From a bacterium (lineage in GTDB: Bacteria > JACRDZ01 > JAQUKH01): 50,731 bases of DNA. The translations under genes and the position numbers were made by a program. The stretch lies in NCBI GenBank assembly GCA_028719205.1, contig JAQUKH010000019.1, positions 1-50,731 of the forward strand. The letters are read 5' to 3'. Every line of letters begins with the position of its first letter. Position 1 is the first letter of the stretch. The notes below the pieces were generated by a model that searched no databases, was not told the DNA's origin, and saw only the letters and a program-made list of their open reading frames with translations. Positions 1-50,731 of this stretch are shown one piece after another.

Positions 1-53
1 TCTATCCATTTTTTTATCTCATTCTTATTAGCGCTATCAATAAATATTTCCAT
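1..53 (-). CDS. Transaldolase, N-terminal codons only (cut by left window edge)
   Basis: An ATG at 53-51 opens a frame to the window edge reading MEIFIDSANKNEIKKWI. That is the usual N-terminus of the small transaldolase / fructose-6-phosphate aldolase family, whose first beta strand is typically M-(K/E)-(I/F)-F-(I/L)-D-(T/S)-A. A clear Shine-Dalgarno, AAAGGGG, lies about 6 nt upstream. The family transfers dihydroxyacetone units between sugar phosphates in the cytoplasm. The frame follows the SemiSWEET-like gene by 27 nt on the same strand, so it is probably co-transcribed. Only about 17 residues are visible, so the active-site lysine cannot be checked. Transaldolase could feed sedoheptulose-7-phosphate to the gmhA heptose branch of this locus, but that is inference. 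Confidence 0.65.
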   Translation of the reverse strand, partial: MEIFIDSANKNEIKKWI

Positions 54-80
54 TTATTCCCCTTTCTTTAATAAAATATT

Positions 81-347
81 CTAAATATTTTTTTTATAAT
101 GTTTAATTTTAAGATAAACAAGTATAGCCGCGATTAAAGTCGCAAAGGACACGATATTGGCCGAAATTATTACAACGTCTCTAAGATGAACCCCGTATAT
201 TATCCAAAGGAACACTCCGGCGCTGAATTGAACTAACGTTAATAAACTGATATTCTCAACAGAATTCTTTTTTCGCATCTCGATTATCTGCGGAATAAAC
301 CCGAACATTGTAAGAGAAGCCGCTATAAAACCTATCAATTGCCACAT
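81..347 (-). CDS. SemiSWEET-like small membrane protein (PQ-loop repeat)
   Basis: This 88-residue protein has three hydrophobic helices (about residues 2-20, 36-53 and 58-79) and a PQ motif in GFIPQI near the end of helix 1. That is the pattern of a single PQ-loop / MtN3 triple-helix bundle. Bacterial SemiSWEETs have this length and dimerise to make a sugar uniporter in the inner membrane. The gene starts 3 nt after the ugd stop codon and lacks a strong ribosome-binding site, so it is probably translationally coupled to ugd. Its role in a polysaccharide operon is unclear. It could move a sugar across the inner membrane or could be a hitch-hiker. The family call is good; the substrate is unknown. 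Confidence 0.8.
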   Translation of the reverse strand: MWQLIGFIAASLTMFGFIPQIIEMRKKNSVENISLLTLVQFSAGVFLWIIYGVHLRDVVIISANIVSFATLIAAILVYLKIKHYKKNI

Positions 348-350
348 AGT

Positions 351-1670
351 TTATTTCGTTAAAATCCTTCCTACTCCGAAATACTCAAATCCTAATCTGA
401 TAATTTTATCAGGTTCAAACATATTTCTAAGGTCAAAAACAAGTTTATTTTTCAGTAACTTTTTTATTTTCGCGAAATCTATCTCGCGGAATTCATTCCA
501 TTCAGTAAGAAATACTATAGCATCGCTATTTTGCGCCACAGAATAGCTGTCGTCACAAAATTCAATTTTTGAAGAAAATATTTTTTTTGCCTCATTCATG
601 GCTATAGGATCAAACGCCTTTATCTTAGCCCCTTTTTTTAACAACTCATTAATTATAACTATAGCAGGCGCGTCCCGCATATCATCAGTATTCGGTTTAA
701 AAGAAAGGCCTAAGATCCCTATGGTCTTACCTTTAACATTTCCTATTCTTTCTTCAATTTTTCTAACCATCCATAATTTCTGATTTTTATTAACTTCCAT
801 TACCGCCTTAGCGATCTTAAAATCATAACCAACCTGTTTGGCAAGAAATTCCAGGCCTGATATATCCTTTGGAAAACATGAGCCTCCATAACCCGGCCCC
901 GCGTGCAAAAATTTGGAACCGATCCTCTCGTCCAATCCCATACCGCGCGACACAATCTTAACATCGGCCCCTACCAATTCGCATAAACGTGAAATTTCAT
1001 TAATAAAAGAGACTTTTGTGGCAAGAAACGCGTTTGCGGCATATTTGATCATCTCCGCTGTTTCTAAATTGGTGGCTACAAAATAAGTTCCTGTGCTTAA
1101 AAACAGGCTGTCATATATATCTTTCATTATTTTTAGCGCCTTTTTATGTTCTGTCCCAATCACAACACGATTGGGCCTCATAAAATCCTGTACGGCTGAA
1201 CCTTCTTTTAAGAATTCAGGATTTGATACCATATCAAAGGAAATGTGTTTATTCTTTAAATTATCACTTATGATCTTTGCTATACGCCTGCAGGTTCCAA
1301 CCGGCACAGTACTTTTGTTCACTACTACTTTATAAGAATTAATACTTTTTCCGATGTGCGCGGCTACAGATTCTACCGCGCTGAGATCCGCCTCGCCATT
1401 TGATTTACTTGGCGTTCCCACAGCGATAAATATCACCTTTGAAGCCTTGATCTCGGCATCCAGGTCCGTGCTGAACCTTAACCGCCTGTTTTTCATATTA
1501 TTTTTCAGTATTTCTTCCAATCCAGGTTCATATATAGGAATGATCCCCTGTTTTAGCTTATCTATCTTTTCCTTATTAATATCAACACAAACAATATTGT
1601 TCCCAAGATCCGCGAGACAAACGCCCGCGACAAGGCCTACATATCCTGTTCCGATAACACATATTTTCAT
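351..1670 (-). CDS. ugd: UDP-glucose 6-dehydrogenase
   Basis: The 439-residue protein oxidises UDP-glucose twice with NAD+ to UDP-glucuronate in the cytoplasm. It begins with a Rossmann motif (GTGYVGL, residues 7-13) and has the conserved GTPS loop near 85, the STVPVGT segment near 120, EFLKEG near 152, a lysine at about 209 and the catalytic cysteine in GGSCFPKD (Cys265). Length is normal for the Ugd/TuaD/VipA family. Its start overlaps the stop codon of the upstream decarboxylase gene (ATGA), and a G-rich ribosome-binding site (GGGGGG) lies about 5 nt upstream of the ATG. With uxs it makes the UDP-GlcA to UDP-Xyl pair, and it also supplies the UDP-GlcA 4-epimerase at 48445. A GDP-mannose or UDP-ManNAc dehydrogenase is less likely, given the uxs partner. 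Confidence 0.93.
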
Positions 1671-2623
1671 AAAATCCCCCCTTGTTCTTTAAACCAATTA
1701 ACTGTTCTGGAAATTCCATCTTTCATAGAAACTTTAGGGCTCCATTTCAATATCTTTTTAGCTTTTGTTATATCCGGTTTGCGCATCTTCGGATCATCCT
1801 GAGGTAACGGATAAAAAATAATTTTGCTTTTGCTGCCTGTAAACACTTTTATAATATTCGCGAATTCCAGAACCGTCAACTCATACGGATTCCCTAAATT
1901 TACAGGCCCGATTTCTCTGGAACGCATCATTTTATATATCCCGTCAACAAGATCGGAAACATAACAAAAACTGCGGGTCTGTTTTCCATTTCCAAAAATA
2001 GTTAAAGACTTTCCTTTTAAGGCCTGGTCAATAAAAGTAGGAACTATGCGGCCGTCATCAATTTGCATACGAGGGCCAAATGTATTAAAAATACGTATAA
2101 CCCTTATGTCAACATTATAATAACGATGATACGCGAATGTAATGGCCTCCGCGTAACGTTTTGCTTCATCGTAAACCGCGCGCGGCCCGATCGAATTCAC
2201 ATTACCCCAGTAGGTTTCTTTTTGCGGGTGCATTAAAGGGTCACCGTAAATTTCAGAAGTGGAAGCGAGAAAAAACACCGCGTTTTTCTTCAGGGCCAGT
2301 TGTAAGGTATTTTCTGTGCCCAAAGAACCTACCCTGAGTGTCTCAATCGGATATTTCAAATAATATACCGGGCTGGCAGGAGACGCAAAGTTCAGAACAT
2401 AGTCCAAGTCTTCTTTTACATTTAAATAATCAGTAATATCATGTTCGATAAATTTAAAATTTTTGTTGTTTAAAAGATGATAAATATTATCCTTTGTTCC
2501 TGTAATAAAATTATCAACGCATATAACATAATACCCTTTTTTTATAAAAAAATCGCATAAATGCGACCCTATAAAACCCGCTCCGCCCGCGATCAAAATA
2601 TTTTTTTTATTACTTTTAATCAT
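1667..2623 (-). CDS. uxs: UDP-glucuronate decarboxylase (UDP-xylose synthase)
   Basis: This is a 318-residue extended short-chain dehydrogenase. The NAD-binding motif GGAGFIG lies at residues 13-19, the SPASP loop at 81-85 is characteristic of UXS enzymes, STSEIYGDP (121-129) carries the catalytic Thr/Glu, and the YxxxK pair is Tyr151/Lys155. The [12 protein letters not shown] segment is also typical of UXS. The reaction is UDP-GlcA to UDP-xylose plus CO2, by an NAD-bound keto intermediate. It lies directly upstream of ugd with a 4-nt overlap, the usual supply pair. The purine-rich GGAGAGGG about 10 nt before the ATG serves as ribosome-binding site and lies next to the palindromic repeat at 2651-2699. 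dTDP-glucose dehydratase is ruled out by the SPASP and STSEIYGDP loops. Confidence 0.9.
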
Positions 2624-2650
2624 AATTACAAAACCCTCTCCAATTAACCT

Positions 2651-2699
2651 CCCCTACTCCCCTCCTTGGCAAGGAGGGGATAAAGGGGTGGTACCTCCC
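2651..2699. repeat. GGAGG/CCTCC palindromic intergenic micro-repeat
   Basis: A perfect 10-bp inverted repeat (2658-2667 pairing with 2671-2680) encloses a 3-nt loop: TCCCCTCCTT-GGC-AAGGAGGGGA. Further CCCC/GGGG arms (2651-2654 with 2685-2688) could extend it. The element ends in GGTACCTCCCC next to the gmhA stop codon. Similar CCTCCTT...AAGGAGG elements are dispersed in genomes of several uncultured bacterial phyla (recollection, not checked). There is no T-tract after the hairpin on the minus strand, so it does not look like an intrinsic terminator. Both arms contain anti-Shine-Dalgarno or Shine-Dalgarno-like sequence. Confidence 0.75.
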
Positions 2700-3284
2700 C
2701 TAGTCCCTAAACAATTCAGCCTCTACAAACTCACAGAGGATATGTCCTATTAGAATATGCGCCTCCTGAACCCTCGGAGTAACAGATGAAGGAACATTAA
2801 TACAACAATCCGTCAGCTTAGAAATAAGATTTCCCTTATCATTGTTTGTTAAACCGATAGTCTTTAATCCGATATCTTTGGCTGTCTTAATTGCTTCAAT
2901 GACATTTTTTGAATTGCCGCTTGTTGAGATCGCGATCAAGATATCGCCCTTTTTACCCTTAGCCTCTACCTGCCTTGAATAGACTTTATCAAAACTATAA
3001 TCATTCCCGATCGCGGTAAGTGAAGATGTATTTATAGTCAATGTCTCCGCGTCCAGCGCTTTTCTCTCAATATAAAATCTGCTGACAAATTCAGTCGCAA
3101 TATGCTGAGAATCCGCAGCACTGCCTCCATTTCCACAAAGCAATAATTTACTTCCGGACTTAAAGGCTTCAAACAGCAAAACACCTGCCTCTTTTATTTT
3201 TAAACACAACTTTGGATCATTTTTTAATAAAATAACGGTCTTTACATGTTCATCCAATATTTTATTTAATAATTGCTCTGTCAT
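2700..3284 (-). CDS. gmhA: Sedoheptulose-7-phosphate isomerase (phosphoheptose isomerase)
   Basis: This is a 194-residue SIS-domain protein of normal GmhA length. Its conserved parts are CGNGGSAADSQHIATE (phosphosugar loop with the zinc/catalytic residues His61 and Glu65), the second loop ISTSGNS (119-125) and the C-terminal QEAHILIGH segment (Gln173, His181). It converts sedoheptulose-7-phosphate to D-glycero-D-manno-heptose-7-phosphate, the first step towards ADP-L-heptose or GDP-D-heptose for LPS. The later heptose genes (hldE, gmhB) are not in this window. A 91-nt gap separates it from the upstream GT2 gene and holds a promoter candidate and a six-codon leader frame. The stop codon lies at the edge of the palindromic repeat, so that insertion may have set the C-terminus. 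DiaA-like SIS proteins are the main alternative. Confidence 0.9.
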   Translation of the reverse strand: MTEQLLNKILDEHVKTVILLKNDPKLCLKIKEAGVLLFEAFKSGSKLLLCGNGGSAADSQHIATEFVSRFYIERKALDAETLTINTSSLTAIGNDYSFDKVYSRQVEAKGKKGDILIAISTSGNSKNVIEAIKTAKDIGLKTIGLTNNDKGNLISKLTDCCINVPSSVTPRVQEAHILIGHILCEFVEAELFRD

Positions 3285-3301
3285 AATATCCTGCCAATCA
3301 T
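3281..3301 (-). other. Possible six-codon leader frame overlapping gmhA start
   Basis: On the minus strand, AGGAG followed by 6 nt leads to an ATG that reads Met-Ile-Gly-Arg-Ile-Leu-stop. Its TGA stop overlaps the gmhA ATG as ATGA. The spacing of the Shine-Dalgarno is as good as that of gmhA itself (AGGA, about 5 nt). This is the geometry of a translationally coupled leader, but such a short frame can arise by chance. Confidence 0.3.
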
Positions 3302-3330
3302 ATTTTGCTCCTAAAAATATTTAAGCGCAT

Positions 3331-3339
3331 ATTATATCA
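3331..3339 (-). promoter_or_regulatory. Extended -10 promoter candidate upstream of gmhA
   Basis: Read on the minus strand the sequence is TGATATAAT, a consensus -10 hexamer (TATAAT, 3336-3331) preceded by the extended -10 dinucleotide TG plus one base. No good -35 box is seen at 16-18 nt, which extended -10 promoters can tolerate. It would start transcription about 40 nt before the gmhA ATG, within one of the few larger gaps of the block. Confidence 0.45.
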
Positions 3340-3375
3340 CATATTTTTTAGAAATTTTCTTTACTATCAACTTTT

Positions 3376-4335
3376 TTATAACATTTTCTGGCAAAGTTGA
3401 AAAATCTCCCGGTCAGTTATCACTATATCTTTATTTTCTTTTTTTCTTTCTCTTTGTATATCAGGGATCTTACTGACAGCCAAAATAAAAGACCGGTAAA
3501 AATCAAAATCTAAAATAATAAAATAGGTAAGGATTTTCCATAACATTGGAAAAAAATGGTATTTAAAAATTGTTTTCAGCTCGCAATTCATCCAAACTAA
3601 TAAAATCCTGTTGCGGTTCATAAGGATCTTAGCGCGTTTTTTCTTATAACTTTCTTTTAGCGTGCCTTGTGACTCGTGATAAACAATACTTTTGGGTTCA
3701 TAAACTGTTTTCCAACCCCTTTTCCACGCCCTGTAACAGATATCAACATCCTCCCAATAAAGTGGATAATAGATGCTATTAATTCCTTCTAAAAGTAAAA
3801 ATTTTTCTCTGGAGTACGCGCAATGCCCTCCTACTGCATAAAAAGAATAAAAAGAAGATTTTTTTTCGATTATATCTTTCGACGGTTCACCGTTCGTTCC
3901 GGCAGAAAACCTGATAAATCCCCTGACAAACTCCCCTTTTTTATGCCCTTCGTTAAAAGTCTTTTTATCATTGAAAAAAGAGCGGCTGCTTACCGCGAAA
4001 ATAGAACTATCATCAAAATATGGAACCAAAGGGGATATAAAATCCTCTTTAACCTCAACATCATTATTTAAAAGAATAGAGATATTATACTTGCTTTCCC
4101 TGATCCCGCGCGTAGCTGTACCGCCGTATCCCAGATTTTTTTCATTCACCAAAAGCTTCACTTCAGGAAATTCCGATTTTATGATTTCCCGGCTTTCATC
4201 AGAGCTTGCGTCATCAACAACAATTATTTCAACAGGGGAATTATAAACACCTGCGGCTCTCCGCACAGATTCTAAACAATTGCGTATAATTTTCGCGCCA
4301 TTCCAGTTTGTTATTACAATACTAACTTTTTCCAT
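3376..4335 (-). CDS. Family 2 glycosyltransferase
   Basis: The 319-residue GT-A protein starts with the standard GT2 strand VSIVITNWNG. It has VVDDASSD (nucleotide-binding Asp41/Asp42), the metal-site region LLNNDVEV around residues 89-94 in place of a strict DxD, and the acceptor-side WEDVD (about 198-202) followed by CYRAWKRGW. The same features occur in rhamnosyl- and other deoxysugar transferases of O-antigen loci. It transfers a sugar from a nucleotide donor on the cytoplasmic side of the inner membrane. A hydrophobic patch near 265-285 may bind the membrane. It lies 34 nt downstream of rfbB, so a dTDP-sugar donor is plausible but unproven. Donor and acceptor cannot be read from sequence. 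Confidence 0.85.
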   Translation of the reverse strand: MEKVSIVITNWNGAKIIRNCLESVRRAAGVYNSPVEIIVVDDASSDESREIIKSEFPEVKLLVNEKNLGYGGTATRGIRESKYNISILLNNDVEVKEDFISPLVPYFDDSSIFAVSSRSFFNDKKTFNEGHKKGEFVRGFIRFSAGTNGEPSKDIIEKKSSFYSFYAVGGHCAYSREKFLLLEGINSIYYPLYWEDVDICYRAWKRGWKTVYEPKSIVYHESQGTLKESYKKKRAKILMNRNRILLVWMNCELKTIFKYHFFPMLWKILTYFIILDFDFYRSFILAVSKIPDIQRERKKENKDIVITDREIFQLCQKML

Positions 4336-4369
4336 AATACCAGAGACCTTTTACTGTCTAATCCTTCAA

Positions 4370-5383
4370 TTAATTTATACCCCAGTTCTTCAAATACCAG
4401 TTTATTGTTTTAACGATCCCACTTTCAAAATTCTCTTCCGCTTTCCATCCAAGTTTCAATTCTATTTTTGACGCGTCTATCGCGTAACGCCGGTCATGCC
4501 CCGGCCTGTCCTTTACAAATGTTATCAGATCCTTATAACTTATTGCTACAGGGCAAAGCATATCTAAAACATTACAAATTTTTTCGGCAATATACAAATT
4601 TGTTTTCTCATTTTTGCCGCCTATGTTATAGGTCTCGCCGTTTTCTCCTTTATGGAAGGCCAGATCAACTCCTTTACAATGGTCCAGAACATATAACCAG
4701 TCCCTTATATTTTTACCATCGCCATAAATGGGAACAGGTTTCCCCTTTATCGCGGTCCTTAAAATAGTAGGAATAAGTTTTTCCTGATGCTGTTTAGGCC
4801 CGTAATTATTTGAACAATTTGTTATCACAGTGTTCAATCCATAGGTATGGAAATAACTCCTGACAACCATGTCGCTTGAAGCCTTGCTTGCCGAGTACGG
4901 GCTGTTGGGCCGGTATGGAGTTTCCTCGGTAAAATATCCTGTTTCACCAAGCGTACCGTAAACTTCATCAGTCGATATATGGTGAAACCTTGAACCTTCA
5001 TACAAGGCTTTATATTTAAACGGCGCTTCCATCCAGTAATTCTTCGCGACATCCAGTAAAGTAAAAGTACCCAACACATTTGTCTGCATAAAAATTTCAG
5101 GATTTTCTATGGAATTATCCACATGGGATTCAGCCGCGAAATGGATAACGCTTTTAATGTCAAACTCATTAAAAATAGACCGCACTAACTTTCTATCGCA
5201 AATATCCCCCTTGATAAACTTATACCGCGGGTGATTTTCCACCTCTTTTAGATTTTCGAGGCTGCCCGCGTATGTCAAATTATCAAGATTAACCAGGAAA
5301 TATTCGGGATATTTTCCTATAAAATACGGAACAAAATTACTGCCTATAAAACCTGCGCAACCTGTAACTAAAATTGTTTTCAT
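4370..5383 (-). CDS. rfbB: dTDP-glucose 4,6-dehydratase
   Basis: This extended SDR converts dTDP-glucose to dTDP-4-keto-6-deoxyglucose. With the ATG at 5383-5381 as start it has 337 residues beginning MKTILVTGCAGFIGSN. The catalytic STDEVYG (Thr138, Asp139, Glu140) and YSASK (Tyr163, Lys167) are intact, as are FAAESHVDNSI and NNYGPKQ. The frame stays open upstream to a GTG at 5410, but that would add nine residues (MKIYMIWVK) before the conserved first strand and leave no better ribosome-binding site, so I chose the internal ATG. It sits downstream of rfbC (about 32 nt) and rfbA. No adjacent rfbD follows; the nearest RmlD-like reductase is at 13373. Confidence 0.93.
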   Translation of the reverse strand: MKTILVTGCAGFIGSNFVPYFIGKYPEYFLVNLDNLTYAGSLENLKEVENHPRYKFIKGDICDRKLVRSIFNEFDIKSVIHFAAESHVDNSIENPEIFMQTNVLGTFTLLDVAKNYWMEAPFKYKALYEGSRFHHISTDEVYGTLGETGYFTEETPYRPNSPYSASKASSDMVVRSYFHTYGLNTVITNCSNNYGPKQHQEKLIPTILRTAIKGKPVPIYGDGKNIRDWLYVLDHCKGVDLAFHKGENGETYNIGGKNEKTNLYIAEKICNVLDMLCPVAISYKDLITFVKDRPGHDRRYAIDASKIELKLGWKAEENFESGIVKTINWYLKNWGIN

Positions 5384-5415
5384 TTTTACCCAAATCATAT
5401 AAATTTTCACTGGAA

Positions 5416-5961
5416 TTAAAAAATTTCAGCTTTATCAATATAAGGAAAATTTTTATCTCTTTCACAAACAACTGTATCGTTTTTATTTATTTTCCAGTCT
5501 ATATTCAAAGTTTTATCATCAAACCTTATTCCTCTCTCAGCTTCTTTTTTATAGTAACCATCAACTTTATAGTTCACAATACATTCACTGCTGAGAACCG
5601 AGAATCCATGCGCGAATCCCTTTGGAATAAACAACTGTCTTTTATTCTCTTCGCTAAGTTCTATCGCTACCTGTTTTGAAAAAGTAGGTGAACCTCTCCT
5701 TATATCCACGGCAACATCAAGTATTTTACCCTTTATTACCCTTATCAGCTTGCTTTGCGCGAAAGGCGGGATTTGATAATGCAGGCCCCTTATTATTCCA
5801 TAAGGTGATTTTGATTCATTATCCTGAATAAAATTTATTTCCCCGATATTTTTTTTAAATAAATTATCTTTAAAGCTTTCAAAAAAATACCCTCTTTCAT
5901 CCAGCCAGACCTTCGGTTCGATAATAAACACATCAGGAATTTCTGTTTTAATAAAATTCAT
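5416..5961 (-). CDS. rfbC: dTDP-4-dehydrorhamnose 3,5-epimerase
   Basis: The 181-residue cupin-fold protein has the RmlC landmarks: DERGYFFE near residues 21-28, FIQDNES, the catalytic histidine in RGLHYQ (His61), Lys71, the [10 protein letters not shown] strand, IPKGFAHGF and the late tyrosine in NYKVDGYY. It epimerises C3 and C5 of dTDP-4-keto-6-deoxyglucose to give dTDP-4-keto-L-rhamnose. It overlaps the end of rfbA by 14 nt, so it is co-translated with it. Length is normal. A 3-epimerase-only relative (FdtC/TylK type) cannot be fully excluded from motifs, but the RfbA-C-B context favours the rhamnose route. Confidence 0.92.
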
Positions 5962-6841
5962 TAGATCCCCTGTGCACTAAATTTATTAAATATTTCCCGT
6001 ATTGGTTTTTCCTGAGGGGATTCGCGAGTTTTAATAAATCTTTTTTAGATATATATCTTGAAAGATACGCAATTTCTTCAATACAGGCGATTTTTAAACC
6101 TTGCCTGTCTTCTATCGCTTTAATAAATAAACCAGCTTCTGAAAGGCTCTCGTGCGTGCCCGTATCAAGCCAAGCGTACCCTCTTCCCAGCAGTTCAACT
6201 TTAAGCTTTCCTTCCCGCAGGTATTTCTTATTAACATCTGTTATTTCTAATTCCCCTCTTTTTGAAGGTTTAAGATTTTTCGCTATATTTACCACATTGT
6301 TATCATAAAAATATAAACCTGTTACCGCGTAATTTGATTTAGGAACCTTCGGTTTCTCCTCTATTGAAATAACCTTTCCCTTTTTATCAAATTCAGCCAC
6401 TCCATACCTTTCAGGATCATTTACATAATACCCTAAAATAGCTGCCCCGCCTTTTTCACAAATATTATTTGAAGCCTTTCGCAGTAAATCCGTCAAATTA
6501 TGGCCGTAAAATATATTGTCGCCAAGCACAAGACAAACACAGTCATTTCCTATAAATTCCTCACCCAGAATGAACGCCTCCGCCAATCCGTTAGGCTTAG
6601 CCTGCTCCTTATATGAAAAGCTAAGCCCTAACTGCCTTCCGTCGCCAAAGATATCCTTGAATCTCGGTATATCCTGCGGAGTTGAAATAATAAGGATCTC
6701 TCTTATCCCCGCGAGCATCAATACGGATAATGGATAATAGATCATCGGCTTGTCATAAACAGGCAAAAGTTGTTTACAAACAGATAATGTAACTGGATAA
6801 AGTCTTGTGCCGCTTCCGCCGGCTAAAATTATACCTTTCAT
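5948..6841 (-). CDS. rfbA: Glucose-1-phosphate thymidylyltransferase
   Basis: The 297-residue protein joins dTTP and glucose-1-phosphate to dTDP-glucose, the first step of dTDP-L-rhamnose synthesis. It starts with [18 protein letters not shown] (nucleotide loop, G8-R13), has [15 protein letters not shown], the metal-binding LGDNIFYG (Asp108), and the sugar-contact segments IEEKP and [13 protein letters not shown]. Length and order match RmlA. The start is set by AGGTGG about 6 nt upstream. A good promoter candidate (TTGATT-17-TATAAT) lies just upstream, so rfbA-rfbC-rfbB probably begins a transcription unit. Behind the promoter lies a dead oxidoreductase fragment. Confidence 0.95.
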
Positions 6842-6865
6842 TTATTGCCACCTTTTTTTTAAATA

Positions 6866-6894
6866 ATTATAATATAATTAGTATTTACAATCAA
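6866..6894 (-). promoter_or_regulatory. Sigma-70-type promoter candidate for the rfbACB unit
   Basis: On the minus strand TTGATT (6894-6889) is followed by a 17-nt spacer and a consensus TATAAT (6871-6866). Transcription would begin near 6859, about 18 nt before the rfbA ATG, leaving room for the AGGTGG ribosome-binding site. It is the best -35/-10 pair that I found in the window. Confidence 0.6.
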
Positions 6895-6898
6895 GATA

Positions 6899-7030
6899 TT
6901 ATAATGACTGGCTACAGATCTGACTCTCTGAAATAATATCTGAGACCATCTTTGCGATAGCCGGAGATGCTGTAAGTCCCGGAGATTCAATACCTATCAG
7001 ATTAATAAAACCGGTGAAGGTTATTTTTTT
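6899..7030 (-). pseudogene. 3' remnant of an LhgO-like FAD-dependent oxidoreductase
   Basis: Between manC and the rfbA promoter, the minus strand keeps one frame open for 43 codons, from just after a TAG (7033-7031) to a TAA (6901-6899). It reads ...GFINLIGIESPGLTASPAIAKMV... The IESPGLTAS-(P/L)-AIA string is the conserved C-terminal FAD-contact region of the L-2-hydroxyglutarate oxidase / COG0579 dehydrogenase family. There is no start codon in a sensible place and the rest of the roughly 400-residue gene is absent. It is a decayed tail left at a junction where manC and its neighbours now adjoin. It marks an insertion or recombination boundary in the locus. Confidence 0.7.
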
Positions 7031-7041
7031 CTATTGTTTTG

Positions 7042-8445
7042 TCATCTGCCATAGAGATCATCTAATCTCTCAATGTCATCCTCACCTAAATACTCACCAT
7101 TCTGGATTTCTATTATTTCTAAAGGCATTTCACCCGGATTTTCGAGCCTATGTATGGTGGTTTTCGGGATATAAGCGGATTCATTTTCTTGTATGATTAA
7201 TTCTTTTTCTCCGATAGTAACTTTCGCGGTCCCTTTTATTACTACCCAGTGTTCCGAACGATGCTTATGTCTCTGGAGGCTCAATTTGGAATTTATATTA
7301 ATTACTATTCTTTTAATTTTATACCGGTCACCTTCTTCAAGAACAGTGTAACTTCCCCAAGGCCTATAAGTACAAGTATGTTCCACTGCTTCTTTACGAT
7401 CACTCTTTTCCAATTTTACAATAAGTTCCTTAACCTTTTGGGAACACCCTCTTTTAGCTATTAAAGTGGCATCAGCAGTATCAATAATAAGGCAGTCTTC
7501 CATTTCTATTGCAGTTATTAATCTTTTGTCACCAATGATAAGGCAATTTTTTGTGCCGATAGTCACAACGTCACCTATTTCAGCGTTACCCGATTTATCT
7601 TTTTCCAATAGATCAAAAAAAGAATCCCATGACCCGATATCGCTCCAATATAGATCCATCGGAATAGTCACAACCCGTTCCGATTTTTCCATAACCGCGT
7701 AATCAATTGAAAGAGAAGGCATCTTATCAAATTCTTTCAACATATCATCAAAATTTTTCTCCAGCAATTTTTCAATTTGAGGGGCATATTTTCTTAGTTC
7801 TTCAATGATAGTGCCAATAGTAAAAGCAAACATTCCTGAATTCCAATAATAATCCCCTGACTCAATATATTTTTGAGCCGTCTCTTTATCCGGCTTCTCC
7901 ACAAACTTCTCTACCTTTAAATAATTGATCTCTTCCGACTTCTTACTTGTGACTTGTGACTTGCAACTTGCAACTTTAATGTATCCATACCCCGTTTCAG
8001 GTTTTAGCGGTTTTATGCCAAAAGTAACCATATAGCCTTCTTTAGCGGTCTCTTCAGCATATTTTAAATACTTATTAAACATATCTTCATTTTTTATCAT
8101 CTGGTCTGACGGCAAAACACATATTACTTCATCTAAACCGCAGCTAAGTTTTTCAATACAGTATTTTACGCCTAAGGCTATCGCCGGAGCGGTATTTTTG
8201 CTCATGGGTTCAAGGATTATATGAGCAGGAAAGAGCGAAGAAATATCGGATTTTACATGAAATTGATATTTATCGTTAGTTATGAAAATAATATCCTTTA
8301 ATGACACCCGCCCTGAAAGCCTTGCTATGGTTTGCTGTAAAAAGGATTTGTCATTATTTATTTTTAAAAATTGTTTCGGATAATTACGCCTGCTCATCGG
8401 CCAAAGCCGTGTCCCTGATCCGCCTGCTAAAATAAATGTTTTCAT
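7042..8445 (-). CDS. manC: Mannose-1-phosphate guanylyltransferase / mannose-6-phosphate isomerase (bifunctional)
   Basis: The 467-residue protein has an N-terminal nucleotidyltransferase domain ([16 protein letters not shown] at 4-19, EPMSKNTAPAIA near 79-90, FVEKPD near 181-186). Its C-terminal cupin carries the type II phosphomannose-isomerase signature LQRHKHRSEHW. Both together make GDP-mannose from mannose-6-phosphate or fructose-6-phosphate (the phosphomannomutase is elsewhere). Residues about 158-171 (ASCKSQVTSKKSEE) are encoded by a 7-nt tandem repeat and lie in a loop just before the conserved KVEKFVEKP, where relatives are shorter. The insertion keeps the frame. The start has AGAAGGGG about 4 nt upstream. 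The gene follows an O-antigen ligase gene by 14 nt. Confidence 0.93.
   Translation of the reverse strand: MKTFILAGGSGTRLWPMSRRNYPKQFLKINNDKSFLQQTIARLSGRVSLKDIIFITNDKYQFHVKSDISSLFPAHIILEPMSKNTAPAIALGVKYCIEKLSCGLDEVICVLPSDQMIKNEDMFNKYLKYAEETAKEGYMVTFGIKPLKPETGYGYIKVASCKSQVTSKKSEEINYLKVEKFVEKPDKETAQKYIESGDYYWNSGMFAFTIGTIIEELRKYAPQIEKLLEKNFDDMLKEFDKMPSLSIDYAVMEKSERVVTIPMDLYWSDIGSWDSFFDLLEKDKSGNAEIGDVVTIGTKNCLIIGDKRLITAIEMEDCLIIDTADATLIAKRGCSQKVKELIVKLEKSDRKEAVEHTCTYRPWGSYTVLEEGDRYKIKRIVININSKLSLQRHKHRSEHWVVIKGTAKVTIGEKELIIQENESAYIPKTTIHRLENPGEMPLEIIEIQNGEYLGEDDIERLDDLYGR
7938..7977. repeat. Heptanucleotide tandem repeat inside manC
   Basis: On the plus strand the sequence runs as 7-nt units: acttctt, acttgtg, acttgtg, acttgca, acttgca, then a partial actt. 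Seven is not a multiple of three, but the whole insert keeps the manC frame and encodes Ser/Lys/Gln/Val-rich residues (CKSQVTSKKS). ACTTGTG/ACTTGCA strings of this type are dispersed in some environmental bacterial genomes (recollection, not checked). Confidence 0.8.
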
Positions 8446-8459
8446 CCGCCCCTTCTTTT

Positions 8460-9728
8460 TTAATTTTCCTTTTGTTCGTTAGCAATTTTTCCAATTATAA
8501 ATATTAAAGCGATATTAAACCATAAAAACATGGAGATCTTTTCATTCTTATTATGATTGGCAAAAAATATTGTTGTCTGGGAACAAGCAAAATACCCAAT
8601 TAGACTGACATACGCGCTATCAAGTAAATTTTTCAGTTTATAATCTTCCAGTTTATTTCTTATTTTATAATATTTCCTGAAAGGAACAACTATAATTGTT
8701 AAAAAACTAACCAATCCTATTATCCCATTTTCGGAAGCAATATGTAAGAAAATGTTATGCGCGTGCCAACCTTTTCCATAACTCTCAGTTGCCTCCGGCC
8801 TTTTATACTTTTCATAAACTATATCATATGTTCCAGGCCCGATCCCAAAAAAAGGAAAATCTTTTATCATGCTTGCTGAACTTTTCCATGCGGGAATTCT
8901 GTCTCCGGTGGTGTCTTTAAAATTAACCAGGGAAACAGCTCTTTCTTTAAAGGTAGAGGGCAAAATTAAAAACACAAAATAAAAGATTAGAAAAATCAGG
9001 GTAAAAAATCTCCAGTTTTTCAATACATGCATATAAAGTAAAACAAAAACCATAACAACCACCAGAAACCCTATCCAACTGCCCCGTGAATAGCTAACGG
9101 CTACACCTACTGTTAAAACAATTAATCCAGAAATAAAAAAAATCGAGGCAACCAGTTTTTTCTTGTAATTAAGAAGAAATCCGACAAAAAAAGGCATGGT
9201 AAGAACACCGGCACCCCCAAATTCAGCACGCCCGACAAAACTATAATAATTACTGTCACTTATTCCCAATTGTGTCTTAATATGCTGAAAAATACCCCGG
9301 CTAACCGTATAAAGAACAGAAATTAAAAGAACAAATAATATTACTTCAAGTTTATTTTTGTCTTTTATATTATTTATTATCAAATAATAAAAGGCTATAC
9401 AGAGTATAAAATCCCGGAAATATAATAAAGATACTTTCGGGTCAGAGGAAAAGAAAATAGAAAGGATAAAAGTCAGAAGATAAAATAAAACAGGCCAATA
9501 TAAATCAGTTTTTTCCCAGCTTTTTTCTTTATTAACAAGTTTTTTGATTATCCAGATAACTGTTACCGCAATTAAAACATTTCTTAAACTATGGAGGCTT
9601 ACTATTTTATCACTAATAGCAAAATCAAAACCAATTCCACCCATCACGCTAATTAATAATATTATTAAACTTAAAATAAATAGATCAAAATAACCTTCTG
9701 TATTTAAGCTTGAAATTAGTTTTCCCAT
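8460..9728 (-). CDS. O-antigen ligase / polymerase family membrane protein (Wzy_C type)
   Basis: The 422-residue protein has about 11-12 predicted membrane helices. A large periplasmic loop (about 265-330) contains GDRIPAWKSS and GIGPGTYD, then WHAHNIFLHIASENGIIGL. The SYSRGSWIGF motif precedes the loop. These are the family signatures of WaaL/RfaL ligases and Wzy polymerases (PF04932). It would join undecaprenyl-linked glycan to lipid A core or polymerise repeats in the periplasm. A second member is at 24127. It is followed after 14 nt by manC. No strong Shine-Dalgarno is visible before the ATG. Sequence alone does not separate ligase from polymerase. Confidence 0.82.
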   Translation of the reverse strand: MGKLISSLNTEGYFDLFILSLIILLISVMGGIGFDFAISDKIVSLHSLRNVLIAVTVIWIIKKLVNKEKSWEKTDLYWPVLFYLLTFILSIFFSSDPKVSLLYFRDFILCIAFYYLIINNIKDKNKLEVILFVLLISVLYTVSRGIFQHIKTQLGISDSNYYSFVGRAEFGGAGVLTMPFFVGFLLNYKKKLVASIFFISGLIVLTVGVAVSYSRGSWIGFLVVVMVFVLLYMHVLKNWRFFTLIFLIFYFVFLILPSTFKERAVSLVNFKDTTGDRIPAWKSSASMIKDFPFFGIGPGTYDIVYEKYKRPEATESYGKGWHAHNIFLHIASENGIIGLVSFLTIIVVPFRKYYKIRNKLEDYKLKNLLDSAYVSLIGYFACSQTTIFFANHNKNEKISMFLWFNIALIFIIGKIANEQKEN

Positions 9729-9803
9729 GGTATGATAAATTCATTTATTTTATTAAGGTAAAAATACTTTCTAAATCTTTTATATAAAACCTAAAAGCTT
9801 TCA

Positions 9804-11219
9804 TTAACCGAATAATAATCTATAACCAGTTTGTATTTTAATAAATAATTGTTTAAATGATTTTGTGCGATTTAATTCTCGTAAAAGAAAACGCGGTGAA
9901 CGATAAAAATGAGCCATCGCTTTACTCTGCATTCGCCTTAACTCTGAAACAGGAAAATCGTGAGCGTAATGTAGTTTAAAATCAGTAGTGGGATTCTCCG
10001 CAAATTTAAGCCAGTAATCGTATTTATAATATCCTTTATCCAAAAGGTCTTGATATAATTTAGTTTTAGGAAATGGCGTGCAAAGCGAATAAGTTACATA
10101 ATCCGGTTTTATTTTTTTGATCAATTTTAAACTTTGATTGAAATCTTCCATAGTTTCAGAAGGAGAACCTATCATCATGTACGCATAAGTATCAATATTA
10201 AAACGTTTTGTAATTTCAAAAGCTTTTATTATTTGGTTAATAGTTATACCTTTTTCAAGATTGTCTAAAATACGCTGCGAGCCGCTTTCTACTCCATAAT
10301 GTATCCGGTAACACCCGGATTTCTTTAAAAATCCCAGCATTTCCTCATCAATAGTATTAACTCTTGAGCTAATTTTATATTTTATTTTGATATTTTCATT
10401 TAATATTGCTTTGCATAACTCAATGATTCTTTTCTTATTTACAGTTATTGTATCATCTAAAAAAAATATTTCCTTAATGCCACGGTCATACAAAACTTTT
10501 ATTTCTTTCAATATATTCTCAGCACTTCTGCTCCGAAAATGGCTTTTCCTCATATCACAAAAAATACAACCGAAAGGACATCCACGAGAAGTTTGCATAT
10601 AAGCAGTATGGACATCATTCGATAATATATGAGTATATTTGGACAAATCTATTAAATCATGTGCCGGTAATGGTATTTCATCCAAATCAGTAATTGGCTC
10701 TCTTTTATCATTTATAATCACATTACCGTTTTTATCTTTCCATCCAAGTCCGTTTATTCCGTAATATTCCTCATTCAAAGTATCCTTTTGCATTTTCTCA
10801 ATTAATTCTGAAAAGGTTTTTTCTCCTTCTCCCATGACAATAAAATCAACAGATTTAAAAGTACATGTCTCTTTTGGATATAACGTGGGATGGAACCCGC
10901 CAAAACAAATTTTAATATTTTTATCAATACTTTTTATGATGTCCGCCGCCTTCAGACAATCAATAAGATTAAAAGTAAGAACACTCATTCCTACAACATC
11001 CGGTTTATTCTCTTTTATTATATTAACAATTTCTTCGTAGTCAAATCCCTTAGCAATACAATCAATAATCTCCGGAATGATCCCTGTTTTATCACGCAGA
11101 TAACCCGCAACATAAAGAATACCTAATTTGGGACGAAACTCACGATTTTTAACGATTTTTTGTAATGTATATGAATCAGTTGAAGATTTTTCGGGAGGTA
11201 TAAGGAATAATATTTTCAC
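9804..11219 (-). CDS. B12-binding-domain radical SAM protein (copy 1)
   Basis: The 471-residue protein has an N-terminal cobalamin-binding-like Rossmann domain (about 1-150; VGMSVLTFN, CFGGFHPTLYP, GEGEKTF). The radical SAM core follows, with SRGCPFGCIFC supplying Cys214, Cys218 and Cys221 for the 4Fe-4S cluster, and then GVESGSQRILD and YMMIGSPSETMEDF. The C-terminal tail FYRSPRFLLREL is typical of BchE-like proteins. Known relatives methylate or rearrange lipids, tetrapyrroles and other substrates; the substrate here is unknown. A GTG start overlaps the preceding epimerase stop codon as GTGA, so it is translationally coupled to the UDP-L-amino-sugar genes. Two paralogues lie at 27906 and 45010. 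Confidence 0.88.
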   Translation of the reverse strand: MKILFLIPPEKSSTDSYTLQKIVKNREFRPKLGILYVAGYLRDKTGIIPEIIDCIAKGFDYEEIVNIIKENKPDVVGMSVLTFNLIDCLKAADIIKSIDKNIKICFGGFHPTLYPKETCTFKSVDFIVMGEGEKTFSELIEKMQKDTLNEEYYGINGLGWKDKNGNVIINDKREPITDLDEIPLPAHDLIDLSKYTHILSNDVHTAYMQTSRGCPFGCIFCDMRKSHFRSRSAENILKEIKVLYDRGIKEIFFLDDTITVNKKRIIELCKAILNENIKIKYKISSRVNTIDEEMLGFLKKSGCYRIHYGVESGSQRILDNLEKGITINQIIKAFEITKRFNIDTYAYMMIGSPSETMEDFNQSLKLIKKIKPDYVTYSLCTPFPKTKLYQDLLDKGYYKYDYWLKFAENPTTDFKLHYAHDFPVSELRRMQSKAMAHFYRSPRFLLRELNRTKSFKQLFIKIQTGYRLLFG

Positions 11220-12328
11220 AATAAGTCCTTCAATTTTCCGATTTTCTGATCGTTATAGCCTAAAATAATTTTTATAACAGTAGCTGAAACATTATTTTTT
11301 ATATATTCATCCGGCACATTCCAATTTACCTGTTCACTTAAAACTAACTTAACTGATTGAACAATCATTTTTGAATCAATTCCAGTCAGCATATTACTTC
11401 CACATTCTATTGTTTCAGGCCTTTCAGTAACGTCCCTGATCGTAATATTTGGAACTTTAAAAATACAGCTTTCTTCCTGTACCGTGCCACTATCACTAAT
11501 AACACAAAAAGCATTTTTCTCTAAAAAAACAAAATCAAAAAAACCCAGAGGTTCGAGAAACTTTATTCTGTTATTTTTTACTTTTAAATTGAATTTTTCC
11601 ATTTTATTTCTAGTCCTTGGATGTAAACTGCAAATAATGGGAAACTCATACTCATCACTTAACATGTCTAATGCTTCCAGAATACTGGATAACCGTTCTT
11701 TATCATCTACATTTTCTTCACGGTGCATAGTAACCAAAAAATATTTTTGCTTATCAATTTTTAAATTATCAAATATTTTACTCGATTTTATCTTTGATTT
11801 ATATGCTTCTAAAACTTCAAAAATGGGATTTCCGGTAATAAATATTCTATTAATAGCTATCCCCTCTCTTAGTAAATTTTCTTTACTATTATGCGTATAG
11901 GGTAATAAAATAGTGCTTGAGTGGTCTATTACTTTTCTATTTACTTCTTCAGGTACTCTGTCATTAAAACAACGATTACCGGCTTCCATATGAAAAATTG
12001 CGATCCCCATTCGTTTTGCGATAAAGCTGACTAATCCACTATTAGTATCACCAAGGATAAGAATTCTTTCAGGTTTAACTTTTTTTATAACTTTTTCTGA
12101 TTCGATCAGAATCTTTCCGATCTGTTCCGCAAAATTTTCGCTTTTTACTCCAAGAAAATAATCCGGAGGCCTTATTCCAAGGTCATTAAAAAAAACTTCA
12201 TTAAGCTGATAATCATAGTTTTGCCCGGTATGAACCAATGTATGGTCACAATATTTATCCAGCTTTTTTATAATTAAACTCAGCCTTATTATCTCCGGGC
12301 GAGTACCTAAAACAGTAAGAACTCTCAT
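11216..12328 (-). CDS. UDP-N-acetyl-hexosamine 2-epimerase (WecB/WbjD/WbvD-like)
   Basis: The 370-residue GT-B-fold epimerase has the N-terminal TVLGTRPEIIRL, HTGQNYDYQLNEVFF, ILGDTNSGL, HMEAGNRCFNDRVPEEVNR and SDSGTVQEE motifs of non-hydrolysing UDP-GlcNAc 2-epimerases. Its operon position after a CapE/WbjB-like dehydratase and an RmlD-like reductase makes it the third enzyme of the UDP-L-FucNAc or UDP-L-QuiNAc route, inverting C2 of the UDP-L-6-deoxy-HexNAc. It overlaps the dehydratase stop by 4 nt and the next radical SAM gene by 4 nt. A plain WecB (UDP-ManNAc) role is the alternative, but the trio context argues against it. Confidence 0.87.
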   Translation of the reverse strand: MRVLTVLGTRPEIIRLSLIIKKLDKYCDHTLVHTGQNYDYQLNEVFFNDLGIRPPDYFLGVKSENFAEQIGKILIESEKVIKKVKPERILILGDTNSGLVSFIAKRMGIAIFHMEAGNRCFNDRVPEEVNRKVIDHSSTILLPYTHNSKENLLREGIAINRIFITGNPIFEVLEAYKSKIKSSKIFDNLKIDKQKYFLVTMHREENVDDKERLSSILEALDMLSDEYEFPIICSLHPRTRNKMEKFNLKVKNNRIKFLEPLGFFDFVFLEKNAFCVISDSGTVQEESCIFKVPNITIRDVTERPETIECGSNMLTGIDSKMIVQSVKLVLSEQVNWNVPDEYIKNNVSATVIKIILGYNDQKIGKLKDLL

Positions 12329-13383
12329 TTTAATAATTCCTCCCTGGGAACTATTGAAGAATAATCCAGTAATTTTTCTTTTTTAAAAAATATTTTCAGA
12401 TCTTCCTTTTTGAAAAGATAATCAGCCGAACTAAATTCGCCTTTTAAAACCATTTTCTTTATTGCAGATGAACGTATTTCACGAAATAAAGGTTGAATAA
12501 CAAAATAACCATCCCGTTCTATTGTCCGAAGACATTCTTCTTCAGAAACCAGAATTTCATGAAGTTTTTCACCCGGCCTTATTCCTGTTATTACTTTTTT
12601 TATTTTTTTATGGCCCATTAAGACATCAACAATATCAACAACATTCGCTGAACGTATTTTAGGAATATAAGTTTCACCGGGCAAGGCTTTTTTTACAGCC
12701 GCAAATATTGTATCCACCGCACTTTCCAGGCTTATCAAAAACCTTGTCATTTCAGTGCTTGTTATTGTAACCGGCCCACCCAGGCGAATTTGTTGCAGAA
12801 ATAAAGGAATAACAGATCCCCTTGAAGCTATAACATTGCCATATCTTACGCAAATAAAACGCGTAGCTTTATAATTTAGATTAGCATTAATAAAAATACG
12901 CTCCTGAATCGCTTTGCTCATACCCATTACATTAATAGGTTTACAGGCTTTATCGGTTGATATACCAACAACTGTTTTAACCGGCAGACAGTGATCTTTA
13001 ATAACTCTAACAATATTTTCTACCCCGGTAATATTTGTTAATACCGCTTCATAGGGGAAATATTCACAGGTTGGGACTTGTTTAAGCGCTGCCGCATTAA
13101 AAACAATATCCACATTCCTGAGAACTGCTGAGAGGTTAGATACACTACGCACATCACCAATATGAAAATCAAGTATTTCTTCCGCATTTTTATAAATAAT
13201 CTCGTCTGTTGCAATCGGCATATTTTTATATAACATGCGCATTTCATGCTGTTTAGCCTCATCTCTGGAAAACACAATGACTTTCTTTGGTTTACCTTCT
13301 TCCGCTGAAAGTAACCGCCGCACCAATGTTTTACCAAGAGAACCGGTTCCTCCGGTAACCAATATACGTTTATTAGTGAACAT
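12325..13383 (-). CDS. UDP-GlcNAc 4,6-dehydratase / 5- or 3,5-epimerase (WbjB/CapE/FnlA-like)
   Basis: With the ATG at 13383 it has 352 residues. The start is set by a strong GGAGG about 4 nt upstream; a frame extension to 13401 adds six residues without such a site. The NAD motif is GGTGSLG (11-17). Instead of the YxxxK pair it has the FlaA1-type catalytic set STDKACKPINVMGMSK (Lys145, Met153, Lys157), as in S. aureus CapE and Pseudomonas WbjB. These inverting dehydratases turn UDP-GlcNAc into a UDP-4-keto-6-deoxy-L-HexNAc. It overlaps the reductase upstream by 11 nt and the 2-epimerase downstream by 4 nt, so the three enzymes form a unit. The retaining homologue FlaA1/PglF is represented separately at 15514. 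Confidence 0.88.
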   Translation of the reverse strand: MFTNKRILVTGGTGSLGKTLVRRLLSAEEGKPKKVIVFSRDEAKQHEMRMLYKNMPIATDEIIYKNAEEILDFHIGDVRSVSNLSAVLRNVDIVFNAAALKQVPTCEYFPYEAVLTNITGVENIVRVIKDHCLPVKTVVGISTDKACKPINVMGMSKAIQERIFINANLNYKATRFICVRYGNVIASRGSVIPLFLQQIRLGGPVTITSTEMTRFLISLESAVDTIFAAVKKALPGETYIPKIRSANVVDIVDVLMGHKKIKKVITGIRPGEKLHEILVSEEECLRTIERDGYFVIQPLFREIRSSAIKKMVLKGEFSSADYLFKKEDLKIFFKKEKLLDYSSIVPREELLK

Positions 13384-14260
13384 CTCTCCTCCATTTTTCA
13401 TATTTAGGTATTTCTTTTATTAAATCTGTAATCATTAAATCCCAGGACGGTGAAGAATATTTTGTAATTCCGCAAAAATTTGACGAATCAAGGCTTCTGT
13501 CACAAAAAAAATCTTCATCAGGTTTTATATCAACATTAAAACCTAATTTATCCCTGATCAGGCATAAAAGATCAAATTTATTAATAGGCTTACTCGATAC
13601 GTGGTACAATCCGCACATATCAGGATAATTCCTAATAATATTCAAAAGAATTTCAGCAAGAACACTGGTAGTAAAACCGCTAAAAATAGCATTCTTGTAT
13701 CCCTTGATACTTTTTCCTTTTTGACTTAAAAACCATTCAACAAGCCCGACAGTCCTTTCGATCTCACGGCCAATTATAGAAGTTCTGATAGTCAGGCAAT
13801 TTTCTCCTGTAACTTCACCCAATAATTTACTCCTCCCGTATAAATCGTAAGCATCCGGCACATCTTTTTCACTATAATTACCTTTTTTTCCTGAAAAAAC
13901 ACAATCTGTACTGATATGAATAACCTTTATCTTTTTCGTCATGGATAATGCTTCAAGCCAGTGCGGCAATAGCGCATTAATCGTTATAGCATGAATTGAA
14001 TTTTCTGACTCCTTCAGTTTTTTTACTATACCGACACAATTAATAACTACATCAGGTTTAACCCTATCAAAAACAAACTTAACAGAATCAAAAGTATCCA
14101 TATTAACGTTATCTATCATTTTTGACGGGTTAAAAAACGATAGTTTCTGGAATTTTTCTTTAGACGACCGCACCGTTATCCATGTATCAAGAACGGGACT
14201 AAAAACCTGATATACCCTATGCCCCAGCATACCGTTTCCACCCAAAATCAAAACTTTCAT
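13373..14260 (-). CDS. RmlD-like SDR reductase (probable UDP-4-keto-6-deoxy-L-HexNAc reductase)
   Basis: The 295-residue SDR has GGNGMLGH (7-14), the STDCVFSG motif (Ser117-Thr118-Asp119) and YGRSK (Tyr141/Lys145). It resembles dTDP-4-dehydrorhamnose reductase and the WbvR-type reductase. WbjC/CapF enzymes of the L-FucNAc route have about 370 residues with a C-terminal cupin; this protein ends before any cupin. Short RmlD-like reductases act in the UDP-L-RhaNAc / UDP-L-QuiNAc route of Vibrio cholerae O37 (WbvB-WbvR-WbvD). The flanking WbjB-like and WecB-like genes give the same three-enzyme set. It could instead, or also, supply the missing RfbD activity for dTDP-rhamnose. The SDR call is firm; the substrate is inferred. 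Confidence 0.75.
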   Translation of the reverse strand: MKVLILGGNGMLGHRVYQVFSPVLDTWITVRSSKEKFQKLSFFNPSKMIDNVNMDTFDSVKFVFDRVKPDVVINCVGIVKKLKESENSIHAITINALLPHWLEALSMTKKIKVIHISTDCVFSGKKGNYSEKDVPDAYDLYGRSKLLGEVTGENCLTIRTSIIGREIERTVGLVEWFLSQKGKSIKGYKNAIFSGFTTSVLAEILLNIIRNYPDMCGLYHVSSKPINKFDLLCLIRDKLGFNVDIKPDEDFFCDRSLDSSNFCGITKYSSPSWDLMITDLIKEIPKYEKWRRDVH

Positions 14261-14271
14261 TCTATCACCTT

Positions 14272-15498
14272 CTATTCTTTATTTTTAACAATATTAATAA
14301 ATAACTGCTCAAATTTACTGCTGACAATATCAAGTGTGAAATTCTTTAAAAAATATTCTCTTGCTGATTTTCCCATCAACTCTCTTTCCGCCTTTGAAGT
14401 GTTTTTAAATTTCCTGACAGCAGAAGATAATTCCTTAGAGTTATCTGATGGACAAACAATACCGGCCGCAGATGATAATATTAAATCTGAGGCATCTCCC
14501 TCAACTGCCATCAATATTGGTTTCCCGCAAGCCATATAGGATATGGTTTTACTTGGAACCGTTAAGTTAAATAAAGGATCTCTTTTTAAATGTACTAAAA
14601 GAACATCCGCAATCGCGCAGATATCGGAAATATCCTTTGCCGGAAAACGCCCCAGGAAAAGTACATTACCAAGTCCTTTTATTTTACATAGAGATTTTAA
14701 TCTTTCCTCTTCAACACCGTCCCCAGCAAATACAAACTGGATATCATTAAGATCAACAAGTAACTCTGCTGATAATATTATGGTCTCTAATCCTTGCGCT
14801 AATCCCAGATTCCCGGCAAAAAGAATATTAAACTTATTTTTCATCCCTAATCGTTCCGCCAGCTTATCATTATAAGCCGCCGGTTTATAAATATTCTCAT
14901 CAGCCCAATTCGGAATCACGGCAATTTTTTCCGATGGAACACCTTTTTTTATAAGATTCTTTTTATAACCGGAAGACGGTACGCTAATACCCGCTGCCTT
15001 AGGATATATAAAATTCTCAATACCTGCCAATAAATTTATAAAAGATTTACTCTTAACCATTCCTGAAGCCATTACCGCCTCAGGCCAGATATCTTGTATA
15101 TCATACACAAGAGGGATATTATGAAACAATTTTAAACCCCATGCCGCGATCCCGGTTGTTGGCGGGGGAAGAAATACATACATACAGTCAGCTTTTTTTA
15201 CAAAAATATTCCCTATTATTATAACAGATATCATAAAAGAAGCATAATGCAAAATTCTCTTAATCGGAGATTTCCCGCCATGCGGAAAATGCAGCAGTCT
15301 CAAGATATCAACATTTTCGTACTTGTCCCAACGCCAAAGAGATAGTCTATATTCTTTATAAAAATGTGTATAAGGGACTGTTGGAAAACCGGTAATTATT
15401 GTAACTTTATGGCCTTTTTTTAATAAAGCGGCTGCCAACTCATGAACTCTCGGGCCGGGTTCCGGATAGCACCACTGTGTTAACATTATGATCTTCAA
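14272..15498 (-). CDS. WbuB-like family 4 glycosyltransferase
   Basis: The 408-residue GT-B protein has an N-terminus resembling WbuB (QWCYPEPGPRVHELA...GHKVTIITGFP), the central linker VIPNWADE and a donor domain with NILFAGNLGLAQGLET, FAGDGVEEERL and the EX7E-region segment VPSKTISYMACGKPIL. E. coli O26 WbuB is an L-FucNAc transferase encoded next to fnlABC. Here the gene likewise precedes the UDP-L-amino-sugar trio, so an L-FucNAc- or L-QuiNAc-type donor is a good guess. The frame begins with TTG at 15498, spaced 9 nt from GGAGG; an internal ATG would remove the first beta strand. It lies 15 nt after the WbpM-like gene. Confidence 0.83.
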   Translation of the reverse strand: MKIIMLTQWCYPEPGPRVHELAAALLKKGHKVTIITGFPTVPYTHFYKEYRLSLWRWDKYENVDILRLLHFPHGGKSPIKRILHYASFMISVIIIGNIFVKKADCMYVFLPPPTTGIAAWGLKLFHNIPLVYDIQDIWPEAVMASGMVKSKSFINLLAGIENFIYPKAAGISVPSSGYKKNLIKKGVPSEKIAVIPNWADENIYKPAAYNDKLAERLGMKNKFNILFAGNLGLAQGLETIILSAELLVDLNDIQFVFAGDGVEEERLKSLCKIKGLGNVLFLGRFPAKDISDICAIADVLLVHLKRDPLFNLTVPSKTISYMACGKPILMAVEGDASDLILSSAAGIVCPSDNSKELSSAVRKFKNTSKAERELMGKSAREYFLKNFTLDIVSSKFEQLFINIVKNKE

Positions 15499-15513
15499 AG
15501 AACAATGCCTCCT

Positions 15514-17382
15514 CTAATAATTAGTATAATTATATTCATTAACCAATTCTTTTATTTTCTTTCTGATATTTTCAGAATCATATTTCATGCTGGACTTAAC
15601 CAGCTCCGCTATAAGTCCATTGATATAATCAAGCTTAAAATCTTCATCCCCTTTAAGCACCATTATCTTCTCATGATGAGTCTTAATAATACCTTCTCCC
15701 TCTGTGATCAATTCTTCGTAAAGCTTTTCCCCGGGCCTTAGCCCTGTAAATTTGATCTCAATATCTTCACCGGGTTCCAAACCCGAAAGTTTTATAAGAT
15801 CCCGCGCCATGTCCGCCATTTTTATCGGAGTTCCCATATTTAGTATGAATATTTCTCTCCCCTCTCCCATTGCCGCGGCTTGAAGGATTAATTGTGTAGC
15901 TTCAGAGATGGTCATAAAGTACCGGGTAACTTCAGGATGAGTAACTGTAACAGGGCCGCCTCGTTCTATTTGTTCTTTAAACAGAGGGATCACCGATCCC
16001 CTGCTTCCTATAACATTTCCAAACCTTACTGTAACGAACCGTGTGGATCTAAATTTCAAAGCATATGCTTGTGTTAACATTTCAGCGATCCGTTTAGACG
16101 CGCCCATAATATTACAGGGACGCACTGCTTTATCAGTAGAAACCATAACAAATCTTTCAATATTATTTTCACCGGAGATCAATAATATATTTTTTGTCCC
16201 GATTATATTGTTATGAACCGCTTCCCAGGGATTTAACTCCATCATCGGGACATGTTTATAGGCAGCAGCATGGAAAACGACTTCAGGGCTATACTTTTTG
16301 AATATATTTTCCATATGAGAAAAATTTTTGATATCGGATAAAACAGAAATTAAATTTAAGGATGGAAATTCCCGTCTCAGGTTTAAATCTATTTGAAAAA
16401 GATTGTTTTCTGAATTATCACATAAAACTAATAAAGCCGGGTTAAAACGGCTTATTTCACGGCAAAGTTCGGAACCAATAGAGCCACCGGCTCCGGTAAT
16501 AAGTATTCTTTTGTTTTTCAAACACGTCTCTATTCGGGGTATTTCCAATACCACGGAATTCCGTCCTAAAAGATCCTCATAAGTTACATTTCTAAGCCGG
16601 CTTATAGCTACTTTCCCTCTAATAATATCCTCTATACTGGGAATTGTCATAAAATTCAGCGAACATTCCTTACACTTTTCTACTATCCGGCGCATCTGTT
16701 TTCCTGTAGCGGAAGGAACTGCTATTATAGCATCCTCAATTTTATAGTTTTTAACGATATTTTCTAAATCCTCTATGCTTCCAATAACCAATAATCCATG
16801 GATATTAAGCCCCCGTTTCTTCGGGTCATCATCAATAAAACCAATAACACTATAATTAAACCTTGGATTATCCCTGAATTCTCTTATTATTTTTTCTCCA
16901 GCTTCACCCGCACCTATAATAACTACCCTTTTTTTTATATTATTATCAGCTTTGGTATTTTTAGAATGCTCTTTTTTATTAATATCCCCATATATAAGCC
17001 TTACCAACACCCTTGACCCGCCTATAAAAATAATAGAAATCAAACAATCAATAATAATTATTCCTGAATATTTTGAAAATAAATTTATTATTAAAAATAC
17101 GGCAGTTATAATAACTGACGCAATTATATTTGCTTTTATCGTATTCCTGAGATCTACCATCCCGGTATATTGCCAGATAACATTATAAAGTTTAGACAAA
17201 TAAAATATCGCCAGTTTAAGTAAAACAATAGCAATAACCGATTTTTTAAAGATAATAAAATATTCAACCGGTACATGGAAATCAAAACGGATAAGATATG
17301 AAAATAAATACCCTGCTACAAGAATTATCGCGTCAGTTATAAAAATAAATCGAAATATTGAATCATTTAATAAGCGTTTCAA
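15514..17382 (-). CDS. Membrane-bound nucleotide-sugar 4,6-dehydratase (WbpM/CapD/PglF family)
   Basis: The 622-residue protein starts with four hydrophobic helices (about 10-30, 45-65, 85-102, 107-130). A CoA-binding-like Rossmann domain follows (VVIIGAGEAG, 153-162), then the SDR catalytic domain (ITGAGGSIGSE, 295-305; VSTDKAVRPCNIMGASK with Lys418, Met426 and Lys430). WbpM-type enzymes dehydrate UDP-GlcNAc to UDP-4-keto-6-deoxy-GlcNAc for bacillosamine, QuiNAc or FucNAc. The start codon is TTG, with GGAG 7 nt upstream; no in-frame ATG lies nearby. It begins 3 nt after the polysaccharide deacetylase stop. It is full length for the family. The product could go to the amino sugar made by one of the DegT aminotransferases in the locus. 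Confidence 0.92.
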   Translation of the reverse strand: MKRLLNDSIFRFIFITDAIILVAGYLFSYLIRFDFHVPVEYFIIFKKSVIAIVLLKLAIFYLSKLYNVIWQYTGMVDLRNTIKANIIASVIITAVFLIINLFSKYSGIIIIDCLISIIFIGGSRVLVRLIYGDINKKEHSKNTKADNNIKKRVVIIGAGEAGEKIIREFRDNPRFNYSVIGFIDDDPKKRGLNIHGLLVIGSIEDLENIVKNYKIEDAIIAVPSATGKQMRRIVEKCKECSLNFMTIPSIEDIIRGKVAISRLRNVTYEDLLGRNSVVLEIPRIETCLKNKRILITGAGGSIGSELCREISRFNPALLVLCDNSENNLFQIDLNLRREFPSLNLISVLSDIKNFSHMENIFKKYSPEVVFHAAAYKHVPMMELNPWEAVHNNIIGTKNILLISGENNIERFVMVSTDKAVRPCNIMGASKRIAEMLTQAYALKFRSTRFVTVRFGNVIGSRGSVIPLFKEQIERGGPVTVTHPEVTRYFMTISEATQLILQAAAMGEGREIFILNMGTPIKMADMARDLIKLSGLEPGEDIEIKFTGLRPGEKLYEELITEGEGIIKTHHEKIMVLKGDEDFKLDYINGLIAELVKSSMKYDSENIRKKIKELVNEYNYTNY

Positions 17383-17385
17383 ATT

Positions 17386-18204
17386 TTAACTCCGTTTAAG
17401 ATTATGGAAAAACCACAAATAATCATACGCCCCGGATACTTTTAATTTAAAATTATTAATATCATCATCCCTGTCAACAATAATTCTATTCAAATAATAA
17501 AGTTCCTTCGGGGTATTCGTCGTACTCCAAATTGTTGAACACGCGGCAATAAATCCATTTTTTTTTAATACAGTTATAGTTTCCTTACTAAAATCCCTTA
17601 GCTGGCCGTTGGGATAGGCAAATAAATCAATATTCTCCCCTAACTTTTTTTCAATTATACCTTTGGAAAACTTAATTTCATCACCAAGCTCATTACTGGC
17701 AATATTTGAAAGCATTCTATGGGTATGCCCGTGAGCGCCGAAAGAAATCAATTTACTCATCTTCATTTCAATAATCTCCGCCCAGGTAAGCGGCTCCAGA
17801 ACTTCATTCTCTTCAGTTAAATTAATTTCTTTTTCAATAAAAGCTGTCGTCAAAAAAATCGTGGCGCAACAATTATATTTTTTAAATATCGGATAAGCGT
17901 AAGTAAAATTATCTTTATATCCATCGTCGAATGTTACAACTACCGCGTTCTTTATAGTTTCTTTTTTATACATATTGGATACCAACTCTTTTAAAGAAAT
18001 AACGTTATAGTTGGAAACTATAAATTTTATCTGCGCTTCAAAATTATCAGGTTTCAACCTGAAACCGGAGGAGGTATTTTCAGGGCTAACTGAATGATAA
18101 CATAAAATCGGGACGTTATATACCCCGCTACATGAAAAGATTTTTCTTATTTTATTAAATCCTGACCATAAATACGCGCCTGCTAATTTTATTTTCTTTT
18201 TCAT
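17386..18204 (-). CDS. Polysaccharide deacetylase (NodB/CE4 family)
   Basis: The 272-residue protein contains the CE4 motifs TFDDGY (Asp93/Asp94) and a metal-binding H-x3-H (His158 and His162 in GAHGHTH), and a later FAYPNG. The segment VPILCYHSVS (31-40) is typical of the PgaB/IcaB-like subgroup. Such enzymes remove N-acetyl groups from HexNAc in polysaccharides or lipid-linked sugars. No convincing signal peptide is present; the N-terminus is basic (MKKKIKLAGAYLW), so location is uncertain. It sits 9 nt after the first GNAT-like acyltransferase gene and 3 nt before the WbpM-like gene. A paired role with the acyltransferases, deacetylation followed by re-acylation, is possible but is inference. 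Confidence 0.87.
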   Translation of the reverse strand: MKKKIKLAGAYLWSGFNKIRKIFSCSGVYNVPILCYHSVSPENTSSGFRLKPDNFEAQIKFIVSNYNVISLKELVSNMYKKETIKNAVVVTFDDGYKDNFTYAYPIFKKYNCCATIFLTTAFIEKEINLTEENEVLEPLTWAEIIEMKMSKLISFGAHGHTHRMLSNIASNELGDEIKFSKGIIEKKLGENIDLFAYPNGQLRDFSKETITVLKKNGFIAACSTIWSTTNTPKELYYLNRIIVDRDDDINNFKLKVSGAYDYLWFFHNLKRS

Positions 18205-18213
18205 TTTATTATC

Positions 18214-19332
18214 TTACATTTTTTGGGCTATCCGCTGCAGTAATGGATATTTGTTTTTCAAGTTTACTATTTTTTCCCTTGCATTAAAAATTAAATTATC
18301 CAGTTTATAAAATAATTGGTTATTATATACTTTTATTTCATAATTATTAAATGTTTTTTTTGCCCACTTAAACTTATAAGGCTCATCGCCTATCATAAAG
18401 TCAAAAACTTTCAGATTTTGTTCAAAACATTTTTTTAAAATATTAAGGATATGCAGTTTGCCAAGGGAATACTTGATAAATAACGGATCAAATGTCGGTA
18501 TCCAGAAATAATATATATTATTACATTTGAGGGCATAATTTATAGAAATTATTTTATTCCCGACTTTTAGAACCGAAATGTCCGCCATACCCATTTTCGT
18601 AAATTCCACGGCTAATTCCTGAAAAAAATCACGATTGATCCGGGTATCAAAGATACTGTCGCCCACCTTGTCAATTTGCCTTTTCTTGTGTATTTCAAAC
18701 AAAACCTTTAATGATTCGGCTAATGTATTTTCATCGCAATTTTCAAAAACCAGCTCTCCATCATTTTTTAATTTATTAAGCGTGGTCCTGATATCCTGTT
18801 TTAAACCTTTGCTTAGTGACTTATAATAATCATCCCAGGCCTCTTTTATTTCAATAAAAGGGCTTACGCAATCTATCCTGATCGAACAAAAAGGCGCTAA
18901 TTCCGTTACCGCTTCTTTTATCCCCGGGAAATTAGCCGAAATCTCCGGGATCCTTTTTAGTTTAATCACAGCCCAGTTACGCTGTTTTAGAAGATAATTT
19001 ATAATGGCTTTTGCAACCTCCTTATGATCCTGTAAAATCACAAAGTCCATATAGTCGGCCATCATGTCATCACCCAGAAAGCTTATGACCGGCTTGCCGA
19101 ATACCAGACAACCACCTCTCTCGGCCATAAGAGGCGCGATAGCGATGATATTTCCTTCATGCGTCACTGACAGAACGAACATCTTTTTGCCATGTCCAAA
19201 ATGTCTCCACCATAAAGTGCACCATTCCCAGGATACAAATATATTATCCGTCCCGCTTCTTTTAAAAATATCTTTCCAGACAGTCTCAAATTTTAAAAGC
19301 TCATCATAAGTTGAAATAACATTTATTTGCAT
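18214..19332 (-). CDS. FemAB/CelD-like GNAT acyltransferase (copy a)
   Basis: The 372-residue protein has two GNAT-like halves. The segments FVSWEWCTLWWRHFG (about 38-52), FLGDDMMADYMDFVIL, KDIRTTLNKLKNDG and YALKCNNIYYFWIPTFD, then FDFMIGDEPYKFKWA, match the CelD/BcsL-like acetyltransferase family (PF13480), often found in exopolysaccharide loci. Family members transfer acyl groups to sugars or to peptidoglycan-like targets. It overlaps the DegT gene by 10 nt. A paralogue with the same landmarks is at 21734, so the pair stems from a duplication. Substrate unknown. Confidence 0.82.
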   Translation of the reverse strand: MQINVISTYDELLKFETVWKDIFKRSGTDNIFVSWEWCTLWWRHFGHGKKMFVLSVTHEGNIIAIAPLMAERGGCLVFGKPVISFLGDDMMADYMDFVILQDHKEVAKAIINYLLKQRNWAVIKLKRIPEISANFPGIKEAVTELAPFCSIRIDCVSPFIEIKEAWDDYYKSLSKGLKQDIRTTLNKLKNDGELVFENCDENTLAESLKVLFEIHKKRQIDKVGDSIFDTRINRDFFQELAVEFTKMGMADISVLKVGNKIISINYALKCNNIYYFWIPTFDPLFIKYSLGKLHILNILKKCFEQNLKVFDFMIGDEPYKFKWAKKTFNNYEIKVYNNQLFYKLDNLIFNAREKIVNLKNKYPLLQRIAQKM

Positions 19333-20450
19333 AGTATTTTAGCCATTCTTTTCCTGATTTTTTCTAATTTATTAAGATCGAGAGATTGGTATACCGGAAG
19401 GCTTAGAAATCTTTCGGCTAAAAATTGCGTATCAGAAAATTTTTCATTTTTATTCAGCAAATTATTTAAATTATAAAAGGTCCAGTTCAGTGTTGGTTCA
19501 AAAAACATACCGGCATTTTCAAACTTTATTAAGAATTCATCCCTCTTTTCAATGAGGACCGGAAAACTGTAAGGCACAACTCCTTCAGGCAATTGCGAAA
19601 ATAACGGTTTGATCCCGGGAAGCTCATCAAGGATATTTATCCAATAATTAAAATTCTTTCTCCTTTTATCAATTACCTCATCAAGATCCAGTTTATTAAT
19701 GATATATTTACTCAAAAATGATATTTCCTCATTAAAATTATGGTTAAGGCTTCCCTTATAAGTTAAAGGCAAATTATCCTCCGGTTCCTTAAAAACCTTC
19801 AATGCCTTTTTTAAAATGCCCAGCGGAATTAAATTATTAAAGGCCATATCCTTCAAAATAAGTTTAGTTAAACCAACTGCCGCGGGAATAAATTTTTCTT
19901 CCTTTTCAATAGCGGGCAATTTTAAATTATTTTTGTTGATCTTAAGAAAACCTCCGTCAGGAACAGGTAAAAATTTCCTCGGGCTGAATATGCTTATATC
20001 CCCGAAATCACCCAGCGGTTTCCCGTTAAAACTGCCTAAAAAAGAATGCGCGCAATCTTCTATCAGAAAAAGTTTATTTTTATCACAAATATCTTTAACC
20101 GCGGACAGGTCCTGCGGGAACCCGAAATAGTGAATTACATAAACCGCGCGGGTATCCTTATCTATTTTCTTCCTGATTTCTTCAGGGCCATATTTTAAAC
20201 TTTTATCCAGGGAATAGTATTTTAAATTTATTCCCAGCGAAACAAAAGGATCGATCACAACATCACAAAGCGAGGAAGGAACTAACACATTCTCGCCGCT
20301 TTTTATATCCAAATATTTCAACCCCCACCAGATAGCATTCCGCCCGTAACGGAAAGTAATGATATTTTCCTTAAATATTTCTTTGCAATTGTCATTGCTA
20401 TGCTTAAAAAAAGTATTTAACGGCAGGGTTTGAAGTTGAGGTATGTACAT
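19323..20450 (-). CDS. DegT/DnrJ/EryC1/StrS-type PLP protein
   Basis: The 375-residue fold type I protein has FRYGRNAIWWGLK (substrate loop), LIEDCAHSFLG (Asp132 for the pyridine nitrogen) and the PLP lysine in SPRKFLPVPDGG (Lys159). It therefore looks catalytically competent. The sequence differs from the two sugar aminotransferases at 33985 and 37307 (for example GRNAI where they have NGTSA or TGTDA), so it may belong to a divergent branch. It sits between a GT4 and a GNAT-like acyltransferase. An amino sugar made by it could be the acyltransferase target; this is inference. Family members are nucleotide-sugar aminotransferases or, rarely, dehydratases. Confidence 0.82.
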   Translation of the reverse strand: MYIPQLQTLPLNTFFKHSNDNCKEIFKENIITFRYGRNAIWWGLKYLDIKSGENVLVPSSLCDVVIDPFVSLGINLKYYSLDKSLKYGPEEIRKKIDKDTRAVYVIHYFGFPQDLSAVKDICDKNKLFLIEDCAHSFLGSFNGKPLGDFGDISIFSPRKFLPVPDGGFLKINKNNLKLPAIEKEEKFIPAAVGLTKLILKDMAFNNLIPLGILKKALKVFKEPEDNLPLTYKGSLNHNFNEEISFLSKYIINKLDLDEVIDKRRKNFNYWINILDELPGIKPLFSQLPEGVVPYSFPVLIEKRDEFLIKFENAGMFFEPTLNWTFYNLNNLLNKNEKFSDTQFLAERFLSLPVYQSLDLNKLEKIRKRMAKILCK

Positions 20451-20468
20451 GATCTTTTATTTCCCTAT

Positions 20469-21680
20469 TTAACCTTTCGCATAATGTTTTTGCAACAAAT
20501 CATAAACCTGCTTACCCCCATCATTATTTTGTATCATCTGCTCCATGAATTTATACCCGCCGCTGATCATTTTTCTTCTCAACTCGCCATCGTTTACCAA
20601 CCTCTCAACCGCGTCGGCAATGGCTTCAGCGTCTCGGGGCAGTACTAATAACGCGTTTTCTTCGTGCTTCATCTTATAAGGGATTCCGCTGACATTGGTT
20701 GTTACGATAGGAATGCTCTGCGACATTGCCTCATACAAAACCCTTGGGAAACCTTCACCAAGAGTTGGAAAAATAAAGATATCCGCTTCTCTATACATTT
20801 TATAAAGTTCAGGGCCGTTAGAAATATGCCCCAGAAACTCTATTTTATCCTTAATTCCAAATTTATCAACTAACTCTTCCAATTCAAATTTCTGATCCCC
20901 GGTTCCAACTATCCTAATTTTTATATCTGAAATACCCCTGCTCTTTAAAAGCGAACACGCTTCAATTAAATATTTAGCTCCTTTGTATTTAGAAAGAGAC
21001 CCGACAAATAAAAATATTAAGGGCAAATTCCGGCAGGTATCATTTCTTTTAAATAATTTTATTTGCGTCCAATTCAGCCTGGGTATTGTTTCCGCAACAT
21101 TTTTACCCCTCTCGATATAACGGTTATAAAGAAGAGACCCTGCCGTTAAAACAAAAATAGCGTTACTTATAATTTTTTTCTCAAACCAGACATTAGCCCT
21201 GTAATAAACAGGAAATATTATTTTTTTTACTATCCCTTTCCACCTGAACATCAATTCCATCATATCTTTATTACACCAATCAAATGCAACATAGACAAAA
21301 TATGGCTTATGGAATACAGTATTAATTACAGAAACAACAGCACTTGGATACCCCGGTATAAACAAATAAATCATATCCCATTTGTTTATATCTTTCATAA
21401 CTATCTTAGCTACTTTTATAATTTGTATTGCCTTTGATAAAACACTTATATTCCTTCCCCTGCATAGTGGAAGTTCAACAATTTTAATATTGTTTGATTG
21501 AAACTTATAATTACATGCAGAATCATACCATAAATCACCCTTATGAAACGCATAAGCATACACAATTACTTCATCAAAATATTTGCTAAGACTGTCAATA
21601 TACACCCCCTCACCTTCAGAATTGAGATAATCCTTCCCATTAAAGGCCACCGGCCCTTCAGGAATTATTGTAAGTTTCAT
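20469..21680 (-). CDS. Family 4 glycosyltransferase (copy a of duplicated module)
   Basis: The 403-residue GT-B protein has a GT4 donor domain: FLFVGSLSKYKGAKYLIEA, RIVGTGDQKFELEEL, EFLGHI and the E-x7-E region GEGFPRVLYEAMSQS. The N-terminus MKLTIIPEGPVAFNGKDY is shared with the paralogue at 22885. From GEGFPRVL to GGKQV the two proteins are identical over about 85 residues, while the N-terminal three quarters are clearly diverged. The near-identity extends to DNA (20515-20756). Donor and acceptor are unknown. It starts 53 nt after the GNAT copy b stop. Confidence 0.88.
   Translation of the reverse strand: MKLTIIPEGPVAFNGKDYLNSEGEGVYIDSLSKYFDEVIVYAYAFHKGDLWYDSACNYKFQSNNIKIVELPLCRGRNISVLSKAIQIIKVAKIVMKDINKWDMIYLFIPGYPSAVVSVINTVFHKPYFVYVAFDWCNKDMMELMFRWKGIVKKIIFPVYYRANVWFEKKIISNAIFVLTAGSLLYNRYIERGKNVAETIPRLNWTQIKLFKRNDTCRNLPLIFLFVGSLSKYKGAKYLIEACSLLKSRGISDIKIRIVGTGDQKFELEELVDKFGIKDKIEFLGHISNGPELYKMYREADIFIFPTLGEGFPRVLYEAMSQSIPIVTTNVSGIPYKMKHEENALLVLPRDAEAIADAVERLVNDGELRRKMISGGYKFMEQMIQNNDGGKQVYDLLQKHYAKG
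20515..20756. repeat. Gene-conversion tract, copy 1 (3' end of GT4 copy a)
   Basis: By hand alignment this 242-bp stretch differs from 22940-23181 at four positions only, three of them synonymous third-base changes within the shared coding region and one within a Leu/Arg-type codon context that leaves the protein unchanged. The flanking parts of the two genes are much more diverged. The tract encodes the C-terminal donor-binding part of both transferases. Confidence 0.85.
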
Positions 21681-21733
21681 ATTCTGTACCCAGCATTAAT
21701 ATTGTCATATTCTGAAAATATAAATTCCCAGAA

Positions 21734-22867
21734 TTATATATTGCAATAATCAATCTTACTTAATTTTAGCCATACCATTTGTAAAAAAGCATGCTTATTC
21801 TTTACATCTCTGAAATAGTTTCTAACCTTAATCTTTATCATATCCAGTTTATAGAACAAATTTTTTTCATATATCTTTATCTCATAATTATTAAATGTCT
21901 TCTTTGCAAAACGTAATTTGTACCACTCATCTCCTATCATAAAATCAAATTTCTTATAACCTTCGCTAAAAGACATTTTGATAAGATTCATCATGAGCAG
22001 GTTTCCCGGCGAATTTCTGCTATATTTTGTATCAAAAGTAGTTATCCAGCCTGAAATTATTCCATGGTATTTTAACGCATACTGACACGCAATTATTCTA
22101 TCATTGACTTTTAAAACTGATATATCAATCCCTTCATGAATTTTATCCAATTCATAAAGAAAATCCCGGTTAGATTGCGATTCAAATATGCTTATACCGG
22201 GCTTATTTTTCTGGCTCTTTTTATGCATTTCGCATAATCCTTTAAAAAATAAATCGAGAGAATGCTTATTGCCTTCTTCAAAACATACCTCGCCTAATCT
22301 ATGTAGCCTATTTAAAGAATTGCGAATATCCTTTTTAAAATTTTTTGCCAGGGATTTATGGTAATCCTCCCATACGCCCCCGATTTCCACAACCGGACTT
22401 ACACAATCTACCCTGATAAGAAAAGGATAATCAATTTCTGCTAAAACCTCTTTAAGAGCATTAAAATTCGGTGAATATTCGGTAATTCTTTTCAGGTCAA
22501 TCCTGCCCCAGCTATTTTCTCCTATAAGAAAACTAAAAATTTCTTTTATAACTTCTTTATTATCTCTCAGGATAACAAAATCCATGTAATCGGCCATCAT
22601 ATCATCACTGAGAAATCTTATAACCGATTTTCTTAACGTGAATAAGTTTCCCTCTTCCAACATAAACGGAGCTATTCCAATTATTTCTCCTTTATCCCGA
22701 ACTTTTAAAATCAGGATTTTTTTATTACTATGAAAATGCTTCATCCATAACGAATACCATTCCCAGGAAATAAAAATATTATCACTGTCGCTTTTTTCAA
22801 TAATATATTTCCAGTCTTTTTCCAAAGACAAAAATTCTTCATAAGACAAAATAGCGGCCACTTCCAT
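21734..22867 (-). CDS. FemAB/CelD-like GNAT acyltransferase (copy b)
   Basis: The 377-residue paralogue of the gene at 18214 shows the same order of landmarks: FISWEWYSLWMKHF, FLSDDMMADYMDFVIL, KDIRNSLNRLHRLGE, YALKYHGIISGWITTFD and FDFMIGDEWYKLRFAKKTFNNYEIK. It belongs to the CelD/BcsL-like GNAT family (PF13480). The C-terminal stretch KTFNNYEIK is shared exactly with copy a. It follows GT4 copy b by 17 nt, mirroring the other GT4/GNAT pair, in which a DegT gene lies between. Likely an acyltransferase on a nucleotide sugar or lipid-linked sugar; substrate unknown. Confidence 0.82.
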   Translation of the reverse strand: MEVAAILSYEEFLSLEKDWKYIIEKSDSDNIFISWEWYSLWMKHFHSNKKILILKVRDKGEIIGIAPFMLEEGNLFTLRKSVIRFLSDDMMADYMDFVILRDNKEVIKEIFSFLIGENSWGRIDLKRITEYSPNFNALKEVLAEIDYPFLIRVDCVSPVVEIGGVWEDYHKSLAKNFKKDIRNSLNRLHRLGEVCFEEGNKHSLDLFFKGLCEMHKKSQKNKPGISIFESQSNRDFLYELDKIHEGIDISVLKVNDRIIACQYALKYHGIISGWITTFDTKYSRNSPGNLLMMNLIKMSFSEGYKKFDFMIGDEWYKLRFAKKTFNNYEIKIYEKNLFYKLDMIKIKVRNYFRDVKNKHAFLQMVWLKLSKIDYCNI

Positions 22868-22884
22868 AATTCTATCTTTTCTAT

Positions 22885-24102
22885 TTAGCTTTTAGAAACT
22901 CCGGCATAATATTTCTGTACCAACTCATTGACCTGTTTTCCCCCATCGTTATTTTGTATCATCTGCTCCATGAATTTATACCCGCCGCTGATCATTTTTC
23001 TTCTCAACTCGCCATCGTTTACCAACCGCTCAACCGCGTCGGCAATGGCTTCAGCGTCTCGGGGCAGTACTAATAACGCGTTTTCTTCGTGCTTCATCTT
23101 GTAAGGGATCCCGCTGACATTGGTTGTTACGATAGGAATGCTCTGCGACATTGCCTCATACAAAACCCTTGGGAAACCTTCGCCGAAGGGTGTCGGTAAA
23201 ATAAATATATCAGAATCCCTGAAAACTTTAAACAATCCGGGGCCATTGGCAAGATGGCCGAGAAATTCCACCCTATCTTCGACATTTAACTTCCGGGTCA
23301 ATTCGCGAAGTTCCTCTCTTTGTTCCCCTTCGCCGACTATTGTCAAAGAGATATTGTCTTTTTTTCTATTTTTCAATAAAGATATTACTTCAATTACATA
23401 TTCAGGGCCTTTCCGGGGAAGTAAATAACCAACAAATAATAATTTAATACGCTTATCCTGGCAGGTATCATCTCTTTTAAAAAGTTTGATCTCAGACCAA
23501 TTGATCCGCGGGATCGTTTCATAGATAGGATTACCGTAACTTTTATATTTTTCTAATGTAGCCCTGCCCGCGGTTAAGATCAAAAAGGAGCCTTTTACTA
23601 TACTTTTTTCTACCCAATCGTTAAACCAAAAATACACAGGATAAATAAGTTTTTTTGTTATCCCCTGCCAGCGGAACATAATAGAGGATTCTTCTGTCCA
23701 TTCTGATGCCAGATAAACAAAATATTTTTTTCTGAAGATCTTATTAATTAAATAAGCGATCGCGCTGGGATAGCCGGGCAAAAACAAATAAATAATTTCC
23801 CAGTTTTTAATATGAGCTGAAATAGTTTTAAAAACCCTCACCATTTGAAAAACTTTAGAGATAAAACCGGCATTAGCCTGGCGGACCATGGGTAACTCGA
23901 CAAATTTAATATTTGCCGACCTGAATTTGTACTGAGAAACCATTTTATATTCCAGGTCACTTTTATGAAAAGCATAAGCGCAGATTATCACTTCATCAAA
24001 ATATTTCGCGATACCATCAATATATATACCTTCACCTTCTGAATAAAAATAATCCTTGCCGTCAAAGGCCATCGGCCCTTCCGGAATTATTGTAAGCTTC
24101 AT
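22885..24102 (-). CDS. Family 4 glycosyltransferase (copy b of duplicated module)
   Basis: The 405-residue GT-B protein is paralogous to the gene at 20469, with the same N-terminus (MKLTIIPEGPMAFDGKDY), KLLFVGYLLPRKGPEYVIE, VGEGEQREELREL and an identical C-terminal GEGFPRVL...GGKQV region. It then ends differently (NELVQKYYAGVSKS). The start ATG is preceded by ATAAGT and a run of eight G residues that forms the Shine-Dalgarno. It follows the O-antigen ligase gene at 24127 by 24 nt. Cytoplasmic membrane-side sugar transfer is expected; donor unknown. Confidence 0.88.
   Translation of the reverse strand: MKLTIIPEGPMAFDGKDYFYSEGEGIYIDGIAKYFDEVIICAYAFHKSDLEYKMVSQYKFRSANIKFVELPMVRQANAGFISKVFQMVRVFKTISAHIKNWEIIYLFLPGYPSAIAYLINKIFRKKYFVYLASEWTEESSIMFRWQGITKKLIYPVYFWFNDWVEKSIVKGSFLILTAGRATLEKYKSYGNPIYETIPRINWSEIKLFKRDDTCQDKRIKLLFVGYLLPRKGPEYVIEVISLLKNRKKDNISLTIVGEGEQREELRELTRKLNVEDRVEFLGHLANGPGLFKVFRDSDIFILPTPFGEGFPRVLYEAMSQSIPIVTTNVSGIPYKMKHEENALLVLPRDAEAIADAVERLVNDGELRRKMISGGYKFMEQMIQNNDGGKQVNELVQKYYAGVSKS
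22940..23181. repeat. Gene-conversion tract, copy 2 (3' end of GT4 copy b)
   Basis: Direct-repeat partner of 20515-20756 with four mismatches in 242 bp by hand count. It lies in the same part of the paralogous gene and in the same orientation, about 2.4 kb away. Direct repeats of this length could also recombine to delete the genes between them. Confidence 0.85.
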
Positions 24103-24108
24103 ACTTAT

Positions 24109-24116
24109 CCCCCCCC
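24109..24116 (-). promoter_or_regulatory. G8 homopolymer forming the ribosome-binding site of GT4 copy b
   Basis: On the minus strand GATC is followed by eight G residues and then ATAAGT before the ATG (24102-24100). The G run is the only Shine-Dalgarno-like sequence. Such a run is rare in AT-rich DNA. Length changes by slippage would alter spacing to the start codon, not the reading frame. Confidence 0.5.
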
Positions 24117-24126
24117 GATCATAAAT

Positions 24127-25398
24127 CTATTTTTCAACACTAACGCCTTCTGATGCTTGCCTTTTTACGATTTCATATCCTGCGTTTATCAAAGCAATAA
24201 TCAACCATAGGGCGACATTTATATAATTCGAATGCGACATACCTAATATTTGAAACCCGATTAAACTTCCAAACAACCCGATCAGTAATCCTTTAAATTC
24301 CTTATTTTTCGCGTTTTTGATCCCATAAATCGCAAATTTAAAGCTCAGGGCTATAACCATTATATATGTAATCAGCCCCTGCAAACCTAACTCGCAAGCA
24401 ATACCGGCAAAAATATTATGAGGAGGCATAATGTCCGGATTACCATACTCCACAATTTTATTTACATAATTTCCCATCCCTACACCAAACGGATTATTTA
24501 AAAACATTAATATTGTAGGCTTTATGGCCCATATCCTTTCCTGTAAAGATAAATCACCCTTCGCGGTAGGGAACATATAATAATTTATTCCACTTGGCCA
24601 ATATTTATACAATAACACAGTTGAAATAAAAAATAGAACAGCAGCTGTTATTAAAAACCTTTTCTTTTTTATATTATACAGGGAAATAATAAACAAACTG
24701 ATAACTGCGGATAAAATCGCGCCTCGGGAAAAAGTTAATATTAATACAACTAAACTTAAAAAGAAAAATGACAAAATACTTGTTCTTTTCATATTTCCAT
24801 TAGCAACAATTAATAAACTGAAGATTATTGGAAGAGCAACTACAAAATGGCTTGCGAAAGCAGAAGGATTTTTTTCCGTACCGAGAAGCCTATACCGTGT
24901 TTCTTCCGTTCCTGTCGGGCTATCCCATTTATAAAGAGAATCTCTTCCGCTCACATCAATAATGGTTGAACCTGTTTTATATTGAATCATTCCAAAAACA
25001 GAAACCAGTAAAATTGAAAACAGGAAAGAATAAACTATTTTCCTTAATTCGTCTTCGTGTTTAACAAAATTCAAAATTACTATACTTAACGCCCAATATC
25101 CTAGAACACTTATAAATACCGGCAAAAATTCACTAAAATTATACGCGAAAATAAATGAAGGTATAAAAGATAATATGAAAAACAAAATATATTTAGTCAA
25201 CAAAGATTGTTTAAATATTTTGTCTTTGATTATTTTATATGCTACAGCCAAAAATATTATCACAATCATGACAATTTTAATGCCGCTGAACATTAAACCA
25301 AACTGCTTTTGTACTTCCCCCATTGGAATAAGAAAAGCTAAAAGGCATAACCAATTAATAGGATTTAAAATAGATTTATTTGATGCCATATTAAACAT
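24127..25398 (-). CDS. O-antigen ligase / polymerase family membrane protein (second copy)
   Basis: The 423-residue polytopic protein has about 11-12 helices. LTFSRGAILSAV precedes the large periplasmic loop, which contains ERIWAIKPT and GVGMGNYVNKI, then PPHNIFAGIACELGLQGL. These are the PF04932 (WaaL/Wzy) landmarks. The gene lies between GT4 copy b and the sialyltransferase candidate, next to wzx, so a Wzy polymerase role is plausible for this copy. It overlaps the GT52-like gene by 8 nt. Start codon ATG at 25398 with a second in-frame ATG three codons on; neither has a strong ribosome-binding site. Ligase and polymerase cannot be told apart by sequence alone. Confidence 0.82.
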   Translation of the reverse strand: MFNMASNKSILNPINWLCLLAFLIPMGEVQKQFGLMFSGIKIVMIVIIFLAVAYKIIKDKIFKQSLLTKYILFFILSFIPSFIFAYNFSEFLPVFISVLGYWALSIVILNFVKHEDELRKIVYSFLFSILLVSVFGMIQYKTGSTIIDVSGRDSLYKWDSPTGTEETRYRLLGTEKNPSAFASHFVVALPIIFSLLIVANGNMKRTSILSFFFLSLVVLILTFSRGAILSAVISLFIISLYNIKKKRFLITAAVLFFISTVLLYKYWPSGINYYMFPTAKGDLSLQERIWAIKPTILMFLNNPFGVGMGNYVNKIVEYGNPDIMPPHNIFAGIACELGLQGLITYIMVIALSFKFAIYGIKNAKNKEFKGLLIGLFGSLIGFQILGMSHSNYINVALWLIIALINAGYEIVKRQASEGVSVEK

Positions 25399-26416
25399 AA
25401 ATAATTGAATTTTGAAATATTTTATCTAAAAGATTCACATATTCGCTTTTATTAGCAATTTTACAACTTTTTAATAAAGAAATTATTTTTGTTCCATAAA
25501 AATATTGTGAAGTAAATAAAGCGGTAGAAAAAAAAGAAACAATATTTATCGGTTTCAATTTAAAATGCAGCAATTCATAAGGTATGTGTTTATATGATTC
25601 TAAAACCTTTATGTTCCGCGTTATTATTTTTTCATATTTTTTACTATTCTCAGACGGATGCATTTTAAATACAATTTTTGAATTTGGAGGAAGTTTTTTG
25701 ATAAAATCTGATAACGCGTTTACATCTTCATTTTCACCGCAAATTCCCTGTTCAAAAAGCGGCTGTGATAAAATAATATAATCGGGATTTAAATATTCAT
25801 CTAAATTCAATTGTAACTTTTGGCTTAAATCATATATGTAATCTGAATTTTTTATAACAATTTCCCCTAAATCTTTTATTGATAAATTTTTCCTATCCGA
25901 CAAATGAGAATTAAAAAGATATAATTCATTTATCCTTTTATCATAAGAAACAAAATTGTTTGGATATAGGCCGGCCATTGACCATATCTTATATTTCAAA
26001 GCAGCTTTTCTACTCAATTCAGGGGGAGAAATAAACTCGCTGCCAATGATCAATCCATCATCTAAATATATCAATTTTTTAAATTTTAAGTTTTTTAGAA
26101 TTATCTGATTTGTAATATCACAATCATTAAAGATATAAACATTATCATACTTATTCTTGTTCAATTTCAGCCCTGTTATTAAATATTTAATAGCAAAAAA
26201 ACGATAATAACTCAGGCTTATCAAATCCGTCCCTTTTGGGCTTAACGATCTGATATATTTACATTCCTTCCATCTCTCTCTATCGTTATATTTCAATAAG
26301 TTAAAAAACGGGATAGTATGAATCAAATCCGCTTGAACCTTAAAATGCTTCGTAAATATCTGTGATATCAGAAACTGAAACGGTGTATTGCAAATAAAAA
26401 GATTTTCTTCAACCAC
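25391..26416 (-). CDS. Sialyltransferase-like glycosyltransferase (GT52 / polysialyltransferase type)
   Basis: The 341-residue protein carries the three motifs known for bacterial GT-B sialyltransferases: a D/E-D/E-G motif (YLDDG, Asp119-Asp120-Gly121), an HP motif (KMHPSE, His253-Pro254) and a Ser/Thr motif (SFFSTALF, near 294-301). The N-terminus (LFICNTPFQFL) also fits GT52. The seven-gene CMP-nonulosonate operon just upstream offers the donor, most likely CMP-legionaminate. The start is GTG, set by GGAGG 4 nt upstream. It lies 28 nt after the wzx stop. Weak overall conservation of these families means that another CMP-sugar transferase remains possible. Confidence 0.75.
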   Translation of the reverse strand: MVEENLFICNTPFQFLISQIFTKHFKVQADLIHTIPFFNLLKYNDRERWKECKYIRSLSPKGTDLISLSYYRFFAIKYLITGLKLNKNKYDNVYIFNDCDITNQIILKNLKFKKLIYLDDGLIIGSEFISPPELSRKAALKYKIWSMAGLYPNNFVSYDKRINELYLFNSHLSDRKNLSIKDLGEIVIKNSDYIYDLSQKLQLNLDEYLNPDYIILSQPLFEQGICGENEDVNALSDFIKKLPPNSKIVFKMHPSENSKKYEKIITRNIKVLESYKHIPYELLHFKLKPINIVSFFSTALFTSQYFYGTKIISLLKSCKIANKSEYVNLLDKIFQNSIIYV

Positions 26417-26444
26417 AGCGCCTCCATATTTAATTTATCCGCTC

Positions 26445-27896
26445 TTAGCCCCGGTTAAACAGCTTGGATATTTTTGTATCAAGGGCCTCTAATTTCCAAT
26501 TAGCATTTATAAATTTAATACTTACATAAGAAAATAGAGCTAAAAACATAATACTTACAGATATACGAATTTTTGTATCATTTATTAGAATACAAAAAAT
26601 AGCAGATAATATTATAGCAAGTAAATATATATTTGTCTTTACCTCATAATCAACCGGATAAGCTTTCCTGCTTATGACATAAGTTGCGCTAAAACTTATA
26701 ACATTTGCTAAAACAAAAATAACCGCTGCCGCGGTAATTCCAAATATTGGTATTAATAAAATATTCAAGCCTATATTAACAGCAGCTGAAACCGCGCTAA
26801 TAAAAGGAAAATAAACAGTCTTTTTGGCATAAAACAAAGAATTTGCCACAACATAGTATAAACCCTGTATAAGATATGCGAATAGTATCATCGGAACAAT
26901 TTTACTTGAATTTTTATAAGCGGGAGGCAACATATAGGTAATAATATCTTTGCTATATAATATGCCCAAAAGGCATATACCTCCTACTACAATTATATAA
27001 ACCGTCACAAATTTTCGAAAAACTTCTTTAGCATCGGGGTGATTTTTGGCGGTTTCAAAAAACCATGGGCTTTGAGCAGAATTAATCGAACAGACAATAA
27101 CATTCATAATTGAGCCTAAACTGTAACCTATAGCATAAATCCCGACATCACTCAAAGGCCTGAATTTTTCGATAATTATTCTGTCGGAGCCGGCAACCAG
27201 CATTCCCAGCACCAGATGAGGCAAAAGCGGGAAACTATAAAAAAGTGATGCCTTTAGTTTTTTATAATCAAAATCAAAAATAATGTCTTTTTTAAGAATA
27301 AGTATAGTTACAAACAGAACCGCTAATGAAACCGCGCCAATAAAATCGCCCCGCAATTTTCCTAACGCCAATCCATTGGCAAATACAATAAAATATATTG
27401 AAAAAGCCGCCGAAATTACAAATCTGCCTATTTCAAAACTTGCGTACAAAAAAGGCTGGTTGCGTACCCTGAACAACGTTAAAGGCACTATGCTGAACAG
27501 AGTAAAAAAAGTAGTGAATAAAACAGTAAAACCAAATGGATAGAAAGATACAGCTTCATTTTTTATAAATATGTGGAATATATTATTCCCAAATAATAAA
27601 AGCAATATTAAGAATAACAAATTAAAACCAATTAAAAAATAAAAAATAGTTGAAATATATGATTTCAATTCTCTTTCATCATCTTTATAATCATAATAAA
27701 ACCTGCTTACCGCACCCTGTAATCCCATTTGCATCAATGTCGCGACGATACTTCCAAACACAGTTACTAAACTTAATATTCCATATTGTTCAGGTGAAAG
27801 ATATTTAGTGTAAATAGGCAAAAGAAGATATGCACCCGCATTAACTAAAAATGTACTTAAAAAATATATAGAACCTTCTTTGAATAATTTTTTCAT
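26445..27896 (-). CDS. wzx: Wzx-type lipid-linked oligosaccharide flippase
   Basis: The 483-residue integral membrane protein has about 12-14 helices. It begins with KEGSIYFLSTFLVNAGAYLLLPIYTKYLSPEQYG, the common start of polysaccharide-export MATE/MVF proteins, and has GLQGAVSRFYYDY and SAQSPWFFETAK later. It would turn undecaprenyl-diphosphate-linked repeat units from cytoplasm to periplasm. The gene sits 9 nt after the second B12-type radical SAM gene and 28 nt before the sialyltransferase candidate. It is the only flippase in the window, which, with two Wzy/WaaL-type proteins, supports a Wzx/Wzy-dependent pathway. Length is normal. Confidence 0.88.
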   Translation of the reverse strand: MKKLFKEGSIYFLSTFLVNAGAYLLLPIYTKYLSPEQYGILSLVTVFGSIVATLMQMGLQGAVSRFYYDYKDDERELKSYISTIFYFLIGFNLLFLILLLLFGNNIFHIFIKNEAVSFYPFGFTVLFTTFFTLFSIVPLTLFRVRNQPFLYASFEIGRFVISAAFSIYFIVFANGLALGKLRGDFIGAVSLAVLFVTILILKKDIIFDFDYKKLKASLFYSFPLLPHLVLGMLVAGSDRIIIEKFRPLSDVGIYAIGYSLGSIMNVIVCSINSAQSPWFFETAKNHPDAKEVFRKFVTVYIIVVGGICLLGILYSKDIITYMLPPAYKNSSKIVPMILFAYLIQGLYYVVANSLFYAKKTVYFPFISAVSAAVNIGLNILLIPIFGITAAAVIFVLANVISFSATYVISRKAYPVDYEVKTNIYLLAIILSAIFCILINDTKIRISVSIMFLALFSYVSIKFINANWKLEALDTKISKLFNRG

Positions 27897-27905
27897 TTGA
27901 ATTTT

Positions 27906-29327
27906 TTAAAAAATAAATAATTTTCTAATTATCTTGGTAAAAGTAATACGAATACCATGAGTATGGAGAGAGGTAAACAATCTGTTAACATTATGCAAAA
28001 ATATTTTCAGAGGGTGCCTTTTAATGTAATTTCTTCTTATTTTTTTCTGTATAGTTTCTCTTACTGTTTCAAGATGATCATTTGGAAAATCCGTATAATT
28101 TACTAAAAAAGGAGCATCTGATGAGTATCCGCCTTCCAGGTTTTCCAGAAGATATTTTTCATCTTTAATTAAACCTTTCTGCAGTGTATACTCCCATAAC
28201 TTAGTCCCGGGTAAAGGAGTAGTATAATTTAAATTAGTGCCTGGATCATCTATTTCTTTAAAAAAATTTACTGTTTCGTTCAATGTCTGCATATCTTCCC
28301 CGGGATAACCAAACATCATCTGTATCATTGGATACAAACCCGCTTTTTTAGTCTCTATTATTATTTCCTTTGCCTGCCGCACAGACACTTTTTTATTCAT
28401 TGCATCCAGAATTCGCTGGCTTCCCGACTCTATTCCATATCCAACAGCAGTACACCCGGACTTCTTCATTATCCTGAGTATTTCAGGATCAAGTGTATTT
28501 ACCCTGCCCTGGCAATTCCATTTTATTTTTAGGTCTGCCAATCTTTCGCAAAGCTCTATTGTGCGTTTCTTATTGACTATAAGCAGTTCGTCATTAAAAA
28601 AAACACCTTCTATTTTATACTTATCCTTCAGCCATGAAATCTCTTTGATAAAATTATCAACAGAACGCAAACGAACACCACTGAACACTTTTGAGCAATA
28701 ATAACAACTATAAGGACATCCTCTGCCGCAAATTATATTTGCCGTTCTTAATTTCTCTTTAATACCTTCCACATTTAAATTATTAATATAAATTTCCATT
28801 GGGAATAATTCATAGGCTGGGAATGGTATTTCGTCCAAATTTTTAATATATTCTCTGGTAAGAGTTGTTAAAATTTCTCCTTGTTTTTCTTTAAAACAGA
28901 TACCTTTGACATTTTTTAAATTATCAAAATTCTCTATTAATTCTTTTATAGTTATTTCCCCTTCACCAATCACGCAGATATCAACATCCGTAGTTTCTAA
29001 AAGAACCCTGGAATTAAACGTGGCTAACGCGCCCCCGACAATTATTTTTTTATGGGGATCCATTTTTTTTATTTGCTGGGCAATCCATTTAACATAATTA
29101 TATTGAGTAGAAAAAGAACTGATACATACGATATCATTCACACTTTTTTCTAATCTTTTAATTACTTCTTCATTAGTATACTGATACGCGTAAATATCTA
29201 AAATTTCGACCGTATGCCCGGAATTAAGAAGCACTTTAGCTATATGTCCCATGCCTATTGGGAAAAAACTTGGCGATCTGGATTTACCTAAATAATAATG
29301 TGGAGGTTGAATTAATAAAATTTTCAT
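27906..29327 (-). CDS. B12-binding-domain radical SAM protein (copy 2)
   Basis: The 473-residue protein has the same architecture as the genes at 9804 and 45010. A cobalamin-binding-like domain (1-150; VCISSFSTQYN, IVGGALATFN, GEGEITIKEL) precedes a radical SAM core with GRGCPYSCYYC (Cys204, Cys208, Cys211), GYGIESGSQRILDAM and QMMFGYPGEDMQTL. The C-terminal tail IKRHPLKIFLHNVNRL is of the BchE-like kind. Substrate unknown. It begins 51 nt after the neuA/legF stop codon. A TGATATAAT string at 29342-29334 lies only about 10 nt before the ATG and no Shine-Dalgarno is seen, so its start signals are unusual. Confidence 0.88.
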   Translation of the reverse strand: MKILLIQPPHYYLGKSRSPSFFPIGMGHIAKVLLNSGHTVEILDIYAYQYTNEEVIKRLEKSVNDIVCISSFSTQYNYVKWIAQQIKKMDPHKKIIVGGALATFNSRVLLETTDVDICVIGEGEITIKELIENFDNLKNVKGICFKEKQGEILTTLTREYIKNLDEIPFPAYELFPMEIYINNLNVEGIKEKLRTANIICGRGCPYSCYYCSKVFSGVRLRSVDNFIKEISWLKDKYKIEGVFFNDELLIVNKKRTIELCERLADLKIKWNCQGRVNTLDPEILRIMKKSGCTAVGYGIESGSQRILDAMNKKVSVRQAKEIIIETKKAGLYPMIQMMFGYPGEDMQTLNETVNFFKEIDDPGTNLNYTTPLPGTKLWEYTLQKGLIKDEKYLLENLEGGYSSDAPFLVNYTDFPNDHLETVRETIQKKIRRNYIKRHPLKIFLHNVNRLFTSLHTHGIRITFTKIIRKLFIF

Positions 29328-29378
29328 TTTAAATACATTATATCAATTAAAATATGTAATTTGGAATATTGGTACAAT

Positions 29379-30086
29379 TTATTTTTTTTGTGCTTTTTTT
29401 GACAATATAAGCTCCGCAAACGCAAAATCCAATTTATCATCGATATCAATACTAGATCTCTTTTCCATTTTATATGCATAGGTGCGCGGGCCCCAAAAAG
29501 ACCGTTTATCTTTGAAATATTTCCAATCTGTTAAATAAATCGCGCCATTTAAACAATAATACTCGGGTAATTTTTGACGGTTATTTTGTGCTTTTTTGGG
29601 CAAAAATCGGGACATACATCCGTCAGAAGGCAGGGTATTACACCACCACGGGTGCTTATCAGCAATTGCGACACTAATTACGCTCTGAGCGCCGCGTTCA
29701 TAAAATAATTCTACTGATTCTCTAATATGTTCCTTTTTTCTCAAAGGGCTTGTCGGCTGTAAAACCATTATGGCATCATAATAATCATTATGCCCTTCAA
29801 ACCACTTTTGGATGTTTAAGATTACATCTATTGTTTTGGCGTTATCGGTTGCCAGCTCCTTCGGCCTTATAAACGGTACCTCTGCTCCATACTTCCTGGA
29901 AATTACCGCAATTTTTTCATCATCCGTACTGACAATTATTTTATCAATATATTTGCTGGAACGAGCTTCTTCAATCGTCCAGGCTATAAGAGGTTTTCCT
30001 AATAAAGGTAATATATTTTTTTGGGGTAAGCCCTTTGACCCGCCCCTGGCCGGGATGATCCCAAGTATTTTTTTACCTTTATACAC
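29379..30086 (-). CDS. neuA: CMP-legionaminate / acylneuraminate cytidylyltransferase
   Basis: The 235-residue protein activates a nonulosonic acid with CTP to the CMP-sugar. It has the cytidylyltransferase start LGIIPARGGSKGLPQKN, VSTDDEKIA, LQPTSPLRKKEHI (the LQPTSPLR motif) and GAIYLTDW, and a terminal SSIDIDDKLDFAFAE. The start codon is GTG, with GGAG and AAGG upstream. It overlaps the ptmE-like gene by 8 nt and is the last gene of the operon, matching LegF/PtmB order in other bacteria. Because legB and legC lie in the same operon, legionaminate is a better substrate guess than N-acetylneuraminate. No C-terminal HAD phosphatase domain is fused. Confidence 0.92.
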   Translation of the reverse strand: MYKGKKILGIIPARGGSKGLPQKNILPLLGKPLIAWTIEEARSSKYIDKIIVSTDDEKIAVISRKYGAEVPFIRPKELATDNAKTIDVILNIQKWFEGHNDYYDAIMVLQPTSPLRKKEHIRESVELFYERGAQSVISVAIADKHPWWCNTLPSDGCMSRFLPKKAQNNRQKLPEYYCLNGAIYLTDWKYFKDKRSFWGPRTYAYKMEKRSSIDIDDKLDFAFAELILSKKAQKK

Positions 30087-31158
30087 CTTCTAAATCTCCC
30101 AACTTTTCGATACTCTTTTTATATTCCTTCCACTGCCCTATATCAAACCACCCCCCATAGATCGGGAATACGCTTATTTTTTCCTTTTCGATAATACAGT
30201 CTATTAATTTATTCATATCCATTGGTTTTCCCGGCGGAATATGTGAAATAACGTAAGGTTCTATTATATAGACACCGGTATTTATAATAATATCCTGCAC
30301 CGGTTTCTCGGATATCTTTTCCAGCTTACCATCAGATAATTCAAGAACACCAAATGGAATTTTTACTTCATTATGGCAGCCAATTATTGTAATAGCCGCT
30401 TTTTGCTCTTTATGCCATTTTAAAACTTCAGAAAAATCTGTTTCTAAAATAGAATCACAATTCGCGACAAAAAAGGTATCAGTAATTTTATCCTTCAACA
30501 AGGCTAATCCGCCCGCGGTCCCTAAAAGTTCTTTTTCCTCAATCCAGTCAATATTATAGGGAAATTTATTTTCAGCCAAAAAAAGTTTTATATATTCTTT
30601 TTTATAATTTAATGTATATATAAATTTGCTAAAACCATCCTGATAGAATTTTTCCATAATATGCTCAATTACAGGCTTATCATTAATGGGAATAAGCGGT
30701 TTAGGCAATATTTTAGTAAAAGGGTCTAACCGCGTACCCTTGCCTCCAGCCATTATTACAACCTGATTTTCAAAAACATTTTTACTTCTTGAATGTTTTT
30801 TTTCTTCAAGAAAATCAGTCCATAAAATAACATCAATTATTATTCCTTCATTATTTAACACCGGGATTTGTTCAAATTTTTTCTTAACCATTAATTTTCT
30901 AATATCTTCTTTCAGGCGGGCCTCGTCAGGCGTAACTTTGGTAAAATCCGTATGCATTATTTTTTCAACGCTATCGTTGAACTTAATATTGGAAATTATC
31001 CCCCTTCTGATATCTCCATCCGTAATAGTGCCCAAAAGTTTGCCTTTTTCATCCACAACGAATAATATTTTTTCAGCCGTTTCGTTTAACTTTTGCATAG
31101 CCAGTTTAAGATTCGTATTAGTTGAAATCAATAAAGATTTTAATTTATTTTTTTCCAT
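30079..31158 (-). CDS. ptmE: CBS-domain nucleotidyltransferase (PtmE-like, probable GlcN-1-P guanylyltransferase)
   Basis: The 359-residue protein has two CBS repeats (about 1-120; GTITDGDIRRGI, then FEQIPVLNNEGIIIDVI). An NTP-transferase domain starts at VVIMAGGKGTRLDPFTKILPKPLIPI. LLGTAGGLALLKD, ANCDSIL and GWFDIGQWKEY follow. In Campylobacter jejuni, PtmE of this architecture makes GDP-glucosamine, which enters the legionaminate pathway as GDP-GlcNAc. Its place between neuC and neuA supports the GDP-linked legionaminate route. It overlaps neuA by 8 nt and follows neuC by 4 nt. Related proteins act on heptose or mannose phosphates, so the sugar is inferred from context. Confidence 0.82.
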   Translation of the reverse strand: MEKNKLKSLLISTNTNLKLAMQKLNETAEKILFVVDEKGKLLGTITDGDIRRGIISNIKFNDSVEKIMHTDFTKVTPDEARLKEDIRKLMVKKKFEQIPVLNNEGIIIDVILWTDFLEEKKHSRSKNVFENQVVIMAGGKGTRLDPFTKILPKPLIPINDKPVIEHIMEKFYQDGFSKFIYTLNYKKEYIKLFLAENKFPYNIDWIEEKELLGTAGGLALLKDKITDTFFVANCDSILETDFSEVLKWHKEQKAAITIIGCHNEVKIPFGVLELSDGKLEKISEKPVQDIIINTGVYIIEPYVISHIPPGKPMDMNKLIDCIIEKEKISVFPIYGGWFDIGQWKEYKKSIEKLGDLEGV

Positions 31159-31162
31159 AGAG

Positions 31163-32335
31163 TTACTCTTTACCTTTTTTTAATTCATAAAACCATTTTT
31201 TCGCAATACCGGTTAATAATATTGTTTTAAGGACTTTTATGATCTTTTCACTCGCATTACCGTCACCATAAGAATTCACCAGTGTTTTTAATGAATCCCT
31301 GAATTTTTTTGATATAGCCTGATCAATAGCATTTTTTATTTTTTCTTTTTCAGCATTTGGAACATCAATAACATTATTTACCCTGATTCTTCCCTTCTGC
31401 CTGTCGCCTATATTTACAGCGGGGAGTTTAAAAGACGGGGCTTCAACGATACCACTGGAGGAATTCCCGACCATGATGTCCGCCCATTTTAATAACGAAA
31501 GGTATCTTAACTGCCCGAGAGAAACAAAAACTTTGCTTCTATCCGGATTATCCCTTACAAAATCATTTATTTTCTCGGCAATAACCCTTCCGCCCGTATC
31601 AGCATTTGGCATTGTAAAAATCCAATAAATGCCTTTAACCTCCTGAAGTGCTTTCATTAATTCCGACACCTGAAACTCAGCAGTGTTATTCTCAAGAGTC
31701 ACAGGATGATAAGTAACAACACCTATTTTTTTATCCAGTGGAAATCCAAGCACCTTTGATAACCGTTCCTTGCTTAACAGTTTAAGTTTGTTAATACTAT
31801 CCAGCCCCGGCGCACCTGTACAAAACACATTTTCAGGAGATTCACCCATTTGTATTATTCTGTCCGCGTAAAGTTTGGCGGCTGGAAAATGAATATGGCT
31901 CATTTTAGTTATCGCGTGACGGAAGAGTTCATCCATCGCCCCCTCCGTGGATTCACCGCCATGAATATGAGCGACAGGTATCCTGAAAGGAACTGCCGCG
32001 GCAACCGCGGACAGTATTTCAAACCTATCGCCCAAAACAACTATCACGTCCGGTTTTAACCGTTCATACGCTTTAGCGAATCCGATCATTCCAAGCCCCA
32101 TTGAAGCGGCAATTGCAGTTTCAGTATCGGATGAAAGCAGCATTTCCACTTTTTCAGCGATCGGGAATTTATCTTTCTCAATTTCCTTAACTGTCATTCC
32201 AAATTCAGGAGAAAGATGCATGCCCGTAACAATTAATTGCAGTTTAAGTGAAGGATCTTCATGTGTACCTTTTATTATCCAGTAAAGCAATCCATATTCT
32301 GCTCTTGTTCCGGTTATTACAGCAATTTTACGCAT
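31163..32335 (-). CDS. neuC: Hydrolysing NDP-sugar 2-epimerase (NeuC/LegG)
   Basis: The 390-residue GT-B-fold protein begins with IAVITGTRAEYGLLYWI, the NeuC/LegG signature, and has VVLGDRFE, HIHGGESTEGAMDE, TYHPVTLE and VGNSSSGIVEAPSF. Hydrolysing 2-epimerases release the nucleotide and give ManNAc or, for LegG, 2,4-diacetamido-2,4,6-trideoxymannose, which condenses with phosphoenolpyruvate in the next step. In this operon the substrate is probably GDP-2,4-diacetamido-bacillosamine. It overlaps neuB by 8 nt. It differs from the non-hydrolysing enzyme at 11216, which has GTRPE instead of GTRAEYG. Confidence 0.9.
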   Translation of the reverse strand: MRKIAVITGTRAEYGLLYWIIKGTHEDPSLKLQLIVTGMHLSPEFGMTVKEIEKDKFPIAEKVEMLLSSDTETAIAASMGLGMIGFAKAYERLKPDVIVVLGDRFEILSAVAAAVPFRIPVAHIHGGESTEGAMDELFRHAITKMSHIHFPAAKLYADRIIQMGESPENVFCTGAPGLDSINKLKLLSKERLSKVLGFPLDKKIGVVTYHPVTLENNTAEFQVSELMKALQEVKGIYWIFTMPNADTGGRVIAEKINDFVRDNPDRSKVFVSLGQLRYLSLLKWADIMVGNSSSGIVEAPSFKLPAVNIGDRQKGRIRVNNVIDVPNAEKEKIKNAIDQAISKKFRDSLKTLVNSYGDGNASEKIIKVLKTILLTGIAKKWFYELKKGKE

Positions 32336-33353
32336 AAAAATCTTCCCATGTAATTATTGAATCGATTGTAATGTTCCGTTTTATTTCCATTCCGATAATT
32401 ATTTCTTTGAATTCAGGCTGGATCCCATTCCCAGGCCTTTTAATTAAAATGTCATCTGAAGCGATTATGTTTCCCGCTTTTATATCTCTTGCAGAAACAA
32501 TGCTTTTCCTCGCGATATTCCTGGTATTTTTCTCGTTTTTTACAGGCCTTTTTATACCATCACCTATAGCCTTTTCAACATTTCTTATCGCGTTAACCAT
32601 TGCCTTTAATTCATTCGGTTCTAACGACGCCTTGTGGTCAGGCCCTTTCATATTCCGGCTGAGCGTAAAATGTTTTTCGATCACAGCCGCTCCCAATGCC
32701 GCCGCAGCGACCGAGATTTCAACTCCCATCGTGTGGTCGGAATATCCAACCGGCAGGGTAAAAGCTTTTCGCATAGTTTTCATTACAGATAAATTTGAAT
32801 CTTCAACTAAAGCAGGATAATTCGACACACAGTGTAAAAGCGTCAACTGAGGCCTTTTTTTAAATCGCCCCCAGATCTCATTGATCCAGTTTATGGCCTT
32901 TTCTACTTCTCCCAGGTAAGACATACCTGTGGAAAGTATTATCGGCTTTTTCTTTGACGCAACATGCTGAATTAATGGTTTATTGGAAATCTCGCCTGAT
33001 GGTATTTTAAAAATTTTCACACCCAGGGTATTAAGCATATCCGCGCTTTCTTCGTCAAAAGGCGTTGACATGAACATAATATTTCTTTTCACGGCATACG
33101 CGTATAATTCTTTAAAATTCGCGTATGATAATTCCAGTTTTTTCAGCATCTCGAACTGTGACCCATTTTCTCCTGTATTTTCGATCTGGTATTTCGCTTT
33201 ATTCGCGGATCTATTCACCAGTTTTTCAGTTTTAAAAGTCTGGAATTTAACGGCATCCGCTCCCGCGCCTGCAGCCGCGTCAATTAATTTTCTGGCAATT
33301 GACATATCGCCGTTATGATTAACTCCCGCTTCCGCGATTATAAAAATTTTCAT
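32328..33353 (-). CDS. neuB: Legionaminate / N-acetylneuraminate synthase (NeuB/LegI)
   Basis: The 341-residue protein has an N-terminal TIM barrel (AEAGVNHNGD at 7-16, AVKFQTFK, MSTPFDEESAD, KIPSGEI, ILSTGMS, LLHCVSNYP, GYSDHTMG, EKHFTLSRNMKGPDHKASL). A C-terminal SAF / antifreeze-like domain starts near 280 (RKSIVSARDIKAGNII). It condenses a ManNAc-type sugar with phosphoenolpyruvate to a nine-carbon nonulosonate. The ATG overlaps the neuD stop (ATGA-type) and the 3' end overlaps neuC. All metal- and PEP-binding motifs look intact and the length is normal. In the legBC context the product is probably legionaminic acid rather than Neu5Ac. Confidence 0.93.
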   Translation of the reverse strand: MKIFIIAEAGVNHNGDMSIARKLIDAAAGAGADAVKFQTFKTEKLVNRSANKAKYQIENTGENGSQFEMLKKLELSYANFKELYAYAVKRNIMFMSTPFDEESADMLNTLGVKIFKIPSGEISNKPLIQHVASKKKPIILSTGMSYLGEVEKAINWINEIWGRFKKRPQLTLLHCVSNYPALVEDSNLSVMKTMRKAFTLPVGYSDHTMGVEISVAAAALGAAVIEKHFTLSRNMKGPDHKASLEPNELKAMVNAIRNVEKAIGDGIKRPVKNEKNTRNIARKSIVSARDIKAGNIIASDDILIKRPGNGIQPEFKEIIIGMEIKRNITIDSIITWEDFYA

Positions 33354-33982
33354 TTTGCCGGCACACCTTTCACTGTTTTACCGTCAGCCGCATCTTTTAT
33401 TACCACGGAACCGGCGGCAACAATAACATCTTTGCCAATGCGAATCCCTTGTATTATTGTAGAACCCGCTCCTATAAAAGAACCGTCGCCTACCTTAACA
33501 CCGCCGCTTATAACAACTCCCGGACATATATGCGCATTTTTACCTATATCACAATCATGATCGATTATGGCGCCCGTATTAATTATTGTGTTTTCCCCGA
33601 TAGCCGCACCTGTCTGTACAATTACACCGGCCATTATTTGCGCACCATCTGAGATCCGGGACTCTTTAGAAACAACCGCTTTCGGATGGATCAGGCATTC
33701 AATATTAAAGCCGATCTCTTTTGCTTTATCGTATAATCTCTTTCTCTTAGTATTATCTTTTACGCTGCCGACAGCTATACAGATATTTTTGATATTCTTT
33801 TTGTATAGTTCCGGAAGTAACTCATCACGCCCAAGTACCGGAATGCCGGAGATTATCGTGCCCTCGGCAATATTCGTATCTACTATCCCCGCGATATTAT
33901 ATTGCCCGGAAGCTTTAATTAACTCAATTAAAACCTTCGCGTGTCCCCCTCCGCCCAAAATAATGATTTTTTTCATTTTCAT
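33350..33982 (-). CDS. neuD: NeuD/PglD-type sugar N-acetyltransferase (LegH candidate)
   Basis: The 210-residue protein has an N-terminal Rossmann-like PglD_N domain (IIILGGGGHAKVLIELI) and a left-handed beta-helix of hexapeptide repeats (GAQIMAGVIVQTGAAIGENTII pattern). The catalytic histidine lies in TGAIIDHDCDIG, the signature of bacillosamine/legionaminate N-acetyltransferases. It would acetylate the C4 amino group made by LegC. It lies 2 nt after legC and overlaps neuB by 4 nt. In sialic-acid operons NeuD is an O-acetyltransferase; with legB/legC present, the LegH role is more likely. Length is normal. Confidence 0.85.
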   Translation of the reverse strand: MKMKKIIILGGGGHAKVLIELIKASGQYNIAGIVDTNIAEGTIISGIPVLGRDELLPELYKKNIKNICIAVGSVKDNTKRKRLYDKAKEIGFNIECLIHPKAVVSKESRISDGAQIMAGVIVQTGAAIGENTIINTGAIIDHDCDIGKNAHICPGVVISGGVKVGDGSFIGAGSTIIQGIRIGKDVIVAAGSVVIKDAADGKTVKGVPAK

Positions 33983-33984
33983 AT

Positions 33985-35154
33985 CTATAAACTCTCAAAA
34001 TATTTCTTAATATTTTCAACAATATATTTTATTTCTTTCTCTTTCAAACTTACACTGCAGGGAAGATTTATACACGTTTCATAAGCATAAACCGCGTTCT
34101 CTATCTTATAAACCTGGGAATCTTTATACATCGGCAGGGTATGGATCAGCCTCCAGATCGGCCTTACCTGAATATCTTTTGATATTAAATATTTCATCAA
34201 ACTATTTTTATACTTTTTATCGACATTTATCGTATAAAACCAAAAATTACTTTTTACCTCAGGCCTTTCCCCTGAAAATCTTATACCATTAATATCTGAT
34301 AATAAATTTCTGTATATTTCCGCGTTCTTCCTTTTTACACAAATAAATTCATCAAGCCGCTCCATCTGCGCCACGCCCATAGCCGCCTGTATATTTGTAA
34401 GGCGGTAATTAAATCCAACTTCATCATGATCAAACTCAAAAGGATCCTTTTTAGCCTGAGTGGTAAGATGTTTTACCCTTTTTGCCAGGGCATAATCATC
34501 CGTAACCACCATGCCGCCGCCGCCCGTGGTTATAATTTTATTGCCGTTAAATGAAAAACATCCTGTTTTGCCAAAAGAACCGGACCGTTTACCTTTATAC
34601 TCGGACCCAAGGCTCTCTGTCGCGTCTTCAATAATATCAATATGATATTTTTTGCAAACCTCTACTAAGCCGTCAAGTTCAGCCGGATGCCCGAATATAT
34701 GAACAGGAATAATAGCTTTTATTCTGCGTTTAGTATTTTTATTATATGTATAACCATCCTTATTTTGGGCACATTCATTTTTAAAAAAATCTATAAGTTT
34801 TTGAATATCTAAACAAAGTGTTTCCGCGTCACAATCCATAAAAACAGGATACGCCCCGCAATACCTTACTGTGTTAACAGGAGCAATAAATGTAAGTGTT
34901 GGAACAATAACCTCGTCACCTGAACAAACACCGCAGGCAATAAGGCTCACGTGAAGCGCTGATGTGCCATTAACTACCGCCACCGCGTATTTTGTCCCCG
35001 TGTAGCCGGCAAGCATTTTTTCAAAACGGTCAACATAGCTTCCTACGGAAGAAACCCAGCCGGTATCAAGGCAATCTTTAATATATTTCCATTCATTACC
35101 GGAAATTTCCGGTTCTGATAAAGGGATCATATTTTTTTTAACGGGTTCAGACAT
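33985..35154 (-). CDS. legC: Nucleotide-sugar C4 aminotransferase (LegC-like, DegT family)
   Basis: The 389-residue PLP enzyme opens with IPLSEPEISGNEWKYIKDCLDTGWVSSVG and NGTSALHVSLIACGV, matching LegC rather than the ArnB or RfbH types. IIEDATESLG holds Asp177 and FSFNGNKIITTGGGG the PLP lysine (Lys206). It would convert the 4-keto-6-deoxy sugar made by LegB to the 4-amino sugar, using glutamate. A short Asn/Lys/Tyr-rich stretch (about 128-145) is a small loop. It overlaps legB by 8 nt and is followed by neuD. Full length and apparently intact. Confidence 0.87.
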   Translation of the reverse strand: MSEPVKKNMIPLSEPEISGNEWKYIKDCLDTGWVSSVGSYVDRFEKMLAGYTGTKYAVAVVNGTSALHVSLIACGVCSGDEVIVPTLTFIAPVNTVRYCGAYPVFMDCDAETLCLDIQKLIDFFKNECAQNKDGYTYNKNTKRRIKAIIPVHIFGHPAELDGLVEVCKKYHIDIIEDATESLGSEYKGKRSGSFGKTGCFSFNGNKIITTGGGGMVVTDDYALAKRVKHLTTQAKKDPFEFDHDEVGFNYRLTNIQAAMGVAQMERLDEFICVKRKNAEIYRNLLSDINGIRFSGERPEVKSNFWFYTINVDKKYKNSLMKYLISKDIQVRPIWRLIHTLPMYKDSQVYKIENAVYAYETCINLPCSVSLKEKEIKYIVENIKKYFESL

Positions 35155-36160
35155 TATAAATATCCTCTTTATATCTCTTACAATTCTCTTTTTCCCTGAA
35201 CCATTCTATGGTTTCTTCCAAGCCTCTTTCTAATGAATACTCCGATTCCCAATTTGTCAGGCTTTTCATTTTTTTATTGCTTCCTAATAATCTCTCGACT
35301 TCACTTCTTTCAGGCCTCAATCTATTATCATCGGATATTATTTTTGCCTTTGGATTTATTATATTAATTAACTTTTTCGCCAGATCCCCAACCGATATCT
35401 CATTCTGAGTCGCAATGTTTATTTCCTCACCTATCGTTTTTGCGGAATTAGCTATTTCCACAAAACCTCTTACCGTATCTTTTACATAAACCAGATCCCT
35501 GGTCGGATGCAGCGCCCCTAATTTTATTTCTTTTTTACCGGCTAAAAGCTGTGTTATTATCGTAGGAATTACTGCTCTTGCTGATTGTCTGGGGCCATAA
35601 GTATTAAACGGCCTGACAATTACAACAGGAAGGTTAAAACTTCTATAAAACGACTCTGCTATATGATCAGCTCCAATTTTTGTCGCGGAATACGGTGACT
35701 GGCCCTGCCTGGGATGTTTTTCATCTATTGGAACATATTTTGCCGTACCATAAACCTCAGACGTGGAAGTCACCAGAATTTTTTCTACTTTGGTTTCTCT
35801 TGCCGCTTGAAGAACGTTCAAAGTTCCTTTAATATTTGTATCAACATAACTGTCGGGAGAATGATAGCTGAAAGGAATTCCGATAAGCGCAGCCAAATGA
35901 AAAACAACATCTATTTCTTTAACCGCTTCCCTTACACCATTTGGATCCCTTATATCTCCGGCGAAAATTTGAATATTTTTAAGCTTATCTTTAGATAAAG
36001 TATCAAGCCATCCCCAGGAATTAAAAGAATTATAAAAAATAAACGCTTTAACGTGGCAGCCTATACCTGATAAATATTCAACAAGATGGCTCCCGATAAA
36101 GCCATCCGCGCCGGTAACTAAAACTTTTTTATTTTTTAAAAATGTATAATCTTTATCCAT
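35147..36160 (-). CDS. legB: NDP-GlcNAc 4,6-dehydratase (LegB-like)
   Basis: The 337-residue extended SDR has VLVTGADGFIGSHLVEYL (NAD motif) and TSTSEVYGTAKYVPI with the dehydratase Thr-Ser-Glu site. QSPYSATKIGADH supplies the YxxxK pair, and NTYGPRQSARAVIPTII and HPTRDLVYVKDTVRGF are the LegB landmarks. LegB of Campylobacter dehydrates GDP-GlcNAc to the 4-keto-6-deoxy sugar. It is the first gene of the seven-gene legionaminate operon and starts 7 nt after the radical SAM/SPASM stop codon, so both modules may share a transcript. GDP-mannose 4,6-dehydratase is a weaker alternative. Confidence 0.87.
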   Translation of the reverse strand: MDKDYTFLKNKKVLVTGADGFIGSHLVEYLSGIGCHVKAFIFYNSFNSWGWLDTLSKDKLKNIQIFAGDIRDPNGVREAVKEIDVVFHLAALIGIPFSYHSPDSYVDTNIKGTLNVLQAARETKVEKILVTSTSEVYGTAKYVPIDEKHPRQGQSPYSATKIGADHIAESFYRSFNLPVVIVRPFNTYGPRQSARAVIPTIITQLLAGKKEIKLGALHPTRDLVYVKDTVRGFVEIANSAKTIGEEINIATQNEISVGDLAKKLINIINPKAKIISDDNRLRPERSEVERLLGSNKKMKSLTNWESEYSLERGLEETIEWFREKENCKRYKEDIYNV

Positions 36161-36167
36161 TTTTCGC

Positions 36168-37250
36168 CTAAAGAACCTGATAATAATTACATATATGGCA
36201 CATTGTATCAGTTAAATTGGAATTTTTCCTATATGCTTCCCACTCCTTTACGGATGGGACAGAAAATCCTTTTTCCCCGGCACTAATATTTCTATTTTTA
36301 TTGGTAAAACTCTTTCTCGCGGAAACATATGAAACATCATTCCAAATTTTTTTAAATGATTTTTCGCTAACATTCCCAAAAGAAAATGCATATGAATCCT
36401 GTAAATAACAACAAGGAATTATCGTACCATTCCATTGTATTGTTGACATACACCATAACCAATAACACGGTTGTTTTGGTTTTCTTTTTAAAAAAGCATA
36501 CTTTTTCTTATTTTCTTCATTTAAAGCATTAGTATCATAACCATCAGGGATAAAAGTTATCTTATCAACTCCCATTTTTTTTGCTAATATTTCCGCATCA
36601 TTAATTTGATATTCATTCCATTTAGTAATTACATATTGCCATTCGATAAACGGAGTAGAACTTTTTAACTCTTTACGTTTATCTATCAAAAGTTGCAAAT
36701 TACTAATTACTCTATTTAAATTTCCACCTATTCTATTTTTTTCATAAATTTCCTGAGTAAGACCATCAATCGCAACAATTAGATGATTTAACCCTGATTT
36801 AACCATTTTATCCGCGCTTTCATTGTCAAGCAAATGGAAATTACTGGATAATGATATAGAAACATTTTTTTTGCGCGCGTATGAAATCATTTCGTAAATA
36901 TCTTTGTTTAATAAGGGTTCTCCCCACAGATACAATTTAATAACAAAAAGATATGGGCCCATTTCATCAATAATTTTTCTAAAAAGTTCCACAGGCATAA
37001 AACCTTTAGGAAAAGGATTTTCAAAATCATTAGAATAACATTCTTTACATCTAAGATTACAACGATTTGTCGGCTCAATTTTGACAATAAAAGGATAACC
37101 ATGTATCTTTGGCCTTTTTAATACCATTTGCGATAAAACTATAACCGCATTAGATAATTTTTTAAAAGATAAAGTTTCCCTCTTAAATGAAAACTTCACG
37201 ATTCTATTTATTTTACTAAATTTGCTAAGATTTACTATTGATATTTTCAT
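36168..37250 (-). CDS. Radical SAM / SPASM-domain protein
   Basis: The 360-residue protein has the cluster motif TNRCNLRCKEC (Cys64, Cys68, Cys71) and GEPLLNKDIYEMI, LSSNFHLLD and VAIDGLTQEIYEKNR of the radical SAM core. The C-terminal SPASM-like cysteines are CYWLWC, IPCCYLQD and MCHICNYY, which could bind auxiliary iron-sulfur clusters. SPASM proteins oxidise or cross-link peptides, alcohols and sugars. No peptide precursor gene is seen nearby, so a carbohydrate or lipid substrate is more likely. It has AGGA 9 nt before the ATG and lies between a DegT aminotransferase and legB. Substrate unknown. Confidence 0.87.
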   Translation of the reverse strand: MKISIVNLSKFSKINRIVKFSFKRETLSFKKLSNAVIVLSQMVLKRPKIHGYPFIVKIEPTNRCNLRCKECYSNDFENPFPKGFMPVELFRKIIDEMGPYLFVIKLYLWGEPLLNKDIYEMISYARKKNVSISLSSNFHLLDNESADKMVKSGLNHLIVAIDGLTQEIYEKNRIGGNLNRVISNLQLLIDKRKELKSSTPFIEWQYVITKWNEYQINDAEILAKKMGVDKITFIPDGYDTNALNEENKKKYAFLKRKPKQPCYWLWCMSTIQWNGTIIPCCYLQDSYAFSFGNVSEKSFKKIWNDVSYVSARKSFTNKNRNISAGEKGFSVPSVKEWEAYRKNSNLTDTMCHICNYYQVL

Positions 37251-37306
37251 ATGCCAAATTCCTGAATGATCCTAAATTTATTTCGTGAAATTTTGTCAGG
37301 CCAAAA

Positions 37307-38413
37307 TTATTTTTTAAAAAAATTACGTATAGTGTCTATTACATATTCCGCTTCATCATTTGTTAATTCAGGATATATCGGCAGTGAAAGAACTTCCGCT
37401 GAAATACGTTCAGTTACAGGTAATTTAAAATGGCTAAGTCCCAGGGCCTTCTGTTTATGTACCGGTGTAGGCCAGGAGATAAGCACTTCAACTCCCGAGG
37501 AACGTAAATATGCTACTAACTCATTCCGTTTTTTTGATCTGATAACATAATTCTGATATACATCAAAATACTCAGAAGCCGCGCGAGGATGAATAATAAT
37601 ATCTCCGATCCCTGCAAGACCTTTATTATATAATTCAGCTATCTCTCTGCGCCTTTCCACCCATTTATCAAAATAATTAAACTTCATGTCAAGTAACGCG
37701 GCATGGAGATTGTCAAGCCTTGTACACCACCCAAAGCACTCAATTACTTCTACGGAATCAACTCTTCCATTATCTCTGAAGGCCCTTAATTTTCTTGCTA
37801 AACCGTCGTCATTTGTGCAAACCATTCCGCCATCTCCCGCTGTACCTAACATCTTTGCAGGATAAAAACTAAATATGCCTGTATCTCCAAAAGACGAGCA
37901 ACGTTTACCTTTATATTTGGCTCCCAGCGCCTGAGCGGCATCTTCTATAACTTTTAGATTATACTTTCCGGCTAACTCCATGATTTTGTCCATATTACAA
38001 GCATGGCCGTTAAGATGTACAGGAATAATACCTTTTGTCTTTGGTGTAATAACTTCTTCTATCTTATTAACATCCATATTAAAATCATCAGTTACATCTA
38101 CAAGTACCGGTGTCGCGCCGCATTGAACAATGGCTCCAACTGTCGCGACAAAAGTATGAGCGACGGTTATTACTTCATCTCCCGGCTTAAAACCCAGAGC
38201 ATGAGCAGAAAGATATAACGCGTCTGTTCCTGTATTTACTCCTATCGCGTATTTGGTACCGACATACTCAGCAATTCTCTTTTCAAAATTATCCAAATGC
38301 CGTCTTAATATAAAATCTCCGCCTGACATTATTTCCTCAAACACATTATCAAACTCTTTTTTTAACATTTTATATTGTTTTGGATAATTAACGAACTTTA
38401 CAGTTTTTGACAT
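37307..38413 (-). CDS. DegT/DnrJ/EryC1/StrS sugar aminotransferase
   Basis: The 368-residue PLP enzyme has VNTGTDALYLSAHALGFKPGDEV, HLNGHACNMD, VIEDAAQALGAKY (Asp158) and FSFYPAKMLGTAGDGG (Lys187). These are typical of nucleotide-sugar 3- or 4-aminotransferases such as WlaRG/FdtB/DesV relatives. It follows the E1 beta gene by 11 nt, so it is co-transcribed with the E1 pair. A role in aminating a keto sugar that the E1 pair also uses, or has extended, is a reasonable guess. Full length; catalytic residues intact. Substrate unknown. Confidence 0.88.
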   Translation of the reverse strand: MSKTVKFVNYPKQYKMLKKEFDNVFEEIMSGGDFILRRHLDNFEKRIAEYVGTKYAIGVNTGTDALYLSAHALGFKPGDEVITVAHTFVATVGAIVQCGATPVLVDVTDDFNMDVNKIEEVITPKTKGIIPVHLNGHACNMDKIMELAGKYNLKVIEDAAQALGAKYKGKRCSSFGDTGIFSFYPAKMLGTAGDGGMVCTNDDGLARKLRAFRDNGRVDSVEVIECFGWCTRLDNLHAALLDMKFNYFDKWVERRREIAELYNKGLAGIGDIIIHPRAASEYFDVYQNYVIRSKKRNELVAYLRSSGVEVLISWPTPVHKQKALGLSHFKLPVTERISAEVLSLPIYPELTNDEAEYVIDTIRNFFKK

Positions 38414-38424
38414 TAAAAACCTCC

Positions 38425-39414
38425 CTATTCAAATATTTTTTTTACTTTATTAATAATTTTATTGCAGTCAATATAGTATTCTTTTTCTAATGTACAACTT
38501 GATGGAGCAGGTATATCCGGCAGGGCTAATCTATAAATTGGTGATTTTAAATCTTTAAATAAGGCACTTTCTGCTATTGTTGCAGATATTTCCGCGGCCA
38601 ACCCGCACGTTTTCCAGCCGCCGTCAATAATAAGCAATCTTCCTGTTTTTTTTACAGATTTTTCTAACATATCCTTATCAATAGGTTTAACTGAACGAAG
38701 GTCAATTACTTCCGCCTTTATCCCTTCTTTTTCTAATATTTCAGCCGCTTTTAAAGTTTCCAAAACCAAATAGGATACAGACACTAATGTTATATCTTTA
38801 CCCGATTTTCTTATTATGCCTTTACCAATAGGTACTGAATATAATTCTTCAGGTACTTCCCCTTCAATATTATATAACCACCGATCGTCTATATAAACCA
38901 CAGGATTATCATCTTTTATGGCTGAAACCATTAATCCTTTAGCATCATAAGAGTTAGACGGCATTACCACCTTAAGTCCGGGAATATGCGCAAATAAAGC
39001 GTGCATTGACTGTGAATGTTGCGCGCCTTGTTCTCCTCCCCGATTTATTACCCCCCAAATTACTACAGGAGCGGTGCCTCTACCCCCATTCATATAATGC
39101 CAATTTGCTGCTTCATTAATTATCGGATCCATAGCATACATCATAAAATCCATTCTTGGATGAACAACAATCGGCCTCATTCCCGCGATAGCAGCTCCAA
39201 CTGCCGCTCCGGTTATTGCATTTTCTGAAACAGGCGTATCAATAATTCTTTCAGGCCCAAATTTCTTCAAAAGTCCTAAAGCGGTCTTTCCTACATACCA
39301 TGGACTCTTAACCCCCTGGCCTATAAGAAACACAGACTTATCACACGCCATCATCTGATGGAAAGCCTCATTTATAGCTAAACTATACTGCAATTTTCTA
39401 ACTTTTGAAGACAT
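38425..39414 (-). CDS. Thiamine-diphosphate E1 component, beta subunit
   Basis: The 329-residue protein has the transketolase-like pyrimidine domain (DTPVSENAITGAAVGAAIAG, with the conserved catalytic Glu64) and the C-terminal domain (DITLVSVSYLVLETLKAAEIL...VIDLRSVKPIDKD). This is the PdhB/AcoB layout. It overlaps the alpha gene by 17 nt. Classical E1 proteins decarboxylate 2-oxo acids and pass the acyl unit to lipoyl-E2, but no E2, E3 or lipoate ligase gene is in the window. In avilamycin biosynthesis an E1-like pair (AviB1/AviB2) is involved in adding a two-carbon branch to a sugar. A similar role is possible here. Confidence 0.88.
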   Translation of the reverse strand: MSSKVRKLQYSLAINEAFHQMMACDKSVFLIGQGVKSPWYVGKTALGLLKKFGPERIIDTPVSENAITGAAVGAAIAGMRPIVVHPRMDFMMYAMDPIINEAANWHYMNGGRGTAPVVIWGVINRGGEQGAQHSQSMHALFAHIPGLKVVMPSNSYDAKGLMVSAIKDDNPVVYIDDRWLYNIEGEVPEELYSVPIGKGIIRKSGKDITLVSVSYLVLETLKAAEILEKEGIKAEVIDLRSVKPIDKDMLEKSVKKTGRLLIIDGGWKTCGLAAEISATIAESALFKDLKSPIYRLALPDIPAPSSCTLEKEYYIDCNKIINKVKKIFE

Positions 39415-40387
39415 ATTTATTTAACTCACTTGCTTTTGGAAAAGAACTTTCCCGGGTAAAAATATAAGCGTCATTAACTTCGGTTATTACTTCATTTTCT
39501 ATCATCTCAAAATCTATTTTTTTAAATATATTGTTTTCTAAAAGGTATCTTTCAAATTTTTTTATTGGATCCTTTTTTTTCCACTTTTTTATTTCATTCA
39601 ATGGACGAATATCTGTATGCACTCCCTGGACATTATCATCAGCGCCTACATGGCCGCGTAATCGATAAGTCATAAATTCTAAAAATACAGGCCCCTGCCC
39701 ATTTTTACAAAAATTAACCGCTTTTTTTGCCGCAGCGTATACCTTTAATACATCATTACCATCTATCCTGAAACCGGGAATTCCAAAATGTTTGCCAATT
39801 TCAAAAATATTATTTCTTGCCCGGCATTCTTTTATTGAAAGGTGTGTGGAATATAAATTATTCTCACACGCAAAAATAACAGGCAATTTTTTTAAGGACG
39901 CAAAATTTAAGGACTCGTACAATACACCTTCTCCGGTCGCTCCGTCACCAAAAAAGCTTATTGTAACATTATTTGTTTTTCTGATTTTTGATGCCAGCGC
40001 GCATCCCACAGCTAAAGAAATTGTACCGGCAACGATCGGGGCAGACCCTAACATCCCGACTGATGGATCACATATATGCATTGATCCTCCCCTGCCTCTT
40101 GAACACCCGCTTTCTTTTCCAAAAATTTCCGCGATTAAATCTTTTATCTTACCGCCTTGCGCTAAAAAATGCCCATGAGAACGATGATTTCCAAAAATGT
40201 TATCTTTTGAAGTAATGGCGGCACAAACTCCCGCGGCCACAGCTTCCTGGCCTGAGCAAAGATGAACCGGGCACTTTATTTCCGAATTTAAAATATACGG
40301 AACCAAGCTTTCTTCACAGATCCGGATCCTTAACATTGTTTTATAAATCTTTTTCAATTCGATTTTAGATATTTTTTTTTCCATCAT
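39398..40387 (-). CDS. Thiamine-diphosphate E1 component, alpha subunit
   Basis: The 329-residue PdhA/AcoA-like protein has CSGQEAVAAGVCAAI, the phosphorylation-loop-like GNHRSHGHFLAQGG (His68, His71) and RGRGGSMHICD. The ThDP motif is GDGATGEGVLYESLNFASLKKLPVIFACENN (Gly147-Asp148-Gly149 to Asn176-Asn177). With the beta subunit it should form a heterotetramer with two ThDP sites. The pair sits between a GT4 gene (21 nt upstream) and a DegT aminotransferase, not with dehydrogenase-complex genes. Both subunits look intact, so they are probably functional and used in sugar chemistry. A stand-alone housekeeping E1 is the dull alternative. Confidence 0.88.
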   Translation of the reverse strand: MMEKKISKIELKKIYKTMLRIRICEESLVPYILNSEIKCPVHLCSGQEAVAAGVCAAITSKDNIFGNHRSHGHFLAQGGKIKDLIAEIFGKESGCSRGRGGSMHICDPSVGMLGSAPIVAGTISLAVGCALASKIRKTNNVTISFFGDGATGEGVLYESLNFASLKKLPVIFACENNLYSTHLSIKECRARNNIFEIGKHFGIPGFRIDGNDVLKVYAAAKKAVNFCKNGQGPVFLEFMTYRLRGHVGADDNVQGVHTDIRPLNEIKKWKKKDPIKKFERYLLENNIFKKIDFEMIENEVITEVNDAYIFTRESSFPKASELNKYVFKS

Positions 40388-40408
40388 TATTTACTCTTAG
40401 CAACAAAA

Positions 40409-41560
40409 TCAAGCTTTTTTAACAAATTCTGAATAAAGTTTTCCGTATTCCTTTATCTTACTGGACATCGATAAATTTTCCCTGATAAATTTTTTAGCCT
40501 TTCTTGTCTTGGACAATGCCTCTTCCCTATGTTCCAAAATAAAATTCATACGATCTCTAAGTTCAGTATTGTTTCCCCATTCTACTAAATAACCCGCGTC
40601 CATCTTTTTGACATCCTCTCCTGCACCGGAATTATTGCTGACAATTATCGGTGTATCACATAAAACAGCCTCAATCGGCGCCCATGCCCCTTGTTCATAC
40701 CTGGATGTCTGCACTACAATATCCGCGTCTACTAAAGCAGAAAGTTTATCCCTTCCGCTGCAAAATCCGGCAAATAATACTTTATCTTCAATATTTAATT
40801 TTTTTATTAATTCATCTAACTTCGGTTTAAACCCGTCATCGGAACCCACAATCACAAGGATTACATCATTTCTTATCTTAATAAGTTCATTAAAACCTTC
40901 TACCAAAAAATCAATTCCTTTTATCCAATTTATCCTGCCAATAAACATAATAACTTTTTTATCCTGGATCTTAAATTTATCTCTAAAAAGCCCTCTGGAC
41001 GGTAATTGGACAAAATCTTCAACCGGGAAAGGAGGCTGAATTAATATTATATCATTATCTTTTACACCTAATTCTTTGTATTCATCAATACCCACATTAG
41101 TTTCAGCTATACATTTTTTCGAGTCCCTCAACATTTTATATCCAAATATATTATCAAATAATCGTTTTAAAGCCTTTCTTCTTGTATGTCTTGGCGCAGA
41201 ACCATGAGCGTCAATAACATAAGGGATATTATACTTTTTAGCATAATGATAAACCGCTATATTTTGAAAAGTACGAAAAGCATGAAAATGTATAATATCA
41301 AAATTCTTGAAATTTATCTTTTTTTCATCAAATAATCCAGGCATAATATAAAGCCTTAATGAATTCAGATAACTGCGGGAAGAAATAATAGATACTCCTT
41401 CCAAAGATTTCGCGTATTCATTATCCAATTTATAATCTCCGGTAAGTATCGTAACATCATGCCCTTCCTGTTTTTGAGCCCTGGCAAGCTTATATATCAG
41501 ATCACAGGTACCACCCGCGTGTTTTAAAGAAAAAAAGATAAACACATGTAAAATTTTCAT
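40409..41560 (-). CDS. Family 4 glycosyltransferase
   Basis: The 383-residue GT-B protein has KHAGGTCDLIYKLARAQKQEGHDVTILTGDY at the N-terminus (acceptor domain), VDAHGSAPRHTRR, and a GT4 donor domain with MFIGRINWIKGIDFLVEG, VGSDDGFKPKLDELI, FAGFCSGRDKL and the E-x7-E region RYEQGAWAPIEAVLCDTPII. It lies between the large GT-C-like gene and the E1 pair, and may add the sugar those enzymes make. Full length for GT4; donor and acceptor unknown. Confidence 0.87.
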   Translation of the reverse strand: MKILHVFIFFSLKHAGGTCDLIYKLARAQKQEGHDVTILTGDYKLDNEYAKSLEGVSIISSRSYLNSLRLYIMPGLFDEKKINFKNFDIIHFHAFRTFQNIAVYHYAKKYNIPYVIDAHGSAPRHTRRKALKRLFDNIFGYKMLRDSKKCIAETNVGIDEYKELGVKDNDIILIQPPFPVEDFVQLPSRGLFRDKFKIQDKKVIMFIGRINWIKGIDFLVEGFNELIKIRNDVILVIVGSDDGFKPKLDELIKKLNIEDKVLFAGFCSGRDKLSALVDADIVVQTSRYEQGAWAPIEAVLCDTPIIVSNNSGAGEDVKKMDAGYLVEWGNNTELRDRMNFILEHREEALSKTRKAKKFIRENLSMSSKIKEYGKLYSEFVKKA

Positions 41561-41594
41561 ATTATTTTTCCTTACTGGACATTATTTAAATAAT

Positions 41595-43502
41595 TTATAT
41601 CTTTTTTAAAACTATATATAACGGAGAGTCATATACCAGTTCAAAACCTTCTACAGACGATTCTTCGACGGTAGAAATTTTATCTAATTTTTGATTCCAC
41701 ATTCTATTAATTACAATAAAATCAGTATTGTAACGGCTAACAATCTTTGCTCTTTCTTTGGAAGTAGCAGCTTTATTAAAAAACATCTGCATATCATCAT
41801 TTATGGCCGGAATATCCTTAGTTACAATTTGAGCCCAACGTTTGTAGGTTGTAACAACATGTATGCCTCTAAGAGCCGGAAGCATGCAGGAAGTAACGCT
41901 GTCCGTAAATACCATTGAACTTACCGGAACATTTAAAGAAAAATAACTGCAAAAATCCAAAAATTCTTTGCTTGTTTCAAATTTAACGTCACTATACACA
42001 TTTGCCAGCAGTTTCCGGTTCTTTACTGGCGCTATTTTATTCGAAAATAGCATAAAAATCAACAAAATAATGATTATTTGTCCTAAATATTTTCTGTTTA
42101 TTAACAATTTATTCAGTATAATCCATCCCATAAATAAACCGACACCCTCAGCTACAGGCTGAATCCAAACATATCTTTCTGTTGTAAATGGAGGAAAACC
42201 TATTTTCCAAAGAATTAACAAGATTAAAGGATTAAAAACAATTAATAAAGGCAAAATATATAAACCAGATAAATAGGAGGAAATTATAATATTTTTTTTC
42301 TTAAAAAATATTATTGAAGCAGGAAGAATTAATAATCCTAATATATTCCATGGATTTCCGGCAATCCGGGATAGTTTCAAAATATACAATGAATCTCCAA
42401 TTTTATAGAACATATTTCCATACTCTGCAACATAAGCAGGATTATTCATACTATACCAGTTTGATATTTTATTTACTAAGGGAAAGCTCATTAAGACCAG
42501 CAAAACCGGTCCAACGAGTACAATGATCATATAAATTACTATTTTTTTTGCATTTTGGAATTGAAGGAATAATAAAAATCCGGTAAGCAAACCAAAAAGA
42601 AGCAATGAAATAAATTCAATATTTGCAATATGCCAGGATTGTATCGCTGTCGATAATAATATACCAATAGTTAAAATCTTTTTATCAAAATTTTCTAAGT
42701 ACAATAAAATATTATATATAATCGCAGGCAAAAATATATACATGGACGCAAATCTAGGAAAATTAACTTCCCATATCATCCATAAATTGTTTGGAATATA
42801 CAAATAACATAACCAAAAAAAACATATTGCTATTAATGACAGTTGATAATCCTGGGTCAATTTCTTAAACAAGAGGAAAAAATTTGATGTCATAATGATT
42901 ATTATTACCAACCTTAAGATTTCCCAGACAAAGAGAGTATTTTGGCCGGTAACCCGGATAATTAATCCGTATACTATATAATAAGCGTTGAAGGGGTAGA
43001 TAGAATTTGTTATTGGCTCTTTGAAAAATGGATAAATATTTTGGATTTTTGTATCAATAAAAAAAGTAGTTTGGGCAATATGATACCAATAATCGCCTGT
43101 AAACTCACTGGTATTCTCTGCCAAACTTTGCATATTAATAAAAACAAAAAACAAAGTAATTAATAATAACCAAGGGTACCAATCGTTTAAATCAAAAGAT
43201 GGCCGTTTTAGTTCGATGCTGCAATCATTCGATGTAATAGTATAGATAAGGCACATTAATACTATTACGATCCACATGATATTTATATTACCAATGGTTA
43301 AATTTAAAAAATAGCCGGCTATGGCTAAAGGAGTAAAAGATGCTAATCCAAGAGTTATTCTTAATCCCAAGCTTTCAAATATGCTTAATTTATCTTTTAA
43401 GAATTTCTTATCCAGAAAAAAACCCGGAATATAGAAATAAAGAATCACTGTTGAAAATACTTTTAAAAATAGAATTATTTTGCCTATTACACTCAAATAC
43501 AT
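41595..43502 (-). CDS. Large polytopic membrane protein, GT-C glycosyltransferase-like
   Basis: The 635-residue protein has roughly 12-14 hydrophobic helices. A loop after helix 3-4 contains an acidic site (ENTSEFTGDYWYHIAQ, Asp137), and a C-terminal soluble part (about 500-635) includes SMVFTDSVTSCMLPALRG. An acidic residue in the first large periplasmic loop is the hallmark of GT-C transferases that use polyprenyl-phosphate sugars. The neighbouring GT2 at 43519, with two C-terminal helices, resembles polyprenyl-phosphate-sugar synthases and could supply the donor. I do not recognise a named family. A polymerase-like role is an alternative. Start ATG at 43502, 16 nt after the GT2 stop. Confidence 0.6.
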   Translation of the reverse strand: MYLSVIGKIILFLKVFSTVILYFYIPGFFLDKKFLKDKLSIFESLGLRITLGLASFTPLAIAGYFLNLTIGNINIMWIVIVLMCLIYTITSNDCSIELKRPSFDLNDWYPWLLLITLFFVFINMQSLAENTSEFTGDYWYHIAQTTFFIDTKIQNIYPFFKEPITNSIYPFNAYYIVYGLIIRVTGQNTLFVWEILRLVIIIIMTSNFFLLFKKLTQDYQLSLIAICFFWLCYLYIPNNLWMIWEVNFPRFASMYIFLPAIIYNILLYLENFDKKILTIGILLSTAIQSWHIANIEFISLLLFGLLTGFLLFLQFQNAKKIVIYMIIVLVGPVLLVLMSFPLVNKISNWYSMNNPAYVAEYGNMFYKIGDSLYILKLSRIAGNPWNILGLLILPASIIFFKKKNIIISSYLSGLYILPLLIVFNPLILLILWKIGFPPFTTERYVWIQPVAEGVGLFMGWIILNKLLINRKYLGQIIIILLIFMLFSNKIAPVKNRKLLANVYSDVKFETSKEFLDFCSYFSLNVPVSSMVFTDSVTSCMLPALRGIHVVTTYKRWAQIVTKDIPAINDDMQMFFNKAATSKERAKIVSRYNTDFIVINRMWNQKLDKISTVEESSVEGFELVYDSPLYIVLKKI

Positions 43503-43518
43503 ATGTCTTCCCCAACAT

Positions 43519-44385
43519 TTAGTCTTCGAACTTCTCTTTTCTTAATTCCGTTATCTGATCGCAAATAATCCCCATAAAAAAAGTAAATATCCCTGAAACA
43601 ATTATTGTCGATGCAAATGTCGGAAATCCCTTTTTAACGGTTAAAGCGGTATAAAAACCATAAATAATTGCCGGTATTAATTGAATAAGGCTTAAAACTG
43701 TAAAAAAAGCAAATGATTCAAAAAGAATCAGAATCCTGAATAATAACTGAATAGTTTTAAAACCATCCCTAAATATTTTAACTGCTGACACTCCTTTTCT
43801 TTTCTGCGTCAATATATCACAATATCCGATTCTATAACCCCTTTTCATCATTAACACAGTAGAAGTCGCTGAAGCGCTAAATCCATCAGGCAGTAAATGC
43901 AAATACTTTTTAATAACATCCAACCTGAAACATCTAAGCCCGGAATTCAGATCCGGGACATCATCTCTGACTATAAGTTTTGCGATATATTTAAGAATCA
44001 ATTTTCCCGCCAAACGATTCGCCTGAACAGCTGAACCTGGTTTTCTAACACCTATCACGACATCTTTGTCACCTCGAAGAACAGGCTCTGCTATGCCTCT
44101 TATGTCTTCAGCCCTATGTTGCCCATCCGCGTCAAACCATACGATAACTTTTCCGCTTGCTGCCTTTGCGGATGTCTTTATAGAGGCACCATAACCTCTA
44201 TTCCTTTCATGGGATAGAACCTTGACTCCGGATATTGATTTTGCTATTTCTTCAGTCCTATCAGAAGAACCATCATTTACTACAATTATCTCCGCTTCCG
44301 GATATTCTTTTTTTAGTACTTTTAAAACATCTCCAATCGCATTTTCTTCATTAAAAGCCGGGATACAAATCGTTAATTCTTTCAT
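43519..44385 (-). CDS. GT2, polyprenyl-phosphate sugar synthase-like (DPM1/ArnC type)
   Basis: The 288-residue protein has the DPM-like GT-A domain (TICIPAFNEENAIGDVL, VVNDGSSDRTEEIA, NRGYGASIKTSAKAASGKVIVWFDADGQH with the DxD at Asp85/Asp87, PDLNSGLRCFR). Two C-terminal membrane helices follow (about 225-245 and 255-278). Such enzymes load a single sugar on undecaprenyl phosphate at the inner membrane. It lies just upstream of the GT-C-like gene and 5 nt after a methyltransferase gene. This arrangement supports periplasmic decoration of the glycan with a single sugar. Sugar unknown. Confidence 0.83.
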   Translation of the reverse strand: MKELTICIPAFNEENAIGDVLKVLKKEYPEAEIIVVNDGSSDRTEEIAKSISGVKVLSHERNRGYGASIKTSAKAASGKVIVWFDADGQHRAEDIRGIAEPVLRGDKDVVIGVRKPGSAVQANRLAGKLILKYIAKLIVRDDVPDLNSGLRCFRLDVIKKYLHLLPDGFSASATSTVLMMKRGYRIGYCDILTQKRKGVSAVKIFRDGFKTIQLLFRILILFESFAFFTVLSLIQLIPAIIYGFYTALTVKKGFPTFASTIIVSGIFTFFMGIICDQITELRKEKFED

Positions 44386-44390
44386 TTCTA

Positions 44391-45002
44391 TTAAACCTTA
44401 TTTTTATAATTTTTTTTAAAAACAAAAAGGTTATTCAGCCCATACACAAATCGTTGATGCAATTCCTTTTTAAACTTATTTATTTCAAAAATGAGGATAA
44501 TATCTTTATTCCATAAACCATAAGTTTCTCCTCTCTTCATCCCTCGCTGTTTGTCTTCGCTATACCACCATATTTTATGCCCAATAAGTCCAATAAATGG
44601 ATTTATCATCGTAATAACTACTTTTCCATCTTTTTTTAAAACCCTGTGTATTTCTTTAATCAGCTCTTTTCTTTCCGGAATATGGTTTAAACTTGCTAAC
44701 AATGTCACTGTATCAAAACTTTCATCATTAAAAGGCAATTTATCACAATTTTTGATTACTGTAGCACCGCCGCCCCAATCATAAGTGTCTATTCCGATCC
44801 CGTTACCATACATTTTAACCAAATAATTATCTCCACACCCTATATCAAGCAGTTTACCCTTTAAATTAGGCAAGACATTAAAAATCCTCTCTTGCCTAAG
44901 TGAAGTAAGGCCTAATTTTTCACAAGTATTATCCGGTAAAATAACTAACCGAAACGGCGCGAATAATAAATCATATATTTTTTTAAAAAAAGTTTTTTCC
45001 AT
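44391..45002 (-). CDS. Class I SAM-dependent methyltransferase
   Basis: The 203-residue protein has motif I KLLDIGCGDNYL (about 50-61), an acidic post-I residue in GIGIDTYDW, motif II-like LPFNDESFDTVTLLASLNHIPE and motif III-like VLKKDGKVVITMINP. The order fits Methyltransf_11 proteins. The C-terminal half has an aromatic hydrophobic stretch (LIGHKIWWYSEDKQRG). It lies 7 nt after the third B12-type radical SAM gene and 5 nt before the polyprenyl-phosphate sugar synthase-like gene. It may methylate a sugar hydroxyl or a lipid carrier-bound intermediate. Substrate unknown. Confidence 0.85.
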   Translation of the reverse strand: MEKTFFKKIYDLLFAPFRLVILPDNTCEKLGLTSLRQERIFNVLPNLKGKLLDIGCGDNYLVKMYGNGIGIDTYDWGGGATVIKNCDKLPFNDESFDTVTLLASLNHIPERKELIKEIHRVLKKDGKVVITMINPFIGLIGHKIWWYSEDKQRGMKRGETYGLWNKDIILIFEINKFKKELHQRFVYGLNNLFVFKKNYKNKV

Positions 45003-45009
45003 AAACTAT

Positions 45010-46443
45010 TTATTGGTTTGAAAAAAGCATTTGTTGAATAAGATATAAAAACCCTCTGAAAATATTCATAAAATCACTCACATTATTAATTGTTTTAAAA
45101 ATAATAATAACCTGTTTAAATCGAAAATAGAATTTTCTATTCCACAGGTTTGAAATATATTTCAATTCATTTCCTGAATAACGTTCATTTGTGCTTAACT
45201 CGCTATTATTGCAAGTCATAACAAACTTGCCCCATTCTTCCCCGCTTTTAGGATGTAATTCCCGTGGTAAATATTTTTCATATACTTCTGTACCGGGATA
45301 AGGAGTTAACGGGAAAAAAATTGCTATTGTTGGACCTATATTTTTTGCCGCTTCCAGCGTCATTTCCATGGTTTTTTCATCATCAAACGGGAATCCCAGA
45401 ATGAATGTACATTGGGTACGTAATCCCGCATCACTACATGCTTTAACCGCTTCCTTAGCTCTTTCGATAGAAATTCCTTTTTTTATTTTTTTTAAAATTT
45501 CAGGGGAACCGGATTCAATACCAAACGCGATCATTTTACAGCCTGCCTTTTTCATAAGCTTGGCGAGATCATAATCTATCGCGTCAACTCTAGACAAACA
45601 ATACCAGGAAGGTCTATTTTTCATTTTAATGAGCCCGTTACAGATACCTTCAATTCTATCCCTTTTTAAAGTCATCGTATCGTCTTCAAAAACGATATGA
45701 TCAATTTTATATTTATTTGTTATCTCTGTAATTTCTGCCAATACATTTTCAACCGATCTAAAACGGTATTCCGACCCCATTGTTAAATGGCTGGAACAAA
45801 ACAAACATTTAAAAGGACACCCACGGCTTGTTATCATAGTCGCGCTTTTCTTGCCAAAATCTATATAACTGTGCAACCGGAATCTGGAAATGTCTACTAA
45901 ATCTCTTGCAGGAAAAGGTAATTTATCCAGGTCTTTAATCAGAGTTTGTTTTTCATTCTCCTGAATATTTCCCTTATCATCGCGCCAGAGCAAGCCTTTA
46001 ACAGATTTAAGATCAGGACTGCTTTTTATTAATTCATTAATCAAATCAAGCATTGTTAATTCACCCTCGCCAACCACAGCAAAATCTGTATCCGGCGATT
46101 GTTCCAGCACTTCTTTCTTTACAGCAGAGATATGGTGTCCGCCCATAATAGTTCTGGCATTACTATTTTTTTTAATAATACCGCAAATATTAATTGCTTT
46201 CGGATAAGTAGATGTCATTACACTTATTCCTACAAGATCAGGATTATAATTCCTAAGGCTCTCCATTAATTCCTGATCGAACCTCTTATTGTCAGCAGGC
46301 TGAAATATTTTAACCGGATATCCTTTTTGTCGTAAAAATGCCGCTAAATAACCTATTCCTAACGGAAAATAATTACCAACTACAATACTTCCTTTTTTAT
46401 AAGCATACGGGGCCTCTATTAACAAAATTCTAAATTCCGGCAT
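45010..46443 (-). CDS. B12-binding-domain radical SAM protein (copy 3)
   Basis: The 477-residue protein is the third of its kind in the window. The N-terminal cobalamin-binding-like domain has VGISVMTSTYPKA, TIMGGHHISAV and GEGELTMLDL. The radical SAM core has SRGCPFKCLFC (Cys209, Cys213, Cys216), AFGIESGSPEILKKI and TFILGFPFDDEKTM. The tail (WNRKFYFRFKQVIIIF) is aromatic and basic. GGAAGG and AGGA lie upstream of the ATG. The neighbouring methyltransferase starts 7 nt after its stop, so the two may act on the same substrate. I could not find the DxHxxG motif, which many B12 radical SAM proteins also lack, so true B12 binding is inferred from fold only. Confidence 0.87.
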   Translation of the reverse strand: MPEFRILLIEAPYAYKKGSIVVGNYFPLGIGYLAAFLRQKGYPVKIFQPADNKRFDQELMESLRNYNPDLVGISVMTSTYPKAINICGIIKKNSNARTIMGGHHISAVKKEVLEQSPDTDFAVVGEGELTMLDLINELIKSSPDLKSVKGLLWRDDKGNIQENEKQTLIKDLDKLPFPARDLVDISRFRLHSYIDFGKKSATMITSRGCPFKCLFCSSHLTMGSEYRFRSVENVLAEITEITNKYKIDHIVFEDDTMTLKRDRIEGICNGLIKMKNRPSWYCLSRVDAIDYDLAKLMKKAGCKMIAFGIESGSPEILKKIKKGISIERAKEAVKACSDAGLRTQCTFILGFPFDDEKTMEMTLEAAKNIGPTIAIFFPLTPYPGTEVYEKYLPRELHPKSGEEWGKFVMTCNNSELSTNERYSGNELKYISNLWNRKFYFRFKQVIIIFKTINNVSDFMNIFRGFLYLIQQMLFSNQ

Positions 46444-46481
46444 TTTCCTGTTTTCCTTCCAGATTATTTTTTTACTCTATA

Positions 46482-48398
46482 CTACACTGCAAACGATTCA
46501 TTTCCTGTGTCAATAAACATATTCCACCAATTAACAAAAATTAAAAGACTCCATATTTGAAAACTAAAATCACATTCCCCTTTTATATGTTGATATATAA
46601 GCCTCTGAATAAATTGAGTATTAAAGATACCGATTTTTTCCAGATTTCGGGTTGACAAAGTATCAAGAACCATTTCCTTCAACGGACCTTGTATCCAAAC
46701 ATTAATAGGAACATTAAACCCTTCTTTCTTTTTTTGCAAAATTTTCCGCGGCAAACGGTTTTTCATGACGTGTTTCAGCATAAATTTTTTCTGAAAATAA
46801 TTATTTAATTTCAGCCTTTCAGGCATTTTCGCAACAAATTCAACCAATTCATGGTCCAGGAAAGGCACACGGGCCTCTAAAGAATGCGCCATACTTGCTC
46901 TATCAACTTTTACAAGCATATCGTTAGGTAAATAAAATTTAGTATCAACTTCCAGCATCGCATTTAAAACTGACTTTCCCGCTTTTCCAAAATATGGTTT
47001 AATAAAATCAAAGGTGGTATAACTACCGATTTGTTTTGAAAATTCTTCGTTATATAATAACCGTTTAAATTGTTCGTCAAAAATAACCCTCCAGTAAAAA
47101 TGCGCTTCCATCCAGGATAATTCAGCACCCCGTACAAATGTTTTAAGTTTATAATCCAAACTTACTTTACTCATTGACGCCGGTAAAATATCAATCATTT
47201 TTTTAATAACATTTACTCTTAAAAACCTTGGTATGAACCGGTAAAGCTTTCGCAGATAGTAAGCCTGATAAGTCTCATAGCCGGCTAATATTTCATCAGC
47301 ACCATCTCCGGATAATACCATTGAAACCTGAGAATGCGCCATTTCAGATAAAAAGTACATTGGAATCATTGAAGAATCAGCTGTCGGTTCTTCAGAATGC
47401 CAAATAATTTTTTTAATAAAGTTTTCATCAATTTTTGGGATAACTACTTTTGAATAATGTTCAGTTTCCAGGTGTCTTGCCACTAATTCTGCATCCGAAA
47501 GTTCATTAAAAGATTTTTCTTCAAAACCAATTGAAAATGTTTTTACTTTGGTATTCATTAAATTTTTCATGTAGTATGCAATACTACTCGAATCCAATCC
47601 TCCGCTTAAAAATACTCCAAACGGCACATCACTTACAATTTGTCTCTGGACGGCTTTCCGGAGTTGATAATCAAAACCTTCCAGCCATTCATTATCACTT
47701 CGTTTTTCCGCACAATTTTCCACAAAAGAAACATCCCAATAACTGTTTATCTCACAATTCCCTGCGTTAATTTTTAAATAATTTCCCGGCATAACCTGAA
47801 AAATATTCTTAAAGAGGGTCAACGGTGCGGTAACATAATTCAAAGAAAAATAATTATGAAGACATGTTTCATTTATTTCCCGGGGTACATTCGGATATGC
47901 CAGAATAGCTTTTATTTCTGAAGCAAACAAAAAATAATTTTGGCTTTTATAATAAAACAAAGGTTTAACACCCAAACGGTCGCGAACTAAAAATAAAGTT
48001 TTATCTCTTTCATCATAAAGAGCAAACGCAAATATGCCGTTTAAACGCTCAAGACATTGTATCCCCCATTCTTCGTAAGCATGAATAATAACTTCACTAT
48101 CAGTACAAGATTTAAAAACATGGCCTCTTTTTTTTAATATATCTGAAATACTTTGAAAATTATAAATTTCACCATTAAATGTGATCCAAATAGTGTCATT
48201 TTCATTACTTAAAGGTTGCCTACCTCTTTCTGATAGATCAATTATTTTTAAACGCCGGTGTCCAAATCCAATATTATCTTTTATATAAAAGCCTTCGCCG
48301 TCAGGACCGCGATGTTTAAGCATCCGCGTCATTTTCGCGAGAATATCAGGCGGTACACATTGAGAATCAAAATTTTTTATTCCAGTAATACCACACAT
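46482..48398 (-). CDS. AsnB-type glutamine-dependent amidotransferase
   Basis: The 638-residue protein starts with MCGITGI, giving the catalytic Cys2 of an Ntn-type glutaminase (about 1-190). The synthetase domain carries the PP-loop SGGLDSS (265-271), LSGDGADEILAGY and LEARVPFLDHELVEF. Asparagine synthase is the family name, but in O-antigen loci AsnB homologues such as WbpS amidate uronic acids. The UDP-glucuronate 4-epimerase gene lies 46 nt upstream and ugd is in the same locus, so an amidated hexuronic acid is likely. Cys2 fixes the start; no close Shine-Dalgarno is visible (the nearest AGGAG is about 25 nt away). Ordinary asparagine synthesis remains possible. Confidence 0.88.
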   Translation of the reverse strand: MCGITGIKNFDSQCVPPDILAKMTRMLKHRGPDGEGFYIKDNIGFGHRRLKIIDLSERGRQPLSNENDTIWITFNGEIYNFQSISDILKKRGHVFKSCTDSEVIIHAYEEWGIQCLERLNGIFAFALYDERDKTLFLVRDRLGVKPLFYYKSQNYFLFASEIKAILAYPNVPREINETCLHNYFSLNYVTAPLTLFKNIFQVMPGNYLKINAGNCEINSYWDVSFVENCAEKRSDNEWLEGFDYQLRKAVQRQIVSDVPFGVFLSGGLDSSSIAYYMKNLMNTKVKTFSIGFEEKSFNELSDAELVARHLETEHYSKVVIPKIDENFIKKIIWHSEEPTADSSMIPMYFLSEMAHSQVSMVLSGDGADEILAGYETYQAYYLRKLYRFIPRFLRVNVIKKMIDILPASMSKVSLDYKLKTFVRGAELSWMEAHFYWRVIFDEQFKRLLYNEEFSKQIGSYTTFDFIKPYFGKAGKSVLNAMLEVDTKFYLPNDMLVKVDRASMAHSLEARVPFLDHELVEFVAKMPERLKLNNYFQKKFMLKHVMKNRLPRKILQKKKEGFNVPINVWIQGPLKEMVLDTLSTRNLEKIGIFNTQFIQRLIYQHIKGECDFSFQIWSLLIFVNWWNMFIDTGNESFAV

Positions 48399-48444
48399 AT
48401 TTATTTAAATTAAAAAATAATTCTCCTGCATTATTATTTATAAA

Positions 48445-49461
48445 CTATCCTCGAAGGTGATAATATGTTTTATACCACTCTACAAATTTCTTAATACCAT
48501 CTTCGATCCCGGTAGACGGTTTAAAACCCGTATCCTTCATAAGATCATCCACATCCGCATATGTAACTAAAACATCCCCGGACTGCATCGGTAATAAATT
48601 TTTCTTTGTCTTTTTCCCGATACAATCCTCTAACACTTCAATAAATCTCATCAATTCGACAGGATTATTATTTCCTATATTATACAATTTATAGGGCGCG
48701 TAACTTGTTGCGGAATCAGGATTTTCACTATTCCAACCAGGATCAGGTTTGGGAATATGATCTTTTAACTTAAATATACCTTCAATAATATCATCGATAT
48801 ACGTAAAATCCCTCTTCATTTTTCCATAATTAAACACATCTATCGGCTTACCATTCAATATTGCTTCTGTAAATAGAAATAAGGCCATATCAGGCCTGCC
48901 CCATGGGCCATAAACAGTGAAAAATCTTAAACCTGTACAGGGAATATTATATAAACTTGAATAGGCATGCGCCATAAGTTCATTTGATTTTTTAGTGGCG
49001 GCGTATAGAGAAACCGGATGGTCTACATTCTGGTGGATAGAAAAAGGCATTTTGGTATTAGCCCCATAAACTGAACTTGAAGAAGCGAAAATCAAGTGCT
49101 TTATTTTATTATGCCTGCAACCTTCAAGGATATTCAGAAAACCATTTATATTGCTCTCAATATAGACATATGGATTTATCAAAGAATATCTGACACCTGC
49201 CTGGGCTGCCAGATTAATTACTATATCAAATTTTTCTTTAAGGAAAAGTTCGGCAATATCATCTTTTTCGGTAAGGTCTATTTTGAAGAATTTAAATCGA
49301 TCCTCTCCCTCAAGAAGTTTTAATCGGCCGATTTTAAGATTGACATCATAATAATCGTTAAGGTTATCAATCCCTATAACTTCTTCACCTTCATTAATAA
49401 ACCGCTTACATAGATGAAATCCTATGAAGCCTGCAGCTCCTGTAACTAATATTTTACTCAT
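48445..49461 (-). CDS. UDP-glucuronate 4-epimerase
   Basis: The 338-residue SDR has ILVTGAAGFIGFHLC, then GIDNLNDYYDVNLK, the hallmark of LspL/Cap1J/GAE UDP-glucuronate epimerases. NLAAQAGVRYSL, SSSSVYG (127-133), LYAATKKSNELMAH with Tyr153/Lys157, and RFFTVYGPWGRPDMALF follow. It interconverts UDP-GlcA and UDP-GalA. The ugd gene at 351 would make the substrate. It lies 20 nt after kdsC and 46 nt before the amidotransferase, which may act on the resulting uronic acid. The length fits. UDP-GlcNAc epimerases of the WbpP type are a less likely alternative. Confidence 0.9.
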   Translation of the reverse strand: MSKILVTGAAGFIGFHLCKRFINEGEEVIGIDNLNDYYDVNLKIGRLKLLEGEDRFKFFKIDLTEKDDIAELFLKEKFDIVINLAAQAGVRYSLINPYVYIESNINGFLNILEGCRHNKIKHLIFASSSSVYGANTKMPFSIHQNVDHPVSLYAATKKSNELMAHAYSSLYNIPCTGLRFFTVYGPWGRPDMALFLFTEAILNGKPIDVFNYGKMKRDFTYIDDIIEGIFKLKDHIPKPDPGWNSENPDSATSYAPYKLYNIGNNNPVELMRFIEVLEDCIGKKTKKNLLPMQSGDVLVTYADVDDLMKDTGFKPSTGIEDGIKKFVEWYKTYYHLRG

Positions 49462-49481
49462 GATATTTAAACAAAATAATC

Positions 49482-49982
49482 TTATTTTTTAATATATCTT
49501 ATTAACTCCCGAACTACCCCCGACCCGCCATTCACATCAATAATAAATGTTACTATTTCTTTTATTTCCTCATAAGCATCCGCGGGACAAATAGGATAAC
49601 CAACTATCTTCATCGGTTCAAGGTCATTTATATCATTGCCTATATAAACTACATTTTTCAAAGAGATATTCTTTTTTATACAATAATTTATAAGCTCCTT
49701 TTTCTTATCATCAATCCCTCTTATCGCAAGGATACCTAATTTATTCGCTCTGGCTTCAACTACCTTGTTTCTTTCCTTTGACAATATGATCTGATCAATA
49801 CCCATCTTTTTTATCATCCCTATCGCAAGGCCATCCGAACGGTTAAATGAAACACTTTCCAGCCCATCCTCCCTGAGAATAACTTTATTATCCGTTAACA
49901 CACCATCACAATCATAGACCACTAATCTAATATTTTTTAACTCTATATTTTTTTTACTTTTTTTAATAATCTTTTTTCTCAT
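49482..49982 (-). CDS. kdsC: 3-deoxy-D-manno-octulosonate-8-phosphate phosphatase
   Basis: The 166-residue HAD phosphatase without a cap domain has motif I YDCDGVLTD (Asp24, Asp26), motif II Ser68 in ILSKE, a lysine in the DDKKK segment near 91-95 and motif III/IV YIGNDINDLEPM (Asp117, Asp120). C0-type HAD proteins of this length form the KdsC tetramer. It removes phosphate from Kdo-8-phosphate to give Kdo. It lies 2 nt after kdsD, the classical kdsD-kdsC pair. Related phosphatases act on N-acylneuraminate-9-phosphate, but the kdsD partner decides for Kdo. Confidence 0.9.
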   Translation of the reverse strand: MRKKIIKKSKKNIELKNIRLVVYDCDGVLTDNKVILREDGLESVSFNRSDGLAIGMIKKMGIDQIILSKERNKVVEARANKLGILAIRGIDDKKKELINYCIKKNISLKNVVYIGNDINDLEPMKIVGYPICPADAYEEIKEIVTFIIDVNGGSGVVRELIRYIKK

Positions 49983-49984
49983 AA

Positions 49985-50731
49985 TTATAAACCTATATTT
50001 ATTAAATCATGCATTCTTACCACACCAACAACTATTTTTTTCCGGTTAATTACCGGTAAGACAGTTATAGGTTTTTCCCTATCTTTCATCTTCTTTAAAG
50101 CATCAAAAGCCTTTTCATCACTATAAATAAAAATTGGAGATTTATTCATGATATCTTTTATTTTTAATCCAAAAATATTCTCTTTTTTTATCAGTTTTTT
50201 CCTAATATCATAATCCGTAATTAATCCGGCCAATTTTCCCTTTTTGTCAATTACAGAAACTACCCCTGCTTTTTTCTCAGTAATAACCAGAAGCATATTT
50301 TTTGCATTGTCAGAAATGCTGATCAACGGATTATCTTCTCCCTTTAACATAACATCTTCAACCGTAAGACTGAGCCTCTTCCCTAACCTTCCGCCAGGAT
50401 GGAACAGTGCAAAATCCTCCACTTTAAAGTTTCGCATTTTCATTAAAACTATTGCCAATGCATCCCCAACAGCGATCGAATTAATAACACTGGATGTGGG
50501 CGCGAGATTAAACGGGCATGCTTCTTTGATCTCTCCCATATTAAGAACAATATCCGCGGCCTTCGCGAGCCTGGAATCGTCATTAGAAGTTAAAACAATT
50601 AATTGGACCTTGATTTTTTTAAAGGCTGGAAAGAGGCTAGTAAGCTCCGAACTTTCTCCGCTTTTACCAATTGCTAAAATGATATCCCCTTTGGAGATAA
50701 TTCCCAGATCTCCATGCATGGCCTCGGCAGG
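49985..50731 (-). CDS. kdsD: D-arabinose-5-phosphate isomerase, 5' end cut by window edge
   Basis: The frame continues to the right edge reading Pro-Ala-Glu-Ala before MHGDLG, matching the conserved HPAEAxHGDLG segment of KdsD/KpsF/GutQ. The Met at 50719 is therefore internal. About 248 residues are visible, with the SIS domain (GKSGESSE, LTSNDDSRLA, NLAPTSSVINSIAVGDALA, FALFHPGGRLGKRL) and two CBS domains (about 110-244 of the visible part). The enzyme turns ribulose-5-phosphate into arabinose-5-phosphate, the first precursor of Kdo. Roughly 70-80 N-terminal residues lie outside the window. Followed 2 nt later by kdsC. Confidence 0.92.
   Translation of the reverse strand, partial: PAEAMHGDLGIISKGDIILAIGKSGESSELTSLFPAFKKIKVQLIVLTSNDDSRLAKAADIVLNMGEIKEACPFNLAPTSSVINSIAVGDALAIVLMKMRNFKVEDFALFHPGGRLGKRLSLTVEDVMLKGEDNPLISISDNAKNMLLVITEKKAGVVSVIDKKGKLAGLITDYDIRKKLIKKENIFGLKIKDIMNKSPIFIYSDEKAFDALKKMKDREKPITVLPVINRKKIVVGVVRMHDLINIGL

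Follow-up and report, generated by a model that had tools for sequence, protein, structure and literature searches.

The window, which is the whole 50,731-nucleotide stretch of DNA that we analysed, is a single long glycan locus on the minus strand. Glycosyltransferases, Wzx- and Wzy-like proteins, ManC and UDP-glucose dehydrogenase are encoded there together with several minus-strand sets for sugar biosynthesis, namely rhamnose-type (dTDP-rhamnose-like) genes at 4370-6841, a UDP-L-FucNAc-like set at 11216-14260, and a legionaminic-type set at 29379-36160 with LegB, LegC, NeuD, NeuB, NeuC, a PtmE-like protein and a CMP-transferase. The genes of main interest lie just upstream of the last set and are an E1-alpha-like subunit, a putative sugar-branching carboligase (39398..40387, minus strand; PF00676 (E1_dh) 240 bits), an E1-beta-like subunit (38425..39414, minus strand; PF02779 (Transket_pyr) 110 bits and PF02780 (Transketolase_C) 127 bits), and a DegT/DnrJ aminotransferase proposed to aminate a branch ketone (37307..38413, minus strand; PF01041 361 bits, PLP lysine context FYPAKMLG). 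A radical SAM/SPASM gene (36168..37250, minus strand; Radical_SAM 64 bits, SPASM 46 bits) begins 56 nt after DegT and ends only 7 nt before LegB. The earlier note had described intact E1 subunits with a 17-nt overlap, an 11-nt gap between them and DegT, a ThDP motif and a glutamate at position 64 of the beta chain, followed by the radical SAM/SPASM gene. Gene calls and domain matches confirmed all of this and showed that all four genes are intact and on the minus strand: the motif is GDG147-149...NN176-177 in E1-alpha, and Glu64 is aligned to the catalytic Glu59 of pyruvate dehydrogenase (PDH) E1-beta. On the upstream side, a GT4 glycosyltransferase gene (40409..41560, minus strand; PF00534/PF13439) ends 21 nt before E1-alpha.

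Recurrence of the gene unit

A search of bacterial and archaeal genomes with an alignment as the query gave 458 related stretches, of which the best 80 of 458 were used, and a search of viral-contig collections gave a further 24 loci, while a single-protein E1-alpha search of viral contigs returned no match. A gap in identity separated a close set from the remainder, with alpha subunits mostly 52-67% and beta subunits about 59-74% identical to those of the window. This close clade ranges over Omnitrophota, Desulfuromonadaceae/Desulfobacteraceae, Bacteroidota, Planctomycetota, Patescibacteria and phage-classed contigs. Searches with the beta subunit detected members of the close set in about 8 of the 334 genomes that made up an Omnitrophota phylum sample and in 13 of 395 genomes sampled around one Desulfuromonadaceae genome; for Bacteroidota, Patescibacteria and Planctomycetota, the seed genome was the only one of its sample to match. 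No close E1-alpha match was found in three other genomes of the same phylum as the window, one of them of the same genus.

We re-annotated 31 close-set loci by tblastn and compared them with 83 other E1 pairs from glycan loci. The gene order was a small sugar-phosphate transferase, E1-alpha, E1-beta and then, in most loci, DegT. The small sugar transferase (PF02397) lay just upstream of E1-alpha in 27 of the 31 close-set loci versus 0 of the 83 others, and a PglF-type dehydratase was near the pair in 15/31 versus 2/83. DegT was present in 23/31 and adjacent to the pair in 22/31, over several phyla; a methyltransferase was found in 13/31. The window DegT is 76-81% identical to the DegT proteins beside E1 pairs in L019 and L188-L190. 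The recurring unit thus has genes beyond those named in the earlier note, the sugar-phosphate transferase among them. That gene is missing from the window, and two large proteins with PF02397 are encoded on other contigs of the genome; the GT4 enzyme upstream of E1-alpha may be the one that transfers the sugar here, a role that would fall to the small transferase in the other loci. We also considered whether a wider glycan E1 family (42-56% identity, in SIS/PfkB/GHMP context) represents the same cassette, and rejected it because the sugar-phosphate transferase is absent there (0/83).

The window contains two 4,6-dehydratase genes, a LegB type (35147..36160, minus strand; TIGR04180 511 bits, above cut-off) and a PglF-type membrane protein (15514..17382, minus strand; PF02719 396 bits) about 20 kb from the E1 pair. 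LegB is a candidate source of 4-keto sugar that would serve the legionaminic-type pathway too, and the PglF-type enzyme may be a second such source. In two sister loci, L187 and L201, a LegB homologue 69-72% identical to that of the window stands directly before E1-alpha in the order LegB-E1-alpha-E1-beta-DegT, with a nucleotidyltransferase gene also downstream. Since the pair is thus found with 4,6-dehydratases of two different types, the acceptor is probably a nucleotide-linked 4-keto-6-deoxy N-acetylhexosamine.

The earlier note had proposed a four-gene order that includes the radical SAM/SPASM gene as a later step. The part of this order made up of the E1 pair and DegT recurs in glycan loci of other genomes, but the radical SAM gene does not follow it: among the 31 close-clade loci, only the window has it beside E1-DegT. 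Relatives of 32-41% identity occur in 18 of 285 Omnitrophota genomes, and an E1 neighbour within about 1.5 kb was found for 0 of 22 radical SAM relatives. We therefore judge the gene to lie outside the cassette.

Several sugar pathways share the window (legionaminic-type, UDP-L-FucNAc-like and dTDP-rhamnose-like), which gives some room to the idea that the E1 pair and DegT are chance neighbours serving different sugars of a large locus. We hold this to be quite improbable, because the E1-DegT adjacency recurs in 22 of the 31 close-clade loci over several phyla and because DegT is replaced only by a reductase and never joined by it, as described below.

Exchange of aminotransferase and reductase

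An aldo-keto reductase (AKR, PF00248) is encoded between the sugar transferase and E1-alpha in 6 of the 31 close-set loci, and its closest relatives are general stress protein 69/IolS types. AKR and DegT were found together in 0 of the 31 loci. The AKR loci L020 and L184 end early downstream, and DegT could be unseen there. The hypergeometric probability of the exclusion was 1.7e-6, or 4.9e-5 without L020 and L184, values that ignore kinship and are indicative only. On an IQ-TREE phylogeny of concatenated E1-alpha and E1-beta (35 rows), the AKR/DegT label required 6 changes, and well-supported branches make at least 5 of these unavoidable; the two enzymes have thus replaced each other repeatedly on the E1 tree. 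Members of close sister pairs, L195/L198, L021/L194 and L023/L183 among them, carry different enzymes, and five independent pairs on supported branches were all opposite (sign test p = 0.0625, the minimum for five). Such an exchange at one position of a pathway is expected if both enzymes act on the same ketone.

Phylogeny of the pair and E2 content of the genomes

Family models name both subunits as PDH E1 (alpha 315, beta 332 bits), and one E3 (lipoamide dehydrogenase) gene is found on another contig of the genome, so that we had to consider whether the pair is the E1 of a normal pyruvate or acetoin dehydrogenase that lies in a glycan locus by chance. E1-alpha scored below the PDH equivalog cut-offs, with 315 vs 394 and 217 vs 411 bits for TIGR03182 and TIGR03181. 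The earlier note had stated that no E2, E3 or lipoate gene lies nearby; none was found in the window, and no match to E2 (PF00198) was found anywhere in this 92.7%-complete assembly of 2.59 Mb, in which the only full-length E1_dh match is the window E1-alpha itself. Of 10 further genomes that carry a close relative of the E1 pair, 4 had no E2 either, although these are drafts in which single absences are weak. In pyruvate and acetoin dehydrogenase complexes E2 is normally encoded by the next gene, and no E2 gene stood beside any close-clade E1 pair. This pattern of E2 over the cassette-bearing genomes is unlike that of a dehydrogenase subunit.

As references we used 16 E2-linked E1 pairs, taken from acetoin, PDH and similar operons and including paralogues beside E2 in cassette-bearing genomes. 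Most of the plasmid matches with the highest identity were sugar-alcohol or other loci in which E2 is present, and these served as E2-linked references; two unannotated Streptomyces plasmid pairs considered as AviB homologues were set aside because an E2 gene follows them. In the FastTree phylogeny, the 16 E2-linked pairs grouped separately from the 129 pairs of glycan loci (support 1.0), and the close set grouped with its sisters L187 and L201 (support 1.0). Beta Glu64, beta His133 and the alpha E1-type histidines are kept in the close set, whereas beta Q33, G34, W39, Y40, P97, W120, N124 and D176 stand in place of E, D, G, G, Q, R, G and E of the E2-linked enzymes, and GQGVKSPWYVG is a signature of the clade in E1-beta. 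In the Bacillus stearothermophilus E1-beta chain, the position that aligns with Q33 is 28, and Glu28 there is part of the acidic tunnel that joins the two active sites; because Q33 replaces this tunnel glutamate, the close-set pair may be an enzyme that works outside a complex.

With a genome that has no E2, a clade separate from E2-linked E1s and linkage to glycan genes across phyla, we regard an ordinary dehydrogenase E1 as extremely improbable. The earlier note had held that grouping with PDH or acetoin dehydrogenases, E2/E3 genes elsewhere and a missing link with DegT or glycan genes would speak against its reading; of these, we found one unlinked E3.

A related explanation is that the pair resembles a split transketolase, taking a C2 ketol (hydroxyacetyl) unit off a sugar phosphate and passing it to the 4-keto sugar. 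Split transketolases have been proposed for the branched sugars of amipurimycin and miharamycin (PMC12247030), and the E1 and transketolase folds are common to each other, but the window subunits match transketolase models with only 33 (alpha) and 95 (beta) bits, far below their PDH E1 scores, and the E1-type histidines are retained, which makes this explanation very doubtful.

Proposed function

In antibiotic pathways, pyruvate is the source of the C2 branches that alphaKADH2 enzymes attach, and KbDH-alpha/beta joins pyruvate to cyclic ketones in vitro; the branch ketone is either reduced, as in paulomycin F, trioxacarcin and avilamycin E, or transaminated, as in kibdelomycin (PMC12247030). 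The DegT and AKR alternatives of the cassette match these two fates, which led us to propose sugar branching. We think it somewhat probable that the pair is a stand-alone alphaKADH2-type ThDP carboligase making an acetyl branch that DegT aminates, for a surface glycan. A 4,6-dehydratase of LegB or PglF type would supply a nucleotide-activated 4-keto-6-deoxy-N-acetylhexosamine; E1-alpha/beta would decarboxylate pyruvate and add the two-carbon acyl anion to the sugar ketone, giving a 4-C-acetyl branch and a tertiary alcohol; in the window, transamination of the branch ketone by DegT would yield a 4-C-(1-aminoethyl) group, while in sister loci AKR would reduce that ketone and so produce a 4-C-(1-hydroxyethyl) group; and the branched sugar would then be transferred into the surface glycan. 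The substrate, donor, nucleotide, branch position, regiochemistry of DegT and final sugar in this scheme are those that we infer. Kibdelomycin is branched at C-3, a position that we regard as less probable here, since the cassette showed no 3,4-ketoisomerase. What the earlier note had proposed, that an E1 pair of a glycan locus branches a sugar and that amination comes afterwards, is supported by the gene order across phyla, the absence of E2 from this genome, the separate clade of E2-linked E1s and the agreement of AKR and DegT with known fates.

The closest solved chains to the window DegT include QdtB, DesV-type and WbpE. This resemblance to 3-aminotransferases counts against a role on a branch ketone. 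A 4,6-dehydratase and DegT alone are the usual route to 4-amino sugars. These two points favour a different order of events, in which DegT first aminates the ring 4-ketone and the E1 pair, having decarboxylated a 2-oxo acid, then passes the acyl unit to another acceptor, perhaps the amine just formed or some small molecule, to give an N-acylated sugar. However, AKR loci without DegT, and hence without an amine, keep the E1 pair, the small sugar transferase and PglF, and the alphaKADH2 precedent is C-C bond formation. We therefore consider N-acylation unlikely and prefer carbon branching.

More tentatively, it is possible that undescribed surface-glycan sugars of this kind are widespread, namely 2-acetamido-2,6-dideoxy-4-C-(1-aminoethyl)- and 4-C-(1-hydroxyethyl)-hexoses, made by PDH-E1-like carboligases that use 4-keto HexNAc linked to UDP or GDP. 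Repeated exchange of aminotransferase and reductase in evolution would then have switched the branch between amine and alcohol. According to a 2025 review, sugar branching in surface glycans is primarily the work of YerE-like enzymes, and E1-type branching belongs mainly to antibiotic pathways. If our proposal is true, E1-type branching would extend from there to a cross-phylum glycan clade with two interchangeable finishing enzymes, which would be a new source of branched amino sugars and would supply a large number of biocatalysts that accept ketones and form C-C bonds. It would also give a rule for reading many "pyruvate dehydrogenase E1" annotations in genomes that have no pyruvate dehydrogenase complex.

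Comparison with known systems

A literature search found no published biochemistry of close-clade enzymes or glycans. A survey by Krug in 2024 reportedly covers about 120 alphaKADH2 clusters and may already include some of these loci. The DegT fold, lysine motif and similar sequence of the window aminotransferase are shared with QdtB, FdtB, DesV and WbpE. These enzymes act on ring 3-ketones, whereas the ketone proposed for the window DegT would be on the branch. The E1 enzymes of PDH (TIGR03182/TIGR03181) and acetoin dehydrogenase have the fold, the ThDP motif and the catalytic Glu and His in common with the window pair, but the latter differs in its sub-threshold alpha score, lack of E2, separate clade and clade-specific beta substitutions.

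YerE and ErwE, of yersiniose and erwiniose, are ThDP carboligases, as proposed for the window pair, and they install a branch at C4 of a lipopolysaccharide sugar of the 4-keto-deoxy type. They are, however, single proteins of the decarboxylase superfamily acting on CDP-4-keto-3,6-dideoxyglucose, YerE being a TPP-dependent flavoprotein, and we rejected a YerE-type decarboxylase for the window because the pair consists of two E1-type chains.

The nearest likeness is to the antibiotic alphaKADH2 pairs, namely KbDH-alpha/beta, AviB1/AviB2, Pau11/Pau12 and the aldgamycin and kosinostatin enzymes, which are split PDH-E1-like genes within a sugar pathway, as here. The window pair has their traits: a split E1, the ThDP motif, the catalytic Glu, no E2, a glycan location and a candidate partner gene for the ketone. 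We liken the close clade to AviB1/B2, Pau11/12 and KbDH by gene layout and published chemistry. The transamination known from kibdelomycin and the reduction known from paulomycin have their counterparts in the DegT or AKR beside the pair. In paulomycin, the Pau11/Pau12 pair is accompanied by the reductase Pau7 (PMC4425429, PMC4753412), which is reported as AKR5, whereas the cassette AKR is nearer to general stress protein 69/IolS types. The known alphaKADH2 pairs belong to actinobacterial secondary metabolism, and the close clade belongs to surface-glycan loci of other phyla; unlike them, it is accompanied by a sugar-phosphate transferase and UDP-GlcNAc-type 4,6-dehydratases, so that a 2-acetamido sugar would be expected as the acceptor.

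The genome that carries the window (G000) encodes only two PF02397 sugar transferases, on its contigs C3 and C9, both of which are large (~470 aa); a small PglC-like transferase was not found in this genome, whereas it is present in the other carriers of the cassette. Two contigs classed as viral in IMG/VR (L099 and L100) each carry a sugar transferase, E1-alpha, E1-beta, and DegT. In a subset of the DegT-type cassettes (L021, L022, L182, L183, L186, L195-L197, and L199), DegT is followed by a class I/II aminotransferase gene resembling methionine/aspartate aminotransferases, which is missing from the aldo-keto reductase loci and from the window. This extra enzyme might introduce a second amine or provide a 2-oxo acid as donor.

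Two further loci, L187 (7077-11947) and L201, share the gene order LegB, E1-alpha, E1-beta, DegT, and nucleotidyltransferase, with no NeuB found near the set, and here the E1 branching pair is apparently served by a LegB-type dehydratase. In the window, the presence of a PF07388 polysialyltransferase-like protein (25391-26416) near the nonulosonate genes suggests that the legionaminic-type sugar forms a polymer or chain. The glycan locus of the window also encodes three B12-binding radical SAM proteins (9804-11219, 27906-29327, and 45010-46443), for which C-methylation or another sugar modification is a possible function.

A second family of E1 pairs in glycan loci (L015, L017, L031-L098, and L202-L214; 42-56% identity) is larger than the cassette family and is hosted by Nitrospirae, Deltaproteobacteria, Alphaproteobacteria, and archaea. 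No E2 gene adjoins these pairs, whose neighbours are SIS isomerase, PfkB or GHMP kinase, epimerase, Fcl-like, and radical SAM genes, and their product probably differs from that of the cassette family.
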